Shown here: positions 1-64,000 of the stretch, in pieces
Layout of the letters: each line of letters opens with the position of its first letter
Numbering within the stretch: the first letter of the stretch is position 1
DNA from: Chloroflexota bacterium
GTDB lineage: Bacteria > Chloroflexota > Limnocylindria > Limnocylindrales > CSP1-4
NCBI GenBank assembly: GCA_015478725.1
Contig: JADMIG010000001.1
Location: 186,001-250,000, forward strand
Length of the DNA stretch: 64,000 bases
Reading direction: 5' to 3'
Made by a program: the position numbers and the translations under genes
Notes under the pieces: generated by a model
What the model saw: only the letters and a program-made list of their open reading frames with translations
Databases searched by the model: none
Told to the model about the DNA's origin: nothing

Positions 1-608
1 TTGTTGCCGCTGTACTCGTAGTCGACGATCCACAGCCGGGACCCGTCGGCGAGGTAGTTCTCGGCGAGGAGGTCGTTGTGACAGGGGACCGTGGGCAGCG
101 GTCGGAGAGCGAGCGCGGCCTCCATCCTCGGGATGAGTGGAAGCCGATCACGGTAGCCGTCCGGGATGCGGATCGAGCGCTCGTCGCAGACCCGGAGATA
201 CCGTTCCGTGAGTCGGAACATGTCGAAGTCCCGCTGGAAGCGGGGTCCGGCGTGGAGGCGGCGGAGCGTCCCTGCGACGCGGTCCGGCATGGCCTCCTCC
301 CGGAACGCGTCCTTCGACATCGTCCGCCCGGGAAGGTATTCGAGGACGAAGGCCGTCAGATCCGGCAGCTCGTGGAGCACCCGTGGCCCGACGTCCACGG
401 ACGCGGCGGCTCGCGTGTTGAACAGCTCGTTCGCCCGGTCCACGGCGAGGAGCTCCGTGCCCGCGCCGGCGATGCGGACGAACGCCCGCTCGCCCTCGAC
501 CTCCACGATGTAGTTCCGGTTCGTCAGGCCGCCATCCACGGGTTCCACCGCGACGGCTCGGTCCCGCCACGCCGGGATCGCCGCGATGACCTGCTCGATC
601 GTCGCCAT
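1..608 (-). CDS. choline kinase-like phosphotransferase (partial)
   Basis: The start ATG is at 606-608 and the gene runs off the left edge of the window, so about 202 residues are visible. The translation contains the kinase catalytic-loop motif HNDLLAEN (HxDxxxxN pattern) followed by a WIVDYEYSG metal-binding segment. This is the arrangement of choline/ethanolamine kinase and aminoglycoside phosphotransferase (APH) folds, which transfer phosphate from ATP to a hydroxyl of a small substrate in the cytosol. The visible N-terminal half also has the EPVDGGLTNRNY nucleotide-binding strand typical of LicA-type enzymes. A TAGCCT box lies only 8 nt before the ATG, suggesting a leaderless mRNA. Substrate is inferred; thiamine or homoserine kinase relatives are possible. 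The C-terminus cannot be judged. Confidence 0.8.
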   Translation of the reverse strand, partial: MATIEQVIAAIPAWRDRAVAVEPVDGGLTNRNYIVEVEGERAFVRIAGAGTELLAVDRANELFNTRAAASVDVGPRVLHELPDLTAFVLEYLPGRTMSKDAFREEAMPDRVAGTLRRLHAGPRFQRDFDMFRLTERYLRVCDERSIRIPDGYRDRLPLIPRMEAALALRPLPTVPCHNDLLAENYLADGSRLWIVDYEYSGN

Positions 609-616
609 CGGGGGTG

Positions 617-622
617 AGGCTA
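617..622 (-). promoter_or_regulatory. -10 box of leaderless promoter
   Basis: TAGCCT on the minus strand preceded by TGC, with 8 nt between the box and the ATG of the choline kinase-like gene at 608. The transcription start would fall on or next to the start codon. It matches the other TGC-TAnnnT boxes in this window. No clear -35 hexamer is seen. Confidence 0.5.
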
Positions 623-763
623 GCAGGAGCGGAGGCGACCGCGACGCCGGCCGCCGCCGCGCCGCGGAGCGGCCACGCGTCGAGTCCGCGTCTCATGGTG
701 CGATGGACCTCCGCGCGACACGCTGCCACCCGCTAGGCTGACGGAGTCAACCGGCGAGACGGC

Positions 764-3220
764 ATGTGGGAGCGCGAGCGGATGGTGGAGCACGCCCGGG
801 CGGTGATCATCGGGGGCGGCGTCGGCGGGACGTCGATCGCCTACCATCTCGCCGAGCGCGGCTGGACGGACATCGTCCTCGTCGAGCGGGCGGACCTCAC
901 CTCGGGGAGCACGTTCCATTCGGCTGGCCTCGTCGGGCAGCTCCGCTCGAGCGTCACCCTCACGACGATGATGATGTACAGCGTCGAGCTGTACCGCCGT
1001 CTCGCGGCGGAGACCGGGACGGACCCATCCTGGCACGAGGTCGGATCGCTCCGTCTCGCCTCGAGCCCTGCCCGCCATGAGGAGCTCCAGCGCCAGGCCG
1101 GCTGGGCGAAGACGTTCGGGTTGCCCATCGAGCTCATCTCGGCCCGGGAGGCCCGGGATCGCTTCCCGCTCATGTCGACGGACGGCGTCCTCGGCGCCCT
1201 GTACCTCCCGACGGACGGCTGGCTCGACCCGTCGGGGCTCGCCCTCGCCCTCGCGGCGGGCGCTCGGGCTCGCGGCGCGGCGATCCGGACGAATACCCGG
1301 GTGATCGCCATCAACACGGATCGCGGCCGGGTCACGGGCGTCGAAGTGCAGCACGGCGAGGTGCGCTCGACGATCGCCGCGGACGTCGTCGTCAACGCCG
1401 GCGGGATGTTCGCCCCGGAGATCGGGCGCCTGGCGGGCGTCGATATCCCGATCGTGCCGATGGCCCACCAGTATCTCTTCACCGGCCCCATGGCCGGCGT
1501 CCATCCTGGGCTGCCCCAGCTCCGCGACCCGGACAACCTCGTGTATTTCCGGGAGGAGGTCGGCGGGCTGTGCATGGGCGGCTACGAGCGCCATCCGGCG
1601 CCCTGGTCGCTCGACGGAGTCCCGGCCGACTTCAACGGGAAGCTCCTCGCTCCGGACATGCCGCGCTTCGAGGAGATCATGGACGGCGCCGTCCGGCGCG
1701 TCCCGTCGATCGCCGATGCGGGCGTGAGCCGGGTCATCAACGGACCCGAGGGCTTCACGCCGGACAACGAGTTCATCCTCGGTGAGAGCGAGGTCCGCGG
1801 CTTCTTCGTCGCCGCCGGGTTCTGCGCCCACGGGATCGCCGGCGCCGGCGGGATCGGCCGCCAGGTCGCGAGCTGGATCGTCGATGGCGAGCCGGAGCTC
1901 GACCTCTGGAAGATGGACATCCGGCGATTCGGCGCCCAGTACCGGTCGCGCTCGTACACGCTCGCGCGGACGGTGGAGGTCTATCGCACGTACTACGACA
2001 TCCACTACCCGAACGAGGAGCGCCAGGCCGGCCGTCCGCTGCGGATCTCGCCGGCCTATCCGCGACTCGAGGCGCTCGGTGCGACGTTCGGCGAGAAGTC
2101 CGGCTGGGAGCGCCCGAACTGGTTCGAGGCGAACGCGGCGGCCGGCGACGAGGGACTCCGACCGCGCGGCTGGGCCGGCATGCACTGGAGCCCGGCGATC
2201 GGCGCCGAGGCGCTCGCGACCCGAGGCGCCGCCGCCCTGTTCGACGAATCGAGCTTCGCGAAGGTCGAGGTGGCGGGGTCCGGCGCCACCGCGTTCCTCC
2301 AGCGGCTCTGCGCCAACGACGTCGACCGACCCGTGGGCTCGATCACCTACACCCAGATGTGCAACGCGCGCGGGGGCATCGAATGCGACTTCACCGTCAC
2401 CCGCCTCGCGCCGGGGCGCCACCTCATCGTCACCGGCACCGCCTTCGGCAACCACGATCTCGGCTGGATCCGGAAGCAGGCCCCGGCCGACGGCTCGGTC
2501 CTCATCGCGGACGTGACCTCGTCGCGCGCCTGCTTCGGCCTGTGGGGTCCGCGTGCTCGCGACATCCTCGCGCCGCTCACGACGGACGACCTCGCGAACG
2601 AGGCGTTCCCGTATCTCACCGCTCGCCCGATCGTCGTCGGCAACGTGCCCCTCCTCGCCCTCCGCGTGACCTACGTCGGTGAGCTCGGCTGGGAGCTCTA
2701 TCCGCCGACCGAATATGCGGCCGCGCTGTGGGACACGGTCTGGGCCGCCGGTCGGGAGCACGGTCTCGTCGCCGCCGGCTACCGGGCGATCGACGCACTC
2801 CGGCTCGAGAAGGGCTACCGCGTCTGGTCGAGCGACATCACGCCAGACGAGACGCCGTTCGAGGCCGGCCTCGGATTCGCCGTCGCGCTCGACAAGCCCG
2901 GCGGGTTCATCGGGTGCGATGCGCTCCGAGCGGCGCGGTCGGCCGGCCCGCGGAAGCGGCTCCGCTGCCTCGTCCTCGACGATCCGCGCTCGGTCGCCCT
3001 CGGCAACGAGCCCGTCCGCGTCGAGGGCCGGATCGTCGGCCGGGTGACCTCCGGCGGCTACGGCTTCGCGGTCGAGCGGTCCATCGCTTACGCGTACCTG
3101 CCCGCGGACCGGGCGCCGATCGGCACGCGTGGCGAGGTGGAGGTCTTCGGCGAGTGGGTCGGCTTCGAGGTCGCGCATGAACCGCTCTACGACCCGGCCG
3201 GCGAGCGGATCAGATCGTGA
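764..3220 (+). CDS. FAD-dependent DMGDH/sarcosine dehydrogenase-like protein with GcvT domain
   Basis: An 818-residue two-module protein. Residues 14-22 carry the dinucleotide-binding GGGVGG loop of a DAO-type FAD domain, and GSTFHSAGL (48-56) contains the histidine position that binds FAD covalently in mammalian dimethylglycine dehydrogenase. A WERPNWF motif near 445-451 opens the FAO_M/aminomethyltransferase (GcvT-like) half that extends to the C-terminus. Relatives oxidatively demethylate dimethylglycine or sarcosine and pass the one-carbon unit to tetrahydrofolate. The exact substrate here is inferred. The start could also be the ATG at 782. The stop overlaps the next gene in a GTGA junction, so the two are probably co-translated. 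Confidence 0.85.
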   Translation: MWERERMVEHARAVIIGGGVGGTSIAYHLAERGWTDIVLVERADLTSGSTFHSAGLVGQLRSSVTLTTMMMYSVELYRRLAAETGTDPSWHEVGSLRLASSPARHEELQRQAGWAKTFGLPIELISAREARDRFPLMSTDGVLGALYLPTDGWLDPSGLALALAAGARARGAAIRTNTRVIAINTDRGRVTGVEVQHGEVRSTIAADVVVNAGGMFAPEIGRLAGVDIPIVPMAHQYLFTGPMAGVHPGLPQLRDPDNLVYFREEVGGLCMGGYERHPAPWSLDGVPADFNGKLLAPDMPRFEEIMDGAVRRVPSIADAGVSRVINGPEGFTPDNEFILGESEVRGFFVAAGFCAHGIAGAGGIGRQVASWIVDGEPELDLWKMDIRRFGAQYRSRSYTLARTVEVYRTYYDIHYPNEERQAGRPLRISPAYPRLEALGATFGEKSGWERPNWFEANAAAGDEGLRPRGWAGMHWSPAIGAEALATRGAAALFDESSFAKVEVAGSGATAFLQRLCANDVDRPVGSITYTQMCNARGGIECDFTVTRLAPGRHLIVTGTAFGNHDLGWIRKQAPADGSVLIADVTSSRACFGLWGPRARDILAPLTTDDLANEAFPYLTARPIVVGNVPLLALRVTYVGELGWELYPPTEYAAALWDTVWAAGREHGLVAAGYRAIDALRLEKGYRVWSSDITPDETPFEAGLGFAVALDKPGGFIGCDALRAARSAGPRKRLRCLVLDDPRSVALGNEPVRVEGRIVGRVTSGGYGFAVERSIAYAYLPADRAPIGTRGEVEVFGEWVGFEVAHEPLYDPAGERIRS

Positions 3221-4059
3221 GCGGCGAGCCGTTCGGCCCGGCCTGGAGCGCGAGCCGGGCGCGCGCCACGGCCGCCGAGCTGGCCGGCTGGCTGGCGTTC
3301 GCCCAGGCCGCCTGCGACGAAGCCGATGCGATCGCCCTCCGCCACTTCCGCCGTGACCTCGAGGTGATGACGAAACCGGACCGAACCTTCGTGACCGCGG
3401 CGGACCAGGAGATCGAGCGGGTCATCCGCGACCGGGTCCGGACCGCGTATCCCGATCATGGGCTTGTCGGCGAGGAATACGGCGAGGAGTCGGGCGCGGG
3501 GCGGATCCGCTGGTACATCGACCCGATCGACGGGACCCACAACTTCATCCGCGGGGTGCCCCTGTTCGGGACGCTCCTCGCGATCGAGGTGGACGGTGAG
3601 CTCCAGGCCGGCGTCCTCTCCGCACCGGCCCTTCGAGAGCGGTGGTACGCGTCGCGCGGCGGCGGGGCGTGGGCCGTGGGGGCGGCCGGGACGACCGGAC
3701 CGCGGCGCATCGCGGTCTCGCGGGTCGCTCGCCTCGCGGACGCACAGCTCCTCTACGGCTCGGGCCACGACATCGAGGCGTCGGGTCGCGCGCCCGGCTT
3801 TCGATCTCTCCTCGGCGAGGTCTGGCGCGAGCGAGGCTTCGGCGATTTCTGGGGCTACGCGCTCATCGCCGAGGGTGCGGCCGAGGGCATGGTGGAGGTG
3901 GACGTGAAGACCTGGGACCTCGCGGCCCCGCTCGTGCTCATCGAGGAAGCCGGCGGGCGGGTCACGGACCTGGCGGGCGGGCGCCGCATCGACGGCCTCG
4001 AGATGGTCGCCTCGAACGGCATCCTCCACGACGGTCTGCTCGCGCGCCTCCGAGGCTGA
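3217..4059 (+). CDS. inositol monophosphatase family phosphatase
   Basis: 280 residues starting at a GTG that overlaps the preceding stop by 4 bp. The metal-dependent phosphatase motifs are all present: GEE (85-87), DPIDGT (102-107) and WD (233-234). Members hydrolyse inositol phosphates, histidinol phosphate (HisN) or 3'-phosphoadenosine 5'-phosphate (CysQ) using Mg2+. The sequence alone does not decide the substrate. Translational coupling to the demethylating flavoprotein is seen, but no pathway obviously links them. A GC-rich hairpin follows the stop. Confidence 0.85.
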   Translation: MSGEPFGPAWSASRARATAAELAGWLAFAQAACDEADAIALRHFRRDLEVMTKPDRTFVTAADQEIERVIRDRVRTAYPDHGLVGEEYGEESGAGRIRWYIDPIDGTHNFIRGVPLFGTLLAIEVDGELQAGVLSAPALRERWYASRGGGAWAVGAAGTTGPRRIAVSRVARLADAQLLYGSGHDIEASGRAPGFRSLLGEVWRERGFGDFWGYALIAEGAAEGMVEVDVKTWDLAAPLVLIEEAGGRVTDLAGGRRIDGLEMVASNGILHDGLLARLRG

Positions 4060-4065
4060 TCGGCC

Positions 4066-4084
4066 GTCCGACCGGCGGTCGGAC
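4066..4084. terminator. bidirectional hairpin between convergent genes
   Basis: A perfect 8-bp inverted repeat, GTCCGACC and GGTCGGAC, with a GGC loop sits between the convergent phosphatase and aminotransferase genes. It has no T-tract on either side, so it is an intrinsic-like hairpin of uncertain strength. Confidence 0.5.
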
Positions 4085-4107
4085 CGGATGGCGTCGAGCT
4101 CGTCGCT

Positions 4108-5430
4108 TCAGGCGCCGGCGGCGGCGAGACTCTCGTCGAGGATCGACAGGGCGAGGTCCACCTCGGCGGCCGTCGTCACGAGCGGCGGGATGATCCGGAC
4201 GACGTTCGCGTAGGTGCCCGCGGAGAGGACGATGAGGCGCCTCGAGAGAGCCTCCGCGATGACGCGCTTCGTCAGGTCGGGGTCGGGCGTGCGACCGTCC
4301 CCGACGCCGGGCCTGACGAACTCGAGGGCGACCATGAGGCCGAGACCGCGGACGTCCCCGATCGCGAGGTGGCGACCTGCGAGCGAGCGGAGGCCGGCGA
4401 GGAACTGGACGCCACGCGCCGCGGCGTTCTCCACGAGCCCCTCGTCACGGATGACGTCGAGCGTCGCGTTCGCGGCAGCGCACGAGACGACGTTGCCCCC
4501 GTATGTCCCGCCGTGGGTGCCCGGTGGCCAAGCCTCGAGGAGCGTCCGGCGGGCGAGGATCCCGGAGAGGGGAAGGCCGGAGGCGATGCCCTTCGCCATC
4601 GTGAGGATGTCCGGCTCGACCCCCCAGTGCTCCACGGCGAACATCTTCCCGGTCCGTCCGAATCCGGTCTGGACCTCGTCCGCGATGAGGAGGATCCCGT
4701 GATCGCGGGTGATCTCCCGCAGGCGGGGCAGGAAACCCGGCGGGGGCACGATGTAGCCGCCCTCGCCGAGCACCGGCTCGACAATGATCGCGGCGACGTG
4801 CTCCGGATAGATGAGCTGATGGAACGTCAGGTCGAGCTGTGCCTCCCAGTCGCAGGTGCAATCCGCGGGCGCGTGGGCCTGCCCGGGCGCTCGGTAGCAG
4901 TACGGATAGGCAGTGTGGTAGACGGATCCGGGCAGCGGCTCGAAGTGACCGCGGTAGACGTCCTTGGCGGTCGTCAGTGCCATCGTCTGGGCCGTCCGAC
5001 CGTGATATCCGCCCCGGAACCCGATGATGACCGGGCGACCGGTCGCGATCCGGGCGAGCTTGACCGCCGCCTCCACGGCCTCCGCCCCGCTGTTCGAGAG
5101 GAAGGCGCCCCAGCCGTCGCCCGGCAGGACGTGACGGAGGCGTTCGTGGAGCCGCAGCCCGGGCTCGTGGTAGACGATGTTCTGCTGCCCGTGGAGCAGT
5201 TTCTGCGCCTGGGCGGCGACCGCCGCGGCGACCCGCGGGTGCGCATGTCCGGTGTTCGTCACCCCGATGCCGGAGCTGTAGTCGAGGTAGCGTTCCCCGT
5301 CCACGCTCACGAGCCATGAGCCCTCGCCGTGGTCGACGACGATGTTCGCGATCCGACTCCAGACCGGCGGGACGACCGACCGGTCCGGCAGGGACGCGGA
5401 CGCGACGGCGGGGGGTGCGCTGTCGATCAC
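4108..5430 (-). CDS. gabT: class III aminotransferase (4-aminobutyrate aminotransferase-like)
   Basis: 440 residues, normal length for a fold-type I class III transaminase. Visible landmarks are NSGAEAVEAAVKLAR (113-127), GGYHGRT (140-146), the PLP-contacting DEVQTGFGRTG (251-261) and the Schiff-base lysine K280 in TMAKGIASG. It transfers an amino group from an omega-amine such as GABA or putrescine to a 2-oxo acid in the cytosol. It is the last gene of the potADBC operon, 19 bp after potC, which suggests that it acts on imported polyamines or their breakdown product GABA. The insert around 178-195 is cysteine-rich (YCYR, CTCDW) and unusual for the family. Ornithine or putrescine aminotransferase activity is an alternative. 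Confidence 0.85.
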   Translation of the reverse strand: MIDSAPPAVASASLPDRSVVPPVWSRIANIVVDHGEGSWLVSVDGERYLDYSSGIGVTNTGHAHPRVAAAVAAQAQKLLHGQQNIVYHEPGLRLHERLRHVLPGDGWGAFLSNSGAEAVEAAVKLARIATGRPVIIGFRGGYHGRTAQTMALTTAKDVYRGHFEPLPGSVYHTAYPYCYRAPGQAHAPADCTCDWEAQLDLTFHQLIYPEHVAAIIVEPVLGEGGYIVPPPGFLPRLREITRDHGILLIADEVQTGFGRTGKMFAVEHWGVEPDILTMAKGIASGLPLSGILARRTLLEAWPPGTHGGTYGGNVVSCAAANATLDVIRDEGLVENAAARGVQFLAGLRSLAGRHLAIGDVRGLGLMVALEFVRPGVGDGRTPDPDLTKRVIAEALSRRLIVLSAGTYANVVRIIPPLVTTAAEVDLALSILDESLAAAGA

Positions 5431-5449
5431 TGCGGGTCTCCTCGCCGGG

Positions 5450-6331
5450 TCAGCGCCGGCGCGCCTGGACGATGTTCGAGATCGCGACGAATCCGACCGC
5501 GGACAGGAAGATGATCGATCCGATGACGTTGATCTGGACGGGCAGGGCGTTGCGCTGGATCGAATAGACCCAGATCGGGAACGTGTTCGTCGTCGGCCCC
5601 GAGACGAGACTCGTGATGATGAAATCGTCGATCGAGAGGCTGAACGCGAGGAGCCCGGCCGCGACGATCCCGGGCAGGATGAGCGGGAAGGTCACCTTCC
5701 AGAACGTCGACCACTCATTCGCCCCGAGGTCCATCGCCGCCTCCTCGAGCCGGCGGTCGAAGCCGATGAGCCGGGCCTTCACGGTGACGACGACGTAGCT
5801 GATGTTGAACATGACGTGGGCGATGAGGATCGTCTGGATGCCGAGGGGGAAGAGGAGCCCCTTCGGCACGATCCCCTTGAGCGGTTCCTGCGTCGCCGAG
5901 GCGACGAACATCGTGAGGAGACTCGCCCCCATGACGATCTCCGGCGTCGCCATCGGCAGGAAGATGAGGCCGTTGATGAAGCCGCGGCCGCGGAACTGGT
6001 AGCGGACGAGGGCGAGCCCGATGAGCGTGCCGAGGATCGTCGCCACGATGGTGGACGTGACGGCGATGAAGAGGCTCGTCCGGAGCGCGTCCGGCAGCCC
6101 CTGCCAGTCGAGCGGATGAAGCCACCCGTTGAGGGTGAAGCCGCTCCAGACGTAGTTGAACTTGCCCTGGTAGTCGTTGAAGCTGAAGACGATCATGACC
6201 GCGATCGGGATGAGCAGGTACACCACGACGAGCGCGGTGAAGGCGGGCAGGGCCCAGCGGCGGGCGGTCCGGAGCCAGCGCGAAGGGACGCCCGTCCGGG
6301 CGGCGGTCCGATCGAGAGTCGTCGTCGTCAT
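5450..6331 (-). CDS. potC: spermidine/putrescine-type ABC transporter permease PotC
   Basis: 293 residues with six predicted membrane helices, beginning with a helix near residues 30-52 and the FSFNDYQGKFNYVWSGFT periplasmic segment typical of PotC. The EEAAMDLGANEWSTFWKVT stretch is the EAA loop that docks on the ATPase. It forms a heterodimeric channel with PotB. It starts 5 bp after the end of potB, so the two are probably translationally coupled. Substrate specificity (polyamine rather than another small cation) is inferred from the family. Confidence 0.88.
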   Translation of the reverse strand: MTTTTLDRTAARTGVPSRWLRTARRWALPAFTALVVVYLLIPIAVMIVFSFNDYQGKFNYVWSGFTLNGWLHPLDWQGLPDALRTSLFIAVTSTIVATILGTLIGLALVRYQFRGRGFINGLIFLPMATPEIVMGASLLTMFVASATQEPLKGIVPKGLLFPLGIQTILIAHVMFNISYVVVTVKARLIGFDRRLEEAAMDLGANEWSTFWKVTFPLILPGIVAAGLLAFSLSIDDFIITSLVSGPTTNTFPIWVYSIQRNALPVQINVIGSIIFLSAVGFVAISNIVQARRR

Positions 6332-6336
6332 CGTCG

Positions 6337-7230
6337 TCAGCCGGTCAGCTGCTCTGTGCCCAGGAACCTGGCGTAGACCGCCACCGCGACGAGGATGGCC
6401 GCCATGAGGATGAACGACAGGGCGGCGGCGGTTGGGTAATCGCCCTGCCCCACGAAGCGGTCCTGGATGACGTTGCCGATCATCTTGGTGTCCGTGCCGC
6501 CGAGCAGTTCGGCGTTCACCCAGTCACCGATCGCCGGGATGAACGTGAGCATGGAGCCGGCGAACACGCCCGGCAGGGCGAGGGGCAGGGTCACCTTGCG
6601 GAATGCGCCCCAGCCGCTCGCATACAGATCGTTCGCCGCCTCGATGAGCTTCGGGTCGATCTTCTCGAGGGCGACGTACAGCGGCAGCACCATGAACGGC
6701 AGGAAGTTGTAGGTGATCCCCGCAACGACGGCGATCGGCGTGTAGAGGAGGCTTACGCTCTCCGGGATGAGGTGGAGATCCTTGAGTGGACCGAGCACCG
6801 GCCCCGCGTCGCCGAGCAGGATCTTCCAGCTGATCGTCCGGATGAGGAAGCTCGTGAAGAACGGGGCGATGACGAGGAAGAGGAGGATGTTCTTGTAGCG
6901 GCCGCCGCGGAACGCGATCGTGTACGCCATCGGGAAGCCGATGAGGAACGTGAGGATCGTCGCCGTGCCGCCGAAGATGATCGAATTGCCGAACTGCCGG
7001 CTGAACTGCGTGAGCGCCGTGTCGTAGGCCTGCGCGGAGAACGTCACCCGGTAGCCGTCGCTGAGCGATCCGCTCGACACCGAGGTGAGGAACATCTGGA
7101 CCGACGGGAGGATGAAGAAGAAGACCAGCCAGAGGATCCCGGGCGCGAGGAGGATGAACGGGGTGGCCCGTCCAAGACGCTGTCGCAGCCCGGGTCCCGG
7201 GGCTCGTCGTGGGGCGGCGGCGGTCGTCAT
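6337..7230 (-). CDS. potB: spermidine/putrescine-type ABC transporter permease PotB
   Basis: 297 residues, six predicted transmembrane helices, the first near residues 22-42. An EAA-type coupling loop is visible as EAANDLYASGWGAFRKVTLP. The NYLPF/YNFLPFMVLPLY region matches PotB/PotH proteins. It partners with PotC, receives substrate from the lipoprotein PotD and is driven by PotA. It lies between potD (35 bp upstream) and potC (5 bp downstream), in the same direction. Confidence 0.88.
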   Translation of the reverse strand: MTTAAAPRRAPGPGLRQRLGRATPFILLAPGILWLVFFFILPSVQMFLTSVSSGSLSDGYRVTFSAQAYDTALTQFSRQFGNSIIFGGTATILTFLIGFPMAYTIAFRGGRYKNILLFLVIAPFFTSFLIRTISWKILLGDAGPVLGPLKDLHLIPESVSLLYTPIAVVAGITYNFLPFMVLPLYVALEKIDPKLIEAANDLYASGWGAFRKVTLPLALPGVFAGSMLTFIPAIGDWVNAELLGGTDTKMIGNVIQDRFVGQGDYPTAAALSFILMAAILVAVAVYARFLGTEQLTG

Positions 7231-7265
7231 CGCGCTCGTCGGCTGCCGTGTTCGCCGCTGTCGAC

Positions 7266-8534
7266 CTACGTGCCGGAGAGGTCCGAGTAGAGCTGGTTCA
7301 GCTTCGCCTCGAGCTCATCGCTGAGGAACTGCCAGTTGTGCTGCCCGGCGACGACGGCCGCTGGCGGGAAGAGCAGGGGGTTCTTCGCCGCGGGTGGATC
7401 GATCTTCGCGATCTCCGCGGCCGCGCCCTTGACCGGCGAGACGTAGAAGACGAAGTCCGCGATCTGGGCCGCGATCTTCGGGTCGTAGACGAAGTTCATC
7501 ATGAGCTCCGCCGTGTAGATGTTCGTCGCGCCCTTCGGGATGACCATGTTGTCCGACCAGACCATCGAGCCTTCGGTCGGCGCCACCCAGACCTGGTCGG
7601 CGGAGCCCGACGAGGCGAGGTCCCCGGACCAGGTCATCGCGGCCCACGTCGTCTTCGCCGCGAAGTCCTGCAGGTACGAGTTGCCGGTGAAGCGGAGGCC
7701 CTTGCCCACGAGCGGCTTGATGTCGTCGTGGACGGCCTGCAGGTCGGCGTCGGTCGTCGTCGCCGGATCGGCGCTCTTGCCGAGCTTGAGCAGGCCGAGT
7801 CCGAACGTGTCCCGCTTCTCGTTGAGGAAGGTGACCTTGTTGGCCGGCAGCGCCCACAGGTCGGCGAGCGACTTAGGGAACGGCATGTTGTTCTTCGTGA
7901 GCGACGTTTTGTCGTAGCCGATGCCGGTCATCCCGGATTGCCACGGGTAGTGATAGTCGTTACCCGGATCCCAGACCTGGTTGCGCAGTGGATCGCGAAG
8001 GTTGGCGACGCAGTTCGGCACGTTCGTCTGGTCGATCTTCTCCGCCCAGCCCTTGCTGATGATCTTCGCCGCGAGCCAGTCCGTGATCGTGATCATGTCC
8101 CAGCCGGTGGGAGCACCGGCGACGAGCTGCGGCTGGATCGTCGCGAAGAAGCTGTCGTTCGCGTCGATCTTCTCCTCGTAGTTCACGTCCACGCTGTACT
8201 TCTTCTTGAACTCCTCGAGGGTCGGCGACGACCCGGGCGAATACTTGCCGGCGGTCGCGGCCTTGCCGGCGAGGTCGATGTACGCCGGCCACTGGGCCCA
8301 GTGGAGCGGACCGGTGACGACCTTCGGGGTCGGGGCCACCGTCGGGCCCGGGGTGATCGGGGGTGGTGTCGGGATCGCGATCGACGCCGCGGTCGACGCC
8401 GCTGGCGGGGCGCTCGTCGCGGCGCTCGATCCGCTGCATGCGGCGAGGAAGGCGCCGAACCCGGCGACCGCGCCGCCCTGCAGGAAGCGGCGCCGGCTGA
8501 TGGCCCGGCGGTCGATGCCGGTATCGTCGAACAT
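7266..8534 (-). CDS. potD: polyamine-type substrate-binding lipoprotein (Tat signal)
   Basis: 422 residues. The N-terminus has a twin-arginine signal (SRRRFLQGG, residues 13-21) and ends in a lipobox LAAC with Cys33, so the protein is probably folded in the cytosol, exported by Tat and anchored as a lipoprotein. A 30-residue Ala/Pro/Thr linker follows. The mature part resembles PotD/PotF extracellular solute-binding proteins (GWDMITITDWLAAKI, NLRDPLRNQVWDPGNDY). It delivers substrate to PotBC. A Tat-dependent lipoprotein in this family is common in Chloroflexota and Actinobacteria. The ligand is not provable from sequence. Confidence 0.85.
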   Translation of the reverse strand: MFDDTGIDRRAISRRRFLQGGAVAGFGAFLAACSGSSAATSAPPAASTAASIAIPTPPPITPGPTVAPTPKVVTGPLHWAQWPAYIDLAGKAATAGKYSPGSSPTLEEFKKKYSVDVNYEEKIDANDSFFATIQPQLVAGAPTGWDMITITDWLAAKIISKGWAEKIDQTNVPNCVANLRDPLRNQVWDPGNDYHYPWQSGMTGIGYDKTSLTKNNMPFPKSLADLWALPANKVTFLNEKRDTFGLGLLKLGKSADPATTTDADLQAVHDDIKPLVGKGLRFTGNSYLQDFAAKTTWAAMTWSGDLASSGSADQVWVAPTEGSMVWSDNMVIPKGATNIYTAELMMNFVYDPKIAAQIADFVFYVSPVKGAAAEIAKIDPPAAKNPLLFPPAAVVAGQHNWQFLSDELEAKLNQLYSDLSGT

Positions 8535-8584
8535 GTGCTCCTCCGATCGTGATCCCGGGTGATCTCCCGGCAGTGGGAACGCGC

Positions 8585-9706
8585 TCAGACGTCGTCGTCC
8601 GCGTGGGGCGACGGGTCGTGGACGACGAATGAATGATCCGCCGACCAGGCGAGGCGGACCTCATCGCCCGGCCGGTGGAGCGAGCCGTGGTTCGTCCGCT
8701 CCACGTTCTGTTCGTAGACGGCGATCCGTTGGCCCGATCTGGTCTCGACGATGTATTGCGTGCTCACGCCCATGTACGACGCATCTCGGACAACGCCGAC
8801 GAGGGCGTTCGTTCCGGCCGGGCCGGCCTCCGTGAGCGCGAGCAGGCGGATCTTCTCCGGCCTCACCCCGACCTCCACCGCGGTCGCTCCGTTCAGCAGC
8901 GCCCCCGGCACCCGGACGCTCGCATCGTCACCGAGGCGGACGACGGCGTAGCCGTCCGCGGTACCGGTGACGGTTCCCGGCAGGAGATTGCTCACCCCGA
9001 GGAATCCGGCGACGAACCGCGTCGTCGGTCGCTCGTAGAGGCTCTCCGGGTCGCCGAGCTGCTCGTAGCGGCCGTGATTCATGACGGCGATCCGATCCGA
9101 CATCGTCATCGCCTCCTCCTGGTCGTGGGTCACGTAGATGAACGTGATCCCGACCTCCTGCTGGATCCGCTTGAGTTCGACCTGCATCTGCTTGCGAAGC
9201 TTGAGGTCGAGCGCTCCGAGCGGCTCGTCGAGGAGGAGGACCGCCGGGCGGTTGATGAGGGCTCGGGCGAGCGCCACACGCTGGGCCTGACCGCCGGAGA
9301 TCTGATGCGGCTTGCGCTTCTCGTACCCGGGCAGCTCGACGAGGGCGAGCATGTCCGTCACCCGGCGCCTGATCTCGTCGCCCTTGATCCCGCGCCGGCG
9401 GAGCCCGAAGGCGACGTTCTCGAAGATCGTCAGGTGGGGAAACAGGGCGTAGTTCTGGAAGACGGTGTTGACGTTGCGGCGGTACGGCGCCAGCCACGTC
9501 ACGTCCTGGCCCTGGAGCTCGATGAGTCCCGAGGTGGGCTGCTCGAAGCCGCCGATCATCCGGAGGGTGGTCGTCTTGCCGCAACCGGACGGTCCGAGCA
9601 GCGAGAAGAACTCGCCGTGCTGGACCTCGAGGTTGATCCGGTCGACGGCGGCGACGTCGCCGAACCGTTTGACCACCTCGACGAGCCGAACATCGACTGT
9701 GGGCAC
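8585..9706 (-). CDS. potA: spermidine/putrescine ABC transporter ATPase PotA
   Basis: 373 residues from a GTG start. The same frame is open further upstream, but that part is Arg/Pro-rich and not ABC-like. Walker A GPSGCGKTT, Q-loop, ABC signature SGGQAQRVALARAL and Walker B LLLDEPLGALD are intact, followed by a TOBE-like C-terminal domain (GVRPEKIRL). It hydrolyses ATP to power PotBC. It is the first gene of the potA-D-B-C-aminotransferase operon and lies about 110 nt downstream of a good sigma70-type promoter. The start is chosen because VRLVEVVKRFG aligns with the usual PotA N-terminus. Confidence 0.88.
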   Translation of the reverse strand: MPTVDVRLVEVVKRFGDVAAVDRINLEVQHGEFFSLLGPSGCGKTTTLRMIGGFEQPTSGLIELQGQDVTWLAPYRRNVNTVFQNYALFPHLTIFENVAFGLRRRGIKGDEIRRRVTDMLALVELPGYEKRKPHQISGGQAQRVALARALINRPAVLLLDEPLGALDLKLRKQMQVELKRIQQEVGITFIYVTHDQEEAMTMSDRIAVMNHGRYEQLGDPESLYERPTTRFVAGFLGVSNLLPGTVTGTADGYAVVRLGDDASVRVPGALLNGATAVEVGVRPEKIRLLALTEAGPAGTNALVGVVRDASYMGVSTQYIVETRSGQRIAVYEQNVERTNHGSLHRPGDEVRLAWSADHSFVVHDPSPHADDDV

Positions 9707-10101
9707 GGGGCGGATGCTTCTCCAGCTCGGAGCGGTGGGGCGGTCTCGAGGTCGCGCGTCGGCCGCCGGCACGGAGGACCACGTCGATCGAACCGGACGG
9801 CCGTGAGGCCCGCCGGTGGCCGGAGGATAGGACCTCACGGAGTCCGATGTCAAGGCGGCGTTAACGGTTCGACCTTCGCGGTGAACGTTGCTGTTTCGTG
9901 CGAATCGCGTCGTATCGCGGTGGCTAGGGCGCTGGTGCTGCCGGGTCGGCGCCGATCGCCGCGGATGGATGGCGGGATGCGCCGCCGCCGCGCTGCCCTC
10001 GCCGGAGGCGACCACGGCCGCCCGGCGGTAGGATATCGAACGGTCGGACCACCGAAATCCCCACCGACCGACCCCGCAACGACCCGAGGACGTGGCCCGC
10101 G
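9707..10101. other. divergent intergenic region potA / mrp
   Basis: 395 bp without a supportable gene. It holds the minus-strand potA promoter at 9824-9853 and an approximately 110-nt potA leader. On the plus side a TAGGAT box near 10027 could serve mrp. The open frames that cross it are Arg-rich and read as shadows. I see no riboswitch that I recognise. Confidence 0.6.
9824..9853 (-). promoter_or_regulatory. sigma70-type promoter of the potADBC operon
   Basis: On the minus strand a perfect TTGACA (plus 9848-9853) is followed after 18 nt by TATCCT (plus 9824-9829). It is the best consensus promoter seen in the window. It would start transcription near 9817 and give a leader of about 110 nt before the potA GTG. 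Confidence 0.7.
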
Positions 10102-11178
10102 ATGATCCCATTGACCGAAGGCGCGATCTACGACGCGCTCCGCACCGTCCAGGAGCCGGAGCTCGGCCGCGACATCGTCACCCTCGGGATGGTGAAACAG
10201 ATCGCCATCGACGGTTCCCGAGTCGCGTTCACCCTCGAACTGACGACGCCGGCCTGCCCGCTCAAGGACGAGATCGAGCGGACGGCGAACGTCGCCCTGC
10301 GTGCGATCGGGGCGGACGCCGTCGAGATCACCTGGGGTGCGATGGTCCGGCGGGCGGTGCCGGTCCGCCCGGAGCAGCTCGTGCCCGGCGTGAAGAACGT
10401 CATCGCCGTGGCCTCCGGGAAGGGCGGCGTCGGCAAGAGCACGATCGCGGTCAACCTGGCCGTGGCCCTCGCCCGCGCCGGTGCGAGCGTCGGCCTGCTC
10501 GATGCGGACATCACCGGACCGAACGTCCCGATCATGCTCGGGCTCAGCGGACAGCCGACCGCCACGCCGGAGGGCAAGATCGCGCCGCTCGTGCGGCACG
10601 GCGTCAAGGCGATCTCCATCCAGTTCTTCGTCCCGGAGGGCCAGCCGATCGTGTGGCGCGGTCCGCTCGTCGGCGGCGCGATCCAGCAGTTCCTCCGCGA
10701 CGTCGATTGGGGCGATCTCGACTACCTCGTCATCGACCAGCCGCCGGGGACGTCGGATGCGCAGCTGACGCTCGCCCAGGCGATCCCGATCGGCGGAACC
10801 CTCCTCGTGACGACGCCGCAGGACGTCGCCCTGCTCGATGTCGAGAAGGCGCTCGCGATGCTCAAGCGGATGAATGTCCCGGTGATCGGGATCGTGGAGA
10901 ACATGAGCGCCTTCATCTGCCCCCACTGCGGCGAGGCGACCGAGATCTTCGGCCGGGGAGGCGGGGAACGCTTCGCGGCGGCCCACGGTATCGAGTACCT
11001 CGGCGGCATCCCCCTCGACGTCACGATCCGCCAGGGCGGCGACGCCGGGATCCCGGTCGTCGCCCAGCGCGAGCCCGGGCCGGCCGCGCTCGCACTCGAG
11101 GCCCTGGCCCGGACGGTGGCCGCGCGGATGAGCGTGCGGGCGATGGGCGCCCAGCAGCCGGTCCTCACGATCTCCTGA
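10102..11178 (+). CDS. mrp: Mrp/NBP35-family iron-sulfur carrier ATPase
   Basis: 358 residues. An N-terminal MIP18/PaaD-like domain (1-85, with TTPACPLK) is joined to a ParA-type ATPase with the deviant Walker A GKGGVGKST (106-114). A CPHC pair near 270 is the site where relatives hold a bridging Fe-S cluster. The family delivers Fe-S clusters to apoproteins in the cytosol. A GAGG-like SD lies 13 nt before the ATG. Its 3' end overlaps the convergent MBL gene by 14 bp. Confidence 0.9.
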   Translation: MIPLTEGAIYDALRTVQEPELGRDIVTLGMVKQIAIDGSRVAFTLELTTPACPLKDEIERTANVALRAIGADAVEITWGAMVRRAVPVRPEQLVPGVKNVIAVASGKGGVGKSTIAVNLAVALARAGASVGLLDADITGPNVPIMLGLSGQPTATPEGKIAPLVRHGVKAISIQFFVPEGQPIVWRGPLVGGAIQQFLRDVDWGDLDYLVIDQPPGTSDAQLTLAQAIPIGGTLLVTTPQDVALLDVEKALAMLKRMNVPVIGIVENMSAFICPHCGEATEIFGRGGGERFAAAHGIEYLGGIPLDVTIRQGGDAGIPVVAQREPGPAALALEALARTVAARMSVRAMGAQQPVLTIS

Positions 11179-12037
11179 GCGGCCTCGCCAGGGGGATCCG
11201 TGAGCGGGTCGCCGGGTTGGTCGCGGCCGCCGCCGCAGCCGGCGCGGCCTCGGGACCGGCCTGAGGAGCGACCGCGAGCCGGAGACCCGGCCGGGCGATC
11301 TCGACCGCGACATCCGTCGTCCGATCGGCGAGCGCCCGCAGATCGTCGCGATGGGCCGATGGATAGTGCGTGAGGAGCAGGCGCCGGACACCCGCCCGGC
11401 GAGCCATCTCGACGGCCTCGACGCCGGTCGAATGGCCCCGACAGGGCTCGTCCTCGCTCGCCGACGCGAGCGTCGCCTCGGCGATGAGGAGGTCGGCCCC
11501 GCGGGCGAGGGTCACGAGGTGCTCCGTCGGCCCGCTGTCGCCGCCGTAGACCAGACTCGCGCCGAGGCCCTCGATCCGCATCGCTCGCGCGGCGACGTAG
11601 TGCTGGAGCGGCGTCGGGCGGACGACGAGCGAGCCGAGCTGGAACGGCACCTCGTCCTCGTACTCATGCACGTCGAACGCATCCTCGAAGAAGGTCGCCC
11701 GTTCGCTCATGACCGTCGCGAAGACGGTGAGCCGGGCGCGCCCGCCTGGCGGCAGCCAGATCGCCGGCCGGCCGGTGGCTGTCCCGGGCCACGGGTAGAG
11801 GTACCTGAGCGGCGCGAGATCCATGAAATGGTCCGCGTGCAGGTGGCCGATGACGACGCCGTCGAGGCGTCCGGGGTCCACGAGCGCTCGCAGCCGACCG
11901 ACCACGCCGGTCCCGCAATCGAACAGCACGGCCGTAAGCCCGCTCTCGACGAGGAGCCCGGACGCGGGCGTGTCCGGCTGAGGGGCGGCCGGTCCCGAGC
12001 CGACCACGGTAAGGCGCATCACCCGCGCATCGTCCAT
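11165..12037 (-). CDS. MBL-fold metallo-hydrolase (RNase Z-like)
   Basis: 290 residues. Metal-binding motif HLHADHFMD (HxHxDH) follows a glycine-rich FDCGTGVVGR strand. Later GGDSGPTEHLV, LIAEAT and LLLTHYPSAH supply the remaining ligands of the metallo-beta-lactamase fold. The closest general match is the RNase Z/AtsA-like branch, but the exosite arm of tRNase Z is not evident, so substrate is unknown. The start may instead be the ATG at 12019, where MRLTVVGSG aligns with the usual first strand. The last residues are an Ala/Arg-rich tail overlapping mrp. Confidence 0.75.
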   Translation of the reverse strand: MDDARVMRLTVVGSGPAAPQPDTPASGLLVESGLTAVLFDCGTGVVGRLRALVDPGRLDGVVIGHLHADHFMDLAPLRYLYPWPGTATGRPAIWLPPGGRARLTVFATVMSERATFFEDAFDVHEYEDEVPFQLGSLVVRPTPLQHYVAARAMRIEGLGASLVYGGDSGPTEHLVTLARGADLLIAEATLASASEDEPCRGHSTGVEAVEMARRAGVRRLLLTHYPSAHRDDLRALADRTTDVAVEIARPGLRLAVAPQAGPEAAPAAAAAATNPATRSRIPLARPLRRS

Positions 12038-12162
12038 CGTTGCAGGCGGCGCGTGGAATCGGCAGGTTGACGGCTCGCCTGTCGGCGGGCCGACAGTGTG
12101 CCCGGTCGGGTCGGACGTCGCGGGACCGGCGGTATCGGCGGACGGCGAGGGGCCCGGCTGGC

Positions 12163-12168
12163 TACGAT
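12163..12168 (+). promoter_or_regulatory. -10 box of leaderless promoter (Crp/Fnr gene)
   Basis: TACGAT lies 6 nt before the ATG at 12175, so transcription would begin at the start codon. No SD is present in the same interval. Confidence 0.5.
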
Positions 12169-12174
12169 GGCGGG

Positions 12175-12870
12175 ATGGTTGCTCCGGAGGTCGCCGCCGC
12201 TCTGTCGAAGTGCGTCCTCTTCGCCGGGCTCGGTCCGGCCGAACTCGCGAGCCTCGCGGCGGAGGTTCGGGTCCGGCGGTTCCGGCGCGGCGAGGTCCTC
12301 TTCCATCAGGGCGACCCGGGCGACGCCCTGTTCGTCGTGGCGCGGGGTGCGGTGAAGATCAGCCTCCCGTCCGACGAGGGAGGTGAGGCGATCATCGCCA
12401 CGGCAAGACCGGGCGAGTTCTTCGGCGAGCTCGCCCTGCTCGACGGTGCGCCCCGCTCGGCGACGGCGACGGCCCTGGGGCCGACGGAGACGGTGGTCCT
12501 GTCGCGGCAGCGGTTCCGCGAGCTCCTCGCGACCGAGGCCGCCCTTCGCGATGCCCTGTTCGCCACCCTCGCGAGGGAGCTTCGCCAGATCACGATGCAC
12601 GTCCAGGACCTGCACTTCCTCGACATCACCGGCCGGCTCGCGGCCCGCCTCATCCGGCTCGCGGCGACCGACGGCACCACGAACCCCGATGGCACCATCC
12701 GCCTCGACGCGCCGCTCACGCAGGGCGATCTCGGATCGATGATCGGGGCGACCCGACAGACGGTGAACAAGCTCCTCGGCATCTTCGTCGACGATCAGCT
12801 GCTGCGGCTCGATCGCGACGCGATCGTCATCCTCGACCGCGACGGGCTCGCCCGGATGGCCCGCCACTGA
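12175..12870 (+). CDS. Crp/Fnr-family transcription regulator
   Basis: 231 residues, standard length. The cyclic-nucleotide-binding beta-roll spans about 5-125 (RGEVLFHQGDPGDALFVV, then PGEFFGELALLDGAPRSATA), and a C-terminal helix-turn-helix lies near 170-215 (TQGDLGSMIGATRQTVNKLL). The phosphate-binding cassette FGELALLDGAPRSA conserves the E and RSA seen in cAMP binders, so an effector nucleotide is plausible. No cysteine cluster for Fe-S sensing is seen, arguing against Fnr. The start ATG is preceded by TACGAT at 6 nt. Its 3' end overlaps cinA by 44 bp in convergent orientation. Confidence 0.88.
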   Translation: MVAPEVAAALSKCVLFAGLGPAELASLAAEVRVRRFRRGEVLFHQGDPGDALFVVARGAVKISLPSDEGGEAIIATARPGEFFGELALLDGAPRSATATALGPTETVVLSRQRFRELLATEAALRDALFATLARELRQITMHVQDLHFLDITGRLAARLIRLAATDGTTNPDGTIRLDAPLTQGDLGSMIGATRQTVNKLLGIFVDDQLLRLDRDAIVILDRDGLARMARH

Positions 12871-14050
12871 CCTCGCGCAGGCGCTCGTGGAGGATCGCGA
12901 CGGCGGTGAGGGCCGCTCGCGACCTGCCGAGAGGGCCGCCGAGGAACGCGACTCGCCGCTCGTGATGGATCCCGCGCGCCGTCGCCAGGGCGACGCTCAC
13001 GACCGTGTCGGCGCGTCGCTCCGCGGCCCGAACGGCAAGCACGACGGTCGCCCCGCACTCCGCCCGGAGCCGCTCGGCCGCGATCCTCGGGTCTTGGCTG
13101 GCATCCGCGGATCCCGGGCCCACGACCGTCGCGGTCACGAGGCCGGGCAGGTCGCCGAGAAGACCGACGAGCGAGCCGCCCGTCCCGCACTCCCACATGG
13201 CGAGCGTCCAGCCGCGGGCGGTCAGCGCCTCGCCGACCGCCTCACCCCAGGTGTCGGAGCCCGTTGCCCAGATGTACGGTCCGATCGCCGCGCGGACCCG
13301 TTCGGCCGCCGATCCCACGAGGTCCGCCGCCGAACGGTCGAGCTCTGCCGTCGCGCTGATCCGGACGTCCACCGCGTCCGCCCGGGCGTACGTCGCCACG
13401 ATCGGATTCGGTGAGCGGAGCAGATCCTCCCCGAGCAGGTCGGCGGCGGCGGACTCGCCGATGCCCGTGAGGCGGTAGGTGAGACGCGCGGTGTCGAGGC
13501 CGAGTCCGCGATCCCGCAGCCGCGGCAGCACCCAGTCGCGCCACATCGGCCGCATCTCGCGCGGCGGCCCCGGGAGAGCGACGACGATTCGTCCGTCGGG
13601 GCGTTCCACCCACCAGCCCGGGGCCGTCCCGTTGTCGTTCGGGATCGGCGTCGCCGACGGGATGAGCCAGGCCTGCTTGAGGTTGATCTCGGCGAAGGGC
13701 AGGCTCCGTCGTTCCCAGAGGTTGCGGAGCCAGCGCTCGAGCGACGGATCCAGCGCGGGCCGCTCGGCGAAGACCGCGGCGATCGATTCCCGGGTAAGGT
13801 CGTCCGGGGTGGGACCGAGGCCGCCGGTGGAGACCACGAGATCCGCCCGGACGAGGCCGTCCGCGAACGCCTCCGTCACCGCGCTGAGCTCGTCCGGCAG
13901 GGCCGTGATGCGGATCACGCGCACGCCTTCGGTGGTGAGGTCGCGGGCGAGCTCGCCGGCGTTGGTGTCACGCGTCTCACCGACCGTCAGCTCCGTCCCG
14001 ATCGAGAGGAGCGCGGCCCCGACGATCCGGTCCGGCGCTGCATCCGTCAT
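12827..14050 (-). CDS. cinA: CinA-like protein (MoCF-binding domain)
   Basis: 407 residues. The N-terminal molybdopterin-binding-like domain has IGTELTVGETRDTNAGELA, the STGGLGPTPDDLTRE signature and GPPREMRPMW typical of CinA/competence-damage proteins, which in relatives show ADP-ribose pyrophosphatase activity. The C-terminal CinA amidase region (from about 285, VGEALTARGWTLAMWECGTGGSL) is short and lacks the usual TAES(C/A)TGG catalytic serine context, so the NMN deamidase function is doubtful. A TACGCT box 7 nt before the ATG suggests a leaderless transcript. The convergent 44-bp overlap with the Crp/Fnr gene could cause antisense interference. Confidence 0.82.
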   Translation of the reverse strand: MTDAAPDRIVGAALLSIGTELTVGETRDTNAGELARDLTTEGVRVIRITALPDELSAVTEAFADGLVRADLVVSTGGLGPTPDDLTRESIAAVFAERPALDPSLERWLRNLWERRSLPFAEINLKQAWLIPSATPIPNDNGTAPGWWVERPDGRIVVALPGPPREMRPMWRDWVLPRLRDRGLGLDTARLTYRLTGIGESAAADLLGEDLLRSPNPIVATYARADAVDVRISATAELDRSAADLVGSAAERVRAAIGPYIWATGSDTWGEAVGEALTARGWTLAMWECGTGGSLVGLLGDLPGLVTATVVGPGSADASQDPRIAAERLRAECGATVVLAVRAAERRADTVVSVALATARGIHHERRVAFLGGPLGRSRAALTAVAILHERLREVSGGPSGRARRGRG

Positions 14051-14057
14051 GGGGCGA

Positions 14058-14063
14058 AGCGTA
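14058..14063 (-). promoter_or_regulatory. -10 box of leaderless promoter (cinA)
   Basis: TACGCT on the minus strand, 7 nt before the ATG at 14050. The divergent box at 14097-14102 is only about 40 bp away, so the two promoters are back to back. Confidence 0.5.
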
Positions 14064-14096
14064 GCGTGCCGGGTCCGGCCGCCACCGGACCGCTGA

Positions 14097-14102
14097 TATC
14101 AT
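14097..14102 (+). promoter_or_regulatory. -10 box of leaderless promoter (holin-like gene)
   Basis: TATCAT lies 9 nt before the GTG at 14112. It is divergent from the cinA box. Confidence 0.45.
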
Positions 14103-14111
14103 CGGCCGATC

Positions 14112-14930
14112 GTGACCGATCAGGATCCGCACGCCGAGGCGCCCGGCCTCCGCGAACAGCTCCGCGCGACCGTCGCCGCAGGCGTTGCGCTCGTTCGTGC
14201 GCACATCGAGCTCGCCAGGGCGGAGGTCGCCGAGATCGCCGTCGAGATGCAGCGCGTCGCGCTGCTCGCCGGAGCCGCCGTCGCGGCACTCCTCTTCCTC
14301 GGTGTCCTCCTCCCGGTGGGCCTCATCCTGTTCGTCGGCGAATGGCTGTTCGGGTCGATCGGGTGGGGCGTCCTCCTCGGTTCCGAGCTCTGCCTCGCGA
14401 TCGCCGTGACGGCGCTCGTCCTGGGCCTCGGCCTGCCGGCCCGCCGCGTCGGCAGTGCGTTCGGCTGGGCGGTCGTGATCGCCATCGTCCTCGCCATCGT
14501 CCTCGGCACCGCGCTGACGAACACGGCGTGGACGCAGCTCGGCATGTCGGTCGCCCCAGGAGTCGAGTCCGGCGTCCGGCCGCTCGTCGTCGGGACGGCT
14601 GCCCTCGCCGCGGTCGGCGTCCTCCTCGGCCTCATCCTCGGCGCACGCTCCGGCGGGCGGGCTGCCCTCGGCGGCATCGTCGGCGGCGCGATCGGCGGCG
14701 CCATCGTCGGGGCGCTCTCGGCGGTCCGCTTCGGGGTGGGGCCCGGCGTCGCCCTCGGCGTCGCCGTCGGCATCGCCATGTGGTCCGCCCTGCTCGGGAT
14801 CGGTCTTGGCCGGACCGGCGTCGACACGGATGCGCTCAAGGCGCGATTCTGGCCGAGCCAGACCATCGAGACCACGAAGGAGACGATCGAGTGGGTGCGC
14901 GAACGGACGCCGCTCGGGCCGCCGCGGTAG
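14112..14930 (+). CDS. phage holin family-like membrane protein
   Basis: 272 residues from a GTG. The first 45 residues form an amphipathic helix (LRATVAAGVALVRAHIELA) followed by two strong hydrophobic segments near 52-72 and 85-115. This is the layout of the actinobacterial holin-X/YqjE-type proteins, which are cellular rather than phage proteins in many genomes. The remainder has further Gly/Ala-rich hydrophobic stretches (IVGGAIGGAIVGALSA) resembling a glycine-zipper membrane domain. Function is unknown; an envelope or stress role is a guess. It overlaps the following gene by 40 bp. Confidence 0.65.
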   Translation: MTDQDPHAEAPGLREQLRATVAAGVALVRAHIELARAEVAEIAVEMQRVALLAGAAVAALLFLGVLLPVGLILFVGEWLFGSIGWGVLLGSELCLAIAVTALVLGLGLPARRVGSAFGWAVVIAIVLAIVLGTALTNTAWTQLGMSVAPGVESGVRPLVVGTAALAAVGVLLGLILGARSGGRAALGGIVGGAIGGAIVGALSAVRFGVGPGVALGVAVGIAMWSALLGIGLGRTGVDTDALKARFWPSQTIETTKETIEWVRERTPLGPPR

Positions 14931-15475
14931 CGAGTCGGGGCGAACTCGCCGAGGAGGTCGCCCGACTCGAGGCCGCCGGACGGGCCGCCGTGGACATCCC
15001 GGCCAAGATCCGGCGTGCACCGGCGAAGACGGCCGGACTCGCGGCGGGGGCGGCATTCGTCGCCCTCGGCGGGCCCCGGCGGGCCCTGCGGCGCGTGGCG
15101 CGGGCTGTCCGCGGGCCGCGCGAGGAACTTCCGTCGTCCATGCTGCCGGGCGAGGTGGAGAAGGCGGTCCGGGCGCTCGGCACAGACGGGGCCCGCGTGC
15201 GCGGGACGCTCGAGCGCGAGTTCGCGGCCTACCTCGATGCGAACTCCGCCGAGCGGAAGCGCCGCGATCTCGGGGCGACGAGCAGCCTGCTCGCCGGATC
15301 GATTCTCGGGCCGATCACCCGCCGCCTCGGCCGCCGACTCGCCGATGAGCTGTTCAGCCCGAAGGCGGCGGGCGGTGCGGCGTTCGACGCGGCCGTGAAG
15401 CGGGCACGGGAGCGCTGGACGCAGACTGGCGGCACGACGCCACCGCCGAGCGGGGACGAGGCCCGCCCGGGGTAG
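14891..15475 (+). CDS. hypothetical protein, partner of holin-like gene
   Basis: 194 residues from a GTG overlapping the previous gene by 40 bp. The same frame is open far upstream but Arg-rich there, so this start is chosen because helical, protein-like sequence begins here. An N-terminal helix (GELAEEVARLEAAG) leads to a basic stretch and one hydrophobic segment near 50-65 (TAGLAAGAAFVALGGP). A charged helical tail follows (RRRLADELFSPKAAG context). It resembles DUF3618-like proteins that accompany holin-X genes, but I cannot assign a family with certainty. Confidence 0.5.
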   Translation: MGARTDAARAAAVASRGELAEEVARLEAAGRAAVDIPAKIRRAPAKTAGLAAGAAFVALGGPRRALRRVARAVRGPREELPSSMLPGEVEKAVRALGTDGARVRGTLEREFAAYLDANSAERKRRDLGATSSLLAGSILGPITRRLGRRLADELFSPKAAGGAAFDAAVKRARERWTQTGGTTPPPSGDEARPG

Positions 15476-15838
15476 CCGTGATTGCCTGACACGTCGTTGG
15501 CGAGGATGCCCAGCGGATCGAGCCATCTGGGCCAGATTCCGGCAGATGGCCATGAGGCGGGCGTTGGTCTGCACATCGGTGTCAGGTGGCCCTCAGCCGG
15601 GCATCTGGCAGGATCCAGGCGCCGGCCCGGCCCGCTCCACGCTCAGGTCAGCCAGCGCCGCGTGGGGAGTCGATGACCAACGCCCGCCTGGTGGTCAGCT
15701 GTCAGGAACGGCATGCCGCGCCGTACCCCGCTCGATGGAACCGGATCCGGCGAGCGCCCGCGGTGATCGAGCTCGAGCGCCTCGTCCACTTGGCCATGGA
15801 ACTCGGTAGAGTCGAACCCTCTGTGGGAGACTAGGCAC
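15476..15838. other. intergenic region with dispersed repeat, upstream of tRNA-Leu
   Basis: 363 bp with no supportable gene. Most of it is the dispersed element at 15510-15760. The final 80 bp lead into tRNA-Leu and probably hold its promoter. Confidence 0.6.
15510..15760 (+). repeat. dispersed ~250-bp intergenic repeat, copy A
   Basis: This stretch aligns over about 250 bp, by eye roughly three quarters identical, with the reverse complement of 61240-61500. Exact shared words include a 17-mer (15537-15553 versus 61454-61470), a 13-mer (15637-15649 versus 61358-61370) and a 12-mer (15674-15685 versus 61322-61333). Internally GGCGGGCGTTGGTC (15557-15570) and its perfect complement (15674-15687) form an inverted repeat within longer imperfect 28-bp arms. 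It carries no convincing protein. It may be a decayed MITE-like or structured RNA element. Confidence 0.7.
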
Positions 15839-15926
15839 GGGCGAGTGGCGGAATGGCAGACGCGCCGGCCTTAGGAGCCGGTGCCGCGAAAGCGGCGTGT
15901 CGGTTCGACCCCGACCTCGCCTACCA
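15839..15926 (+). tRNA. tRNA-Leu (anticodon UAG)
   Basis: 88 nt including an encoded CCA end. The acceptor arm pairs GGGCGAG (15839-15845) with CTCGCCT (15916-15922), including one terminal G-T pair. The anticodon stem CCGGC/GCCGG encloses the loop CTTAGGA, giving anticodon TAG. The T arm is GTCGG-TTCGACC-CCGAC. A long variable arm (CCGC GAAA GCGG) is characteristic of leucine tRNA. It reads CUA and, by wobble, other CUN codons. Its 3' end is abutted by a degraded recombinase-like frame on the opposite strand, suggesting past use as an integration site. Confidence 0.95.
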
Positions 15927-16177
15927 GATCCTCCGGTATGCGAACCGCAGCCGGCACCCGGTACGTCGGCCGGATGTCGTCGGGCGAGATGACCCGGATC
16001 TCGCCGATCAGGAGGCGCAGGAGCGCCTTGGTCCGGGCTCGCTGTCCCTGCCGCAGGACCTCGCCCAAGGGCCTGACTGAGCGCCCACGACACGACGAGT
16101 CCTTGATCAGCGCGAAACTCGGTCACGCTGCGCTTCAGGGTACGAAGGACAGTCACGTCTGCGCCGGCTCGCCGCAC
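15927..16177 (-). pseudogene. degraded recombinase / Mrr-like nuclease debris
   Basis: Two minus-strand frames look protein-like but join out of frame. The right part (about 16070-16177) reads DVTVLRTLKRSVTEFRADQG and LVVSW, which resembles the C-terminal region of Mrr-type restriction endonucleases. The left part (about 15930-16068) reads RTKALLRLLIGEIRV and PTYRVPAAV, resembling the C-terminal end of large serine recombinases, and runs into the tRNA-Leu 3' end. No full-length gene can be reconstructed. I read it as residue of an inserted element. Family resemblance is from memory of motifs and has not been searched. Confidence 0.4.
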
Positions 16178-16666
16178 TCACGCGACCGCCCGCGACATCG
16201 TGCCGGTGCGCACCACTCGCAGCTGGCCCGCGTGCGAAGGGAGATGTACCTCCGCCTGCGCATCGAGCAGATGGGCGATCGAGACTGGCTCGTCGATGCG
16301 CACGCGGTTGCCGTCCTCGACCCGTGTCGGAAAGCGGCGAACGGCAGTCGCGTCGTCGACCAGCCCGGCCAGCTGCATGACTTCAACCGCAGATCGGCGC
16401 GCTTCGTCAACGAGGCAGACCCAGTCGCCGGCCGCCTGCACGATCGCCTCCAGGTACGAAAGACGTACGGCCGGTCGGTTGTCGTAGGCGGGCTCTCGGC
16501 CGCTCAACGCTTCAGCGAGGTGCGCCGCGATCAGTCGGTTGTTCGCGATGATGTGGGCCACCACCATCTGGGGCGTCCATTCGTCCGAGGGGCGAGCCGC
16601 TGGTCCTGTGCCTTCTGCCGCCGCGAGGAACCCGTCAAAGGCTTGAGCGAGCCCGCGAAGGTCCAT
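16178..16666 (-). CDS. DinB/maleylpyruvate isomerase-like protein
   Basis: 162 residues. The start ATG at 16666 is chosen because GGAG lies 9 nt upstream and the protein-like sequence begins there. It is mostly helical: MDLRGLAQAFDGFLAAAEGT, then EWTPQMVVAHIIANNRLIAAHL with an Asp/His-type metal-ligand pattern (VVAHI), and a late histidine cluster HLPSHAGQL. This is the four-helix DinB/MDMPI N-terminal fold, whose members are metal-dependent thiol-S-transferases or unknown. It is the last gene of the VOC-ArsR-SRPBCC-ABM-DinB operon, 59 bp after the ABM gene. Activity is unassigned. Confidence 0.65.
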   Translation of the reverse strand: MDLRGLAQAFDGFLAAAEGTGPAARPSDEWTPQMVVAHIIANNRLIAAHLAEALSGREPAYDNRPAVRLSYLEAIVQAAGDWVCLVDEARRSAVEVMQLAGLVDDATAVRRFPTRVEDGNRVRIDEPVSIAHLLDAQAEVHLPSHAGQLRVVRTGTMSRAVA

Positions 16667-16725
16667 CTGGATGGCGCTCCTTTCTGCTCGGGTTAGGCGG
16701 TGCTGCCGCCTCGCAGGCGCCTCCC

Positions 16726-17034
16726 TCAACCGGCCTCTGAACCGACCGCCGGAACGCTGAACTCGTCGAGGAAGTACAGCTCGCGCGGGCGGGCCTCCCA
16801 CTGCGCGAAGGGGACATCGACGATCGCCGCGCCCATGGTCGGTCGGGCTGCCGCCAGCGCCTCGCGCGACTCCCAAACCGACATCGCCACGACCCGCGAC
16901 TCATCGCGCCAGGTGCGCACCTCGACCAGCCCAGGCACACGGGCAAGGGTCTCGCCAAGCCCTGCCATTGCTCCGAGAAGGTCGTCGAGGTGTTCAGGCT
17001 TGGGGTGGTGGATCGCGAGGAACAGGTGCTTCAT
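16726..17034 (-). CDS. antibiotic biosynthesis monooxygenase (ABM)-like protein
   Basis: 102 residues from ATG 17034, with GGAGG about 10 nt upstream. The layout KHLFLAIHHPKPEHLDDLL, then VPGLVEVRTWRDESRVVAMSVWES matches a dimeric alpha/beta-barrel (ABM/EthD-like) domain with a late FLDEFSVP strand. Members oxidise small aromatic compounds or only bind them, without a cofactor. It lies 87 bp after the SRPBCC gene and 59 bp before the DinB-like gene in one direction. Substrate is unknown. Confidence 0.65.
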   Translation of the reverse strand: MKHLFLAIHHPKPEHLDDLLGAMAGLGETLARVPGLVEVRTWRDESRVVAMSVWESREALAAARPTMGAAIVDVPFAQWEARPRELYFLDEFSVPAVGSEAG

Positions 17035-17121
17035 CCTGGTTGACCTCCGTTGCACGAACTGCCCGCGGTGGCTTGTTCGGGGTGTCGCGCCAGCCAGCGC
17101 TCTTCTTGGAGGGCGGATCGG

Positions 17122-17598
17122 CTACTTCGAAACCACCTCCGCTTCTGTCGCCGCCACAAAGTCGCTCAGGATCGACGCCCAACCGGCCTCGTACCCGCCA
17201 GCCTGGCGCGTGGCCGCTGCGATCTGTTCCGCGGTCAGCCGCTCCCAGCCACGGTGTTCGAGTTCGACGCGGGTCAGAGCAGGGCCGAGGGGGCGGAAAT
17301 GAACCTCGACCTCGGTGGCCCGGGGGAGAATCTCCCAGCTGATTGCGAAGCGGGCCGGGGGCTCCCAGGCGAGGACGTGGCCCCAGTCGACGGTGCGGCC
17401 ATCTGCCCAGGTCTCGAAGACCCGCCCGCCCAGGCGCGGCTCGAAGGTGACCTGCACGACCTGCTCCTGGCCGAGCGAGAAGGGGCGAGTCGGCCACCAG
17501 CGGCCGATCTCGCGCACGAAGACGCCAAACGTGTGGTCGAGGTCGCTGCGCACGGTCACCGCCTTGCGGATCGGCGCAAGCACGGTCGCCTCAGGCAT
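17122..17598 (-). CDS. SRPBCC (AHSA1-type) domain protein
   Basis: 158 residues from ATG 17598. That start overlaps the end of the ArsR gene by 8 bp, the usual junction in this pair. The START/AHSA1 pattern is clear: IRKAVTVRSDLDHTFGVFV, then EIGRWWPTRPFSL, a GGRVFETWADG hairpin, and a long C-terminal helix with GYEAGWASILSDF. The cavity fold binds hydrophobic ligands. ArsR-SRPBCC pairs are widespread and are usually thought to be autoregulated, with an unknown ligand. Confidence 0.8.
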   Translation of the reverse strand: MPEATVLAPIRKAVTVRSDLDHTFGVFVREIGRWWPTRPFSLGQEQVVQVTFEPRLGGRVFETWADGRTVDWGHVLAWEPPARFAISWEILPRATEVEVHFRPLGPALTRVELEHRGWERLTAEQIAAATRQAGGYEAGWASILSDFVAATEAEVVSK

Positions 17599-17980
17599 GC
17601 TTCGGCTCCGCCCAATCAGCGGCAGAGAGGTCTTCGGCTGACCCCGCCCACCCCGCCTCCGCCTCCACGAGCGCGCGCGCAGCCTCCAGGCTCTCGCCCC
17701 ACAGCTCGTCAAGGTAGGCGCGCAGCTCCCGCAGCCCGTCCGGGCTGGCCCGATAGAGCCGCCGCACCCCCGCCCGTCGCTCGCGCACGAGGCCCGCCGC
17801 TTTCAGTAATTGGAGGTGCTGCGAGACGGCCGAGCGGGTCACCGCGTAGTGGGCGGCGATCTCGCCTGCAGGGAGCTCCCGATCGACGACCAGTTGGAGG
17901 ATCGCCCGGCGGCGTGGCTCGGCGAGCGCCCGGAGCGTCTCGTCGAGCGCCGCCTCCGAGCGCGGCTCCCTCACGCCCAC
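17591..17980 (-). CDS. ArsR-family HTH regulator
   Basis: 129 residues from a GTG that overlaps the end of the VOC gene by 10 bp. The winged helix is canonical: LRALAEPRRRAILQLV, ELPAGEIAAHYAVTRSAVSQHL, then LLKAAGLVRERRAGVRRLYR. The metal-site cysteines of ArsR/SmtB (ELCVCDL) are absent, so it is the non-metal SRPBCC-associated type. It probably represses its own five-gene operon. Confidence 0.85.
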   Translation of the reverse strand: MGVREPRSEAALDETLRALAEPRRRAILQLVVDRELPAGEIAAHYAVTRSAVSQHLQLLKAAGLVRERRAGVRRLYRASPDGLRELRAYLDELWGESLEAARALVEAEAGWAGSAEDLSAADWAEPKHA

Positions 17981-18327
17981 AGCCCGACCGGGTTGCCGTC
18001 CGGGTCGGCGAAGATGGCGATGCGCCCGTAGCCGGAGGGCAGGTCCATCGGGGGGAGGAGCGTGCGGCCGCCGAGCTGCTCGGCGCGGGCCAGATACGCC
18101 GCAAGATCAGCGACCCGCAGGTAGATCTTCACCCCCGAAGGGAACGCCTCGCTGGCCTGCCCGATCCCGCCGCCGACCGCCCCCTCGCCTGCCCCGGTGT
18201 CGACGAGCGCGTAGCCCGTCAGCGAGGGGTCGGCATCGATCTTCCAGCCGAAAAGCTCGCCATAGAAGCGCTGTGCGCGGGCGCTGTCAGGTGAGATCAC
18301 CTCGAAGAACGCGATCGGGGCGCCCAT
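17971..18327 (-). CDS. VOC-family glyoxalase/dioxygenase-like protein
   Basis: 118 residues from ATG 18327, with AAGGAG 7 nt upstream. The sequence has FFEVISPDSARAQRFYGELF at the start and AIFADPDGNPVGLW at the end, the two conserved edges of one VOC module. One metal ligand position is visible as E in the FFEV strand; others are unclear, so catalysis is uncertain. It is the first gene of the operon. A TTGACA at 18425-18430 (minus) could be its -35, but no good -10 pairs with it at 17 nt. Confidence 0.75.
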   Translation of the reverse strand: MGAPIAFFEVISPDSARAQRFYGELFGWKIDADPSLTGYALVDTGAGEGAVGGGIGQASEAFPSGVKIYLRVADLAAYLARAEQLGGRTLLPPMDLPSGYGRIAIFADPDGNPVGLWA

Positions 18328-18445
18328 GGTCGTGCTCCTTCTGCTACGCCAACGCCGTTGGTCACATCGGAATGGCTGGAAGTTAGCATCTGCTTTCGTA
18401 AGTGTCACCTATCAGACGGGCCCTTGTCAAACGGGCCCGGCGGAC

Positions 18446-18832
18446 GTGACGGAGTCGAAGGGCACCGCGTACGTCACGTTCCACGACTACGACAGCGGCA
18501 CCCAGATCCGCGCGGCCCTCGCGACGAATGGCGCGCATCCACGCCCGCTCCGGGTCGAGGATCCGTCCTCGCTCCCGACCGGCCTCTCGCCCTACGAGCG
18601 GGTCTGCTTCGAGGCAGCCGTGGCGGCCGATCCGGCGACGGTCGCTTGGCTCGGCGCGGACGCGAGCACCGCCGCCCGGCTCGAGTTCAGCGGGTTCGCC
18701 GTGGCCCCGTGTCCGAGCGAGCCCGGCTTCTGCGGCTCCGCTGTGGTCATGAGCCCGAACGCCTCCTACCCGTCCCCGCCGCACGTCACGGTGGACCTGC
18801 GGACCGCGCGCGTCATCCGCTACGGCGGCTGA
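18446..18832 (+). pseudogene. possible truncated secreted-protein remnant
   Basis: An open frame of 128 residues from GTG 18446 has normal amino-acid composition, with two cysteine pairs (VCFEA; CPSEPGFC) and a C-terminal VTVDLRTARVIRYGG typical of an extracellular beta protein. It has no signal peptide and no SD, and the upstream sequence is the VOC operon promoter region. I read it as the 3' end of a gene that lost its beginning, perhaps during rearrangement of this accessory region. Family unknown. Confidence 0.4.
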
Positions 18833-18935
18833 GCATCGCTGCTGGAGCGGTCAGTCCGTCGCTTCCACACGCTGACCGACACCTCGCTCCACGGTGCGGT
18901 CCTGAGGGCCGCAGCCGTGGCCCCCTCGGTAGGGA

Positions 18936-20591
18936 TCAGCTCCCGAACAACTCGGCCTGCTCCGCCGCTTGCTTCGTGACGATCCGCTCCGCTTCCTGAT
19001 ACGTCGAGAGGACGAACGGTGGCAGCTGCGGCTTCTTCCCCTCCTCGAGCAACTCGCGGATGCTGAGGATCTGGATCCGCGGGTAGTCGCGCTTCCAGAG
19101 CTCCGAATGAAAGAGGCCGGCGGTGTCGGCCTCGAGGCGCATCTCGCGTGACGGTTCCTCGAGCGTGATGAAGAGCCCGATCGAGCCCTTCTCCCGGTCG
19201 AGCGTGCCCTTGAGATCGCGGAGCATCGCCGAGGTCACGTGGCCGCTCTTCACGCTCACGAGGACCGAGTGGAGCTCGCGGTTGAGGTCGGTGAACGTGA
19301 TGAGTCCGTCGATGCCCCGATCGGCGCCCTTCTTCTCGACCCCACCGAGCGGTTTCGCGTCGACGAGGTTGAGTGCCCACCACTGGAACTGGTAACGACC
19401 ATCCGGCGATGCGGCGAGCTGGCGGGCGCCCTCGACCTCCGTCGGCTGCCCGATCACCTCCACTTCGAGGAGCCCGAAGCTGTCCTTGAGCCGGGCCCGC
19501 ATGACGGCGATCGAGAGGTACGTGATGTCGATGCCGATCCAGCGCCGATCGAGCTTCTGGGCGGCGACGAGCGCCGTGCCGCAGCCGCAGAAGGGGTCGA
19601 GGACGAGGTCGCCTGGGTTCGAGGACGTAGAGACGATTCGCTCCAAGAGCGTGAGCGGCTTCTGGGTACCCCAGCCGAGTCGCTCCTTGGCCTGCGAGTT
19701 CACCGGAGCGATGTCGTCCCACACGTCCTGAATTGGTCGGCCGGCCGACTCGTCGAGGTACCGCTTGAATCGTGGGACCGCCCCCGGGCTTGGTTGAATA
19801 ATCCGGCCCGCGTCGATCAGCTCTTGCATCCGGTCGCGGCTGTAGCGCCAGTACCGCCTGACCCCCATCACCTCGTACTCGGGATTCCCTTTCGCCGCTC
19901 CTCCGGGCCCGGTGATGTTGTCCAACCCGTAGCGCCGTCCGGAGCCGGGTTCCACGTGCGGGTAGTGCGAGGCCGCGTAGTCTGCCCCGAGCGGTTCGTA
20001 GAGCTGATTCCACAGGTACAAGTCGGATTTCGCGTAGACGAGGACAACGTCATGAAGTCGGCCGAAGTGCCGTGAACCTTGCGCTCGGTCGCTGTGGGCG
20101 GTCGAGCGTTTCCAGATGATCTCGTTGACGAAGTTCTTGGGGCCGAAGATCGCGTCGAGGACGAGCTTGAGGTAGTGACTTGCTGTCGGGTCGCAGTGCA
20201 GGTAGAGCGAGCCCGTGGGCTTGAGCACACGGCGGAGTTCCACGAGCCGAACGGCCATCTCGACGAGGTAGGCCATCATCTGGTTCTCGCCCACGCCGGC
20301 CCGGAGGGCGGCGACGATCGTGCTCACCGTGTTTGGGACGCGGCCCTCGTGACGGGCCGTGTTCGTCAAGTACGCGTACGTCGCCTCGGCGGATGGGCCC
20401 CAGTGCCACGTGTCCTCGAAGGCGAGAAGCTGCGCGTCGCTCTTCCGTCCCGACTCGTCCTTGAAGATGACGTTGTAGTCGCGGTTGCTGTTGAACGGCG
20501 GATCGAGATAGACGAGATCGACCGACTCGTCCGGGATGTACCGCCGAAGGATGTCGAGATTGTCCCCGTAGTAGAGAACGTCCGTCTTCAC
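18936..20591 (-). CDS. DNA methyltransferase fused to restriction-like domain
   Basis: 551 residues from a GTG at 20591. Motif order is beta-class: catalytic DPPF (30-33) comes first and the SAM-binding DPFCGCGT (332-339) near the end of the methylase module, with WKRS and TQKP segments between. It should methylate adenine N6 or cytosine N4. From about 400 a second domain begins with WWALNL, then KGADRGIDG (421-429) and VSVKSGHV (445-452). This is the Mrr-like PD-(D/E)XK pattern with D428 and K448, but a Ser sits where relatives have Gln or Glu (SVK instead of QVK). The C-terminal GLFITLEEP and RDYPRIQIL parts match known methylase-nuclease fusions. It is divergent from the HEPN-motif gene. 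Confidence 0.85.
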   Translation of the reverse strand: MKTDVLYYGDNLDILRRYIPDESVDLVYLDPPFNSNRDYNVIFKDESGRKSDAQLLAFEDTWHWGPSAEATYAYLTNTARHEGRVPNTVSTIVAALRAGVGENQMMAYLVEMAVRLVELRRVLKPTGSLYLHCDPTASHYLKLVLDAIFGPKNFVNEIIWKRSTAHSDRAQGSRHFGRLHDVVLVYAKSDLYLWNQLYEPLGADYAASHYPHVEPGSGRRYGLDNITGPGGAAKGNPEYEVMGVRRYWRYSRDRMQELIDAGRIIQPSPGAVPRFKRYLDESAGRPIQDVWDDIAPVNSQAKERLGWGTQKPLTLLERIVSTSSNPGDLVLDPFCGCGTALVAAQKLDRRWIGIDITYLSIAVMRARLKDSFGLLEVEVIGQPTEVEGARQLAASPDGRYQFQWWALNLVDAKPLGGVEKKGADRGIDGLITFTDLNRELHSVLVSVKSGHVTSAMLRDLKGTLDREKGSIGLFITLEEPSREMRLEADTAGLFHSELWKRDYPRIQILSIRELLEEGKKPQLPPFVLSTYQEAERIVTKQAAEQAELFGS

Positions 20592-20975
20592 GGTCGGAGC
20601 GTAGCAGGCACCGGATAGAACACCGCGTCGGTTGTCTCAGACAAAGGGCTACGGCTCATGCATCCGCCTGCGACGGCTCTTCGCCCCTGGCGGCGCGAGA
20701 CGCCTCCCGAGGGCCCACTGGTAGGCGCGACTTCCCTGCTTGAGTTGCGCGGCGGCACGATCGTCATAGAAGCCGAGCTCGCGCAGGAGGAGACCCGTCA
20801 TTTTCGGAGAGGCCTGAACGGCGCGACAGACGACTCGCCGAGGATCCGCTCTCAGTTCCAGACGCCTCAAGGGTCATGCCCTGCTCTTTCGGCGCGCCAG
20901 ACACGCAGGAGCCTGCGCCGGGAGGGCCTCGTTCCGGGACGGTTACAAGGGTGCCTCAGATGTGAGAATGCCTCC
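20592..20975. other. divergent region of the putative defence island
   Basis: 384 bp between the methyltransferase and the HEPN-motif gene. A TACGCT box at 20598-20603 (minus) serves the methyltransferase. A short minus-strand frame from ATG 20801 to 20649 (50 codons, with MTGLLLRELGFYDDRAAAQL) has coding-like composition but no recognised family or SD; it may be a fragment. I see no clear promoter for the plus-strand gene. Confidence 0.4.
20598..20603 (-). promoter_or_regulatory. -10 box of leaderless promoter (methyltransferase)
   Basis: TACGCT preceded by TGC on the minus strand, 6 nt before the GTG at 20591. Confidence 0.5.
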
Positions 20976-22229
20976 GTGAAGGACGACGAGGAGCATGGCC
21001 ACGCGAACGATCCGACCGAGGACGAGTCGGCTGGTAGGGCACCCTTGACCAGGGAGGAGATCCTCCGAACGAGACTCACGGTGTACGCGTTTCCGGAGTT
21101 CGACCTCTCGGTCTCAGCGTGGTCGCACGCACAGTCTGTGGCGATGATGGGCGACGCCGTTGCCGCGGGCATCGACGATCGCGAGTTCGCTGTGCGAACG
21201 CTCGGCCGCCAGATCGTGGCACCCAGGGGTACTGGGGCCAATGAACTCCGGAGCTGGGCCGACGACCGCCTGCAAGCGCTGCTGCGTGCCTTCCTTGACC
21301 GAGCCACCACGCTGTTCTCGATCGATGCCGAGGTAGCGTCGTTCGAAACCCTCCGGGCGGCCGTCCGACGCCGACGGGAGGAAGAGGAAGCCGCATATGC
21401 ACCGCTGCTCGCGCAGATCAAGTCGATGGCGACGCTGCCTCCGGGGATGCTCGCGGCGCTCGAACAGACCCAACAATCCCTACCGCTCGTCACCGAGACC
21501 ATCGCGGCAGCCGCGGCTCAGGCAGAGCGAGCGGTGGCTCAGTTCCAAGTTACGCTCGCCCCAATCCTCGACAGGATCACGGTTGACTACGCGGCGGCGT
21601 TGCGGATCCTGGCGCCGGACACACAGGCCGAAGAGCAGGTGCGATACCTATTGACCCGCGGCTGGTACCCGTCGCCCGAGATGCCATCCTACGATCCTGA
21701 GATTGCCCGACTGGCAGCCGCGGGCAACATCGTCGAGGTCGACAGGCGCATGGCGAACTTCGCCGAACGCCGGCTCGGCCACGTGGCAATACGCGTCCGG
21801 TCGAGCTTCCCGGCTCGCGCCCCATTCGTTGAGGACGCGGTCTGGGCTCATCGGAATCGCCGGTACACATTGACCGCTCCCGCGCTCCTCGCCCAGGCGG
21901 ATGGAGCTTTCTACGACATCATCGGGGAGCAACTCTATCGAAAGGGAGGCACAGCTGCGCGTGAGGCGTTGAATCACCTGTTCGTGCTGCGGGGCACCGA
22001 GCAATGGTGGGCCCGGACCGTTCTGCTTCCCATCGATGAAGGTTCGAGCCTCGTCGTCAACACAGCCCAGCGCACTACTCATCGGCAAGGCGATCCCGAC
22101 TACGGCCCATTGAACCGGCACGGAGTGCTGCACGGTGTCGATCTGGACTATCCGACCCGCGAGAACTCGCTCCGTGCGTTCACGCTTCTCGATTACCTAT
22201 GCTGGCTCTCGCAGATCGTGCAGCCATAG
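20976..22229 (+). CDS. hypothetical protein with C-terminal HEPN-type RxxxxH motif
   Basis: 417 residues from GTG 20976; the frame is open further upstream but that part is not protein-like. Residues 1-25 are acidic. A long helical region with an EEEEAAY acidic patch and Ala/Gln-rich heptads (about 120-215) is likely coiled coil. The C-terminus contains LNRHGVLHG, in which R381 and H386 form an RxxxxH with a polar residue after the Arg, as in HEPN ribonucleases. ENSLRAFTLLDYL follows, as in many phage-defence and abortive-infection relatives I know. Its position beside a restriction-modification fusion supports a defence role. Nuclease activity is inferred. Confidence 0.6.
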   Translation: MKDDEEHGHANDPTEDESAGRAPLTREEILRTRLTVYAFPEFDLSVSAWSHAQSVAMMGDAVAAGIDDREFAVRTLGRQIVAPRGTGANELRSWADDRLQALLRAFLDRATTLFSIDAEVASFETLRAAVRRRREEEEAAYAPLLAQIKSMATLPPGMLAALEQTQQSLPLVTETIAAAAAQAERAVAQFQVTLAPILDRITVDYAAALRILAPDTQAEEQVRYLLTRGWYPSPEMPSYDPEIARLAAAGNIVEVDRRMANFAERRLGHVAIRVRSSFPARAPFVEDAVWAHRNRRYTLTAPALLAQADGAFYDIIGEQLYRKGGTAAREALNHLFVLRGTEQWWARTVLLPIDEGSSLVVNTAQRTTHRQGDPDYGPLNRHGVLHGVDLDYPTRENSLRAFTLLDYLCWLSQIVQP

Positions 22230-22573
22230 CCACGACACCCGATGGGGCGGGATGGCGCGTCCGGAGTTTGTTGATGCCGCACTCGCCGCGATCGAGCGTG
22301 GCGGGCGGGGGCCATGCTTGCAGGAGTCAAAGGCGACTGTTGCATGTGCGCCGGGGCGGGAGTCTTGAGGCCGAGGCAAACATAGGACCTCCGTCCGGGG
22401 CAGTTCGTCGCGCCGTGTCGATGAGCACGAGAACGAGGCCACGGGCGGCGCTCCTCTTTCGGGACGGCTCGAGGTGCAGGAACCTCCCGGCCACAGTCAG
22501 GTCGTCGGACCTCGCACGCAACGTCTCCGACCGACCATGTAGACCAGAGGCCAGCGGCGAGAGGTCGCGGATA
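22230..22573. other. 344-bp gap within the putative defence island
   Basis: The frame of the downstream gene stays open through this gap but is Arg/Ser-rich and unlike a protein. A 38-codon frame from ATG 22252 (MARPEFVDAALAAIERGG) could be a degraded start of another gene. I see no RNA structure that I recognise. A separate promoter for the downstream gene is likely, but no consensus is visible. Confidence 0.35.
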
Positions 22574-24163
22574 ATGGTGGACGCGATGCGCACCAAGCGC
22601 CCTCTTACCTCACCTGGACCGAGCCAGTTCGCCGATTACGTGGAGTCACGCCCGCCGCAGCTTGGGTGTTGGCGAGATGGCGCACTCGGCCTGTACCCGA
22701 TGCTCGCTTGGCTCAACACGCACCCGGTCGTGGAGCAGCGAAAACGCATCGCGACCGAGGGCCCCCTCTTCGCAGCGTTCGCGACGACCCGCGCCCACCA
22801 CAATCAAGTCGGCGTCGCCGTGGGGTGGACCACCGAGCACATGACAGGATCGCGGCGCGCACGCGCCTCCACCGAACAGGAGAGGGTCGCACTCTTCGAT
22901 CTCGCGGGGCGTCATTGGTTGATCCGGAATCTCCTGGCCGAGGTCCGTCAGGGCGTCCGCCGGTATGAGGCGGACGGGACACGGATCGTTCTGAGGTACG
23001 ACGGGGACAATCGTCTTGACGCTCTCGACCGCCTCCTCGGTCTGGTCGACGACCTTGATTCCATCGCCGACCCACCCACCTTTGCGGACGGGCGCCTCCC
23101 CCGGTGGCTGGCAGGAGGAGGTCGGGACGTTCCATGGCGCAAGGTCCCTTTGTGGGCCAAGGAGCAGTACCGAACATTCGCGGCGCGCCTCATCGATGGC
23201 TACCCCAGCTATCTGCCCGGAGATCTCGATGTAGGCGGGTTCACCATGGCTGAGGCGACCCGGGTCTGGGTCGAGCTGATGGCTCGCGGTGCCCAAATGC
23301 ACGCTTGCACGCTGCATGGTTCTGTGAACGCGTCTGTCGTCGTGCCGATGCTGGTCGCCGGCGACTTGATCGACGAACTCGCCGAGGCTTCCGCCGTCGA
23401 TGTCCAGCGAGTCGGCGCGCTGGCGAACCTGCTCACCCTCGACCTCCGTCGCCGTCCCGATCCCTGTCTGACCCCGCTTGTTCCGATCGCCGGGGATCGG
23501 CTGGTGCCGATGAGCAGCCTGATCATTCCGTCGTCGCCGATCCGCAATCTGACGGCTCTCCTGCAGCGTGATCCAGCCTCGTTTGGCAAGGCCGGGAATT
23601 TGCTCGGCCTGCTCGGCGCACGAACGACGGCCGCCACGTTGGGCCGACTCTCGGGCGCGCGCGTGGAGACTGGCGTGAAGGTGTTACGCGACGGCGGCAG
23701 CCAGGCGGGCGATCTCGATGTGGTCGCCTACGACCCATCGGAAGGCACGATGGTGATCTTCGAGGTCATGTGGCAGATCGACCCTGACGGATCAGCAGAG
23801 GTCGCTCGATCGGAGGAGCGGGCCCACGAGAAGCGAGCGCAGGTCGCTCGCCTTCGATCGGAAATGGATGGCGGCCAGGCCACTGCGCGGTGGCCCGCTA
23901 GCTGGCCGGACTGCAGCAGCGTGCGGGCACGCTGGTTCATCGTCACGCCGAACGTCCTGCCGGTGCGAATCGTCGAACCGGATGGGATCACCATCCGGTC
24001 ACACCAGATGCTGGCTCGAATGCTTCGTGCGGGTGCCTCCGTGTCGGATCTCATCAGGCTGCTCGATGACCCGCCTCATCCGCCATCCGAGCTCTTGCAG
24101 ACGCAATGGAAGCGGGTGCGCTACGGGGACTACCGAGTGGAGTTCGATTCGATCGTGGCTTGA
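22574..24163 (+). CDS. unknown protein with C-terminal PD-(D/E)XK-like domain
   Basis: 529 residues from ATG 22574 (GAGAGG about 10 nt upstream; ATG 22586 is possible). The first 375 residues match nothing I recognise. The last 150 begin with GDLDVVAYDP and MVIFEVMWQIDP, followed by EVARSEERAHEKRAQ. This spacing equals the D-x(14)-ExKW nuclease core seen in defence-island proteins I know as IELKW...ERSEE. Here the catalytic Lys is Met (D382, E397, M399), so the domain may be inactive or the Lys may be supplied elsewhere. It follows the HEPN-motif gene in the same direction, and codon use is less GC-extreme than its neighbours. Confidence 0.55.
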   Translation: MVDAMRTKRPLTSPGPSQFADYVESRPPQLGCWRDGALGLYPMLAWLNTHPVVEQRKRIATEGPLFAAFATTRAHHNQVGVAVGWTTEHMTGSRRARASTEQERVALFDLAGRHWLIRNLLAEVRQGVRRYEADGTRIVLRYDGDNRLDALDRLLGLVDDLDSIADPPTFADGRLPRWLAGGGRDVPWRKVPLWAKEQYRTFAARLIDGYPSYLPGDLDVGGFTMAEATRVWVELMARGAQMHACTLHGSVNASVVVPMLVAGDLIDELAEASAVDVQRVGALANLLTLDLRRRPDPCLTPLVPIAGDRLVPMSSLIIPSSPIRNLTALLQRDPASFGKAGNLLGLLGARTTAATLGRLSGARVETGVKVLRDGGSQAGDLDVVAYDPSEGTMVIFEVMWQIDPDGSAEVARSEERAHEKRAQVARLRSEMDGGQATARWPASWPDCSSVRARWFIVTPNVLPVRIVEPDGITIRSHQMLARMLRAGASVSDLIRLLDDPPHPPSELLQTQWKRVRYGDYRVEFDSIVA

Positions 24164-24457
24164 AAGGACTCCATGCCGGGCGCGGCGCGCGCACGGTCAG
24201 TGCCGACGTGGCATACGGAGCTGGGGCTCGGTCGGGCCCCGCGGAGCGTCGCGCTTGTTACCTCGACCTCAAGTCCATCCGCCCCGACCAGATCAGATGC
24301 GCTGACCTGGCGAGCCACTGCTGGTGATGGCCGGCTTGATCCCGCCGCGCGGTTCGTGCACCGACGACCATGCACAGCGTCCACCCGGGCCGAACGCCCG
24401 GCGACAGCGCGGCCCGGCGTCCGGCTCAGCGGGCCGGGCTCGGGCGTCCGCCCATCA

Positions 24458-24480
24458 GGCCGGCCCGGACCGGGCCGGCC
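24458..24480. promoter_or_regulatory. perfect 11-bp-arm palindrome upstream of tig
   Basis: GGCCGGCCCGG and CCGGGCCGGCC flank a single central A. The palindrome ends 2 bp before the -10 box TATACT and covers the position where a -35 would lie, so it is placed like an operator. A hairpin terminator for upstream genes is less likely because no T-tract follows. The GC-only sequence could partly be chance in this genome. Confidence 0.45.
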
Positions 24481-24482
24481 CG

Positions 24483-24488
24483 TATACT
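24483..24488 (+). promoter_or_regulatory. -10 box of tig-clpP-clpX promoter
   Basis: TATACT lies 8 nt before the tig ATG at 24497, so the mRNA would be leaderless or nearly so. This is the strongest -10 match among the start-proximal boxes. Confidence 0.55.
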
Positions 24489-24496
24489 TCGGCCCG

Positions 24497-25909
24497 ATGA
24501 ACGTCACCTCGATCCCCGCTCCGAAGAGTTCCATCGTCCTCACCGTCGAGCTCCCGCCCGAGCGACTCGATCGCGCCGTGGACGAGGCCGTCCGCCGCCT
24601 GTCCCGCCGGACGAAGGTCGCCGGGTTCCGGCCCGGCAAGGCACCCCGCGCGGTCCTCGAGCGGGTCCTCGGGCCCGAGGCGGTCCACGACGAAGCGGTC
24701 GAGCACCTCGTCTCCGACGCGTACCGGGCGGCGATCCTCGAGCAGGATCTCGTGCCACTGACGAGACCCGAGGTCGAGGTGGTGCGGGCCATCGCGGGCG
24801 AGCCGGTGGTGTTCACGGCCACCGTCCAGGTGCGCCCGGAGGTGACCCTCGGCGACTACCGGAGCTTCACGTTCCGGCCGGAGATCGAGGCGATCGACGA
24901 CGCGAAGGTCGCCACGGTCCTCGACGAGCTGCGCGACCAGAACGCGGCCCTGACCCCCTCCACGGAACCCGCGAAGAAGGGCGACTACGCGATCATCGCC
25001 TATCGCGGTACCCGGGACGGCGAGCCGTTCGAGGGCGGCAGCACGGAGCGGATGCCGCTCATCATCGGGAACGAGCGGCTCATCCCAGGCTTCGAGGACC
25101 ACCTCGTGGGCATCCGGGCGGGGGGATCGACCGCGTTCGACATCGACTTCCCGACGGACTACGCGGAGCCGGGTCTCGCTGGCCGGACCGCCCACTTCGA
25201 GGTTGACCTGCGGGAGCTGCGGACCAAGGTCCTGCCCGATCTCGACGACGAGTTCGCCCGATCCATGGGGGAGTATCCGGACCTCGCCGCGTTCCGGGTG
25301 GACGTTCGCCATCGCCTCGAGCGGAACGCGCTCGACCGGGCTCGCCATGGATTCAGCGACCGGATCATCGACTACGCCGTCGCGAACAGCACTCTCGAGC
25401 TCCCGGACGTCCTCGTGGACCAGGAGATCGAGGTGATGCACGACGAGTTCCGCTCCTCGCTCGTCCGGCAGGGGATCACCGAGGAGGCGTATCTCAAGGT
25501 CGTGAAGCAGACGGAGGCGGACCTCCATGCGGAATTTCGGCCACGGGCCGAGGGTCGGGTGAAGACGCTGCTCGTCCTGTCGAAGATCGCCGAGACGGAA
25601 GGCGTGACGGTGGACGAGGCGACCATCGAGACGGAGATCGCGGCCGCCCGGGTGCGGTATCGCGGGGAGCCGAAGCTCCTCGCGTACTTCGAGTCGGACC
25701 GGGGTCGCGCGTTCCTCCGTAGCACGCTCCGCCGGAGCCAGACGGTGGAGCGACTCGTCGACGAGTGGCTCGTCGCCCATCCCGACCACCCGCCGATCCC
25801 CCACGCCGAGAGCGACGAACCGGCCGCAATCAGCCTCGAATCCGCGGCCGCGTCGGCGGCGATCGGAGCGACCGACCCGGACGCGGGCCCGGCCGCCGAG
25901 CCTCGCTGA
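24497..25909 (+). CDS. tig: trigger factor
   Basis: 470 residues from ATG 24497. The ribosome-binding signature GFRPGKAP lies near residues 42-49, the FKBP-like peptidyl-prolyl isomerase domain spans about 150-240 ([34 protein letters not shown]), and a helical chaperone domain follows to about 435. It docks at the ribosome exit tunnel and shields nascent chains. The last 30 residues are an acidic, Ala-rich low-complexity tail. It heads the tig-clpP-clpX block, a common bacterial arrangement, with 52 bp to clpP. Confidence 0.95.
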
Positions 25910-25961
25910 CCCCGGCCCTCATCCACTCGACCTGCCAGAAGCTCAGGACTGGAGACCGCCG

Positions 25962-26666
25962 ATGCTCGTGCCGATGGTCATCGAATCGTCGAGTCGCGGG
26001 GAGCGCGCCTACGACATCTACTCGCGGCTCCTCCGGGAGCGGATCATCTTCCTCGGCGATACCGTCGAGGATCACGTGGCGAACCTCGTCATCGCCCAGC
26101 TCCTCTTCCTCGACTCCGAGGATCCGGAGAAGGACATCTACCTCTACATCAACTCGCCGGGTGGCATCGTCACGGCGGGTCTGGCGATCTACGACACGAT
26201 GCAGTACGTCCGCTCACCCGTCAGCACGATCTGTATCGGCATGGCGGCGAGCATGGCGTCCGTCCTCCTCGCCGCCGGGGCGCCGGGCAAGCGCTTCTCG
26301 CTCCCGAACAGCCGGATCATGATCCACCAGGGGTCCGGCGGATTCCGCGGCAACACGCCGGACGTGTTCATCCAGGTGAAGGAGCTCGAGCAGCTCAACG
26401 AGCGGCTCCACGAGATCCTCGCCCACCACACCGGACAGACGGTCGAGAAGATCCGCAAGGACACGGATCGTGACTACTTCATGGCTCCCGAGCAGGCCCG
26501 GGAGTATGGCATCATCGACGCGGTGTATTCGACGGCCGGTGACCCGCTGAGTCTTCGTCGGAGCGGTGCCGGAGCCGCCACGGAGACGGACGCGATGGTG
26601 GGTCCCGCCGAAGCGCCGGCTGCGGCGACGGCGAAGAAGCAGGCAGGGCCGGGAACGGGACGATGA
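25962..26666 (+). CDS. clpP: ATP-dependent Clp protease proteolytic subunit
   Basis: 234 residues. The catalytic triad is Ser97 (GMAASMAS), His122 (RIMIHQ) and Asp171 (DRDYFM), all intact. The first residues [21 protein letters not shown] match the processed N-terminus of ClpP. It forms the tetradecameric peptidase that works with ClpX, encoded 13 bp downstream. The 40-residue Ala-rich extension after residue 190 is longer than usual. The gene ends with TGA just before the clpX GTG. Confidence 0.95.
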
Positions 26667-26679
26667 GAGGGACGCGCGA

Positions 26680-27990
26680 GTGACCTCGACGAGCGGCGCG
26701 AAGGGGCCCAAGGTCCCGTACCGCTGCAGCTTCTGCGGCAAGAGCCAGGAACAGGTCCGCAAGCTCATCGCGGGCCAGGGCGTCTACATCTGCGACGAGT
26801 GCATCAACCTCTGCCAGGAGATCATCGAGGAGGAGATGCTCGAGGCGCCGAAGGCGAAGCCGTCGAGCACCAAGCTCCCGAACCCACGCCAGATCACCTT
26901 TTCCCTCGATCAGTACGTGATCAGCCAGGAGCGCGCGAAGAAGGTCCTCTCGGTCGCCGTCTACAACCACTACAAGCGGATCAACGCCGGCCATGCCGTC
27001 GACGAGGTGGAGCTCCAGAAGTCGAACGTGCTCCTCGTCGGGCCCACCGGCTCGGGCAAGACGCTCCTTGCCCAGACCCTCGCCCGCGTCCTCGACGTGC
27101 CGTTCTGCATCGCCGACGCGACGTCGCTCACGGAGGCGGGGTACGTCGGCGAGGACGTCGAGAACATCCTCCTCAGGCTCATCCAGGCGGCGGACTTCGA
27201 CGTGGCGCGGGCCCAGCGGGGGATCATCTACATCGACGAGATCGACAAGATCGCCAGGAAGGCGGATAACCCCTCGATCACACGCGACGTCTCCGGCGAG
27301 GGCGTCCAGCAGGCGCTCCTCAAGATCCTCGAGGGAACCGTCGCCAACGTCCCGCCCCAGGGCGGCCGGAAGCATCCGCACCAGGACTTCATCCAGATCG
27401 ACACGACGAACGTCCTGTTCATCTGCGGCGGCGCCTTCGACGGTCTCGAGAAGATCGTCGAGGAACGGGTGGGCAAGCGCGGGATCGGCTTCGGAACCGA
27501 GACGGCGGTCTCGAAGGCGGACCGGTCGAAGATCCTCGAGCGACTCATGCCGGAGGACCTCCTCAAGTTCGGGCTCATCCCGGAGTTCATCGGCCGCCTG
27601 CCGGTGATCGTCACCCTCGCGACGCTCACGGCGGAGGATCTCGTCCGCGTGCTCACCGAGCCGAAGAACGCGGTCACCCGCCAGTTCCAGCGGTTCCTCC
27701 AGCTCGACAAGGTGGAGCTCGTGTTCACCCCGGGCGCGCTCGTCGCCGCCGCCGATGTCGCCCTCGACCGAAAGACCGGGGCACGCGCCCTCCGCTCGAT
27801 CGTCGAGGAATCGCTGCTCGAGGTGATGTTCGACATCCCGGAGCGGACGGACATCCGCAAGTGCATCATCACCGAGGAGACGATCCGCCAGGGCCGCCCG
27901 CCGCTCCTCCTCACGAAGTCCGACGTGGATCAGGGCGTCGACGAGACGAACTACGAAGACTGGCTCGCCGAACGGGGCGAGACCGCCTAG
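26680..27990 (+). CDS. clpX: ATP-dependent Clp protease ATPase subunit ClpX
   Basis: 436 residues from GTG 26680; the frame extends further upstream only as Arg-rich sequence overlapping clpP. The zinc finger CSFC...CDEC is at the N-terminus, followed by Walker [18 protein letters not shown], Walker [10 protein letters not shown], the GGRKHPHQ pore loop (RKH) and the sensor-2 [11 protein letters not shown]. It unfolds substrates and feeds them to ClpP. It is the last gene of tig-clpP-clpX and is followed by a hairpin at 28045-28068. Confidence 0.95.
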
Positions 27991-28044
27991 ACGAGGTTCC
28001 AGGGGTCCCGAGTTTGCCGGGGCCGCGGGGTGCGGGGCCGGGCG

Positions 28045-28068
28045 CTCGACCGCCCCGGCGCGGTCGAG
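28045..28068 (+). terminator. hairpin downstream of clpX
   Basis: A perfect 8-bp stem CTCGACCG/CGGTCGAG with an 8-nt GC-rich loop, 55 bp after the clpX stop. No T-tract follows, so it is a weak terminator candidate. Confidence 0.4.
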
Positions 28069-28181
28069 GCCGCCAGATGGGCTGACTCCCGGCTGGCGGG
28101 ACCTATCCGGATGTGATGCGGCCGGCGGTGCCCTCGGGGCGGCCATCGCTCGTCGAGTTCGCATTCCAGCTGCGCGATCTC

Positions 28182-28271
28182 CCATCTGGTGGGCGTTGGC
28201 CGAAGTCAGACGACCGGGCCCCCAGCCCGGCAGGCGACCGATCCGGATAACGCCCACCGGGCGGTAGATGG
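28182..28271. repeat. inverted element related to the dispersed repeat (copy C)
   Basis: Arms GGTGGGCGTT (28188-28197) and AACGCCCACC (28249-28258) pair perfectly, and the outer words CCATCT (28182-28187) and AGATGG (28266-28271) also pair after a 7-nt insertion. The core GGTGGGCGTTGG also occurs at the inverted-repeat arm of copy B, and AGATGGCC recurs in copies A and B. The middle is unrelated. It looks like a shorter member of the same family. Confidence 0.45.
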
Positions 28272-28303
28272 CCGAAGTCCGGCAGGTCCGGGCCGCGCGG
28301 CGG

Positions 28304-28744
28304 TCAACCGCCCGACGGTTCCCAGCCGGCCACCGCGAGCTCGAAGCCCTCGAATTCGAACGCGGGGCTCACCGTGCAGCCGACGAGCGTCCACGATCCG
28401 AGCGAGCGCGCCGCCTGCCACGAGCCGGCCGGCACCGTCGCCTGCGGGCGCTCACCTGCCGCGAGCTCGACCCCGAGGATCGTCCGTGCGGCAGCGCGGC
28501 CGTCGGCGGCGATGCCGAGCTCGAGCGGGGATCCGGCGTAGAAGTGCCACGTCTCGTCGGCGTCGACGCGGTGCCAGGCCGATCGCTCGCCTTGGCGCAG
28601 GAGGAAGTAGATCGCCGAGCTCGTCGCGCGACCGCCGTCGACCGCCGTCGTTCGCCACGTCTCCGCGTACCAGCCACCCTCCGGATGCGGGCGCAGCGAG
28701 AGGCGCGCGATGATGTCGTCCGGGTCGGTGTCTTCGTGGGTCAT
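28304..28744 (-). CDS. cupin superfamily protein (DUF985)
   Basis: 146 residues from ATG 28744. The DUF985 signature LRPHPEGGWYAETWR is near the start, followed by SSAIYFLLRQGERSAWHRV and a cupin barrel with ETWHFYAG and ELAAGERPQATVPAGSWQAA. Some relatives are annotated as cupin_5 or uncharacterised; metal-binding His residues are partly present. Function is unknown. A TACGCT box lies 8 nt before the start. The frame also extends to 28849, but that part is encoded by the tandem repeat and is rejected. Confidence 0.8.
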   Translation of the reverse strand: MTHEDTDPDDIIARLSLRPHPEGGWYAETWRTTAVDGGRATSSAIYFLLRQGERSAWHRVDADETWHFYAGSPLELGIAADGRAAARTILGVELAAGERPQATVPAGSWQAARSLGSWTLVGCTVSPAFEFEGFELAVAGWEPSGG

Positions 28745-28752
28745 CGCCGTCC

Positions 28753-28758
28753 AGCGTA
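28753..28758 (-). promoter_or_regulatory. -10 box of leaderless promoter (cupin gene)
   Basis: TACGCT on the minus strand, preceded by GC, 8 nt before the ATG at 28744. Confidence 0.5.
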
Positions 28759-28780
28759 GCGCGTGGCGCGTGGCGACCCG

Positions 28781-28843
28781 CCCGGAGCCGGGCTCATGGC
28801 GGGGACCCGGAGCCGGGCTCATGGCGGGGACCCGGAGCCGGGC
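28781..28843. repeat. 25-bp tandem repeat, 2.5 copies
   Basis: The unit starting CCCGGAGCCGGGCTCATGG is repeated exactly at 28781-28805 and 28806-28830, with a third partial copy to 28843. Each unit holds the palindrome CCCGGAGCCGGG-like core. It lies between two divergent genes. Confidence 0.85.
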
Positions 28844-29151
28844 ACCCATTCATCGACCGTGTAGATGTTGGGCGCGAACCTGCTCTCGGATCGACCGATC
28901 GCGGTGCACGGTATCGGAGGTGCCGATATCCGGGCGGATACCGGGTGGCGTTGACTCGTCGGTGCGGATCCAGCGTCCAACGGGGTCTCGCGGGCGCGCC
29001 TTGCATCGACCGATCGGATATACGGTGCGAGATCGGGCACGTGGTGCGAAGCGAGGCTGGATCTGCTGCGGCCGGATCCGCTGCGGCCGCCCTGCGCATG
29101 TGCCTGGCCCCCGCACCCGCACCCGCCTCATGCCCGCCGGTGACCGCGTGC

Positions 29152-29157
29152 TACGAT
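29152..29157 (+). promoter_or_regulatory. extended -10 box of valS
   Basis: TACGAT preceded by GTGC, matching the window's TGC-TAnnnT pattern. The transcript would begin near 29164, giving a short leader before the GTG at 29228. Confidence 0.45.
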
Positions 29158-29227
29158 CGGCCGCCGGGCACCGATCGCGATGATCGGCTCGCCCCGGGAG
29201 CGATCGGATCATGCGGGCAGGGGAGCG

Positions 29228-31963
29228 GTGAGCGGGACAGACGCGACGGATCGAACGCTCGAGAAGGCCTATCGCCCAGCCGGCGTCGAGGCCCAGGTCT
29301 ACGATCGCTGGCTCGCGGCGGACGTCTTCGCGCCGGACGGTGCCGGGTCGCGTGCGGATCCGGCCGCGGCGCCCTTCGTGATCATCCAGCCGCCCCCGAA
29401 CGTCACCGGTTCGCTCCATCTCGGGCACGCGCAGCGGTCGTCCGTCGAGGACCTCATGATCCGTCACGCGCGGATGCAGCGGCGACCCGCGCTCTTCCTG
29501 CCCGGTCTCGACCACGCCTCGATCGCCGCCCAGTTCGTCCTCGACCGGATCCTCGCAGGGGAGGGGGAGAGCCGCGAGTCCCTCGGCCGCGAGCGGTACC
29601 TGGAACGGATGCGCGCGTTCGTCGCCGAGACGCGGGCCACGATCGTGGGCCAGCAGCGGCGCGTCGGCGCCTCGCTCGACTGGAGCCGGCTCCGCTTCAC
29701 CATGGACGAGGGATCCGCCCGTGCCGTCCGCGAGGCGTTCGTCCGGCTCCACCGCGATGGCCTCGCCTATCGGACCGAGGCACTCGTCAACTGGTGTCCC
29801 GGCTGCCAGACAAGCGTCTCCGATCTCGAGGTCGCGCCGACGCCGGAGACCGGGACGCTCTGGTCGATCCGCTACCACCTCATCGATGAGGCGACCGGAG
29901 CAGCTGATCCGAGCGCCACCATCACAGTGGCGACGACCCGTCCCGAGACGCTCCTCGGAGACACGGCGGTCGCCGTCCATCCCGACGACGATCGCTATCG
30001 GGCCATGGTCGGGCGCCGGGCGCTCATCCCGTTCGTCGAGCGACCGGTGCCGGTCATCGCCGACCCGATGGTCGACCCGGCGTTCGGGACGGGCGCGGTG
30101 AAGATCACCCCGGCCCACGATCACGACGACGCTGCCACCGGCCAGCGTCACGGCCTCCCGATGATCACGGTTCTCGACGACGAAGCCCGGGTCGTCGCGG
30201 GGTTCGGGCCGTTCGGGGGTCTCAGCCGGGAGGTCGCCCGGCGGGAGATCGTCGCCGCGCTCACGATGCGGGGCGACCTCGCCGGATCCGCGGCCCACGA
30301 GATGGTGATCGGTCGCTGCCAGCGGAGCGATGACGTCATCGAACCGCGGCTCAAGACCCAGTGGTTCATCCGGACCGGTCCCCTCGCGGCGGCGGCGCTG
30401 GAGGCGACGCGGTCCGGCCGGACGCGGATCCTGCCCGAGCGGTTCGAGAAGACCTGGGAGCACTGGCTCACCGAGATCCGCGATTGGAACGTGAGCCGCC
30501 AACTGTGGTGGGGCCACCGCATCCCGGCCTGGTACTGCCCTGACGGCCACCTGACGGTGACCGTGGAGGTGGCCGGCCCCGCTGCCTGCGCGGTCTGCGG
30601 CGGGACGCCCCTCATCCAGGACCCCGACATCTTCGACACGTGGTTCAGCTCGGGCCTCTGGCCGTTCTCGACACTCGGCTGGCCGGACGAGACGACCGAC
30701 TATCGGCGCTACTACCCGGGCACGGTGATGGAGACGGGTTACGACATCATCTTCTTCTGGGTCGCCCGGATGATGATGCTCGGCATCGAGCTCACGGGCA
30801 GACCGCCGTTCGAGGTCGTCAACCTGTCCGGCCTCATCCGCGACCCGTACGGCCAGAAGATGAGCAAGACGAAGGGCAACGTCGTCGATCCGCTCGAGGT
30901 CATCGACGAGACCGGCGCGGATGCGCTCCGCTTCGCCCTCATCCATGGCGCGACCGCCGGCAACGATCAGCGGTTCAGCCGGGAGAAGCTCGAGAACGCC
31001 CGCAACTTCGCGAACAAGCTCTGGAACGCCGCTCGCTACGTGCTCGGAGCGCGACCCGTCTCGCTCGCTCCCGGTGCCCGCCGTGAGCGCCCCGACCCGG
31101 CCCGTCTCGGTCCCGCCGACCGCTGGCTTCGTTCACGCGTCGCGGCGACGGTCGCGGCCGTGGATGTCGCCATGGCGACATACGCCTTCGGCGAGGTCAC
31201 GCGTCTCCTCTACGAGGCCATCTGGAACGAGTTCTGCGACTGGGCCATCGAGCTCGCGAAGACGCGGCTCGGGGACGCCCGGATCGCGCCGGCCGAGCGG
31301 GAGGCGACGTGGTGGACGCTTGTCGACGCACTCGACGTGTACCTCCGCCTGCTCCATCCGGTCATGCCCTTCGTGAGTGAGGTGATCTGGGAGGCGATCC
31401 CGCACGAGGACGGTGACCCGGCCCTCCTCATCGTCGCCGATTGGCCGATAGCGGGGCCTCGAGAGGCGGAGGTCGAAGCGTCCGTCGAGGCGGTCCTCGG
31501 CCTTGTGCGCGGGATCCGCAACGCCCGGGCAGAGGCGCGTGTCGAGCCGGGGGCCTGGCTGCCCGTCGAGGTGTATGTCCCGGCCGTGATCGGGCCCGTG
31601 TTCGAGGCGCTTCGAGGCGGCGTCGAACGGCTCGCACGCGCCCGTCCCCTCGAACGGCAGCTGACGCGCGAGGCGCTCGAGGCGACTGCCGCAGGTTCTG
31701 GTCTCGCCGTGCTCGCCGGCGAGCTCGAGGCCGTCATCGGGCGAGGTCCCGCCGCGAGTGTGGGCGCGATCTCCGCCGACGGCGATCGGGCTCGACTCGC
31801 GAGGGAGCTCGAGGAGGCGCGGCGCCTCCTCGCGGCCGCCCGGGCCCGGCTTGCGGACCCGGCATTCGTGTCGCGGGCTCCGACGTCCGTGGTGGACGGC
31901 GCGCGGGTCCGGGCCGACGAACTGGAGGAGCGGGTCGCCCGCCTCGAGACGCGGTCCCGCTGA
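29228..31963 (+). CDS. valS: valyl-tRNA synthetase
   Basis: 911 residues. HIGH motif in PPPNVTGSLHLGHAQ near residue 55 and KMSKS in GQKMSKTKGNVVDP; the large editing domain between them has TTRPETLLGDTAVAV. The C-terminal ARLADPAFVSRAPTSVV coiled-coil region is the usual tRNA-binding arm. It attaches valine to tRNA-Val. The start is uncertain: GTG 29228 has AGGGGAG only 2 nt before it, whereas ATG 29180 lies 16 nt after a likely transcription start and would add 16 residues. Confidence 0.93.
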   Translation: MSGTDATDRTLEKAYRPAGVEAQVYDRWLAADVFAPDGAGSRADPAAAPFVIIQPPPNVTGSLHLGHAQRSSVEDLMIRHARMQRRPALFLPGLDHASIAAQFVLDRILAGEGESRESLGRERYLERMRAFVAETRATIVGQQRRVGASLDWSRLRFTMDEGSARAVREAFVRLHRDGLAYRTEALVNWCPGCQTSVSDLEVAPTPETGTLWSIRYHLIDEATGAADPSATITVATTRPETLLGDTAVAVHPDDDRYRAMVGRRALIPFVERPVPVIADPMVDPAFGTGAVKITPAHDHDDAATGQRHGLPMITVLDDEARVVAGFGPFGGLSREVARREIVAALTMRGDLAGSAAHEMVIGRCQRSDDVIEPRLKTQWFIRTGPLAAAALEATRSGRTRILPERFEKTWEHWLTEIRDWNVSRQLWWGHRIPAWYCPDGHLTVTVEVAGPAACAVCGGTPLIQDPDIFDTWFSSGLWPFSTLGWPDETTDYRRYYPGTVMETGYDIIFFWVARMMMLGIELTGRPPFEVVNLSGLIRDPYGQKMSKTKGNVVDPLEVIDETGADALRFALIHGATAGNDQRFSREKLENARNFANKLWNAARYVLGARPVSLAPGARRERPDPARLGPADRWLRSRVAATVAAVDVAMATYAFGEVTRLLYEAIWNEFCDWAIELAKTRLGDARIAPAEREATWWTLVDALDVYLRLLHPVMPFVSEVIWEAIPHEDGDPALLIVADWPIAGPREAEVEASVEAVLGLVRGIRNARAEARVEPGAWLPVEVYVPAVIGPVFEALRGGVERLARARPLERQLTREALEATAAGSGLAVLAGELEAVIGRGPAASVGAISADGDRARLARELEEARRLLAAARARLADPAFVSRAPTSVVDGARVRADELEERVARLETRSR

Positions 31964-32039
31964 CCGAACGCCCACGGACCGAACGCGCACGCTGTCCAAA
32001 GGCCCACGGACCGAGGGCGGATCCGGCTCGGACCGCTGC

Positions 32040-32045
32040 TACCAT
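32040..32045 (+). promoter_or_regulatory. extended -10 box upstream of the 32081 gene
   Basis: TACCAT preceded by TGC. Unlike the leaderless genes, the start codon is 35 nt downstream and has AGGAG at a usable distance. Confidence 0.45.
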
Positions 32046-32080
32046 ATCGGCCAACCATCCGGACCAGGAGTCGCCCCATC

Positions 32081-32827
32081 GTGCCGCTCGATTTCCTCAA
32101 GCGAAGGAATGCCGACCAGAAGGCCGCGGACGCGCCGCCGGCGGCTTCCGCGACTCTGCCCGAGGAGATCGTCGCCGAGGAGCATCAGCTCAAGCTGTAC
32201 TACGCGGGCAAGAGCAGCGAGGGAGTCCGCATGAAGGTGGGCCCCGGGGCGATGAGCGAGCTGCCGTCCATGCTCATGGGGCTCGCGAAGAGCGAGATCG
32301 AGGTCGTCGAGCCGCTGCCCATCGAGTTCGGCCAGGCGAGCCCCGTCATCAGTCGGCCCTCCGAGGCGATGCAGTGGCTCAACGCCCATCACATCCACGG
32401 ACCGATCACACGCCACGCGCTCGTCGTCCTGGAGTCGATCGATGCGATCGATCTCGCCTTCGATACGTTCGCCTGCGCGCTCCTCGACGGCGAGACGGAC
32501 ACGTCGGGGTATCCCGAGTACAACGCGATCATCGGCGGCGTCGTCGCGCACTGGGACGAGACGACCGGCGATCTGCTCGTCCGATCCGTCGTGGGCTGGG
32601 GTGGCCGCGGCGTCCGGGGCGACACGGACCGCATCGGGGCGCGGATCCTCGGCGGCCTGCTGACGAACGTCCTCGCGAACCAGCACGCCCTCGGCATCAC
32701 CGCGATCGAGCGGCCGGTGCCGGCCGCCGGGCGAGGGGGACTCGTGTGCGCCCACTGCGGCTTCGCCTCGGCGCACGAGCGGGCGTTCTACTGCCCGAAA
32801 TGCGGCATGCGCCTCCTTCGCGGCTGA
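32081..32827 (+). CDS. unknown protein with C-terminal zinc ribbon
   Basis: 248 residues from GTG 32081 with AGGAG 12 nt upstream. The centre (HQLKLYYAGKSSEGVRMKV, then HHIHGPITRHALVVLESID) is a mixed alpha/beta domain that I do not recognise. It ends in CAHCGFASAHERAFYCPKC, a four-cysteine ribbon. It precedes fmdB by 22 bp and the excisionase-like gene, forming a small run of Cys4 proteins. No membrane segment. Function unknown. Confidence 0.7.
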   Translation: MPLDFLKRRNADQKAADAPPAASATLPEEIVAEEHQLKLYYAGKSSEGVRMKVGPGAMSELPSMLMGLAKSEIEVVEPLPIEFGQASPVISRPSEAMQWLNAHHIHGPITRHALVVLESIDAIDLAFDTFACALLDGETDTSGYPEYNAIIGGVVAHWDETTGDLLVRSVVGWGGRGVRGDTDRIGARILGGLLTNVLANQHALGITAIERPVPAAGRGGLVCAHCGFASAHERAFYCPKCGMRLLRG

Positions 32828-32849
32828 CGGCGCGTCCGTTCGAGCTCCG

Positions 32850-33362
32850 ATGCCGATCTACGACTACGTCTGTCGCGCCTGCGGTCACCGGCTGGAGGTC
32901 ATCCACGGCCTCCACGACCACGGGCCCGTCGAATGCCCGAACTGCCATGCCCGCGCGATGAGGAAGGCGATCTCGGCGCCCGCGGTCGTCTTCAAGGGAA
33001 GCGGCTGGGCGAAGAAGGATCGCGGGAACGCGGCGTCCACCAGGGCCGCGGCGAAGGCGGCGGGCGACGGACCGTCGACGACTCCCGGCGACGGCTCCAC
33101 CACGCCCAGCGAGGGCAGGACCGCGGCTCGCGAAGGCTCGACCTCGTCCGGCGACCGCGAAACCGCATCTCGCGACGGTGCGACCGCATCGCGCGAAGGC
33201 GGGACCGCATCTCGCGAAGGCGGAACCACATCCGGCGACGGCGCGAACGCATCCGGTGACGCCTCAACGCCCGGCTCTGCCTCCTCCGGGACCGCGTCGC
33301 GGCCGGTCAAGCACGGATCGGCGGCCGGCGCGGGGACGGGCAGCCCGGGCTCGACGGACTGA
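32850..33362 (+). CDS. FmdB-family zinc ribbon protein with 7-residue repeat tail
   Basis: 170 residues. The first 50 are a standard FmdB domain: MPIYDYVCRACGHRLEV, then CPNCHARAMRKAISAPA. FmdB relatives are small putative regulators of amide utilisation. After residue 75 the protein is a disordered tail made of nine 7-residue units with consensus T-A-S-R-E-G-G, encoded by 21-nt repeats at 33078-33266. Ordinary FmdB proteins are 70-110 residues and lack this. The tail may be a linker or may vary in copy number. Confidence 0.8.
   Translation: MPIYDYVCRACGHRLEVIHGLHDHGPVECPNCHARAMRKAISAPAVVFKGSGWAKKDRGNAASTRAAAKAAGDGPSTTPGDGSTTPSEGRTAAREGSTSSGDRETASRDGATASREGGTASREGGTTSGDGANASGDASTPGSASSGTASRPVKHGSAAGAGTGSPGSTD
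33078..33266 (+). repeat. 21-nt in-frame minisatellite, nine units
   Basis: Nine consecutive 21-nt units encode the degenerate heptapeptide T-[TA]-[PS]-[GRS]-[ED]-G-[GS]. Units at 33183 and 33204 differ at only a few bases (each starts ACCGCATC). The repeat is inside the FmdB tail and keeps the frame. Confidence 0.8.
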
Positions 33363-33366
33363 CGCG

Positions 33367-33606
33367 ATGCCCGCCGCGGCCGACTGGATCACGCTCAGCG
33401 AGGCGTCCGAGCTCCTCGCCGCGTCGAACATCCGCTTCCGGCCCGCCACGATCGGCGGGTGGGCGCGGTCCGGCCGGCTTCAGAGCATCAAGCTCGGCGG
33501 CCGGCGGTTCGTCCGCCGCGGCGAGGTGAAGGCCCTCGTCGCACCCCCGCGTCGCATCCGGGCGGACGAGCTCCAGCCGGGACTCTTCGAAGAGCTCGGC
33601 GGCTGA
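33367..33606 (+). CDS. excisionase-like helix-turn-helix protein
   Basis: 79 residues from ATG 33367, 4 bp after the FmdB stop. WITLSEASELLAASNIRFRPATIGGWARSGRLQSIKLGGRRFVRRGEV (written here only as landmarks WITLSEASELL and IKLGGRRFVRRGEV) is a MerR/Xis-type winged helix that recognises DNA. No recombinase lies beside it, so it is more likely a local regulator than a phage excisionase. Confidence 0.75.
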   Translation: MPAAADWITLSEASELLAASNIRFRPATIGGWARSGRLQSIKLGGRRFVRRGEVKALVAPPRRIRADELQPGLFEELGG

Positions 33607-33621
33607 CACCGGCGCCGGCTG

Positions 33622-34575
33622 GTGCCCTCGACGGATCCCGATCGGAGCGTCGCACGGTGGCTCGATCATCCGCTGGTCGCGGCCATCGTGGAGCGGGCGT
33701 CGATCATCACCGCGCGACGAACGTTCAGCGTGTACGGCGCGGCGGCCGGCGGACTCCTCGCCTCCGGCCTTGCCTACAGCGGGATCTTCGCCGTCTTCTC
33801 GGCGAGCCTCTTCCTCATCGGACTGCTCGGGTTCCTCGTCCGCGATCCGGTGACCGAGGCGACGATCGTCGGCGAGATCGCGAGGCGGGTGCCGCCGGTC
33901 GCGAACGTGCTCGAGCTGGGCCTCCAACGGGTCGCTGGTTCGGCCGTCCAGTTCTCGATCGCCGGTCTCATCGGGCTCGGGTGGAGCGCCGGACGCTTCT
34001 ACGAGAACCTCGATGTCGCCTTCGCGCGGATCTTCGAGGACGAGCCTGGGCGCGACCTTGTGGTTCGGTTCGTTCGCGGCATCGTCGTCGTCGCGCTCCT
34101 CACGGCGGTGGTCGTCGTGTCGATCGGGTTGGCCGGGATGGGCGCCGCGCTCGACCAGACCCTCCGCTCGGGTGGATCGGCGATCGTCCGGGCGATCGTC
34201 GCGCTGACCGTGACGATCACCAGCCTGGCGGTGTATCTCGGGAGCGTCGGTGGGATCTACCGGCTGGTCCCGCCGCGCCGGCCATCGTGGCGCTCCATCC
34301 GTCGTCCAGCGGTCGTCGTCGCGGTCCTACTGGCGGTCCTGACGGCGGTCTTCGTCCAGTTCCAGTCGCACCTGCTCGGATCCCTCGAGCTGTTCACGGA
34401 GTTCGTCGGCGTCCTCGCCACGATGATCTGGCTCTCGATCGCGTTCCAGATCCTCCTCATCGGCGGAGCCTGGGTGCGCGTCCGGGATGAGGTTCCCCGA
34501 ACGGACGGCGAGGCCGGCAGGGGCGACGAGGGTAGCGCGGCCGGCGCGGACGGCGGTGGGACCGCCGACTCCTGA
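33622..34575 (+). CDS. YihY/BrkB-like membrane protein
   Basis: 317 residues from GTG 33622. It has six predicted membrane helices, the second within GLLASGLAYSGIFAVFSASL and the last within VGVLATMIWLSIAFQILLIG. The FxLxxFVQFxSHLLGSLEL region is typical of the YihY/UPF0761 family (formerly mistaken for RNase BN). Function of the family is not established. A disordered Gly/Asp tail follows residue 295. Confidence 0.8.
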   Translation: MPSTDPDRSVARWLDHPLVAAIVERASIITARRTFSVYGAAAGGLLASGLAYSGIFAVFSASLFLIGLLGFLVRDPVTEATIVGEIARRVPPVANVLELGLQRVAGSAVQFSIAGLIGLGWSAGRFYENLDVAFARIFEDEPGRDLVVRFVRGIVVVALLTAVVVVSIGLAGMGAALDQTLRSGGSAIVRAIVALTVTITSLAVYLGSVGGIYRLVPPRRPSWRSIRRPAVVVAVLLAVLTAVFVQFQSHLLGSLELFTEFVGVLATMIWLSIAFQILLIGGAWVRVRDEVPRTDGEAGRGDEGSAAGADGGGTADS

Positions 34576-34584
34576 TCTGCCGGT

Positions 34585-35859
34585 TCAGGCGCCGATCTGG
34601 TTCGAGCCGCAGCGCCGGCAGAAGCGCGCGGTGGCGGAGAGCGGCAACCCGCAGTTCACGCACGCCTGGACGCCGGTCTCGGGTCGGTTGAGGACGTCGC
34701 GACTCGACTGGGCCCAGACGGCATCGGCACCGCGGACGGGAGCGGGCTGGATGGGTGCCGGCCACTGCGGGCCGGCGGTCGGGACCGCCGGGCGCGGCGG
34801 CCAGGCCGGGGTCGCGGCGGGCCACTCAGGAGCGGGCGTGGCGGCCGCGCCGCGCCGGCCGGCTGCCTTCCCGATGGGTGCGGCAGGTGCGGGGGTGCCG
34901 TTCGCGCCGAGTGGGGTCGCAGCCGTGGAATCCGGCGCGACGATCCGCCAGACGGGCGTCTCGACACGATCGTCGCGGTGCGCCGTCTCCACGGCATCGG
35001 TGGAGTTCGGCGGGGCGAGGATCTCGGGCTCCATCCGGGTCGCCTCCGCGGCGACCGCCGTGTCGGGCTCCGGCGCGGGCTCCGGTGTCGCGTCCGCAGC
35101 GGGTCCCGGTGACGCGAAGGCAGCGACCGGCTCGGCCACGCTCTCCGGCGCCGCGAACGGCGGGGTCACATCCACCGCCGGTGCGGGAGTCGCCGGTGCG
35201 GGGGTCGCCGGTGCGGGACGGAAGCGGGCGAGCAGGTCGAGCGTTCGGGCCGCCGCACTCGCGGCCTCGCGCCCCACCTGGTCGGTCTCGACGGCACGTG
35301 TCGATGCGGCCTCCGTGTGTGGTTCGGCGACGGGGAGGCCGGTCGGCGAGTCCACGCCACGTTCGGCCCAGCCAGGTTCGCCGCGGAAGTCCGCGGTGGG
35401 CCACGAAGCTCCCGGGCCTCCCGCCACGATCTCGGCGCTGGCCGCGATCGGTTCGGCGTGCCCATTGCCGTTCGCGGCTGCGGCGCCCTCGGTGTCGACT
35501 GCGCTGAGCGTTCGGAACGGCGCATCGAGGATCTCACGACCGAGGCGGGGCGCACATGTCAGGCACGTGCCCTCGACGGCGTTCCAGCAGTTCCCGCAGG
35601 TGTACTGCCGACACGACATGCAGAAGTTGAACGTCTTGTGGAAGGCGTCGAGCTGTTGGCTCGAGGCCAACCGGTCGACGTCGTTGCGGGCATCCGCCAT
35701 CGCCTCGCCGAAGGACGTCTCGTCGCTGAGGACGTAATTCCGAAGGCCCTTCGTGAGGGTCCGGACCCTCACCAGGCGGCGGGCTCGCGGCGCTGCTGCC
35801 TCGAACGTGTAGCGGGTGCCACAGCGTTCGCAGAAGGACTCGGTGAGGATCTCGGCCAT
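34585..35859 (-). CDS. double zinc-ribbon protein with long Pro/Ala linker
   Basis: 424 residues. The first 100 hold two cysteine pairs groups: CERCGTRY near residue 10 and CMSCRQYTCGNCWNA...CLTC near 80-103, a possible treble-clef or B-box-like fold. Residues 130-385 are Pro/Ala-rich low complexity with PAPATPAPATPAP repeats. The C-terminal CVNCGLPLSATARFCRRCG is a second ribbon. It could be an adaptor or a sensor, but I do not recognise a family. It is divergent from the FHA operon. Confidence 0.65.
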   Translation of the reverse strand: MAEILTESFCERCGTRYTFEAAAPRARRLVRVRTLTKGLRNYVLSDETSFGEAMADARNDVDRLASSQQLDAFHKTFNFCMSCRQYTCGNCWNAVEGTCLTCAPRLGREILDAPFRTLSAVDTEGAAAANGNGHAEPIAASAEIVAGGPGASWPTADFRGEPGWAERGVDSPTGLPVAEPHTEAASTRAVETDQVGREAASAAARTLDLLARFRPAPATPAPATPAPAVDVTPPFAAPESVAEPVAAFASPGPAADATPEPAPEPDTAVAAEATRMEPEILAPPNSTDAVETAHRDDRVETPVWRIVAPDSTAATPLGANGTPAPAAPIGKAAGRRGAAATPAPEWPAATPAWPPRPAVPTAGPQWPAPIQPAPVRGADAVWAQSSRDVLNRPETGVQACVNCGLPLSATARFCRRCGSNQIGA

Positions 35860-36031
35860 CAGGCCCCCGGGGCAAGCACGCCTGGTCAGTGTCCGTCTCG
35901 GCCGGGCTGCCGAACGGGAGCGCGAGTATACGCCACGGATTCCCGGCCGCCCCGTGTCGCTCGTACCGTCCGGATCGCCCGAAGGTCCCGGTGGCGACCG
36001 CGCCGTCCGCCCCGCCGGTGGACATGCCGGC

Positions 36032-36080
36032 GGACGTGCCGCCCTGGCGCTGGACGTGCCGCCCTGGCGCTGGACGTGCC
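36032..36080. repeat. 20-bp tandem repeat, 2.45 copies
   Basis: The unit GGACGTGCCGCCCTGGCGCT is repeated exactly at 36032-36051 and 36052-36071 with 9 more bases. It lies 26 bp upstream of the fhaA -10 box and might be a regulatory site or slippage product. Confidence 0.85.
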
Positions 36081-36105
36081 GGCGGAACCGCCATGAAGCC
36101 TCTGC

Positions 36106-36111
36106 TAGACT
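36106..36111 (+). promoter_or_regulatory. -10 box of the fhaA operon
   Basis: TAGACT preceded by TGC, 11 nt before the ATG at 36123; the mRNA would have a leader of about 5 nt or none. Confidence 0.5.
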
Positions 36112-36122
36112 CCGGGCGCCTC

Positions 36123-36932
36123 ATGCGACCACTCGCCGCGATCGAGCGACTCATCGAACGTCTCGTCGAGCGGCCATCCGGCCGTCTCTTCCGGGCGCAT
36201 CTCGAGCCGGTCCGGATCGAGCGCCGGATCGAGCGGGCGATGGAGCTCGAACGCCGATCCAACGGCGAGCGGATGATCGTGCCCGACCGGTTCGCGGTCC
36301 GCCTCCACCCATCCGACGTCGCGGAGCTCGGTCAGATCTCCGGCTCGCTCGCCGAGCGCCTCTCCGGCGAGGTGCTCGACTTCGCGCGGAGTCATCGGTA
36401 CCTCGTCGCCGCCCGGCCGCAGGTGGAGATCGTCGCCGACGCAGCCATCGCCGAAGGCGAGATCGCGGTGACGGCCCGCTTCTCCGAGGCCTCGCCGGAT
36501 CGATCGGATCCAGTACATTCGAGTCCGTTCGCGGGGGGCGGGCACCCTGGTGGCCGACCGACGATCGAGCACACCGCAGTCTTCGCGGCGGTGCGTCCCG
36601 CACCCTCGTCGGCGGTGCTCAACGTCCGACGCGCGGACGGCTCGACCGCCGAGGTCGCGCTCGACGGGCGCCCCGTGACCGTCGGCCGTGGCGAGGACAA
36701 CGACGTCGTGCTCGCGGACCCGGCGGTATCGCGACACCATGCGCGCTTCCACAGCCGGCAGGGCACGATCGTGCTCACCGATCTCGAAAGCCGGAACGGC
36801 ACGTTCGTCAACGACGTCGCGATCGCGGAGGCGATCCTCGGGCCGGGCGATCGCGTCCGGTTCGGCGGCGCAACGTTCGTCGTGGATCGACCTGCCGGAC
36901 CCGCCCCCGACGACGACCACCGCCCGGGCTGA
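36123..36932 (+). CDS. fhaA: FhaA-like protein (DUF3662 and FHA domains)
   Basis: 269 residues from ATG 36123, where RPLAAIERLIERLVERPSG begins as in FhaA; an upstream ATG at 36093 would add 10. The N-terminal DUF3662 domain (PVRIERRIERAMELERR, VPDRFAVRLHPSDV) is followed by a linker and an FHA domain with VTVGRGEDNDVVLADPAVSRHHA and NGTFVN. FHA domains bind phosphothreonine. In actinobacteria FhaA links Ser/Thr kinases to peptidoglycan synthesis. The operon continues fhaB-SEDS-PBP. Confidence 0.85.
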   Translation: MRPLAAIERLIERLVERPSGRLFRAHLEPVRIERRIERAMELERRSNGERMIVPDRFAVRLHPSDVAELGQISGSLAERLSGEVLDFARSHRYLVAARPQVEIVADAAIAEGEIAVTARFSEASPDRSDPVHSSPFAGGGHPGGRPTIEHTAVFAAVRPAPSSAVLNVRRADGSTAEVALDGRPVTVGRGEDNDVVLADPAVSRHHARFHSRQGTIVLTDLESRNGTFVNDVAIAEAILGPGDRVRFGGATFVVDRPAGPAPDDDHRPG

Positions 36933-36935
36933 ACG

Positions 36936-37376
36936 ATGGACCCCACGCTCGCCGCGCTGTGGATCCTCCGCCTCCTCTTCCTCGGTCTCATCTACCTCTT
37001 CCTGTTCGGCGTGGTCCGGGTCCTCATCCGCGACCTGCGAGCCGCGAGTCGAGAGCGGGTCACGGAACTCGGCCGGCTCGTCGTGACGACGTCGCCGGCC
37101 GGCGACCCGGCGACGGGCTCCGTGTTCACCTTGGACGCGCTCACGACGATCGGCCGGGACGTGAACAATGCGGTGGTCCTCGGCGACCCATTCGCCTCTG
37201 CGGAACATTGTGTCCTCACGTACCGCGGTCGGGGCTGGTACGTCGAGGACCTGGCGAGCACGAACGGGACGTACGTGAACGGTGAGCTCGTGGAGGGGAC
37301 CTCGCCGCTCGGCTTCGGCGACGAGCTCCAGGTGGGCGAGATCCGCCTTCGACTCGAGCGAGGGCGACGCCGATGA
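36936..37376 (+). CDS. fhaB: FhaB-like membrane-anchored FHA protein
   Basis: 146 residues, 3 bp after fhaA. A membrane helix near 8-28 (LWILRLLFLGLIYLFLFGV as a landmark) is followed by a short linker and a cytosolic FHA domain: TTIGRDVNNAVVLGDPFASAEHC and TNGTYVNGEL. It should recruit a phosphorylated partner to the membrane. Its end overlaps the SEDS gene in an ATGA junction. Confidence 0.85.
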   Translation: MDPTLAALWILRLLFLGLIYLFLFGVVRVLIRDLRAASRERVTELGRLVVTTSPAGDPATGSVFTLDALTTIGRDVNNAVVLGDPFASAEHCVLTYRGRGWYVEDLASTNGTYVNGELVEGTSPLGFGDELQVGEIRLRLERGRRR

Positions 37377-38839
37377 TCGGCTCGCGGAGCGTGGGTCGGC
37401 GGTCCCTGCTGTCGCGGATCCGGCCTCGCTCGAGGCGCCGGGAGTCGGCCCTCCTCGGGGTGGTCGCGGTGAGCCTCGTCGTGGGGAGCGTGTCGCTCGG
37501 GGCGACCGAGCGGATCGCCGGCGGTCATCCGATCGCCTTCGTGGCTGCCGACCCGCGTGCGCTCGCCGTCTACCTCGGCCTCCTGGCGGCCGTCCACCTC
37601 GCCCAGATCCTCGCCGGCCGGCGGACGGACCAGATCCTGCTGCCGGCCGTCGGACTCCTCGGCGGCATCGGCCTCCTCCTCATGGAGCGATTGCCGCAGG
37701 GCCTCGTCAGCCAGACCTTCTTCGGCGTGACCCTCGGCCTGGGCCAGGTCCAGCTCGTGTGGCTGACGCTCGCCCTCCTCGTCATCGGCACGCTCGCCGT
37801 CGTGGTCCGGTCCGACGCCTGGCTGCGCCTGTACAAGTACACATGGGCCGCCGCGGGCATCGTCCTCCTCGCCCTCACGGCCGCCTTCGGGGTGGACGTC
37901 AACGGCGAACGACTCGCCCTTCGGATCGGCCCATTGAGCGGTCAGCCGTCGGAGCTGCTCAAGGTGATCCTCGTCGTGTTCCTCGCCGGGTACCTCTCCG
38001 AGAACCGGCCGCTCCTCGTCGAGCGAGACACCCGGTTCGGACCGCTCCGGTTCCCACCGCTGCCGTATCTCGCGCCGATGCTCGCGATGCTCGCGATTGC
38101 CGTCGGGATCGTGGTCATCGAGCGGGACCTCGGTGCGGCCCTCCTGTTCTTCACGGTCTTCCTCGTCCTCCTCTACATCGCGACCGGCCGGCTGAGCGCC
38201 GTGGCGGTCGGCCTCCCGCTCTTCCTTGCCGGCGCAGCCGTCCTGTACCGGCTCATTCCGACGGTCCAGACGCGGGTCGACATCTGGCTCGATCCCTTCG
38301 CCGATCCGACCGGTGCCGGCTACCAGATCGTCCAGGCGCTCCACGCGTTCGCGCGCGGCGGGATCGTGGGGACCGGTCTGGGGGCCGGGCTGCCGGCCGT
38401 CGGCGGCCAGCTCCCCATACCCGCCGTCGAGACGGACTTTCCGCTCGCCGCCCTCGGCGAGGAGCTCGGACTCGCCGGAGTCCTCGCCATCCTCGGCGTC
38501 TACTTCGTCGTCATCGAACGGGGACTGCGGATCGCCGCGGCTGCGGCCGACGAGTTCCGGGCGATCCTCGCCGCCGGCCTCTCGCTCGTCATCGGCGTCC
38601 AGGCATTCATCATCGCGGCCGGGAATCTCAAGCTCATCCCGCTCACCGGGATCACCCTGCCATTCATCAGCTATGGGGGCTCGTCGCTGCTCGCGAACGC
38701 CATCGTCATCGGCCTCCTTCTCGCGATCTCCGACCGCGGCGTCGAACTGCCCCCACCACCGGGGGCGACCCGCCCGTCGCGGCTCGGACGACTGCACCGG
38801 ACGATCGGCCGCGGGGCGGCAGCGGGGAGGGTCCGGTGA
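37373..38839 (+). CDS. rodA: SEDS-family glycosyltransferase (RodA/FtsW)
   Basis: 488 residues with about 11 membrane helices. The SEDS landmarks VDVNGERLALRIGPLSGQPSE (cited as VNG and QPSELLKV), VEREDLGAALL-like VVIERDLGAALLFF and the C-terminal PLTGITLPFISYGGSSLL are present. It polymerises lipid II into glycan strands together with the class B PBP encoded next, with GTGA overlap. The long first 20-residue Arg/Ser stretch is typical of actinobacterial RodA. Choice between RodA and FtsW is not decided by the sequence. Confidence 0.88.
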   Translation: MIGSRSVGRRSLLSRIRPRSRRRESALLGVVAVSLVVGSVSLGATERIAGGHPIAFVAADPRALAVYLGLLAAVHLAQILAGRRTDQILLPAVGLLGGIGLLLMERLPQGLVSQTFFGVTLGLGQVQLVWLTLALLVIGTLAVVVRSDAWLRLYKYTWAAAGIVLLALTAAFGVDVNGERLALRIGPLSGQPSELLKVILVVFLAGYLSENRPLLVERDTRFGPLRFPPLPYLAPMLAMLAIAVGIVVIERDLGAALLFFTVFLVLLYIATGRLSAVAVGLPLFLAGAAVLYRLIPTVQTRVDIWLDPFADPTGAGYQIVQALHAFARGGIVGTGLGAGLPAVGGQLPIPAVETDFPLAALGEELGLAGVLAILGVYFVVIERGLRIAAAAADEFRAILAAGLSLVIGVQAFIIAAGNLKLIPLTGITLPFISYGGSSLLANAIVIGLLLAISDRGVELPPPPGATRPSRLGRLHRTIGRGAAAGRVR

Positions 38840-40338
38840 GCGCACCCGGCGGGGCGCCCCGTCCGGTCGACCGGAACATCGGTCGGGTGGGTCTCGCGCT
38901 CGCCGTCGCATTCGCCGCCCTGGCCGCCGGGGCCGGCTACTGGGGTGTCGTCCGCTCCGCGGACCTCTCGACGGCCGCCGACGACGCCGGCGTCATCGCC
39001 GCCGCCCGGGCCACGCCGCGCGGGCTGATCCTGGACCGTCACGGGACCGTCCTCGCCTCGAACCGCAAGGATGCGAACGGCGTCCCCTATCGGGTGTATC
39101 GCGACCGCTCGATGAGTCCGGTCATCGGGTACGACTCGCGGTTCTACGGCCTGACGGGCCTCGAGCGGACCTACGACGGAGAGCTGTCCGGACTTCGCCG
39201 GCCGGATCCGCTCGCCGACGCCCTCGCGAAGTTCGGGTCGCGGCGCTACGACCCGCAGAATCTCAGCCTCTCGATCTCGCTCCCGCTCCAGCAGGCGGCG
39301 CTCCGCGGACTCGGCTCGGACCGTGGCGCGGTGGTCATGCTCGATCCGAGGACCGGCGACGTCCTCGCCCTCGCGTCGTCGCCGACGTTCGACGCGTCGG
39401 CGATCTCGAATCCGGCGACCGCGCGCACGGCGTGGGCATCCATCGGCGCCGATCCGGCCCAGCCGCTGCTTCCCCGAGCGACGCTCGGGACGTACGTCCC
39501 GGGATCGATCCTCAAGATCGTCACGATGATGGCCGGCGTCTCGTCCGGCGCGCTCAGCACCGCCACGACGTTCCCGCAACAACCCGCTGCGGAACGGACC
39601 GGTCTCCTCGTCGACGGGTATCGGGTCCGGGATGGCCACCATCTGTTCACCGGCTCACAGGTACTCGACCTGTACAGCGCGACCGAGGTCTCGTGCAACA
39701 TCTACTTCGCCCTGGCGGGGCTCAGGACGGGCGGGGCGGCGTTCGACGCGACCGCGCGGCGACTCGGCTTCTACGCGCCCATCCCGTTCGACCTTCCGAC
39801 CGCGACGAGTCAGCTGACGAACGGCGGCGGGCCCCTTCCGGGTGGGTTCAAGGACGACGTCGAGCTCGCGAACGCGGCCTACGGGCAGGCCGAGACGCTC
39901 GTCACGCCGCTGCAGATGGCGCTCGTCGCGGCGACCGTGGCGAACGGCGGGGTGCTCATGAAGCCACGCCTCGTGACGGCGTTCACGGGGTCGACCGGCA
40001 CCCGGACGGTCGCTCCCGAGTCGCTCGGGACGGTCATCGATCCGGCGGCCGACGCGGTCGTCCGGCAGGCGATGGAACTGGCCGTCGAGAGCCCCTGGGG
40101 CCGGATCTTCACCGCCGGAGCTGCCGTGCCCGGGATTCCGACGGCCGGCAAGACCGGCACGGCGCAGCTCGGCGGCACCGGCGAGCCGCACAGCTGGTTC
40201 ATCGGCTTCGCGCCGGCGGACGCGCCGCGGATCGCGATCGCGGTCCTCGTCGAGAACGGCGGCGCGGGCGGCGATCGCGCGGCGCCCCTCGCCGGCCAGC
40301 TCCTCGCCCGCTACTTCGCGACGGAGGCGACCCAGTGA
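38836..40338 (+). CDS. pbpA: class B penicillin-binding protein transpeptidase
   Basis: 500 residues from a GTG overlapping the SEDS stop. A single N-terminal membrane helix (about 18-40) is followed by a dimerisation domain with PRGLILDRHG and a transpeptidase with the catalytic SxxK (PGSILK), SxN (SCN) and KTG (AGKTGTAQ). It crosslinks peptidoglycan outside the membrane. The linear operon order FHA-FHA-SEDS-PBP matches the actinobacterial pstP-rodA-pbpA region, but pknA/pknB are missing here. Confidence 0.9.
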   Translation: MSAPGGAPRPVDRNIGRVGLALAVAFAALAAGAGYWGVVRSADLSTAADDAGVIAAARATPRGLILDRHGTVLASNRKDANGVPYRVYRDRSMSPVIGYDSRFYGLTGLERTYDGELSGLRRPDPLADALAKFGSRRYDPQNLSLSISLPLQQAALRGLGSDRGAVVMLDPRTGDVLALASSPTFDASAISNPATARTAWASIGADPAQPLLPRATLGTYVPGSILKIVTMMAGVSSGALSTATTFPQQPAAERTGLLVDGYRVRDGHHLFTGSQVLDLYSATEVSCNIYFALAGLRTGGAAFDATARRLGFYAPIPFDLPTATSQLTNGGGPLPGGFKDDVELANAAYGQAETLVTPLQMALVAATVANGGVLMKPRLVTAFTGSTGTRTVAPESLGTVIDPAADAVVRQAMELAVESPWGRIFTAGAAVPGIPTAGKTGTAQLGGTGEPHSWFIGFAPADAPRIAIAVLVENGGAGGDRAAPLAGQLLARYFATEATQ

Positions 40339-40535
40339 GCGGACCTGCGCCGCCGGAGCGTCGTCCGTGGATCGAACGGATCGGCCTGGCCGCCATCGCT
40401 CTCGTGTTCGCCGGACTCTTCGGGACGGTCGCCGTGGGGTCCTGGTCGGGAGGGGATGCGTTCCTCGCGGCGATGGGCGCGATCGGGTGCCTCATGACGG
40501 TGTGGGTCGGGATCGTCACCCTCGTCCGAGGCTGA
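40335..40535 (+). CDS. small two-helix membrane protein
   Basis: 66 residues from a GTG overlapping the PBP stop by 4 bp. Two hydrophobic helices are visible: GLAAIALVFAGLFGTVAVG and AFLAAMGAIGCLMTVWVGIV. It is in the position occupied by kinase genes in actinobacterial clusters. No family recognised. The tight coupling suggests that it belongs to the SEDS-PBP complex. Confidence 0.6.
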   Translation: MSGPAPPERRPWIERIGLAAIALVFAGLFGTVAVGSWSGGDAFLAAMGAIGCLMTVWVGIVTLVRG

Positions 40536-40558
40536 GCGGCGTCAGGCGCGCCCTGGCA

Positions 40559-42589
40559 CTACTCGCCGCCGAGGAGGCGCCAGACGCGGAGGACCTCCGC
40601 CACCGACCAGGCCTGGGCCGGACAGCCGCGGGGTCGATGCGGTGGATCGCCGTCGAACAGCTCGGAGATCGAGCCGAGGCCCGCGTCCGAGAGGTGCGCC
40701 TCGAACGGCCGGAGTATGGACAGCGCCGCCGTTCGATCGCCGCTGACGCGGTCGACCGCCTCGGCGTAGGCGCCGCTGAGCCAGGGCCAGGCGGGACCCT
40801 GGTGATACGCACGGTCGCGGGCGCCGGGGTCGCCCTCGTATCGGCCGTGGTAGGCGGGATCCGTCGGGGCCAGCGTCCGGACGCCGTACGACGTGAGGAG
40901 CGACCGGCCCACCGCCTCGAGCGTCACGCGCGCCGGGCCGTGATCGAGGAGCGGGAAGGGGAGTGACAGGGCGAGGATCTGATTCGGACGGAGCGCGAGA
41001 TCGTCGCCGTCGGGACCGTCGACGACGTCCGCGAGGTGACCGAGCTCCGGGCGCCAGAAGCGCTGGCGAAAGCTCTTCGCGACCTGCTCGGCGAGCGTCA
41101 TGCAGGACGTCCCGGGCCCGCTTTCGCCGCGAGCGAGGAGCCACGGCCCGACGGTGCACAGCGCGTTGTACCAGAGGGCGTTGATCTCGACCGGCTTGCC
41201 GATCCGCGGCGTCACCACGCGATCGCCGTCTCGCGCGTCCATCCACGTCAGCTGGAGCCCCGGCTCGCCCGCCTGCAGGAGACCGTCCTGGGCGTCGACG
41301 CCGATGCCGTGTCGGGTTCCCGAGATATGGGCGTCGATGATGCCCCGGACGACCGCGAGGAGCTCGTCGACGAGGGCGTCGTCTCCGGTCGCCTCCACAT
41401 GCGAACGGAGCGCCTGGATGTACCAGAGGGCGGCGTCGACGGTGTTGTACTCGGGCGTGGCGGCCGCCGACGACGGGAAGTCGTTGGGCAGGAGTCCGTC
41501 GACGATCCACTGGCCGAAGGCGCGGAGGATCGTGGCGCCCACCTCAGGGCGGCCGGTCGCGAGGGTGAGGCCGGGCAGGGCGATCATCGTGTCGCGGCCC
41601 CAGTCGTTGAACCACGGGTAGCCGGCGATGACCGACCGACCCGGCTCGGGCTCGCCGGAGGGACCGGGCGGCACCACGCGGGCCACGACGAACTGGTCGG
41701 CCGCGAGGACGAGCTGGCGGACGAATGGCGAGGCCCGCTCCGTCCCGGCGAGGTGGACGAGCTCGGCGCTCCGGGCGCGCGCCGCCGCGAGGGCCGCCTC
41801 ACCGTCCAGCTCGGGCGCCTCGTCGGTCGAGAGGACGAGCGTCCACGAGCCACCGGGCTCGAGCCGCGTGCGATGGGCGCCGGCGAGGAACAGGTCGGCG
41901 AGGTCGTCGAGGCCCCGCGCGGTCTCCTCGCGATGGCGGAAGTCCCACCACCAGCCGCCGGTCGGATCGACGTCGCCCGGGTCGGCGAGGATGCGGAGCG
42001 GCGTGCCGGCTGCTCCCCAGCGGACGAGCAGCCCGTGAGGGACGGCGGCGATCGAGGGTCCGGGGTCGTCGGGCGCCGCCCGGAGGAGGGCGTGGAAGTC
42101 GCGGTCGGTCACGAGGCAGCCGACCGAGAGGTCGATCGGCCGGGCGCCCCGCGCGTGGCGGTACCGGATGTACGTCGTGTTCGAGCCGTGCGCCATCCAC
42201 ACGCGCCGTTCGAAGAGTGCGTCCTCGATGGCGTAGGTCCAGACCGGGATCGTCCCATCGAGGGCGAACGACTCCGCGTGGACGTGGCCCCCACCGCCGA
42301 TCGTGCCGTCGCCGAACTCGTGGCTGTGGAGGTCGACGACGGTCCCACCCACTGTTACCCGTTCGACGAGGCCCGCGACGAGCACCCGCCGGCCGACCGG
42401 AGGCTGGGTGGCGGCGACGAGCCAGCCGTGGTACCGGCGCGTCGCGATCCCGGCAAGGGTGCCGGACGCCGAGCCACCGAGACCGTTCGTGACGAGCCAT
42501 TCGCGGCGCAGCCCGTCGTCGAGCTCGGCCGCGATCGCTCGTCCGAAGGCGACGAGCGGTGGCGGAGTCGGGGTCGGGGCGGCTTTCAT
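40559..42589 (-). CDS. amylo-alpha-1,6-glucosidase (glycogen debranching enzyme type)
   Basis: 676 residues. The GDE N-terminal domain has EWLVTNGLGGSASGTLAGI and TRRYHGWLVAA, and the C-terminal (alpha/alpha)6 domain has GYPWFNDWGRDTMIALPGL, NTVDAALWYIQAL and GPAWPWLSGAYAEAV. These are the hallmarks of archaeal/bacterial GDE (GH133-like), which hydrolyses 1,6 branches of alpha-glucans. It is 10 bp downstream of the large glucosidase gene and likely co-transcribed with it. Confidence 0.88.
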   Translation of the reverse strand: MKAAPTPTPPPLVAFGRAIAAELDDGLRREWLVTNGLGGSASGTLAGIATRRYHGWLVAATQPPVGRRVLVAGLVERVTVGGTVVDLHSHEFGDGTIGGGGHVHAESFALDGTIPVWTYAIEDALFERRVWMAHGSNTTYIRYRHARGARPIDLSVGCLVTDRDFHALLRAAPDDPGPSIAAVPHGLLVRWGAAGTPLRILADPGDVDPTGGWWWDFRHREETARGLDDLADLFLAGAHRTRLEPGGSWTLVLSTDEAPELDGEAALAAARARSAELVHLAGTERASPFVRQLVLAADQFVVARVVPPGPSGEPEPGRSVIAGYPWFNDWGRDTMIALPGLTLATGRPEVGATILRAFGQWIVDGLLPNDFPSSAAATPEYNTVDAALWYIQALRSHVEATGDDALVDELLAVVRGIIDAHISGTRHGIGVDAQDGLLQAGEPGLQLTWMDARDGDRVVTPRIGKPVEINALWYNALCTVGPWLLARGESGPGTSCMTLAEQVAKSFRQRFWRPELGHLADVVDGPDGDDLALRPNQILALSLPFPLLDHGPARVTLEAVGRSLLTSYGVRTLAPTDPAYHGRYEGDPGARDRAYHQGPAWPWLSGAYAEAVDRVSGDRTAALSILRPFEAHLSDAGLGSISELFDGDPPHRPRGCPAQAWSVAEVLRVWRLLGGE

Positions 42590-42599
42590 CGGGAGGCCG

Positions 42600-45410
42600 T
42601 CAGCGGCCTGTCGCGCTGCCGGACGCCCGGTCCGTCATGTCGTCCGACGTCGTCATCGAGCGCGTGCTCGTCTGCTCGAGGAGCTTCGCGACGAGGGAGG
42701 TCCAGCCGGTCTGGTGGCTCGCTCCGAGACCGGCCCCGGTGTCGCCGTTGAAGTACTCGAAGAAGAGGGGCAGGTCACCGAACGCCGGGTCCGTGGCGAG
42801 GTGCTCGTTCGCTCCGAGGGCGGGCCGCCGACCGTCGGGGCCCGGCAGGAACAGGCCCTCGAGTCGACGGGAGAGATCGTCGGCGACCTCGACGAGCGAA
42901 CGCAGCCTCCCCGACCCGGTCGGATGCTCGACGGTGAACTCGGGACCGTAGTAGTGATGGAACCGCTGGAGCGCCTCGATGATGAGGTAGTTGATGGGGA
43001 ACCAGATCGGGCCGCGCCAGTTCGAATTGCCGCCGAACGTGCCGGTCCTCGATTCAGCGGGCTCGTAATCGACGGTGCTCACCGTCCCGCCGAGGTCGAG
43101 GCGGAACGGATGGTCGCGGTGATAGCGGCTCAGGGACCGGACGCCGTGGTCCGAGAGGAACTCGTCCGGGTCGAGCATCCGGGCGAGGAGCCGCTTGAGG
43201 CGGTGGCCGTGGACGAGGGCGAGGAGGCGGCGCCGGCCGATGCCCGGCTCCTCCCAGCTCGCGACGAGGCTCGCGAGCTCCGGTCGGTTGGCGAGGAACC
43301 AGCGCATCCGTCGCCGGAATCCGGGCAGCCGGTCAAGGATGTCGGCGTCGAGTGTCTCCACCGCGAGCATCGGCATGAGCCCGACGAGCGACCGGATGCG
43401 GAGCGGGATGACCGGCCCGCTGTCGAGGTGGAGGACGTCGTAGAAGAACTCGTCCGAGTCGTCCCACAGGGGGATGCGCTCGCCGTCGGGAAGGCCGACG
43501 CCGTTGAGCGCACCGGCGATGTAGAGGAAATGCTCGAAGAACTTCGTCGCGATGTCCTCGTACACCGGATCCTCGCGGGCGAGCTCGAGGGCGATGGCGA
43601 GCATGGACAGTGAGTACATCCCCATCCACGCGGTGCCGTCCGCCTGGCCGAGGTGGCCGGGGACCGGCAGTGGCGCGCTCCGGTCGAAGACGCCGACGTT
43701 GTCGAGGCCGAGGAAGCCGCCCTGGAAGACGTTGTTGCCGTCCACGTCCTTGCGGTTCACCCACCACGTGAAGTTGAGCAGGAGCTTGTGGAAGATCCGC
43801 TCCAGGAAGTCCCGGTCGCGGCGGCCGGAGACTCGGGCGTCGATCTGGTACACCCGCCGGGCTGCCCACGCGTGGACCGGCGGATTGACATCCGAGAACG
43901 CCCACTCGTACGCCGGGAGCTGGCCGTTCGGGTGCATGTACCACTCGCGGGTGAGGTGAAGGAGCTGCTCCTTCGCCGCTTCCGGGTCGATCTGGGCGAG
44001 TGGGATGGCGTGGAAGGCGAGATCCCAGGCGGCGAACCAGGGGTACTCCCAGGTGTCGGGCATCGAGAGGACGTCGGCGGTGTTGAGCTCCCGCCAGTCG
44101 CGGTTCCGGCCGCGTCGCCGCTCCGGCGGCGGAGCCGGCTGTCCCGGGTCGCCGTCGAGCCAGCGGCCGACATCGTAGTGGTACCACTGCTTCGACCAGA
44201 GGAGGCCGGCGAAGGCCTGGCGCTGCACCTGCCGCTCGTCGGCCGTCATGGCCGACCCGCCGAGCGGGGCGTAGAACGCGTCCGCCTCACGCCGCCGGAG
44301 GTCGAGGAGCCGGTCGATCCCGGCGAATGGGTCCGCCTCCGCATCGTCCGGCTCGGACCCCGCGCCGGCCGGGCCCGACTCGCCGATGGCTGGCGTCCCG
44401 GCCGATCGATCCATCCGCAGGCGGAGTCGGACGCGGGCGGATCCGCCGGCCGGCAGCTCGAGCCGGTGGTGGACGGCGGCCTTCGAGCCGATGCCGTCCG
44501 GGCTCACCCGGTCGAGCCGATCGAGGACGACCGCCTCGCCGATCCCGTCCTTGACGTACGGGTCGGGATTCGGTGCGCCGAACAGTCGCTCGGCATTCGT
44601 CTCGTTCTCCGTGAAGAGCAGGGCCGGCTCGCCGTCCGCGTCGAGCCGGAACCGGCCGAGCGCCGGGTGCTCGCCGACGATCCGCCGTCCGCCGCCGACG
44701 GTGCCGCCGTCGCGGAGGCGCGGTCGCGTGTGATGCGACCCCCACGACCAGGTGTTGCGGAACCACAGTGTCGGGAGGAGGTGGAGCGTGGCCGGCTCGG
44801 GTCCGCGGTTCGTGGCGACGATCGCGATCACGATGTCCTCGGGGCCGGCCTTCGCATATTCGACCTCGAGGTCGAACCAGCGACCGTCGTCGAAGATCCC
44901 CGTGTCAAGCACCTCGTACTCGGGGTCGGCCTTCGTCCGCCGTCCGTTCTCCGCGACGAGGTCGTCGTACGGGAACGCCCGCTGCGGATACGCGTAGCGG
45001 GCCCGCAGAAAGCTGCTCGTCGGCGTCGCGTCGAGGTACCAGTACAGCTCCTTGACATCCTCGCCGTGGTTCCCCTCGGGGCCGCTGAGACCGAACAGGC
45101 GCTCCTTGAGGATCGAGTCGACGCCGTTCCATACGGCGAGGGCGAAGCACAGCCGCTGCCGGTCGTCGCAGATTCCGAAGATCCCGTCCTCGCCCCAGCG
45201 GTACGCCCGCGAGCGGGCGTGATCGTGGGGAAGGTACGTCCAGGCGGAACCATCCGCCGAGTAGTCCTCGCGCACGGTGCCCCACTGGCGTTCGGACAGA
45301 TATGGGCCCCAGCGGCGCCACGGCGTGGCCGGGTCCGCCGCCGCGGCGAGGCGGTCGCGTTCCGCCGACCGAACGTCGGACCGATCGTCGTCTCGTCGCC
45401 CGGTCGCCAT
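42600..45410 (-). CDS. MGH1/GH63-type glucosidase
   Basis: 936 residues from ATG 45410; the frame extends to 45494 but without protein-like character. Landmarks are [54 protein letters not shown] and a catalytic (alpha/alpha)6 barrel with [21 protein letters not shown] and [13 protein letters not shown]. The family includes mannosylglycerate/glucosylglycerate hydrolases and processing glucosidases. Here it is paired with a debranching enzyme, so action on an alpha-glucan or a glucosyl osmolyte is likely; the substrate is unknown. Confidence 0.85.
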
Positions 45411-45599
45411 CGCTGCGTACGGTACGCCGACCGGGGCCGATGGGCGTCGGCGGCCTCCGCTGGCTGGCGGGTCGGCGTCACGCCCGCGAACCATCCGCCG
45501 TCCCCGGTCGTACTATCCCCTGACACGCGGCGGGAGACCGCCCATCCGACAAGCGTGGCTCCGATCCGGATCGGGGGACGCGCCACCGCGAGGAGCCCG

Positions 45600-46592
45600 A
45601 TGTCGAGCATCCAGGAGTCCGGCGAGAAGGTCGTCGCCAACGTCGAGCGGGTCATTGTCGGCAAGCACCACGAGGTCCGCCTCGCCCTCGTCGCGCTGCT
45701 CTGCCGCGGTCACCTGCTCATCGAGGACGTTCCCGGGACCGGCAAGACGATGCTCGCAAAGGCGATCGCCCGGAGTCTCGGCTGCACGTTCCGGCGTATC
45801 CAGTTCACGCCCGACCTCCTCCCGTCGGACGTGACCGGTCTCTCGATCTACAACCAGAAGACCCAGGAATTCGAGTTCCGGCCGGGACCGATCATGGCCC
45901 AGGTGGTCCTCGCGGACGAGATCAACCGGGCGACGCCGAAGACCCAGTCGAGCCTCCTCGAATGCATGGAGGAGCGCCAGGCGACGATCGACGGGACGAC
46001 GTACCAGATGCCCGATCCGTTCCTCGTCATCGCGACCCAGAACCCGATCGAATATGAGGGCACCTTCGCCCTCCCCGAAGCCCAGCTCGACCGGTTCCTG
46101 CTCCGCATCCGGATGGGCTATCCGCAGCCGATCGAGGAGATCGTCATCCTCGACGAGCAGAAGCGGTCCCATCCGCTCGAGGAGCTCGCGGTCGTGTGCG
46201 AGGCCGACGAGCTGCGGGACCTGCAGACGGCGGTGCGCGAGATCTACGTCGACTCGTCCCTGAGCGAATACATCGTCCGCCTCGTCAACGGGACGCGGAC
46301 GCATCCCGACGTCTATCTCGGCGCGTCGCCGCGCGGCTCACTCGCCCTCTACCGGGCCGGCCAGGCGCTCGCCGCGCTGCTCGGCCGGGACTATGTGATC
46401 CCGGACGACGTGAAGAGCCTCGCCGAACCCGCCCTCGCCCACCGCCTCATCATCAGGACGAGCTCGTCGATCCACGACATCCAGCCCGGTCACGTCATCC
46501 GGGAGCTGCTCGACTCGACGCCGGTGGAGGGGATCCGGCCGCAGGGTCGCGGCGGCGGCCCCCGCGACGTGTCCGCGGCGGCGGGCGCGTGA
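45600..46592 (+). CDS. MoxR-family AAA+ ATPase
   Basis: 330 residues from ATG 45600 with GAGGAG 4 nt upstream; the same open frame reaches 2 kb further upstream as an antisense shadow of the glucosidase. Walker [10 protein letters not shown], Walker [10 protein letters not shown], sensor 1 [12 protein letters not shown] and the QLDRFLLR arginine-finger region are intact. MoxR ATPases act as chaperones on VWA or DUF58 partners. It is followed 10 bp later by DUF58 and then TgpA. A TACTAT box near 45515 may be its promoter. Confidence 0.88.
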
Positions 46593-46602
46593 TCGGTCGG
46601 CC

Positions 46603-47835
46603 GTGATCCGCCGGCTCCAGGCGGTCGTGGCGGCCGTCCTCCTCGTCGTCGCCGCCTTCGCGACCGGGCTGCCGTTCCTCTTCTTCGTCCTCTACCTCGG
46701 GCTCATCGTGGTCGGCGGGAGCTACATCCTCACCCGGCTCGGCCTCGCCGATCTCGAGGCGGGCTACGCCGTGAACCAGCTGAGCGGCCGGGTCGGCGAC
46801 ACGCTCCGCCTCACGTACACCCTGCGCAACGTGGGCCGGCTCCCGAAGCCGTGGCTGGAGGTCCACAACCCCACTGACCTGACCGGCGGGCTCACCGGTC
46901 GGGCTCTCGCCCTCGGGGCACGGGCGGAGCGCTCGTGGGTCGCGAAGACCCAGCTGACGCGACGCGGCCACTTCCGGATCGAGCCGCTCCAGATCCGGAC
47001 CGGCGACCCGTTCGGCCTGTTCGAGGCGTCCGCGGTCGTGGGTGCCGGGCTTACCCTCATCGTCTACCCGCGGATCGAGCGACTGCCGCTGTGGCGACTC
47101 CCGGCGGCGAACATCGAGGGGAGCCACGCCGCGCCCGAGCGAACACTCCAGACGACGCCGCTCGCGACGACGGTCCGGCCGTATGCACCGGGCGACTCGA
47201 TGAACCGCATCCACTGGCGCTCGACCGCCCGCCATGGCGAGATCCAGGTCAAGGAGTTCGACCTCGAGCAGACCTCCGACGCGTGGATCTTCCTCGACCT
47301 CGACCGCCGGGTCCAGGCGGGAGCGGGGGACGACTCGACGGTGGAGGTCGGCGTCCGCGCGGCCGCCTCGATCGCCGACCGGGCCCTGCTCGAGAATCGA
47401 GCGGTCGGATTGACCGTCGCCGGTCATCGGACCACCGTCCTGCCGGCGGATCGTGGCGGCCGGCAGCACCTCAAGATCATGCAGCTCCTCGCCGCCGTGG
47501 AGGCCGACGGAACGACCCCGCTCGCGGAGACGCTCGTCATCGGTCTCGCCCGACTGCGGCGCGGGATGACGGCGGTCATCGTCACGGCCTCGCGGGATCG
47601 GACGTGGGTCCGGGCTCTCGGTGCTCTGCGGACGCGTGGCGTCGCCTGCGTGGTCGTCGCGCTCGACGGACCGAGCTTCGAGGTGGCACCGGGCGCGGTC
47701 GGCGACGCCGGACCGACATCGGAGGGGGTCGCGGCGCAGGAGCGTCGAGCCCTCCGCCATGCGCTCGCGGAGTACGAGATCCCGACCCACGCCGTCCTTC
47801 GCGGTCGGACCCTCGCGGAGGCCCTCTCCGGATGA
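46603..47835 (+). CDS. DUF58 domain protein
   Basis: 410 residues from GTG 46603. Two N-terminal membrane helices (LQAVVAAVLLVVAAFA; FLFFVLYLGLIVVG) precede a beta domain and the DUF58 signature VRPYAPGDSMNRIHWRSTA, where a VWA-like domain starts. It is the usual partner of MoxR and TgpA. The physiological role of the trio is not settled. It ends in an ATGA overlap with the transglutaminase gene. Confidence 0.88.
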   Translation: MIRRLQAVVAAVLLVVAAFATGLPFLFFVLYLGLIVVGGSYILTRLGLADLEAGYAVNQLSGRVGDTLRLTYTLRNVGRLPKPWLEVHNPTDLTGGLTGRALALGARAERSWVAKTQLTRRGHFRIEPLQIRTGDPFGLFEASAVVGAGLTLIVYPRIERLPLWRLPAANIEGSHAAPERTLQTTPLATTVRPYAPGDSMNRIHWRSTARHGEIQVKEFDLEQTSDAWIFLDLDRRVQAGAGDDSTVEVGVRAAASIADRALLENRAVGLTVAGHRTTVLPADRGGRQHLKIMQLLAAVEADGTTPLAETLVIGLARLRRGMTAVIVTASRDRTWVRALGALRTRGVACVVVALDGPSFEVAPGAVGDAGPTSEGVAAQERRALRHALAEYEIPTHAVLRGRTLAEALSG

Positions 47836-50222
47836 GCGGACCGATCGAGCGCAGAACCGCCGCCCGTCGACCGCCGCTCGGACCGGCGGAGGGGTGGACG
47901 ACGATCGCCCTCCTCGTCGCGCTCGTCCTGCCCGTCGCCTGGTCGATCGCGGATGCCCGCTGGGTCCTCGGTCGCGGCGAGCTCACCTCGTTCCTTCCGC
48001 TCGCGGCCGTCGGCGGAGTGGGGTGGGGCATCCTCGGCGCGAAGGTCGGCTGGGGCCGCTGGACGACGCACCTCCTCGGCGCCGTCGTCGCCGCCCTCGT
48101 GCTGCCGATCGTCATCGGTCCGCTCATCGACCCGACGTCGAGCGGGCTCGCCGCGTCGTACGTGGCGACGGCCTCCTCCGCGATCGAGGCGATCCTCGAC
48201 CTCACCGTCCGCGACCGGACGGTGACCCAGGAATACGGCCACTTCCTCCTCGTCCTCGGGATCCTCGTCTGGGGAACCTCCCAGTTCGCGGGCTACGCGG
48301 CGCTCGGCCATCGCCGCCCGCTCGGGGCGATCTTCGTCAGCGGACTCGTGCTCCTCGCGAACATTGCCCTCACGAAGGATCTCGCCGGGCACCAGCTGTG
48401 GTTCCTTGTCATGTTCAGCGCGGCCGCACTCCTCCTCCTCGTCCGGCTCCACGCGGAAGAGGCGCGGGCCGCCTGGCTCCGGCGGCGAATCGGGGATCCG
48501 CGGCAGGTCTCGAGCCTCTACCTCCGGGGTGGCAGCATCTTCGTCGGCGTCGCGATCGCCGGCTCGTTGGTTCTCACGACGACGGCCGCATCGGCACCGC
48601 TCGGGACCGCCTTCTCCGGGCTCGACGATCGGCTCGTGGAGGTGGGTCAGGCGTTCCAGCGGTACCTCCCGTTCGGCGGTCCGGGGACCCGTCTCTCGGG
48701 CGTCTCCTTCGGACCCACGGCGAGCATCACCGGGCTGTGGGTGACCGACACGGCGCCGGCCCTCCAGATCACCGTCCCTGCCGGGGACACGACGCCGTAC
48801 TACTGGCGGGCATACGCGTACGACCGGTTCGTCGAGAACGGCTGGTCGATCTCGTCGAACACCCGGCAGGCCCGGGCGCCCGGATCGCCGATCCTCGGGG
48901 GGACCGGCGATGCCGTCGCTGTGCCGACGCTCCGCCACGAGCTGCGCTTCACCGTCACGAACGTTGCCTTCGCCGGGACGCAGATCTTCTCGCCCGACGC
49001 ACCCGCCACCGTGAACGTGCCGACCGAGCTCACGGTCATCGGCGCGGACCGCTACTTCGCCGGGCTCGACGCGACCTCCGGCTGGAGCTCCTACACGGCG
49101 ACGGCGCTCGTGCCGACCACCGCCACCGGAGGCTTCACGGCGAACCGGCTCCGGGCGGCCTCGACGGACTATCCGGCGGACATCGCGTCGACCTATCTCG
49201 ACGTGCCGGCCGGCACGATCGGCTCGTATGGCCAGCAGCTGCTCGCCCAGATCCGCTCCGTCGCGCTCCGGATGAACGGCCATGCGCGAGGCGGCGACCC
49301 CTCGACCTGGGCGCTCGATCCGTACGACCTCGCGGCAGCCGCGGTCGCCGTCCTGCGGTCGAGCGAGTTCAGCTACTCGACGGACGTCACCGATCTCGCG
49401 ACACCATGCAGCCAGCTCAGTACCGTCGAGTGCTTCGCTGAATACCGCCGCGGCTATTGCCAGTACTACGCGACGACGATGGCGATCCTCCTCCGTGCGG
49501 CGGGCGTCCCGACCCGCTTCGTGCAGGGCTGGCTGCCGGGCACACGGGATCCGTCCAGCGGGGTCGAGACGATCCTCCGCAGCAACTCGCACGCCTGGGT
49601 GGAGGTCTACTTCCCGGGCTACGGCTGGTTTCCGTTCGATCCGACGGGCAACGGCGACACGCAACCGGTGGCGCTCCCGGCCGGCCCGGTCGTGCCCACC
49701 GCGCCGCCGGCGACGCCGGGTCCGGCAGCGAGCGACGGAGCGCGCGGCCCGGATCGGACACCGAACCGCGGCGGGGCCGCCGGATCGTCGTCCGGCACGA
49801 CGCCCGCAGCTCCATCGAGCGCCCCGTTCGTCGTCCTCGCCATGATCCTCCTTGTGGCCGTGGGCGGCCTCGCCTTCGCCGCCTACCGGCGCGGCCCGCG
49901 AGGCCCCACCCAGCCCGAATCCGCCTGGGCCGGGGTCGTGCGGCTGGCCGGGCGGTTCGGCTGGGCGCCACGGCCCACCGAGACGCCCTTCGAGTACGCG
50001 ACCGCCCTCGGCGAGGCGCTCCCGGTCGCGCGGCCGGATCTCCAGCTCGTCGCCCGCGCCAAGGTGGAGGTCGCGTACGGACGGCGGACCCTCGATCCGG
50101 GGCGGCTCGCGGGCGTCCGGGCATCCGAGCGCCGGCTCCGGGTCGTGCTGCTCCGCCTCGTCCTCAGGCGCCGCGAACGGCGCGACCGGGGCGGGACCCG
50201 GGGTGCTCCGCCGACTCGCTGA
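47832..50222 (+). CDS. TgpA-like membrane transglutaminase
   Basis: 796 residues from ATG 47832, overlapping DUF58 by 4 bp. Six or so N-terminal helices (about 20-235) are followed by an extracellular domain with the transglutaminase core: Cys in RGYCQYYATTMAILLRAAG, His in NSHAWVEVYFPGYGW and Asp in FDPTG. A Pro/Thr-rich linker, another helix near 665-685 and a cytosolic DUF4129-like tail follow. This matches TgpA of Pseudomonas in layout. It probably acts on the cell surface. The trio is a conserved module of unknown substrate. Confidence 0.88.
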   Translation: MSGPIERRTAARRPPLGPAEGWTTIALLVALVLPVAWSIADARWVLGRGELTSFLPLAAVGGVGWGILGAKVGWGRWTTHLLGAVVAALVLPIVIGPLIDPTSSGLAASYVATASSAIEAILDLTVRDRTVTQEYGHFLLVLGILVWGTSQFAGYAALGHRRPLGAIFVSGLVLLANIALTKDLAGHQLWFLVMFSAAALLLLVRLHAEEARAAWLRRRIGDPRQVSSLYLRGGSIFVGVAIAGSLVLTTTAASAPLGTAFSGLDDRLVEVGQAFQRYLPFGGPGTRLSGVSFGPTASITGLWVTDTAPALQITVPAGDTTPYYWRAYAYDRFVENGWSISSNTRQARAPGSPILGGTGDAVAVPTLRHELRFTVTNVAFAGTQIFSPDAPATVNVPTELTVIGADRYFAGLDATSGWSSYTATALVPTTATGGFTANRLRAASTDYPADIASTYLDVPAGTIGSYGQQLLAQIRSVALRMNGHARGGDPSTWALDPYDLAAAAVAVLRSSEFSYSTDVTDLATPCSQLSTVECFAEYRRGYCQYYATTMAILLRAAGVPTRFVQGWLPGTRDPSSGVETILRSNSHAWVEVYFPGYGWFPFDPTGNGDTQPVALPAGPVVPTAPPATPGPAASDGARGPDRTPNRGGAAGSSSGTTPAAPSSAPFVVLAMILLVAVGGLAFAAYRRGPRGPTQPESAWAGVVRLAGRFGWAPRPTETPFEYATALGEALPVARPDLQLVARAKVEVAYGRRTLDPGRLAGVRASERRLRVVLLRLVLRRRERRDRGGTRGAPPTR

Positions 50223-50279
50223 GCGAGACCTCGTCCATACTTCGAACGACGCCGGCGACGACCGGAGCATGGGAGACGG

Positions 50280-51923
50280 ATGGATCGGATTGAGACGACA
50301 GCAGAGTGGGCGGCCCTGAAGGGACACGCCGCGATCATGCGCGACGTCCATCTGCGCGAACTGTTCGCCGCCGATCCCGGGCGCGGCGAACGCCTCACGG
50401 CAGAGGCGGCGGGCCTGTTCGTCGACTACTCGAAGCACCGCCTCACGGACGAGACGCTCCGCCTTCTCCTTGCTCTCCCGGAACGCGCCGGTCTCCGTGC
50501 CCGGGTGGAGGCGATGTTCCGTGGCGAGCGGATCAACACGACCGAGGACCGGCCGGTCCTCCATGTCGCCCTCCGGGCGCCGGCCGGGACGTCAATCGTC
50601 GTCGACGGCCACGATGTGGTGCCCGACGTCCAGGCGGTCCTGACGAGGATGGCGACCTTCGCCGAGCGGGTCCGCTCCGGCGCCTGGACCGGGCACACCG
50701 ACCGGCGGATCCGGGCCGTCGTCAACATCGGCATCGGTGGCTCGGATCTCGGCCCGGCGATGGCCCACGATGCGCTCCTGGCGTACGGCGATCGGGGGCT
50801 CACGGTCCGCTTCGTCTCGAACGTCGACGGGACGGACTTCTTCGAGGCGACCCGCGATCTCGAGCCGGCCGAGACGCTCTTCGTCGTCTGCAGCAAGACG
50901 TTCACCACGCTCGAGACCCTCACGAACGCCCGCGCCGCCCGGGACTGGGTGCTCGCCGGCCTCGGCGGCGATGACGCGGCCGTGGCCCGCCATTTCGTCG
51001 CCGTATCGACGAACGCCGCGAAGGTCGCCGAGTTCGGCGTCGACCCGACGAACATGTTTGAGTTCTGGGACTGGGTCGGCGGTCGGTACAGCTACGACTC
51101 GGCGATCGGCCTGTCGCTCATGATCGCCATCGGCCCGCAGCGCTTCCGCGAGATGCTCGCCGGCTTCCACGCCATGGACGAGCATTTCCGGACGGCGCCG
51201 TTCGAGCGGAATCTGCCGGTCCTCCTCGGCCTCATCGGCCTCTGGTACAACGACTTCTTCGGTGCGGAGACGCAGGCGATCCTCCCCTACAGCCAGTACC
51301 TCGGACGGTTCCCGGCCTACCTCCAGCAGCTCGACATGGAGAGCGACGGCAAGTCCGTCGACGTCGAGGGCCGGGCGGTCGGCGTCCAGACCGGACCGAT
51401 CGTGTGGGGCACGCCGGGAACGAACGGTCAGCATGCGTACTACCAGCTCATCCATCAGGGGACCCGGCTCATTCCGGCGGACTTCATCGGCTTCGTCCAC
51501 GCGGCCGAGGAGGTCGGCGGCGCGACGGGGGGTCAGCAGGACCTGCTCATGGCCAACTTCTTCGCCCAGACGGAGGCGCTCGCATTCGGCCGGACGCGCG
51601 AGCAGGTCGAGGCGGAGGGCGTCCCCGAGGCGCAGGTGCCGCATCGCACGTTCGCCGGGAACCACCCGACGACGACGATCCTCGCCGACCGGCTCGACCC
51701 GCGAACGCTCGGAGCGCTCGTCGCCCTCTACGAGCACAAGGTCTTCACCCAGGGGACGATCTGGGGCATCGATTCGTTCGACCAGTGGGGCGTCGAGCTC
51801 GGCAAGTCGCTTGCCCTGCGGATCTCGCCCGAACTGACGTCAGCCGCCGCGCCGGCTCTCGCTCACGACACGTCGACGAACGCCCTCGTGCGACGCTACC
51901 GCCATGCCCGCGGCCGGGCGTAG
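50280..51923 (+). CDS. pgi: glucose-6-phosphate isomerase
   Basis: 547 residues from ATG 50280 with GGGAG at 4 nt. Motifs: [13 protein letters not shown], the [13 protein letters not shown] segment, WVGGRYS and [13 protein letters not shown] with the catalytic Glu/His region. It interconverts glucose-6-phosphate and fructose-6-phosphate. Length and motifs agree with the E. coli type. Only 5 bp separate its stop from the convergent phosphatase stop. Confidence 0.95.
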
Positions 51924-51928
51924 GACGG

Positions 51929-52759
51929 TCAGAGGCGGCCGTTCGGCTCGCTGATCGGCTCGTTGGCCTGGCGCTCCGGCGCAGCCGCGGCGAGGTGGTC
52001 GGTGAGGTTGTGGGCTCGCAGGACGCCACGCCCGGCGCGGAGCTCGATCACGGTGAAGCCGCAGAGGGCGAACGGGAACGTCCAGAAGCGGTCGAGCGGC
52101 AGGTCGAGGAGCTCGAGCAGGATCACCTTGAAGATCCCGTCGTGGCCGACGAGGAGTGTCCACGGCCCATCGACGCCGGGAGCAGTGGCGTAGCCGGGGA
52201 CGGGCGACGGCAAACCTGGCCGCGGATCGGCCGGCGCCACCGCTGACAGGCCATCGACCACGTCGACGAGCAGGGCCCGAACCCGGTCGACGGAGTCTGC
52301 CACGCGCTCGCCGCCCGGGGCGTTCGCCTCGAGCGGCGAGCGACGCCAGGCGTCGAGGAGGTCACCGTCGTTCGCCTCGATCTCGCTCCGCAGCCGCCCT
52401 TCCCATCTCCCCTGGCCGAGCTCGATGAGACGGCCGTCGGCGCGTCGCGGCCTGGTCGCGCCGGTCGCCCGACCGATCGCCTCGCCGACGAGCTCCGCGG
52501 TGCGGGCGGCGCGGACGAGCGGCGAGTGGACCACCTCGATCGGCGGCTGGGCCGGCACCGGGAGCGAGGACGGCCGGGGGATGGTCGCGAGCCGCTCTGC
52601 GGCGAGACGCGCCTGCTCCTCGCCGCGGGTCGAGAGTGGCGAATCCTGCCGACCCTGGAAGCGACCCTCCGTGATGTGGACGGACTCGCCGTGGCGGAGC
52701 AGGACGATGGTCGCGTCGAGACCGTCCGGGATGTCGAGCCGGCGGCCGTCCTCCGTCAC
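51929..52759 (-). CDS. histidine phosphatase family protein (possible phosphoserine phosphatase)
   Basis: 276 residues from GTG 52759, chosen because it gives the same 4-bp GTGA overlap with serA as its neighbours; ATG 52786 is possible. The RHGES motif carries the phosphorylated His, and GRFQGRQDSPLSTRGEEQA and GHDGIFKVIL are typical of the dPGM-like branch. An insert of about 40 residues separates the halves. Because it follows serA and an SGPL-type aminotransferase, it may be the metal-independent phosphoserine phosphatase (iPSP) known in Hydrogenobacter and Chloroflexus. A phosphoglycerate mutase or a general phosphatase is the alternative. Confidence 0.75.
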   Translation of the reverse strand: MTEDGRRLDIPDGLDATIVLLRHGESVHITEGRFQGRQDSPLSTRGEEQARLAAERLATIPRPSSLPVPAQPPIEVVHSPLVRAARTAELVGEAIGRATGATRPRRADGRLIELGQGRWEGRLRSEIEANDGDLLDAWRRSPLEANAPGGERVADSVDRVRALLVDVVDGLSAVAPADPRPGLPSPVPGYATAPGVDGPWTLLVGHDGIFKVILLELLDLPLDRFWTFPFALCGFTVIELRAGRGVLRAHNLTDHLAAAAPERQANEPISEPNGRL

Positions 52760-54357
52760 CGGTCCGTGCCGAGACGGATAGACCACAGGTCGAGGACGCC
52801 GTCGCTCGCCCGGATGGAGGTGGCGACCGTGACCGGGATCTCATCGTCGAGGGCGAGGATCATGAGCGCGTCCTCGCGCGGGCCCGATCGGGCGAGATGC
52901 ATCGAGCTGATATTGACGTCCGCGTCGCCGAGGATCAGGCCGATGCGCCCCACCGTCCCGGGACGGTCGCGATGGCGGGTCACGAGCATGGATGGCGCCG
53001 GCGCCATGTCGAGCCGGTAGCCGTTGAGTCGGCTGAATCGCGCCTCGCCGCCGGCCACCGTCCCGCCGACGGCGATCGGGCCGTCGCCACCCTCCCCGGA
53101 GACGGTGAGCTCGGCCGCGAAGGCCCCGGCGTCCGGTGTCTTTCGTTCGACGACGGTGATCCCGCGTGCCTTCGCAAGAGCGCCGGCGTTGACGAGATTG
53201 ACCCGCTCGGTCGTGGTCGTCTCGAGGAGGCCGCGGAGGAGGGCGGCCGTGAGCGGCGAGGCGTCGTGCGTGGCGAGCTCGCCGGCGACGTCCAGGGTGA
53301 GGGTCTTCACGCCGATCCGGGCGAACTGGGCGAAGAACCGGCCGAGCACCTCGGCGAGCGGCAGGTAGGGCGCGATCGCCTGGGCCGTCTCCGGCGTGAG
53401 GAGCGGTGCGTTGACGGCGTACCGCGCGGACCGTCCGTCGAGGACGTCCACGATCTGAGCCGCGACCTCCTCGGCGACACGGACCTGGGCCTCCGCGGTC
53501 GAGGCGCCGAGGTGCGGCGTGAGGAGCGTGTTCGGCGCGTCGAGGAGCGGGGAGCGCGGGTTCGGCTCGAACGGCGGCTCGTGCTCGAAGACATCGATAG
53601 CGGCCCCGGCGAGCCGGCCGGCGCTGAGGGCCACGGCGACGGCCGCCTCGTCGACGACGCCGCCGCGGGCGACGTTGAGGAGGAGGGCCGTGGGCTTCAT
53701 GAGGGCCAGTTCGCGCGCGCCGATGAGGTTCCGCGTGGTCCGCGTGAGCGGGACGTGGACGGTGACCGCGTCGGCTCGGCGGAGGAGCTCCTCGAGGGCG
53801 ACGAGCTCGATGCCGCGGAGGGCGGCCTGCTCCGGGCTCACGTACGGGTCCTGACCGATGACCGTCATCTCCATCGCCCGGGCCCGATCGGCGATCGCAT
53901 GGCCGATCTTTCCCAGCCCGACGATGCCGAGCGTCCTGCCGCGGAGCTCGACGCCGGTCAGCCGCCCCCGGGCCGCCTTCCATTCGCCCCGTCGCACGGC
54001 CGCGTCGCCGTCGGCGATGCGTCGGGCGAGGCCGTACAGGAGGGCGAGCGTGTGTTCGGCTGCCGCGATCGTGTTCCCCGTCGGCGCATTGACCACGACG
54101 ATCCCGGCTCGAGTCGCCGCGTCGAGGTCGACGTTGTCGACGCCGACACCCGCTCGCCCGATCACGACGAGTCGATCGCCGGCACCGATGAGCGCCGCAT
54201 CCACCTGGACCTGGCTTCGGACGACGAGGGCGTCGTAGTCGCCGACGATCGCGCTCAGCTCGTCCCGACTCAGGCCGAGCCGCTCGTCGACGTCATGGTG
54301 TGCGCGAAGGAGGGCGAGACCCTCCGCCGCCAGCGACTCGGCGACGAGGACCTTCAC
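52756..54357 (-). CDS. serA: D-3-phosphoglycerate dehydrogenase
   Basis: 533 residues, type I SerA. The NAD-binding domain has LGIVGLGKIGHAIA and the catalytic RSQVQVDAAL, RAGVGVDNVDL and a final ligand His in TPHLGASTAEAQ. Residues 320-450 form the ASB domain, and the ACT domain begins at MLVTRHRDRPGTVGRIG. It oxidises 3-phosphoglycerate to phosphohydroxypyruvate. ATGA overlap with the aminotransferase at its start and GTGA overlap with the phosphatase at its end. Confidence 0.93.
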   Translation of the reverse strand: MKVLVAESLAAEGLALLRAHHDVDERLGLSRDELSAIVGDYDALVVRSQVQVDAALIGAGDRLVVIGRAGVGVDNVDLDAATRAGIVVVNAPTGNTIAAAEHTLALLYGLARRIADGDAAVRRGEWKAARGRLTGVELRGRTLGIVGLGKIGHAIADRARAMEMTVIGQDPYVSPEQAALRGIELVALEELLRRADAVTVHVPLTRTTRNLIGARELALMKPTALLLNVARGGVVDEAAVAVALSAGRLAGAAIDVFEHEPPFEPNPRSPLLDAPNTLLTPHLGASTAEAQVRVAEEVAAQIVDVLDGRSARYAVNAPLLTPETAQAIAPYLPLAEVLGRFFAQFARIGVKTLTLDVAGELATHDASPLTAALLRGLLETTTTERVNLVNAGALAKARGITVVERKTPDAGAFAAELTVSGEGGDGPIAVGGTVAGGEARFSRLNGYRLDMAPAPSMLVTRHRDRPGTVGRIGLILGDADVNISSMHLARSGPREDALMILALDDEIPVTVATSIRASDGVLDLWSIRLGTDR

Positions 54358-55541
54358 GCCGCGCCGATCCCCGCAGCCGTCCCGACGCCGATGCTCGCCA
54401 GGCCGGCTCGCTGCGCCGCCGCGAGTCCGGTCCCCGGAACGACGTCACGACCGAGGCTGACCAGCGCCTCCTCGATGACGCCGAGGCAGCCGAGGATCTC
54501 GTCGAGCGTCACGGTCCCGAGGTGTCCGATCCGGAAGACCTTGCCGCTGAGCGGTCCCTGACCGCCGGCGACGACGAGCTTCCGCCGCTTGAGCTCCCCG
54601 TTGAAGGTCTTCCAGTCGAGATCGGCAGGGAGGTGGGCGCACGTGACGGTCTGCGAGGCGTGGCGCTGGTCCGCGTACAGCTCGAAACCGAGCGCCTCCA
54701 GACCCGCCCGCGTCGCGGCCGCGCAGGCCGCGTGTCGGGCGAAGATGGCGGTCCTGCCCTCGGCCGCCATGAGGCCCATCGCGACGTCCAGCTGGAACAT
54801 GACGCCGACGGCGGGCGTCCACGGCGTCTGGCCCGCGGCCTGGCTCTCGCGATGCCTCGCGAGATCGAGATAGAAGCGCGGCATGCGGGCGGTGGTGCCG
54901 GCCGCCCACGCCCGTGCCGACAGGCTCGCGAAGGCCATCCCGGGAGCGGCCATCCAGCTCTTCTGAGACCCCGACACGACGACGTCGAGTCCCCATTCAT
55001 CCTGCTCGAACGGGACGGCCCCCACGCCGGAGACGCCGTCGACGAGGATGAGCGCATCCGGAGCGACGTCGCGGACGGCCGCCGCGAGTTCGGGGATCGG
55101 GTTCATGACGCCGGTGGAGGTCTCGTTGTGGGTGAGCAGGACGGCCTTCCACGGTCCGCCGGCGGCGAGTGCGGCTCGAACCGCGGCCGGTTCCGCCGCC
55201 TGACCCCACGGCACGTCGAGCTTCGTCACGGCCGCGCCGTACGTGGCGGCGATCTTCGCGAAGCGGTCCCCGAACGAGCCGATGCTCACCCCGAGCACGT
55301 GGTCGCCGGGCGACAGGGTGTTCACGATCGCCGCCTCGAGGCCGCCGGAGCCTGCGCAGCTGAGGATGGCGATGTCGTTTCGGGTGCCGAAGAACTCGCG
55401 GAGCCCGCTCGTGAGCCGCTCGAGCATGGCGGCGAACTCCGGGCCACGGTGGTTGATCATCTGGCGGGCGCCTGCCTCGCGCACGGCGGACGGCAGCGCC
55501 GTCGGACCGGGGATGCGGAGATTCGTCTCGAAACGGTTCAC
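54354..55541 (-). CDS. SGPL-type class V aminotransferase (possible phosphoserine transaminase)
   Basis: 395 residues from GTG 55541 with GGGAG 8 nt upstream; the open frame to 55613 lacks a start signal. RIPGPTALP, the PLP lysine in SGSQKSWMAAPG and HNETSTGVMNPI are typical of serine-glyoxylate/alanine-glyoxylate aminotransferases. In Hydrogenobacter-like organisms this family supplies the SerC step. Its overlap with serA and proximity to a histidine phosphatase support that role; glyoxylate aminotransferase is the alternative. Confidence 0.85.
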   Translation of the reverse strand: MNRFETNLRIPGPTALPSAVREAGARQMINHRGPEFAAMLERLTSGLREFFGTRNDIAILSCAGSGGLEAAIVNTLSPGDHVLGVSIGSFGDRFAKIAATYGAAVTKLDVPWGQAAEPAAVRAALAAGGPWKAVLLTHNETSTGVMNPIPELAAAVRDVAPDALILVDGVSGVGAVPFEQDEWGLDVVVSGSQKSWMAAPGMAFASLSARAWAAGTTARMPRFYLDLARHRESQAAGQTPWTPAVGVMFQLDVAMGLMAAEGRTAIFARHAACAAATRAGLEALGFELYADQRHASQTVTCAHLPADLDWKTFNGELKRRKLVVAGGQGPLSGKVFRIGHLGTVTLDEILGCLGVIEEALVSLGRDVVPGTGLAAAQRAGLASIGVGTAAGIGAA

Positions 55542-55621
55542 GGCAGCGACTCCCTGTGGTCCGGACGGCTCGATGAGGGTCGATCGTAGCGGTCTCGACA
55601 CCGGACCCGCCACCAGCGAAT

Positions 55622-55635
55622 ATATGACGGCATAT
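55622..55635 (+). promoter_or_regulatory. operator-like palindrome of the vapBC pair
   Basis: ATATG-ACGG-CATAT, perfect 5-bp arms, overlaps the start ATG (55634) of the antitoxin gene. This is the expected place for autorepression by a ribbon-helix-helix antitoxin. The AT-rich run is striking in this genome. Confidence 0.5.
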
Positions 55636-55885
55636 GCCGACCAGACGAACGACGATCCTCGCCGACGCGGACCTCCTCGAACGGATCGAGCGGGAGGCCC
55701 ACCGTTCCCGAACGACGAAGACGGCCATCGTCATGGCCGCCCTCGAGGCCTGGCTCGACGAGCACGAGGCGCGACCCGAGCTCGGGTTCCTCGCCATCGG
55801 ACGGAGTACGCACGGTCGCCTTTCGCTCGATGGCCGTTCCATCGTCCGCCGTGAGGTCGGCCGGTCGCGCCGGCAGGACCGGTAA
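55634..55885 (+). CDS. CopG/VapB-like ribbon-helix-helix antitoxin
   Basis: 83 residues. RRTTILADADLLERIEREAHRS and TTKTAIVMAALEAWL make a ribbon-helix-helix DNA-binding unit, and the tail is basic. It lies 9 bp before a PIN-domain gene, the standard order for VapBC modules. It should bind its own promoter and neutralise the toxin. Confidence 0.8.
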   Translation: MPTRRTTILADADLLERIEREAHRSRTTKTAIVMAALEAWLDEHEARPELGFLAIGRSTHGRLSLDGRSIVRREVGRSRRQDR

Positions 55886-55894
55886 GACCTGCCG

Positions 55895-56308
55895 ATGGCC
55901 GTGATCCTCGACGGTTCGATCGTCGTCGCGGCGGCGGACACGGCGGATCTCAACCACGAGGCCGCGATCGGCTGGTTCGAGCGGGTCGATGAACCGCTGC
56001 TCGTGACGGCCTTCACGCTCACCGAGCTCGATCACCTGCTGCAGCGGGAGCTCGGCGTCGCCGCGACGCTCGCGGTCATCGACGCGGTCGTGGGCGGAGC
56101 CATCCGGCTCGTCCCGACCACCGCGGCCGATCTCGCCCGGGCGGCGGTCCTCCTCGCCGCGGCGGCTGAACACCGGCCGCGACTGACGGAGGCCGTCCTC
56201 GTCGCGACCGCAGAACGACTCGGCATCCGGCGGATCGGGACGTTCGATCGTCGGCCGATCGCCGTCTTCCGACCGCGCCACGTGCGGGCGTTCGACCTCG
56301 AGCCATAG
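55895..56308 (+). CDS. PIN-domain toxin (VapC-like)
   Basis: 137 residues. The acidic residues of the PIN nuclease are ILDGSI (Asp6), TLTELDHLLQ (Glu), LTEAVLVATA and GTFDRR (Asp). The third position is Glu in LTEA where Asp is usual, but the acidic character is kept. It would cleave RNA when free of antitoxin. There is no SD of note, and translation is probably coupled to vapB. Confidence 0.8.
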   Translation: MAVILDGSIVVAAADTADLNHEAAIGWFERVDEPLLVTAFTLTELDHLLQRELGVAATLAVIDAVVGGAIRLVPTTAADLARAAVLLAAAAEHRPRLTEAVLVATAERLGIRRIGTFDRRPIAVFRPRHVRAFDLEP

Positions 56309-56391
56309 ACAGCGCGAGCCGGCCCGGACGGTACCCGCCAGGCGGTGGAATCTCAGGACGGGCTCAGGCGCGCTGGGGCAGAATACGGCCG

Positions 56392-58005
56392 ATGAGCGAC
56401 GACACCTCCCGGGCGGCCCCTCCGACGGACCGCCCCGGCTGGACGAGGCGGCGATTCCTCAAGGCGGGCGTGATCGCGACCGCCGGTATCGTCGGCGTTG
56501 GTGCGATCGTCGCCAGCCTGGGCAGCGACGGCGCGTCGACAGCGCCGGGTCCGGGATCGTCCGCCCTGCCGAGCGGCCAGACGGGCGCGCAGAACGCGGC
56601 CGCATCGGCGTCCGCAGCGGCGGCCGTGGCACGGCGCAGGCGGTACCGGTCGCGGCCCGATCTCAGCGCCGCGCCGATCGTCATCGGGACGCCAGCGTCC
56701 GGCGTCGCGAGCGGGGTCATCCTCATCAGCCCGAACAACGGCCTGCCTCCGGACGGTCTTCTGATCATGGACGATCTGGGCCGTCCGATCTGGATCCACC
56801 CGACCGGGCCCGGGAACCACGCCGTGAACCTCGCCGTGAGCCGGTACCTCGGGCAGCCGGTGCTGACGTGGTGGGAGGGCACGCTCAACGGCGGCAACGG
56901 GAGCGGCGAGTTCGTCGTCGCGGACAGCTCGTACCGGGAGCTGCTCCGTGTCGGTGCCGGAGGCGGCCACCGCGCCGACCTCCATGAGTTCCTCATCACG
57001 CCGGAGGGGACGACCCTCGCCTTCTGGGGCGGCCCGAACGCGCTCGACGTCACCCCAGGCGCGACGCCCGCGCCGTGGCAGCTGTGGGACGACGTCATCC
57101 AGGAGACGGACATCGCGTCGGGCAAGGTCCTCTTCGAGTGGCACACGCGGGACCACATCGCGGTAGAGGAATCGCGTCTCGACGAACCGACGACTGCGAA
57201 CGCGGCCTACGACGCGGTCCACCTCAACTCGATCGACATCGACACGGACGGCAAGCTCCTCGTGTCCGCCAGGAACACCTCCACGGTCTACAAGATCGAC
57301 CGCACGACGGGCGAGATCCTCTGGCGTCTCGGCGGCAGGAAGAGCGACTTCACATTCGGCGACGGCGCCACGTTCTCCTGGCAGCACGATGCCCGCCGTC
57401 AGGCCGACGGGAGCCTGACGATCTTCGACGACGGCACGGCGCCCGGGCACGGCAGGGCGATCGTCCTCGCCGTCGACGAGGCGGCCCGCAGCGCATCGCT
57501 CATCCGGGCGTTCGACCACCCCCACGGACTCGTCGTCCAGAGCCAGGGAAGCGTCCGCGTCCAGCCGAATGGCGACTACTTCGTCGGCTGGGGCAGCACG
57601 CCGTACCTCTCGGAGTTCGGTCGCGACGGGACGCTCCGCTTCGACGCCTCGTTCCCCGACTCGATCCAGTCGTATCGCAGCATCCGGTCGCCGTGGGTGG
57701 GCCGGCCGTCCGAGCCGCCCGCCATGGTCGTCGAGGCCGGGGCGGACGGAAGTCCGACCGCCTATGTGTCATGGAACGGCGCAACGGACGTCGCCCGCTG
57801 GGAGCTCCTGGGCGGCGACGATCGGGCCTCGCTCACCTCGATCGGATCCGCAGAGCGGGTGGACTTCGAGACGTCGATCCCGCTGACCGGTGGCAGGCGG
57901 TTCGTCCTCGCCCGGGCGCTCGACGCGACGGGCCGCGTCCTCGGGTCGTCCGCGCTCACCCCGACCGTTCGGAACCCGGCCGCGCCGAGTCCATCGGCGA
58001 GCTGA
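56392..58005 (+). CDS. arylsulfotransferase (ASST)-like secreted protein
   Basis: 537 residues. A twin-arginine signal RRRFLKAGVIATAGIVG near residue 19 is followed by a long Ala/Ser/Gly linker. The core has GLLIMDDLGRPIWIHP, DLHEFLITPEGTTLAF, HLNSIDIDTDGKLLVSARN and WRLGGRKSDFTFGDG, repeat units of the six-bladed ASST_2 propeller. ASST transfers sulfuryl groups between phenols, but the family is broad and catalytic His is not certain here. Exported through Tat. Confidence 0.8.
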   Translation: MSDDTSRAAPPTDRPGWTRRRFLKAGVIATAGIVGVGAIVASLGSDGASTAPGPGSSALPSGQTGAQNAAASASAAAAVARRRRYRSRPDLSAAPIVIGTPASGVASGVILISPNNGLPPDGLLIMDDLGRPIWIHPTGPGNHAVNLAVSRYLGQPVLTWWEGTLNGGNGSGEFVVADSSYRELLRVGAGGGHRADLHEFLITPEGTTLAFWGGPNALDVTPGATPAPWQLWDDVIQETDIASGKVLFEWHTRDHIAVEESRLDEPTTANAAYDAVHLNSIDIDTDGKLLVSARNTSTVYKIDRTTGEILWRLGGRKSDFTFGDGATFSWQHDARRQADGSLTIFDDGTAPGHGRAIVLAVDEAARSASLIRAFDHPHGLVVQSQGSVRVQPNGDYFVGWGSTPYLSEFGRDGTLRFDASFPDSIQSYRSIRSPWVGRPSEPPAMVVEAGADGSPTAYVSWNGATDVARWELLGGDDRASLTSIGSAERVDFETSIPLTGGRRFVLARALDATGRVLGSSALTPTVRNPAAPSPSAS

Positions 58006-58008
58006 TAT

Positions 58009-58659
58009 TCACGGCACGAGGAGCAGGCGCTCGAGGGTCTCGCCGTACCATCGCTTGAAGCGTGAGCTGGTCCAGCCACGATCGACGACGAGCAGACGGT
58101 AGGTCTCCGGGCTGCCGACGGCATAGAGGATGTCGGCGGCCGTCTCGAGATCCAGGCCGGCCCGCAGGGCAGCCCCGCCGATCACGATCCGCAGCAGCTC
58201 CCGCTGGCCGACGAAACGCTGGGATTTCGCGCGATCCGACAGGGTCATGATCTCGGGATCGGCCGCTGCGGCGCCGCGGACCACCTCGTCGATGGCGGCC
58301 CGTCGCTCGAGGATCATCCGGCCGTTGTTGGCCAGGACCTGGAGACGGCGCCGGATATCGGGTTCCCCGCGCATCTCCCGCACCCAGGGCTGCTCGAGGA
58401 TCGGCAGTGCGTCGTCGCTGCCGGCGATCGAGACGTCGACGAGCTCCGCCAGGAGCGAGCGCTTCGTTCCGAAGATCCCATACACGGTCTCGGTCGACAC
58501 CCGCGCGCTCTGAGCGATCGCATCGATCGTGGTGGCGACATAGCCGCCGGCGATGAAGAGAGTCCGGGCCGCATCGAGTACAGCACGACGGGTAACCCGC
58601 GCCTGCTCCCGGCGACGTGGCGAGTCGTAGGCACGATGCACCTTGACAGGTTCTCCCAT
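58009..58659 (-). CDS. TetR-family regulator
   Basis: 216 residues from ATG 58659. The HTH is canonical: TRRAVLDAARTLFIAGGYVATTIDAIAQSARVSTETVYGIF (landmarks LDAARTLF and TVYGIF). The C-terminal ligand domain is generic. It is divergent from the 58734 gene, and a perfect palindrome lies between them, so autoregulation plus control of that gene is likely. Ligand unknown. Confidence 0.85.
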   Translation of the reverse strand: MGEPVKVHRAYDSPRRREQARVTRRAVLDAARTLFIAGGYVATTIDAIAQSARVSTETVYGIFGTKRSLLAELVDVSIAGSDDALPILEQPWVREMRGEPDIRRRLQVLANNGRMILERRAAIDEVVRGAAAADPEIMTLSDRAKSQRFVGQRELLRIVIGGAALRAGLDLETAADILYAVGSPETYRLLVVDRGWTSSRFKRWYGETLERLLLVP

Positions 58660-58665
58660 ATCGAT

Positions 58666-58671
58666 ATAGTA
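58666..58671 (-). promoter_or_regulatory. -10 box of leaderless promoter (tetR gene)
   Basis: TACTAT preceded by GTGC on the minus strand, 6 nt before the ATG at 58659. The operator palindrome begins 2 bp away. Confidence 0.5.
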
Positions 58672-58672
58672 G

Positions 58673-58691
58673 CACTGTATTGGATACAGTG
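58673..58691. promoter_or_regulatory. TetR operator palindrome
   Basis: CACTGTAT-TGG-ATACAGTG is a perfect inverted repeat with 8-bp arms and a 3-nt centre, typical of TetR sites. A second, smaller repeat GTGAC-N6-GTCAC (58689-58704) overlaps its right edge. It covers the promoter region of both divergent genes. Confidence 0.75.
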
Positions 58692-58733
58692 ACACAGTAG
58701 TCACGCGTCGTCTGGCGTCAAAGGGGTCCACAG

Positions 58734-59024
58734 ATGTCCGTTGTGCAACTCGAGCATCCCATCCGCGACTTCGAGTCCTGGAAGGACGCGTTCGACCGCG
58801 ATCCCGTCCGACGTGAGGAATCCGGGGTGCGCCGGTACCGGATCTTCCGACCCGTCGACGATCCCGAATACGTCGCGGTCGACCTCGAGTTCGAAGACCG
58901 GACGACGGCGGAGGCGTTCAAGCTCGCCCTTGAGGAGTTGTGGCGATCGCCGCACGCGACGTCGGTCCTGGGTGGAGCCCCACGAGTTCGCGTCGTCGAA
59001 GTCGTCGAGAGCAAGGCGTACTGA
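58734..59024 (+). CDS. small ABM/cyclase-like protein
   Basis: 96 residues. The pattern VVQLEHPIRDFESWKDAFDR, then SGVRRYRIFRPVDDPEYVAVDLEFED is a dimeric alpha/beta barrel like ABM or stress-responsive domains. It is divergent from the TetR gene and probably its regulated target. No catalytic residue stands out. Confidence 0.65.
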   Translation: MSVVQLEHPIRDFESWKDAFDRDPVRREESGVRRYRIFRPVDDPEYVAVDLEFEDRTTAEAFKLALEELWRSPHATSVLGGAPRVRVVEVVESKAY

Positions 59025-59077
59025 GCCCGACTCGCCACCAGCCATCGCCCGGCGGTCGATCGCGGCCACCCAACGGC

Positions 59078-59083
59078 TAAGCT
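59078..59083 (+). promoter_or_regulatory. -10 box upstream of the helicase gene
   Basis: TAAGCT preceded by GC, 6 nt before an ATG (59090) that begins a 22-codon frame ending at 59158, just before the helicase GTG at 59166. This may be a leaderless leader peptide, but it may also be chance. Confidence 0.35.
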
Positions 59084-59089
59084 GTCGCG

Positions 59090-59158
59090 ATGGCCTCTCG
59101 AATCCCCGGCACCCGGTCGGACGACACCGCCGCCGCTCGGCCGGCGAGCCCACGATGA
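59090..59158 (+). CDS. possible 22-residue leader ORF
   Basis: ATG to TGA, 22 codons (MASRIPGTRSDDTAAARPASPR, 22 residues, cited by ends MASRIPG and PASPR). It starts 6 nt after a TAAGCT box and ends 7 bp before the helicase GTG, so ribosomes could be handed over. There is no other evidence that it is translated. Confidence 0.25.
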   Translation: MASRIPGTRSDDTAAARPASPR

Positions 59159-59165
59159 GCTCGGG

Positions 59166-61175
59166 GTGAACCGGGACCCGCTGGCGGCCGAGCGGCTGCT
59201 CGAAGACCTCAATGACGCCCAGCGCGAGGCGGTCCGCACCACGAGCGGACCGGTGGCGATCCTCGCCGGCGCCGGGACCGGCAAGACCCGGGTCATCAGC
59301 CGCCGAACCGCGTACGCGATCGCGACAGGCGTCGTGGCGCCCGCCGACATCCTCGTCGTCACGTTCACCGACAAGGCCGCGGGCGAGATGGCCGAACGGC
59401 TCGCGGCGCTCGGCCACCGATCGGTCACCGCCCGGACGTTCCACGCCCACGCCCTGCGTCAGCTCCGCCACTTCTGGCCGTCGCGCCACGACGGCGACCC
59501 GTTGCCCGCGATCCTCGAGTCGAAGTACCCCATCGTCGGGCGGCTCGCCCGGGCGCTCCCGGGCGGGTATCGCTTCACTCCGGCGAAGGACCTCATCGAC
59601 GAGATCGAGTGGGCGAAGAGCCGCCGCATCGCCCCGCGGGCGTATCCGGTCGCGGCCGCGACCCGAGTTCCGCCGATCCCGGTCGAGCTCTTCGCTCGGC
59701 TGTACGCCGACTACGAGACGGCGAAGGAACGCGCCCGACGGGTCGACTTCGACGACATGCTCACCCTCACCATCGAGCTGCTGGAGACCGATGCGGAGGC
59801 GCTCTCGGTGGTCCAGTCGCGGAAGCGCTGGTTCAGTGTCGACGAATACCAGGACACGAGTCCGCTCCAGGAGCGGCTGCTCGAGCTGTGGACCGGCGAA
59901 AGGACCGACCTCTGCGTCGTCGGCGACGAGGACCAGACCATCTATACGTTCACCGGCGCGACGTCGGAGTTCCTCACCGGGTTCGCCGCCCGCCACCGCG
60001 ATGCCCGGGTCATCGCCCTCACGGAGAACTACCGCAGCACGCCACAGGTCCTCGAGCTCGCCAACCGGCTCATCGCTCATCCCGGTCGCCAGAAGGTGCT
60101 CGTCCCGACCAGGCCTGCCGGACCGTCGCCGAGCATCCGCGGGTATCCGGACGCGGCGAGCGAACTTCAGGCAATCGTCGCAGAGATGAGCCGCCTCGTC
60201 GGCAGCGGGGTCGCCGCCGTCGAGATCGCCGTCCTCGTCCGGATGAACGCGCAGCTCGCACCGATCGAGCAGGAGCTCACGAAGGCGGGCATCTCCTATG
60301 CGGTGCGGGGCCAGCGGTTCTACGAGCGCCGCGACGTCCGCGATGCCATCGCCATCATCCGGCGTGGCAGCCTCACGGAGACGGGCCCGGCGCTCCTCGA
60401 TGCGATCGTGGCCCGCTGGCACGACGAACTCGGATACGAGCCTGGCGTCGACCCGGACGGTCCGGAGGCCCGCGAACGAGGCGCGGCGTTCGCCGTGCTC
60501 GTCGCGATCATCGCCGAGGGTGCCGTCGCGGATGCCGGGCTCGACGCCGAGACGGTCCTGGCGGACCTCGCGGGTCGCGATGCGGCCGAGCGTGCCGGCC
60601 AGGGCGAGGGTGTGAACCTCGTCACGTACCACCGCGCGAAGGGGCTCGAATGGGACGCGGTCTTCCTGCCGATGCTGGAAGAGGGGAGCCTGCCGATCCA
60701 CCACGCCTTCGACGACGAGGCCTCGCTCGACGAGGAGCGCCGCCTGCTGTACGTCGGGATCACTCGGGCCCGAGTCCACCTCGCCCTCTCATGGGCCGAG
60801 TCTCGAGCGGGCACGGCGGGTCGCGAGGCGCGCCGACGACCGAGCCGATTCCTCGCCGACCTCGCGCCGGCACGGTCAGCCCGGCCGCCGACCCGCCCCC
60901 GCGGTCGCGTGACGGTCCTGCCGGACGCGATGGCCCGACCGGTCGCGAAGACCGGCGATCCGCTCGCTGACGCGCTTCGCGCCTGGCGCCTCGAGCGTGC
61001 CCGAGCCGATGAAGTGCCGGCCTACGTCGTCGCGCATGACGCGACGCTGGCCGCGATCGCCGAGGCGCGCCCGGGATCGATCGCCGCGCTGCGGCGCGTC
61101 AAGGGGATGGGACCCGCGAAGCTCGACCGTTACGGCGCGGAGATCCTCGAGATCGTGGCGGGGGTTCCTGGCTGA
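59166..61175 (+). CDS. UvrD/Rep-type DNA helicase with HRDC domain
   Basis: 669 residues from GTG 59166. SF1 motifs are in order: LNDAQREAV (Q), GAGTGKT (I), FTDKAAGEM, VDEYQDTSPLQ (II), GDEDQTIYTFTGA (III), ENYRS (IV), TYHRAKGLEWDAV (V) and YVGITRAR (VI). The C-terminus has an HRDC domain (ALRAWRLERARADEVPAYVV; LRRVKGMGPAKLDRYG). This is the layout of actinobacterial UvrD2. It unwinds DNA in repair. Confidence 0.9.
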   Translation: MNRDPLAAERLLEDLNDAQREAVRTTSGPVAILAGAGTGKTRVISRRTAYAIATGVVAPADILVVTFTDKAAGEMAERLAALGHRSVTARTFHAHALRQLRHFWPSRHDGDPLPAILESKYPIVGRLARALPGGYRFTPAKDLIDEIEWAKSRRIAPRAYPVAAATRVPPIPVELFARLYADYETAKERARRVDFDDMLTLTIELLETDAEALSVVQSRKRWFSVDEYQDTSPLQERLLELWTGERTDLCVVGDEDQTIYTFTGATSEFLTGFAARHRDARVIALTENYRSTPQVLELANRLIAHPGRQKVLVPTRPAGPSPSIRGYPDAASELQAIVAEMSRLVGSGVAAVEIAVLVRMNAQLAPIEQELTKAGISYAVRGQRFYERRDVRDAIAIIRRGSLTETGPALLDAIVARWHDELGYEPGVDPDGPEARERGAAFAVLVAIIAEGAVADAGLDAETVLADLAGRDAAERAGQGEGVNLVTYHRAKGLEWDAVFLPMLEEGSLPIHHAFDDEASLDEERRLLYVGITRARVHLALSWAESRAGTAGREARRRPSRFLADLAPARSARPPTRPRGRVTVLPDAMARPVAKTGDPLADALRAWRLERARADEVPAYVVAHDATLAAIAEARPGSIAALRRVKGMGPAKLDRYGAEILEIVAGVPG

Positions 61176-61239
61176 TCGGGGTGCCCCACGGGTGCGGCGG
61201 CCTGAGCGAGCGGTGATTCCCCACGGACCTTGGATAGCG

Positions 61240-61500
61240 CAGACCCGCCCGGCTGCTGCCGGATCCGATCGCCCGGCCGAGTACGTCGCGGCACGCCGAT
61301 CCTGACAGAGGACCCCCAGGTGGGCGTTGGTCACCGACTCTCCACGTGGCGCTCGCAGACCTGAGCGTGGTTCGGGACGAGCGGGAGCGTGGACGCTGCC
61401 AGATACCCGGGTTATGGCGACCTGTCACGATCCGACTGACCAGTGCCCCCCTGATGGCCATCTGCCGGAACCTGGGACGGAGGGCTCGATCCGATGGGCA
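61240..61500 (-). repeat. dispersed ~250-bp intergenic repeat, copy B (inverted)
   Basis: This is the reverse-oriented partner of 15510-15760; shared exact words are given there. The inverted-repeat arms are GGTGGGCGTTGGTC-like at 61319-61332 and the related sequence near 61440-61465. It lies between the helicase and rarA stops (61175 and 61525), where no gene is supportable. Confidence 0.7.
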
Positions 61501-61524
61501 ATCTCGTCACCGACCCGTCCCGAG

Positions 61525-63027
61525 CTACTCCTCGGCGTCGGCGCGCTGGGTACGGGCGAGCTTCCGCCGACTCTCGGTGTGCGCCTTCGCACCGTCGCCC
61601 ATGCCGACCATCGGGTCACCGCCGGGTTGGGGGACCCGCTTCGGTCGGTCCGCTCGTCGCGCCCGGCGTTCCGCCATGTACTCGCCGATGCGGCGCTCGA
61701 CCCCCTGGTCGGATGGGACGTAGTAGCGCCGGCCGACGAGCGCGTCGGGCAGGTACTGCTGCTCGATATCCGCTCCCTCGTAGTCGTGTGGGTAGCGGTA
61801 ACCGGCCGCATCGCCGGTCTCGCGACGCTGGCGGTCCGTCGCTGCGCGGAGGTGCCGCGGGACCGGCTGGGATCCGTGCCGCAGCACGTCGTCCATCGCC
61901 GCCGCGTAGGCTCGACCGACCCGGTTGGATTTCGGCGACACAGCGAGCGTGATCGTCGCCTGGGCGAGCGCGTACTGCGCCTCCGGCAGCCCCACCCAGT
62001 CGAGCGCCGATGCGGCGGCGACCGCGACCGACAGCGCCCGGGGATCCGCGGTGCCGACGTCCTCCGAGGCGCTGATGATGAGCCGCCGGGCGATGAATCG
62101 CGGGTCCTCGCCAGCGGCGATCATCGAGGCGAGCCAGTAGAGCGCGGCGTCCGGGTCATTGCCGCGAAGGCTCTTGATGAATGCGCTCGCCGTGTCGTAA
62201 TGGCCGTCGCCCGCCCGGTCGTAGGTGAGGACCCGCTGCTGTGCCGCCGCCTCGACGTCCTCGAGCCGCGGGGCGAGCCGACCGTCCGCGTCGCGGGCCT
62301 CTTCCGCATCGGCGAGCGCCACCGCGCCTTCGAGGATATTGAGGGCCGACCGTGCGTCGCCGCCGGCGATGTCGACGAGGTGGGCGAATGCATCCTCGGG
62401 AAGGGCCACGCCACCGGCCGGACCCAGGTCGCCCGCGAGTCCACGCTCGGCGTCGGACAGCGCTCGGCGGACGACGGTCGCGACATCCGCGTCGCTCAGC
62501 GGTTCCAGGCGCCAGACGCGCAGGCGGCTCAGGAGGGCGGAGTTCACCTCGAAGTACGGGTTCTCCGTCGTCGCCCCGATGAGGGTGACGGTGCCATCCT
62601 CGACGTGGGGCAGGAGCGCGTCCTGCTGCGCCTTGTTGAAGCGATGGATCTCATCGAGGAACAGGACGGTGCGGGTGCTGCCGAGCGTCAGTCGCTCCCG
62701 CGCGTTCGCCACGATCGAGCGGACGTCCGCGACGCCGCTCATCACCGCCGAGAGGGTCTCGAAGTCGGCGCCGACCGCGGTCGCGAGGAGACGGGCGAGG
62801 CTCGTCTTGCCCGTCCCGGGCGGACCCCACAGCAGGAGCGAGCCGAGATGACCGCGAGCCAGCGAGCGGCGGAGCGGGCCGCGCTCGCCGACGAGGTGCT
62901 CCTGGCCGACGAACTCGTCGAGATCCCGCGGGCGCATCCGGGCGGCGAGTGGTTGCCGCCCCGGCGGCGGAGCGAAGAGCGCCTCCGGGCGGGCGCCTCC
63001 GGCGGCGGTCGATCGGCGGGCCGGCAT
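61525..63027 (-). CDS. rarA: replication-associated recombination protein A (RarA/MgsA)
   Basis: 500 residues from ATG 63027; the frame is open further upstream as Arg-rich sequence. Walker A GPPGTGKT, Walker B LFLDEIHRFNKAQQDAL, GATTENPYFEVN sensor 1 and LSRLRVWRLEPL, then the MgsA C-terminal domain with YDRAGDGHYDTASAFIKSLRGNDPDAALYW. It is an AAA+ ATPase acting at stalled replication forks. The final 50 residues are a charged tail. Confidence 0.93.
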   Translation of the reverse strand: MPARRSTAAGGARPEALFAPPPGRQPLAARMRPRDLDEFVGQEHLVGERGPLRRSLARGHLGSLLLWGPPGTGKTSLARLLATAVGADFETLSAVMSGVADVRSIVANARERLTLGSTRTVLFLDEIHRFNKAQQDALLPHVEDGTVTLIGATTENPYFEVNSALLSRLRVWRLEPLSDADVATVVRRALSDAERGLAGDLGPAGGVALPEDAFAHLVDIAGGDARSALNILEGAVALADAEEARDADGRLAPRLEDVEAAAQQRVLTYDRAGDGHYDTASAFIKSLRGNDPDAALYWLASMIAAGEDPRFIARRLIISASEDVGTADPRALSVAVAAASALDWVGLPEAQYALAQATITLAVSPKSNRVGRAYAAAMDDVLRHGSQPVPRHLRAATDRQRRETGDAAGYRYPHDYEGADIEQQYLPDALVGRRYYVPSDQGVERRIGEYMAERRARRADRPKRVPQPGGDPMVGMGDGAKAHTESRRKLARTQRADAEE

Positions 63028-63062
63028 CGTCGGATGGTACCGCCGCCGTGCCCGCGGGAGGA

Positions 63063-63467
63063 TCAGAGACGGACGACCCCGGCCACGTCGATGAGGATGA
63101 AGAGCACGAACATGACCCCCAGGAGCGATCCGCCGACCCGGACGATCCGTCGCACGTCGCGGGCGACGTAGGCGTATTCCTCCTCGGCGCGGGCGGCAAG
63201 CAGACTCCCGTCCCGCGTCCGCACCATCGTCGCGCGACCACCCGCCTCGTCGCGGCGGCGATCGCGTCCGCGGATCCGGGTTGCTTCGGCGGCCCGCTCG
63301 TCCGCGACCAGCTGGGCCTCGATCTCCGCGGCCCGAGCTTCCTCCGCTGCGGTGAGCGACACCGCGGGTCCGCCCACCGGCCGGGCAGTGGCCGGGCGCG
63401 CCGCCGGGCGGGTCGCTCGGGCTGCGGGTGGCCGCTGGCCCGGTCTCGTTCGCTGGCGTTTCGCCAT
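63063..63467 (-). CDS. hypothetical tail-anchored membrane protein
   Basis: 134 residues from ATG 63467 (AKRQRTRPGQRPP begins a basic, Pro/Arg-rich disordered head). Residues 55-80 form a charged coiled helix, and the C-terminal 20 (VGGSLLGVMFVLFILIDVAG) form a single membrane helix. It looks like a tail-anchored protein. No family recognised. Confidence 0.55.
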   Translation of the reverse strand: MAKRQRTRPGQRPPAARATRPAARPATARPVGGPAVSLTAAEEARAAEIEAQLVADERAAEATRIRGRDRRRDEAGGRATMVRTRDGSLLAARAEEEYAYVARDVRRIVRVGGSLLGVMFVLFILIDVAGVVRL

Positions 63468-63555
63468 GGGTGCGGGATGCCTCCGGTCGTCGTCTCGTGG
63501 GCGGTTCGGACCGCCGACGCGGAAGGATAGCATCGGGCGCGTCGGGCCCGACTGC

Positions 63556-63561
63556 TAGACT
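63556..63561 (+). promoter_or_regulatory. -10 box of the DUF4446 gene
   Basis: TAGACT preceded by TGC. A start near 63568 would leave a GAGGAGG SD at 63571-63577 almost at the 5' end of the mRNA. Confidence 0.5.
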
Positions 63562-63585
63562 CGGGTCCCCGAGGAGGACCGCCCC

Positions 63586-64000
63586 ATCGACCTCTCGCTC
63601 GCCTCGCCGGCGGTGGATCTCATCATCGCTGCCATCGCGCTCGCCGTCGCGGTCGCGGTCGGCGTCCGCTCGATGCGGCGGCTCGCACGGCTCGAGGCCC
63701 GCGTCGTCGCGCTCACCCGGGGTGCGGACGGGCACACCCTCGAAGCCGTCATCGGCGCACATCTCGAGACGGTCGACGCGGTCGCCCGCGAGCTCGCCTC
63801 GGTGGCTGCCCGGACGGCCATGCTCGAGGCCTCCGGACGGCGCGCGTTCCAGCGGCTCGGGCTCGTCCGCTACAACCCGTTCGAAGAGACGGGCGGGAAC
63901 CAGAGCTTCGTCCTCGCCCTTCTCGATGCGGACGACGATGGCTTCATCCTCACCAGCCTCCACACGCGCTCCGGGACCCGCGTCTATGCCAGGGCCCTCA
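63586..64000 (+). CDS. DUF4446 family protein (partial)
   Basis: The gene continues beyond the right edge; about 138 codons are visible. A membrane helix (VDLIIAAIALAVAVAVG) is followed by RLARLEARVVALTRGADG, then the DUF4446 pattern GLVRYNPFEETGGNQSFVLALLDADDDGFILTSLHTRSGTRVYA (cited as RYNPFEETGG and LLDADDDGF). Function of the family is unknown. The start is uncertain: the SD at 63571-63577 points to a non-canonical ATC at 63586, and the next normal start in frame is GTG 63613. Confidence 0.75.
   Translation, partial: MDLSLASPAVDLIIAAIALAVAVAVGVRSMRRLARLEARVVALTRGADGHTLEAVIGAHLETVDAVARELASVAARTAMLEASGRRAFQRLGLVRYNPFEETGGNQSFVLALLDADDDGFILTSLHTRSGTRVYARAL

Follow-up and report, generated by a model that had tools for sequence, protein, structure and literature searches.

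What kind of sequence is a non-coding repeat that occurs twice, in opposite orientation, within one 64,000-nucleotide stretch of a Chloroflexota genome (hereafter the window)? The preliminary description left two possibilities, a MITE-like family or a structured RNA. The pair itself is genuine: positions 15500-15751 and the reverse complement of 61258-61506 form a 252-bp alignment with 79.4% identity (E 9e-56), and the 17-nt exact word reported as common to both copies is TTCCGGCAGATGGCCAT. The proposed size of about 250 bp fits this alignment but falls short of the full units, which are larger (Table 1). The flanks are also as described, copy 1 lying near a tRNA-Leu (15839-15926) and copy 2 between the helicase and rarA genes; the UvrD-type helicase ends at 61175, and the RarA/MgsA AAA+ protein (ATPase), on the minus strand, ends at 61525. 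The inner arms can be read as TNARL-like peptides, yet their second codon positions vary, and we therefore agree with the earlier view that no protein is encoded.

When the assembly (3.45 Mb, 151 contigs) was searched at the DNA level, it returned 16 near-complete copies at 79-89% identity and many shorter matches, which on reading proved to be divergent full elements of the same layout. With a profile built from 23 divergent elements, about 50 elements were found in the genome, as the MITE-like proposal would have it, the window pair being two of them; the count stands at 53 places after manual merging of both-strand or overlapping matches, with the redundant contigs C45 and C52 included. Both window copies belong to a recent subfamily of 16 copies, F1, whose units carry extra outer inverted ends beginning CTAGCCGTGATTCCC. 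In related genomes, Blastn with one copy gave weak matches only and the profile was required to detect the elements; an exact 26-nt element pattern had no match in a public genome collection. The profile search also found elements in other genera. Two genomes hold about 50 and 14 elements, and the other 35 tested genomes of the family hold 0-6, a range in which MAG incompleteness may conceal copies. Most element positions are not common to different genomes. Some elements do share a gene neighbourhood across genera, namely the dnaK locus in G000 and G013 and one neighbour gene in G000 and G004.

The element consists of three dyads of about 31 bp, with A and A' at the ends and B between them (consensus TGNCANNYGNNCNNCAGGNGNNCRNNTGNCA). 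Conservation ends abruptly at GWTYCTGNCA on both sides, so that A and A' form terminal inverted repeats, and about 35 further elements without the F1 outer ends have sharp termini at these two sites. The element is made directional by a GAGCGTG motif placed between A and B; where its GAGCGT part is recognisable, the distance from A is 60 or 70 bp and the distance to B about 25 or 35 bp. In 14 old copies from this genome, identity is about 0.6-0.7 at sites A and A' and 0.42 at B; in spacers and flanks it is 0.30-0.37, close to the chance value of about 0.29 calculated for this G+C content. Core identity among F1 copies is 0.8-0.9, as a recent burst would predict. When the whole window was scanned with the family site matrix, the six top matches were the six sites of the two copies (15.9-33.6 bits) and the seventh-best match reached 9.0 bits, compared with a best of 18.5 and a mean of maxima of 11.1 in 50 shuffled windows; five of the six sites score above every shuffle, and since the matrix was trained on the family, these scores show membership and are not independent proof.

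Table 1 Features of the two window copies; extents of the whole F1 units are approximate.
Feature	Position	Strand	Sequence	Score and remarks
Copy 1, whole F1 unit	15472-15755	-		core 15536-15709
Copy 1, unit ends	near 15473		TAGCCGTGATT	TIR-like; other end truncated near 15755
Copy 1, site A	15674-15704	-	TGACAGCTGACCACCAGGCGGGCGTTGGTCA	33.6 bits
Copy 1, motif between A and B	15637-15645	-	TGAGCGTGG	
Copy 1, site B (central dyad)	15580-15610	-	TGCCAGATGCCCGGCTGAGGGCCACCTGACA	28.4 bits; 94 bp from A
Copy 1, site A'	15540-15570	-	AGACCAACGCCCGCCTCATGGCCATCTGCCG	23.0 bits; 40 bp from B
Copy 2, whole F1 unit	61209-61515	+		core 61298-61471
Copy 2, site A	61303-61333	+	TGACAGAGGACCCCCAGGTGGGCGTTGGTCA	30.1 bits
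Copy 2, motif	61362-61370	+	TGAGCGTGG	
Copy 2, site B	61397-61427	+	TGCCAGATACCCGGGTTATGGCGACCTGTCA	15.9 bits
Copy 2, site A'	61437-61467	+	TGACCAGTGCCCCCCTGATGGCCATCTGCCG	27.8 bits

The distances between the sites fall into discrete classes. B and A' are 40 bp apart in 38 elements and 41 bp apart in three, the A-B distance is 83-84, 93-95 or 103-105 bp, and the A-A' distance groups near 124, 134, 145 and 155 bp. An extra A-A' group at 104-105 bp probably reflects a few elements in which B was mistaken for the end site. The best period of the A-A' spacing is 10.25 bp (Rayleigh R 0.85, p 3.9e-16, n=49 non-F1 elements), where the p value is indicative only because the elements share ancestry and the profile that found them was built from two length classes. 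As the outer spacings cluster at a period of about 10.25 bp, we read the element as DNA: steps of one helical turn are a requirement of a protein-DNA complex, and an RNA would not be expected to show them.

The possibility of a structured non-coding RNA or a guide RNA nevertheless deserves consideration, since the arms complement each other and individual sequences form stable folds. The internal inverted arms of copy 1 are in fact longer than the 14 bp first described, 15543-15569 pairing with 15675-15701 over 27 bp at 85% identity. However, pairing across 23 copies equals that of shuffled sequences, with 70.6% of cells paired compared with 71.2% (45 possible pairs, 23 sequences). No covariation measure was exceptional in these copies, a count of pairs changed on both sides being marginal and reached by 27 of 500 shuffles. 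RNAalifold gave almost no consensus structure (-2.1 kcal/mol, six pairs), and in an Rfam scan of the window the tRNA-Leu alone reached the gathering score. The arms are complementary because both bear the same binding-like site in opposite orientation. G-U wobbles were also considered as a mark of one transcribed strand, and this idea was dropped after the pairs had been counted. TnpB omega RNAs are located at the 3' end of their gene, and the position of some elements at a gene 3' end, described below, recalls them; yet the quantisation of the spacers by helical turn speaks against an RNA. The RNA alternative of the preliminary description thus finds no support and retains next to no credibility, and the element almost certainly acts as DNA.

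The MITE-like alternative fares better in part. The elements are dispersed and, like MITEs, short and non-coding, with terminal inverted repeats and bursts of similar copies, but three conserved internal sites set them apart. One possibility is that the F1 unit, with its CTAGCCGTGATTCCC outer ends, was spread by a conventional insertion-sequence transposase and that the three-site core is a passenger, since the inverted outer ends common to F1 units could be used by another enzyme. The genome yielded no insertion sequence bearing F1 ends, however, and all clear end matches were F1 copies or fragments. In 49 elements, no offset or length of a target-site duplication rose clearly above shuffled pairs, although old copies may have lost such a duplication. 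The elements without outer ends, sharp at A and A', also argue against this mechanism, which we regard as quite improbable. With no target duplication and no matching insertion sequence, the family is not a proven MITE; the core is carried by the HTH-nuclease gene unit described below.

A recurrent gene family beside the elements encodes an XRE helix-turn-helix (HTH) fused to a PD-(D/E)XK nuclease domain. On contig C24, one element (132-303) precedes the nuclease gene (427-1074) and another (1071-1243) follows it; the gene adjoins dnaK, and site A of the downstream element starts immediately past the last conserved codons of the protein. Genes of the family were also seen beside elements in G004 and G013, and element matches found independently of the protein abut the 3' ends of family genes in G002, G007, G013 and G021; overall, a 3' element is present at about half or more of the examined genes. 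In 52% of 75 public loci, the arm at the gene 3' end is followed 60-300 bp downstream by an inverted copy scoring at least 11, compared with 0% for averaged arm shuffles and 10% upstream. These arms can reach 36 bp and more, as in CTGCCATCCAGTCAGAGGACGACTGCTCGACACCGG at L214. The HTH-nuclease family is very likely the partner of the element.

The family was detected in 33 of 37 genomes of the window's taxonomic family, with 1-11 matches each, and in one genome of another family; all database relatives returned are labelled Chloroflexota, Limnocylindrales MAGs included. In Pfam, NCBIfam and PADLOC the HTH alone is recognised, beside weak matches to MmcB, UPF0102/YraN, HSDR_N and related restriction-like families. 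Structural matches to the AlphaFold model (pLDDT 95) are HTH proteins of the XRE antitoxin type and proteins of R2 retrotransposons; it is presumably the restriction-like nuclease part that resembles R2. A D...ExK motif in a restriction-like fold is present, with fold matches to R2 and restriction-type proteins, and D115, E130 and K132 are invariant in 33 members. The proteins constitute an unnamed family of predicted nucleases of Limnocylindrales-type Chloroflexota.

The identity of this neighbour also bears on a third alternative, a res-type site for a serine or tyrosine recombinase. Sites I-III of res are likewise three dyads at integral-turn spacing, which the element resembles. But the dyads here are of odd length, the copies number dozens per genome, and the linked family is HTH plus PD-(D/E)XK rather than a recombinase. 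In the absence of a resolvase the element is not a res site, and we consider such a role very improbable; our attC/integron and resolvase ideas were dropped once the adjacent gene proved to encode the HTH-nuclease.

Gene-linked elements of this architecture usually have their own site sequence for each gene family; sites differ among the nuclease families, and many start with TGNCA or similar. The second paralogue examined in this genome (C16:215-862) has a different site, TCTCATCCGCTCA...GGAACGTTGG; that motif is carried by about nine gene-less copies in the genome, most with three detectable sites. Their outer spacings are mostly 115, 125 and 146 bp and the inner ones 50-51 or 61 bp. Copies of the motif belonging to G028 occur in that genome and are absent from its sister species G002. 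Only the two genomes whose gene is at least 78% identical to the C24 gene are rich in the C24-type element. Site and HTH divergence across all loci were not correlated in a Mantel-type test (r 0.01, permutation p 0.36), a global result that is negative because sites saturate quickly; sites are shared only in pairs whose HTH is at least 70% identical (0.64 versus 0.37, 15 pairs). Linkage and family specificity are demonstrated, and fine co-evolution is not. At a separate locus (L316, G000:C35:244-391), three second-family sites follow one another at exact 60-bp steps as a small tandem array. In G026 (77% complete), element matches occur on C134 (L330) and C171 with no match to an HTH-nuclease gene, possibly through gene loss or missing sequence; this observation counts against the proposed pairing.

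From the anatomy, dispersal, phasing, site conservation and gene linkage observed here, we infer binding and mobility: the gene-less elements are probably bound by the resident nuclease, and spread or maintained by it. We favour, with moderate confidence, the interpretation that the window repeat is a gene-less copy of a DNA element serving as substrate of the C24 HTH(XRE) and PD-(D/E)XK nuclease. In a possible mechanism, nuclease dimers would bind each dyad through the HTH, and the three sites, together with a factor at GAGCGTG, would fold into one looped complex. The nuclease would cut at this complex, and cutting might over time copy or maintain the element in intergenic DNA.

The main rival is a role in DNA architecture or regulation that serves the host, with the HTH-nuclease on three dyads looping DNA in an operator-like or nucleoid-organising manner and spread being rare or due to ordinary recombination. 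Conserved sites between randomised spacers would suit this role, and helical phasing is typical of looped complexes. The dnaK-adjacent gene is common to G000 and G013, and the sequence downstream of the G002 gene also reads like a dnaK end; the gene is therefore at least partly vertical, and as its inheritance at dnaK seems vertical, it may have a host function. The neighbourhoods shared across genera (the G000/G013 dnaK locus and the G000/G004 neighbour gene) point the same way. On the other hand, element positions are mostly unshared between genomes, F1 expanded recently, the element sits at the 3' end of the gene and not upstream of it, and the nuclease motif is retained in 33 of 33 members. 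We consider a purely host-serving role unlikely.

Whether the nuclease, besides acting on the element, also mobilises it is about an even question. The F1 burst supports mobility, as do element positions that differ from genome to genome and the direct-repeat pairs that enclose single genes. No insertion event or transposition was captured in the genome comparisons, and at the rarA flank, searched in relatives for an empty site, only coding parts align and helicase synteny is not kept.

Among known systems, the closest in role are REPINs, dispersed gene-less repeats served by a vertically inherited RAYT transposase (PMC8049555, PMC3733652). Both consist of dispersed intergenic, gene-less inverted-repeat elements, and in both the chromosomal partner gene is flanked by the same repeat, is at least partly vertical and is followed in its presence by copy number. 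RAYT, however, is an HUH tyrosine transposase and the partner here an XRE HTH and PD-(D/E)XK protein; the element is 160-190 bp long with three helically spaced dyads; there is no covarying hairpin; and up to 11 paralogues occur per genome. With an unrelated enzyme and no hairpin covariation, the system is not a member of REPIN-RAYT. R2 proteins, with their restriction-like endonuclease, are among the closest solved folds to the partner model, yet the alignment is partial (TM about 0.4) and the partner has a separate XRE HTH and no reverse transcriptase. Rpn (YhgA-like) proteins, which are linked to recombination, are also PD-(D/E)XK proteins (PMC5350276) but are without a known dispersed site element, and the Pfam listing of the 33 members shows no match to Rpn/Transposase_31.

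What emerges looks like a partnership, not described before, of a nuclease with dispersed gene-less elements of Chloroflexota; open-licence papers yielded nothing on point on an XRE-nuclease mobile element or on Limnocylindrales repeats. That a chromosomal enzyme serves a dispersed repeat is a known idea, and what is new is the combination of enzyme, element anatomy and dispersal. It is tempting to speculate, at slightly less than even confidence, that this represents an undescribed class of selfish or domesticated DNA, in which a nuclease acting on a phased three-dyad element multiplies intergenic gene-less copies, and several paralogue/element pairs coexist per genome. If so, it would be a second, unrelated answer to how small non-coding repeats can last so long in the compact genomes of bacteria, a problem that has until now been linked with REPIN-RAYT. 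Geometry could be approached directly through the quantised spacing, and the coexistence of several pairs with distinct motifs within one cell would provide a natural panel for specificity. A likely role would also follow for the unnamed nuclease family, which reaches 11 copies per genome in Chloroflexota of soil, peat and groundwater.

Several observations concern single loci. Direct-orientation element pairs flank single genes in a cassette-like manner at L126 (10439, 12175), L127 (2931, 4093) and L130 (132, 1071), and the L127 pair is closely similar in appearance, spacers included. Short G+C-rich tandem repeats surround several old intergenic elements, e.g. L023, L030 and L040. Contigs C50 and C52 (L197, L198) share 10,484 bp at 100% identity, one inverted relative to the other, showing that the MAG contains redundant sequence. 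C45 (L196) matches window positions 15537-28843 (13.3 kb) at 99.8% overall; in the part read base by base the two are identical outside the element, and the element copy at the contig end is clearly different, which may reflect element exchange between strains or an assembly join. At L199 and L200 (G000:C48, C49), two elements are 91% identical and have a common 65-bp left flank (97%), and their right flanks differ.

Follow-up and report, generated by a model that had tools for sequence, protein, structure and literature searches.

Likely defence island of independent modules in the variable tRNA-Leu/tig interval of a Chloroflexota genome

The window analysed here is a stretch of 64,000 nucleotides from a Chloroflexota bacterium (GCA_015478725.1 JADMIG010000001.1:186001-250000), whose genome bin comprises 3.4 Mb in 151 contigs. 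An earlier note on this DNA had described three genes as a putative defence island, and all three open reading frames were found where it had placed them. They are called P0001, P0002 and P0003 and are arranged with their surroundings as follows.

15839-15926, plus strand: intact tRNA-Leu (ARAGORN), left border of the variable slot
15927-24460, strand not applicable: inserted variable segment from tRNA-Leu to tig, right border approximate
16726-18408, minus strand: non-defence cargo by Pfam (ABM monooxygenase, AHSA1, ArsR regulator, glyoxalase-like)
18936-20591, minus strand: P0001, fused DNA methyltransferase/Mrr-type nuclease, 551 aa
19524-20522, minus strand: N6_N4_Mtase domain of P0001, residues 24-356, beta-class motif order (DPPF at 30, DPFCGCGT at 332)
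19047-19337, minus strand: Mrr/NA-iREase1-like domain of P0001, residues 419-515 (D428-G, S446-V-K448)
about 20976-22229, plus strand: P0002, HEPN-motif protein of the PHROG 28904 family, start uncertain, frame open from 20658
21798-22226, plus strand: probable HEPN-like domain of P0002, residues 275-417, by model and PDB comparison
22116-22133, plus strand: RHGVLH (Rx4H) motif of P0002, residues 381-386
22586-24163, plus strand: P0003, PD-(D/E)XK-like protein, 525 aa, longer frame from 22199
23573-24070, plus strand: PD-(D/E)XK-like core of P0003 in the predicted structure, residues 330-495
23768-23770, plus strand: Met395 of P0003, replacing the motif III lysine
24494-25909, plus strand: tig, right-hand neighbour of the slot, followed by clpP

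The tRNA-Leu gene is intact and is not the debris for which it had been taken. Only about 40-80 bp separate it from tig in five relatives of the same family (G305, G243, G155, G312 and G219). In G049 the interval is filled with about 3.5 kb of different DNA, and other DNA was found upstream of tig in G304, which belongs to the same genus. Because the site is nearly empty in five relatives and differently filled in G049 and G304, the 8.5-kb segment of the window is regarded as inserted or highly variable, and the empty sites support insertion of the island. The GC content is about 63-66% in the slot and about 70-74% in the flanking DNA. Less GC-extreme codons, claimed for the whole region, were confirmed for P0002 and P0003 (GC3 0.76, compared with 0.91 for tig and 0.87 for clpP) and not for P0001 (0.87). 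A mobile element with att repeats was considered and rejected, since no tRNA-end repeat near tig exceeded 10 bp and no integrase was seen in the slot. Contig C45 carries a second copy of the locus, identical over 13.1 kb and divergent only at its ends. As this identity takes in tig and clpP, the copy was rejected as a sign of mobility or transposition; it is an assembly or strain duplicate.

P0001 proved to be a methyltransferase fused to an Mrr-like domain, as first noticed. The match to Pfam N6_N4_Mtase (6.6e-40; 137.8 bits, cut-off 26.7) is accompanied by the DPPY/F and FxGxG-type motifs of type II amino-methyltransferases, and residues ~419-515 match NA-iREase1 (2e-8) and Mrr_cat (4e-5) of Pfam. 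NA-iREase1, the best match of this C-terminus, takes its name from an inactive type. The PADLOC search proposed in the earlier note was informative for P0001, which matches the type II MTase model, and assigned neither P0002 nor P0003 to a family (PADLOC-DB 2.0.0 models, E 1). The closest likeness is to type II/IIG restriction-modification enzymes made of a single chain and to Mrr-type endonucleases, P0001 combining an amino-methyltransferase with an Mrr-type domain in the same polypeptide. Classical type IIG enzymes have the opposite domain order, whereas in P0001 the methyltransferase is N-terminal and the nuclease C-terminal. In the Mrr-type site D...(E/Q)xK, D428 and K448 are conserved and the middle residue is a serine, giving S-V-K where many relatives have glutamine: among the 42 scorable viral relatives, motif III reads QxK in 27 and SxK in 15. 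The lysine is kept in every relative scored, and the nuclease domain may be active. Fusions of this type are common in phages, with 57 loci in viral contigs, most of them full-length; a further 83 plasmid records contain relatives, eight of which match over most of the length.

P0002 ends in LNRHGVLHG and thus in the HEPN-type RxxxxH motif that had been claimed for it. HEPN ribonucleases are characterized by an arginine, a polar residue next to it and then a histidine (PMC3710099), and R381-H-G-V-L-H386 agrees with this Rx4-6H pattern. The motif is not a chance occurrence, because R381, H382, H386 and G387 are invariant in two alignments of 11 and 21 homologues; a block L-[NS]-R-H-x-x-x-H-G is common to the aligned relatives from Chloroflexota and plasmids. 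Searches of Pfam, NCBIfam and PADLOC matched no family to P0002 or to P0003, and the Pfam HEPN models, including HEPN_AbiV, gave no match at E 0.1 among 21 members of the P0002 family. The HEPN_AbiV model does match some neighbour genes of P0002 and P0003 relatives. All 21 aligned proteins, P0002 included, matched PHROG 28904, which is annotated as of unknown function, but P0002 is chromosomal and has a longer N-terminus.

The C-terminal part of the P0002 model is helical, with a pLDDT of about 85-95 over residues 240-320. Comparison of residues ~275-417 with the PDB placed the HEPN-type entries 1ufb (Z 5.3), 4nqf (5.1), 1wol (4.6) and the AbiV structure 9bj7 (4.4) within the top 14, where unrelated helical bundles score alike; the HEPN-domain protein TT1696 is thus among the best matches, all of low Z, along with ST0689 and AbiV. 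For the P0002 and P0003 models every Z value was below 8, and helical bundles need more than that. Foldseek alone returned no significant match for either model, and a PDB sequence search with both profiles yielded nothing useful. Because of the low Z values and the noise usual with helical bundles, the motif outweighs the fold as evidence, and a HEPN-like domain at the C-terminus of P0002 is probable. HEPN abortive-infection proteins such as AbiV share with P0002 the Rx4H motif and a helical C-terminal domain; P0002 has the complete motif, while the histidine is typically missing from AbiV (PMC3710099).

Relatives of P0002 occur in 15 of 400 Chloroflexota genomes. A scan of viral contigs with the single protein found none, and the profile from alignment A2 recovered 24 P0002-like loci there. 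In nine prophage contigs the P0002-like gene lies exactly between the tail completion gene S and the baseplate gene V of P2-like phages, both identified by PHROGs, and a tenth contig ends before V. In one prophage (L088) a HEPN_AbiV gene adjoins the P0002 relative in the same slot. Among annotated Peduoviridae, D14A has no gene in this slot, Dobby and Mana each have a hypothetical gene there, KL3 has a DNA methyltransferase and KS5 an Old-type nuclease, Old exonuclease. The slot is distinct from the published P2 hotspot, which lies between gpA and gpQ (PMC9122126). P0002-like genes were also found close to Mrr (G211), HNH (G257), DUF4268 (G133) and HsdM (G185), and in G157 one lies 174 bp downstream of an MTase-HNH fusion whose MTase part shares 48% identity with that of P0001. 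Other Chloroflexota loci are without such restriction-modification or nuclease genes, and no recognised defence neighbour was found at three P0002 loci (L128, L131 and L132). Judged locus by locus on neighbours and prophage cargo position, the P0002 family is separately defence-associated.

Some of these neighbourhoods bear on a functional pairing of P0001 and P0002, in which the HEPN ribonuclease would guard the restriction-modification enzyme and fire if restriction were to fail or the methylase to be blocked, with P0003 as a bystander. PrrC, the guard of EcoprrI, is the model for such an arrangement. The two genes are divergent neighbours in the window, the G157 fusion and the Mrr and HNH neighbours of P0002 relatives fit the proposal, and HEPN domains have been described as tightly associated with restriction-modification systems (PMC3710099). 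However, G157 is the only further genome in which P0001-like and P0002-like genes were found together; the latter are absent from the other fetched P0001-like loci, 57 of which are viral, a P0001 paralogue (64%) elsewhere in the same genome is without one, and most prophage S-V slots carry the P0002-like gene without a methyltransferase. The pairing is thus considered unlikely.

P0003 was confirmed as PD-(D/E)XK-like without the usual lysine. Its motifs read G-D376-L-D378...E393-V-M395-W, so that the acidic residues of motifs II and III are retained (D376 and D378 are invariant in alignment A6) and motif III is E-V-M rather than E-V-K. The predicted secondary structure runs H330-352, E359-368, E373-383, E388-394, H404-428 and E447-453, and the N-terminal part of the model has a pLDDT below 50. 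FokI (Z 7.6), BspD6I2 (7.4), AF1548 (7.0) and McrC (6.8) lead the PDB matches, nearly all of which are PD-(D/E)XK proteins. Structure prediction, which the earlier note had recommended as a check, thus points to this fold for P0003, with caution as Z stays below 8, and is weaker for P0002, where HEPN entries reached only Z 4.4-5.3.

Among 11 members of the P0003 family, motif III is E/Q-x-K in eight and E-x-M in three, namely P0003, L019 (63% identical to P0003) and L134 (51%). As the methionine is common to all three, it is inherited and not a recent defect, and the clade represents a natural case of inherited loss of a catalytic lysine, in which cleavage would be either taken over by another residue or lost. 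In DUF506, DUF790 and DUF1626 the lysine has migrated to the motif IV helix, and some PD-(D/E)XK families are without a motif III lysine (PMC1913061). P0003 resembles these three families and YhgA in core fold, retained acidic residues, missing motif III lysine and basic next helix; it differs in its N-terminal region, their models give no sequence match, and E-x-M is specific to the P0003 side. The EXM clade has K416-R417 in the helix after motif III. A clean covariation between the lysine and this helix was apparent with six sequences and was dropped when it weakened on the addition of five more. Because a basic residue occurs in that helix in most EXK members too, relocation is put forward only tentatively. 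The alternative that P0003 is a catalytically dead domain, which would bind DNA or act as a regulator, draws on the shared methionine and on the existence of inactive REase domains such as Pfam NA-iREase1, but all of D376, D378 and E393 are kept, and lysine migration is known and K416-R417 available, even if the covariation is not clean. This alternative is compatible with an island of independent modules and is quite possible, at somewhat less than an even chance.

Members of the P0003 family occur in 8 of 400 genomes of the phylum and in one Streptomyces, and the class sample added two more genomes with full-length matches; no relative was found in the phage or plasmid sets. In G506 (L134) the gene order is AbiV, an unknown gene, the P0003 relative, AbiEii and AbiEi, and in G291 (L204) the relative adjoins AbiEi and AbiEii. 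Other members lie beside DUF5677 and an MmeI-like enzyme (L019, GL140), a C5 methyltransferase and an SNF2 helicase (L011/L021, G089) or an Mrr_cat gene (L010, G242). A literature search for DUF5677 as a described defence family found nothing relevant. Neighbourhoods are ordinary for 4 of the 11 family members (the ELKSQ subgroup, L205-L208) and for the Streptomyces protein. Taken locus by locus, the recurring defence neighbours make the P0003 family, too, separately defence-associated.

Repeated defence neighbours and the prophage cargo position of relatives also argue against the genes being housekeeping or neutral cargo without a defence role; although the slot does carry ArsR, AHSA1 and glyoxalase genes, this explanation is very improbable. 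The defence island of the earlier note is instead supported by the family, motif, fold and recurring neighbours of its parts.

Whether the parts belong together was assessed by running profiles of all three families over every fetched locus, in searches that covered the genome samples, the phage set and the plasmid set. The home locus and its identical duplicate C45 were the only loci in which a P0002-like gene accompanied a P0003-like one, and P0001-like loci are usually without relatives of either. The start of P0003 lies at about 22586 by homology, backed by alignments with L019 and L134, and the upstream ends of both plus-strand frames are probably over-extended. With a gap of about 356 bp between the end of P0002 and this start, the two genes are neither overlapping nor translationally coupled. 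A single three-gene system, in which P0001 would restrict and P0002 and P0003 would be linked effectors, has in its favour that the genes are adjacent and that P0002 and P0003 are encoded on the same strand with a common codon bias. The absence of P0002 with P0003 from every other fetched locus, the gap and the other partners kept by relatives of each gene speak against it, and it is largely refuted and highly unlikely; a two-gene system of P0002 and P0003 was rejected on the same co-occurrence, which leaves no obligate pair. The earlier note had proposed an undescribed restriction/abortive-infection combination and had made it depend on conservation of the plus-strand pair across genomes; this conservation was not observed, and as a system the combination does not stand. 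P0002 and P0003 are probably separate stand-alone modules.

The locus is therefore best explained, and with good probability, as a chromosomal defence island of independent modules in the tRNA-Leu/tig slot and not as a single system. Three defence-type modules, each mobile independently of the others, would have gathered there. P0001 is, from its observed domains, most likely a single-chain restriction-modification enzyme with a putative activity and recognition site, the beta-class methyltransferase of which would mark host DNA while the C-terminal Mrr-type domain would cut unmarked incoming DNA. P0002, with its motif, weak fold match and prophage and defence context, is most likely a single-gene abortive-infection effector: its long helical N-terminal part may sense or sequester, and its C-terminal HEPN ribonuclease would cleave host or phage RNA via Rx4H on infection, both trigger and substrate being presumed. 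P0003 is most likely a stand-alone PD-(D/E)XK defence protein that would bind or cut DNA, using a basic residue of the next helix (K416/R417) for cleavage or having lost it.

A more far-reaching proposal has two parts. P0002/PHROG 28904 would constitute a HEPN ribonuclease family not described before, serving single-gene abortive infection, carried as cargo of the P2-like S-V slot, of chromosomes and of plasmids and tied in some lineages as a fail-safe to methyltransferase-nuclease fusions; the EXM clade of P0003 would be a defence nuclease whose catalytic lysine has moved. In its entirety this is speculative and rather doubtful. Two families without a Pfam or PADLOC model are nonetheless linked to defence through independent contexts. 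The most valuable lead lies outside the window. It is the HEPN-motif family, the more useful of the two, which recurs in prophages with an intact RNase motif and in a specific cargo slot occupied in other phages by Old or a methyltransferase, and which is testable as a single gene in laboratory strains.

The slot between tRNA-Leu and tig is shared by the defence genes and other cargo: ABM monooxygenase, AHSA1, ArsR and glyoxalase-like genes (window 16726-18408). A second contig of the same genome bin (G000:C45) was identical to window 15735-28843 over 13.1 kb and diverged at the contig ends only, and this copy is probably due to assembly or strain redundancy. The genome also encodes a further methyltransferase-Mrr fusion (G000:C12, L065:532-2193), which is 64% identical to P0001; the locus is placed at a contig edge and no HEPN or PD-(D/E)XK neighbour was present.

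Relatives of the PD-(D/E)XK-like protein P0003 were found in different surroundings. At L019:4161-8203, a DUF5677 gene and a type IIG enzyme resembling MmeI come after the relative, and the arrangement looks like another uncatalogued defence cluster. One stretch of genome G506 (L134:263-6555) contains an AbiV-like gene, an unknown gene (390 aa, weak winged-helix match), the P0003 relative, AbiEii and AbiEi. The subgroup with an ELKSQ motif (L205-L208) has ordinary neighbourhoods and is possibly a non-defence branch of the family.

The gap that separates tail completion gene S from baseplate gene V behaves as a cargo slot in P2-like Pseudomonas and Burkholderia phages, at the following loci:

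L088:5330-8129, S-V gap of a prophage contig with a P0002-like gene
L086, L089, L091, L093, L095, L097, L099, L101, S-V gaps of further such contigs
L209, L210, L211, L212, L213, S-V gaps of P2-like phages

Across these loci the gap was empty or held an unknown gene, a HEPN-motif gene, HEPN and AbiV genes, a methyltransferase or an Old nuclease.
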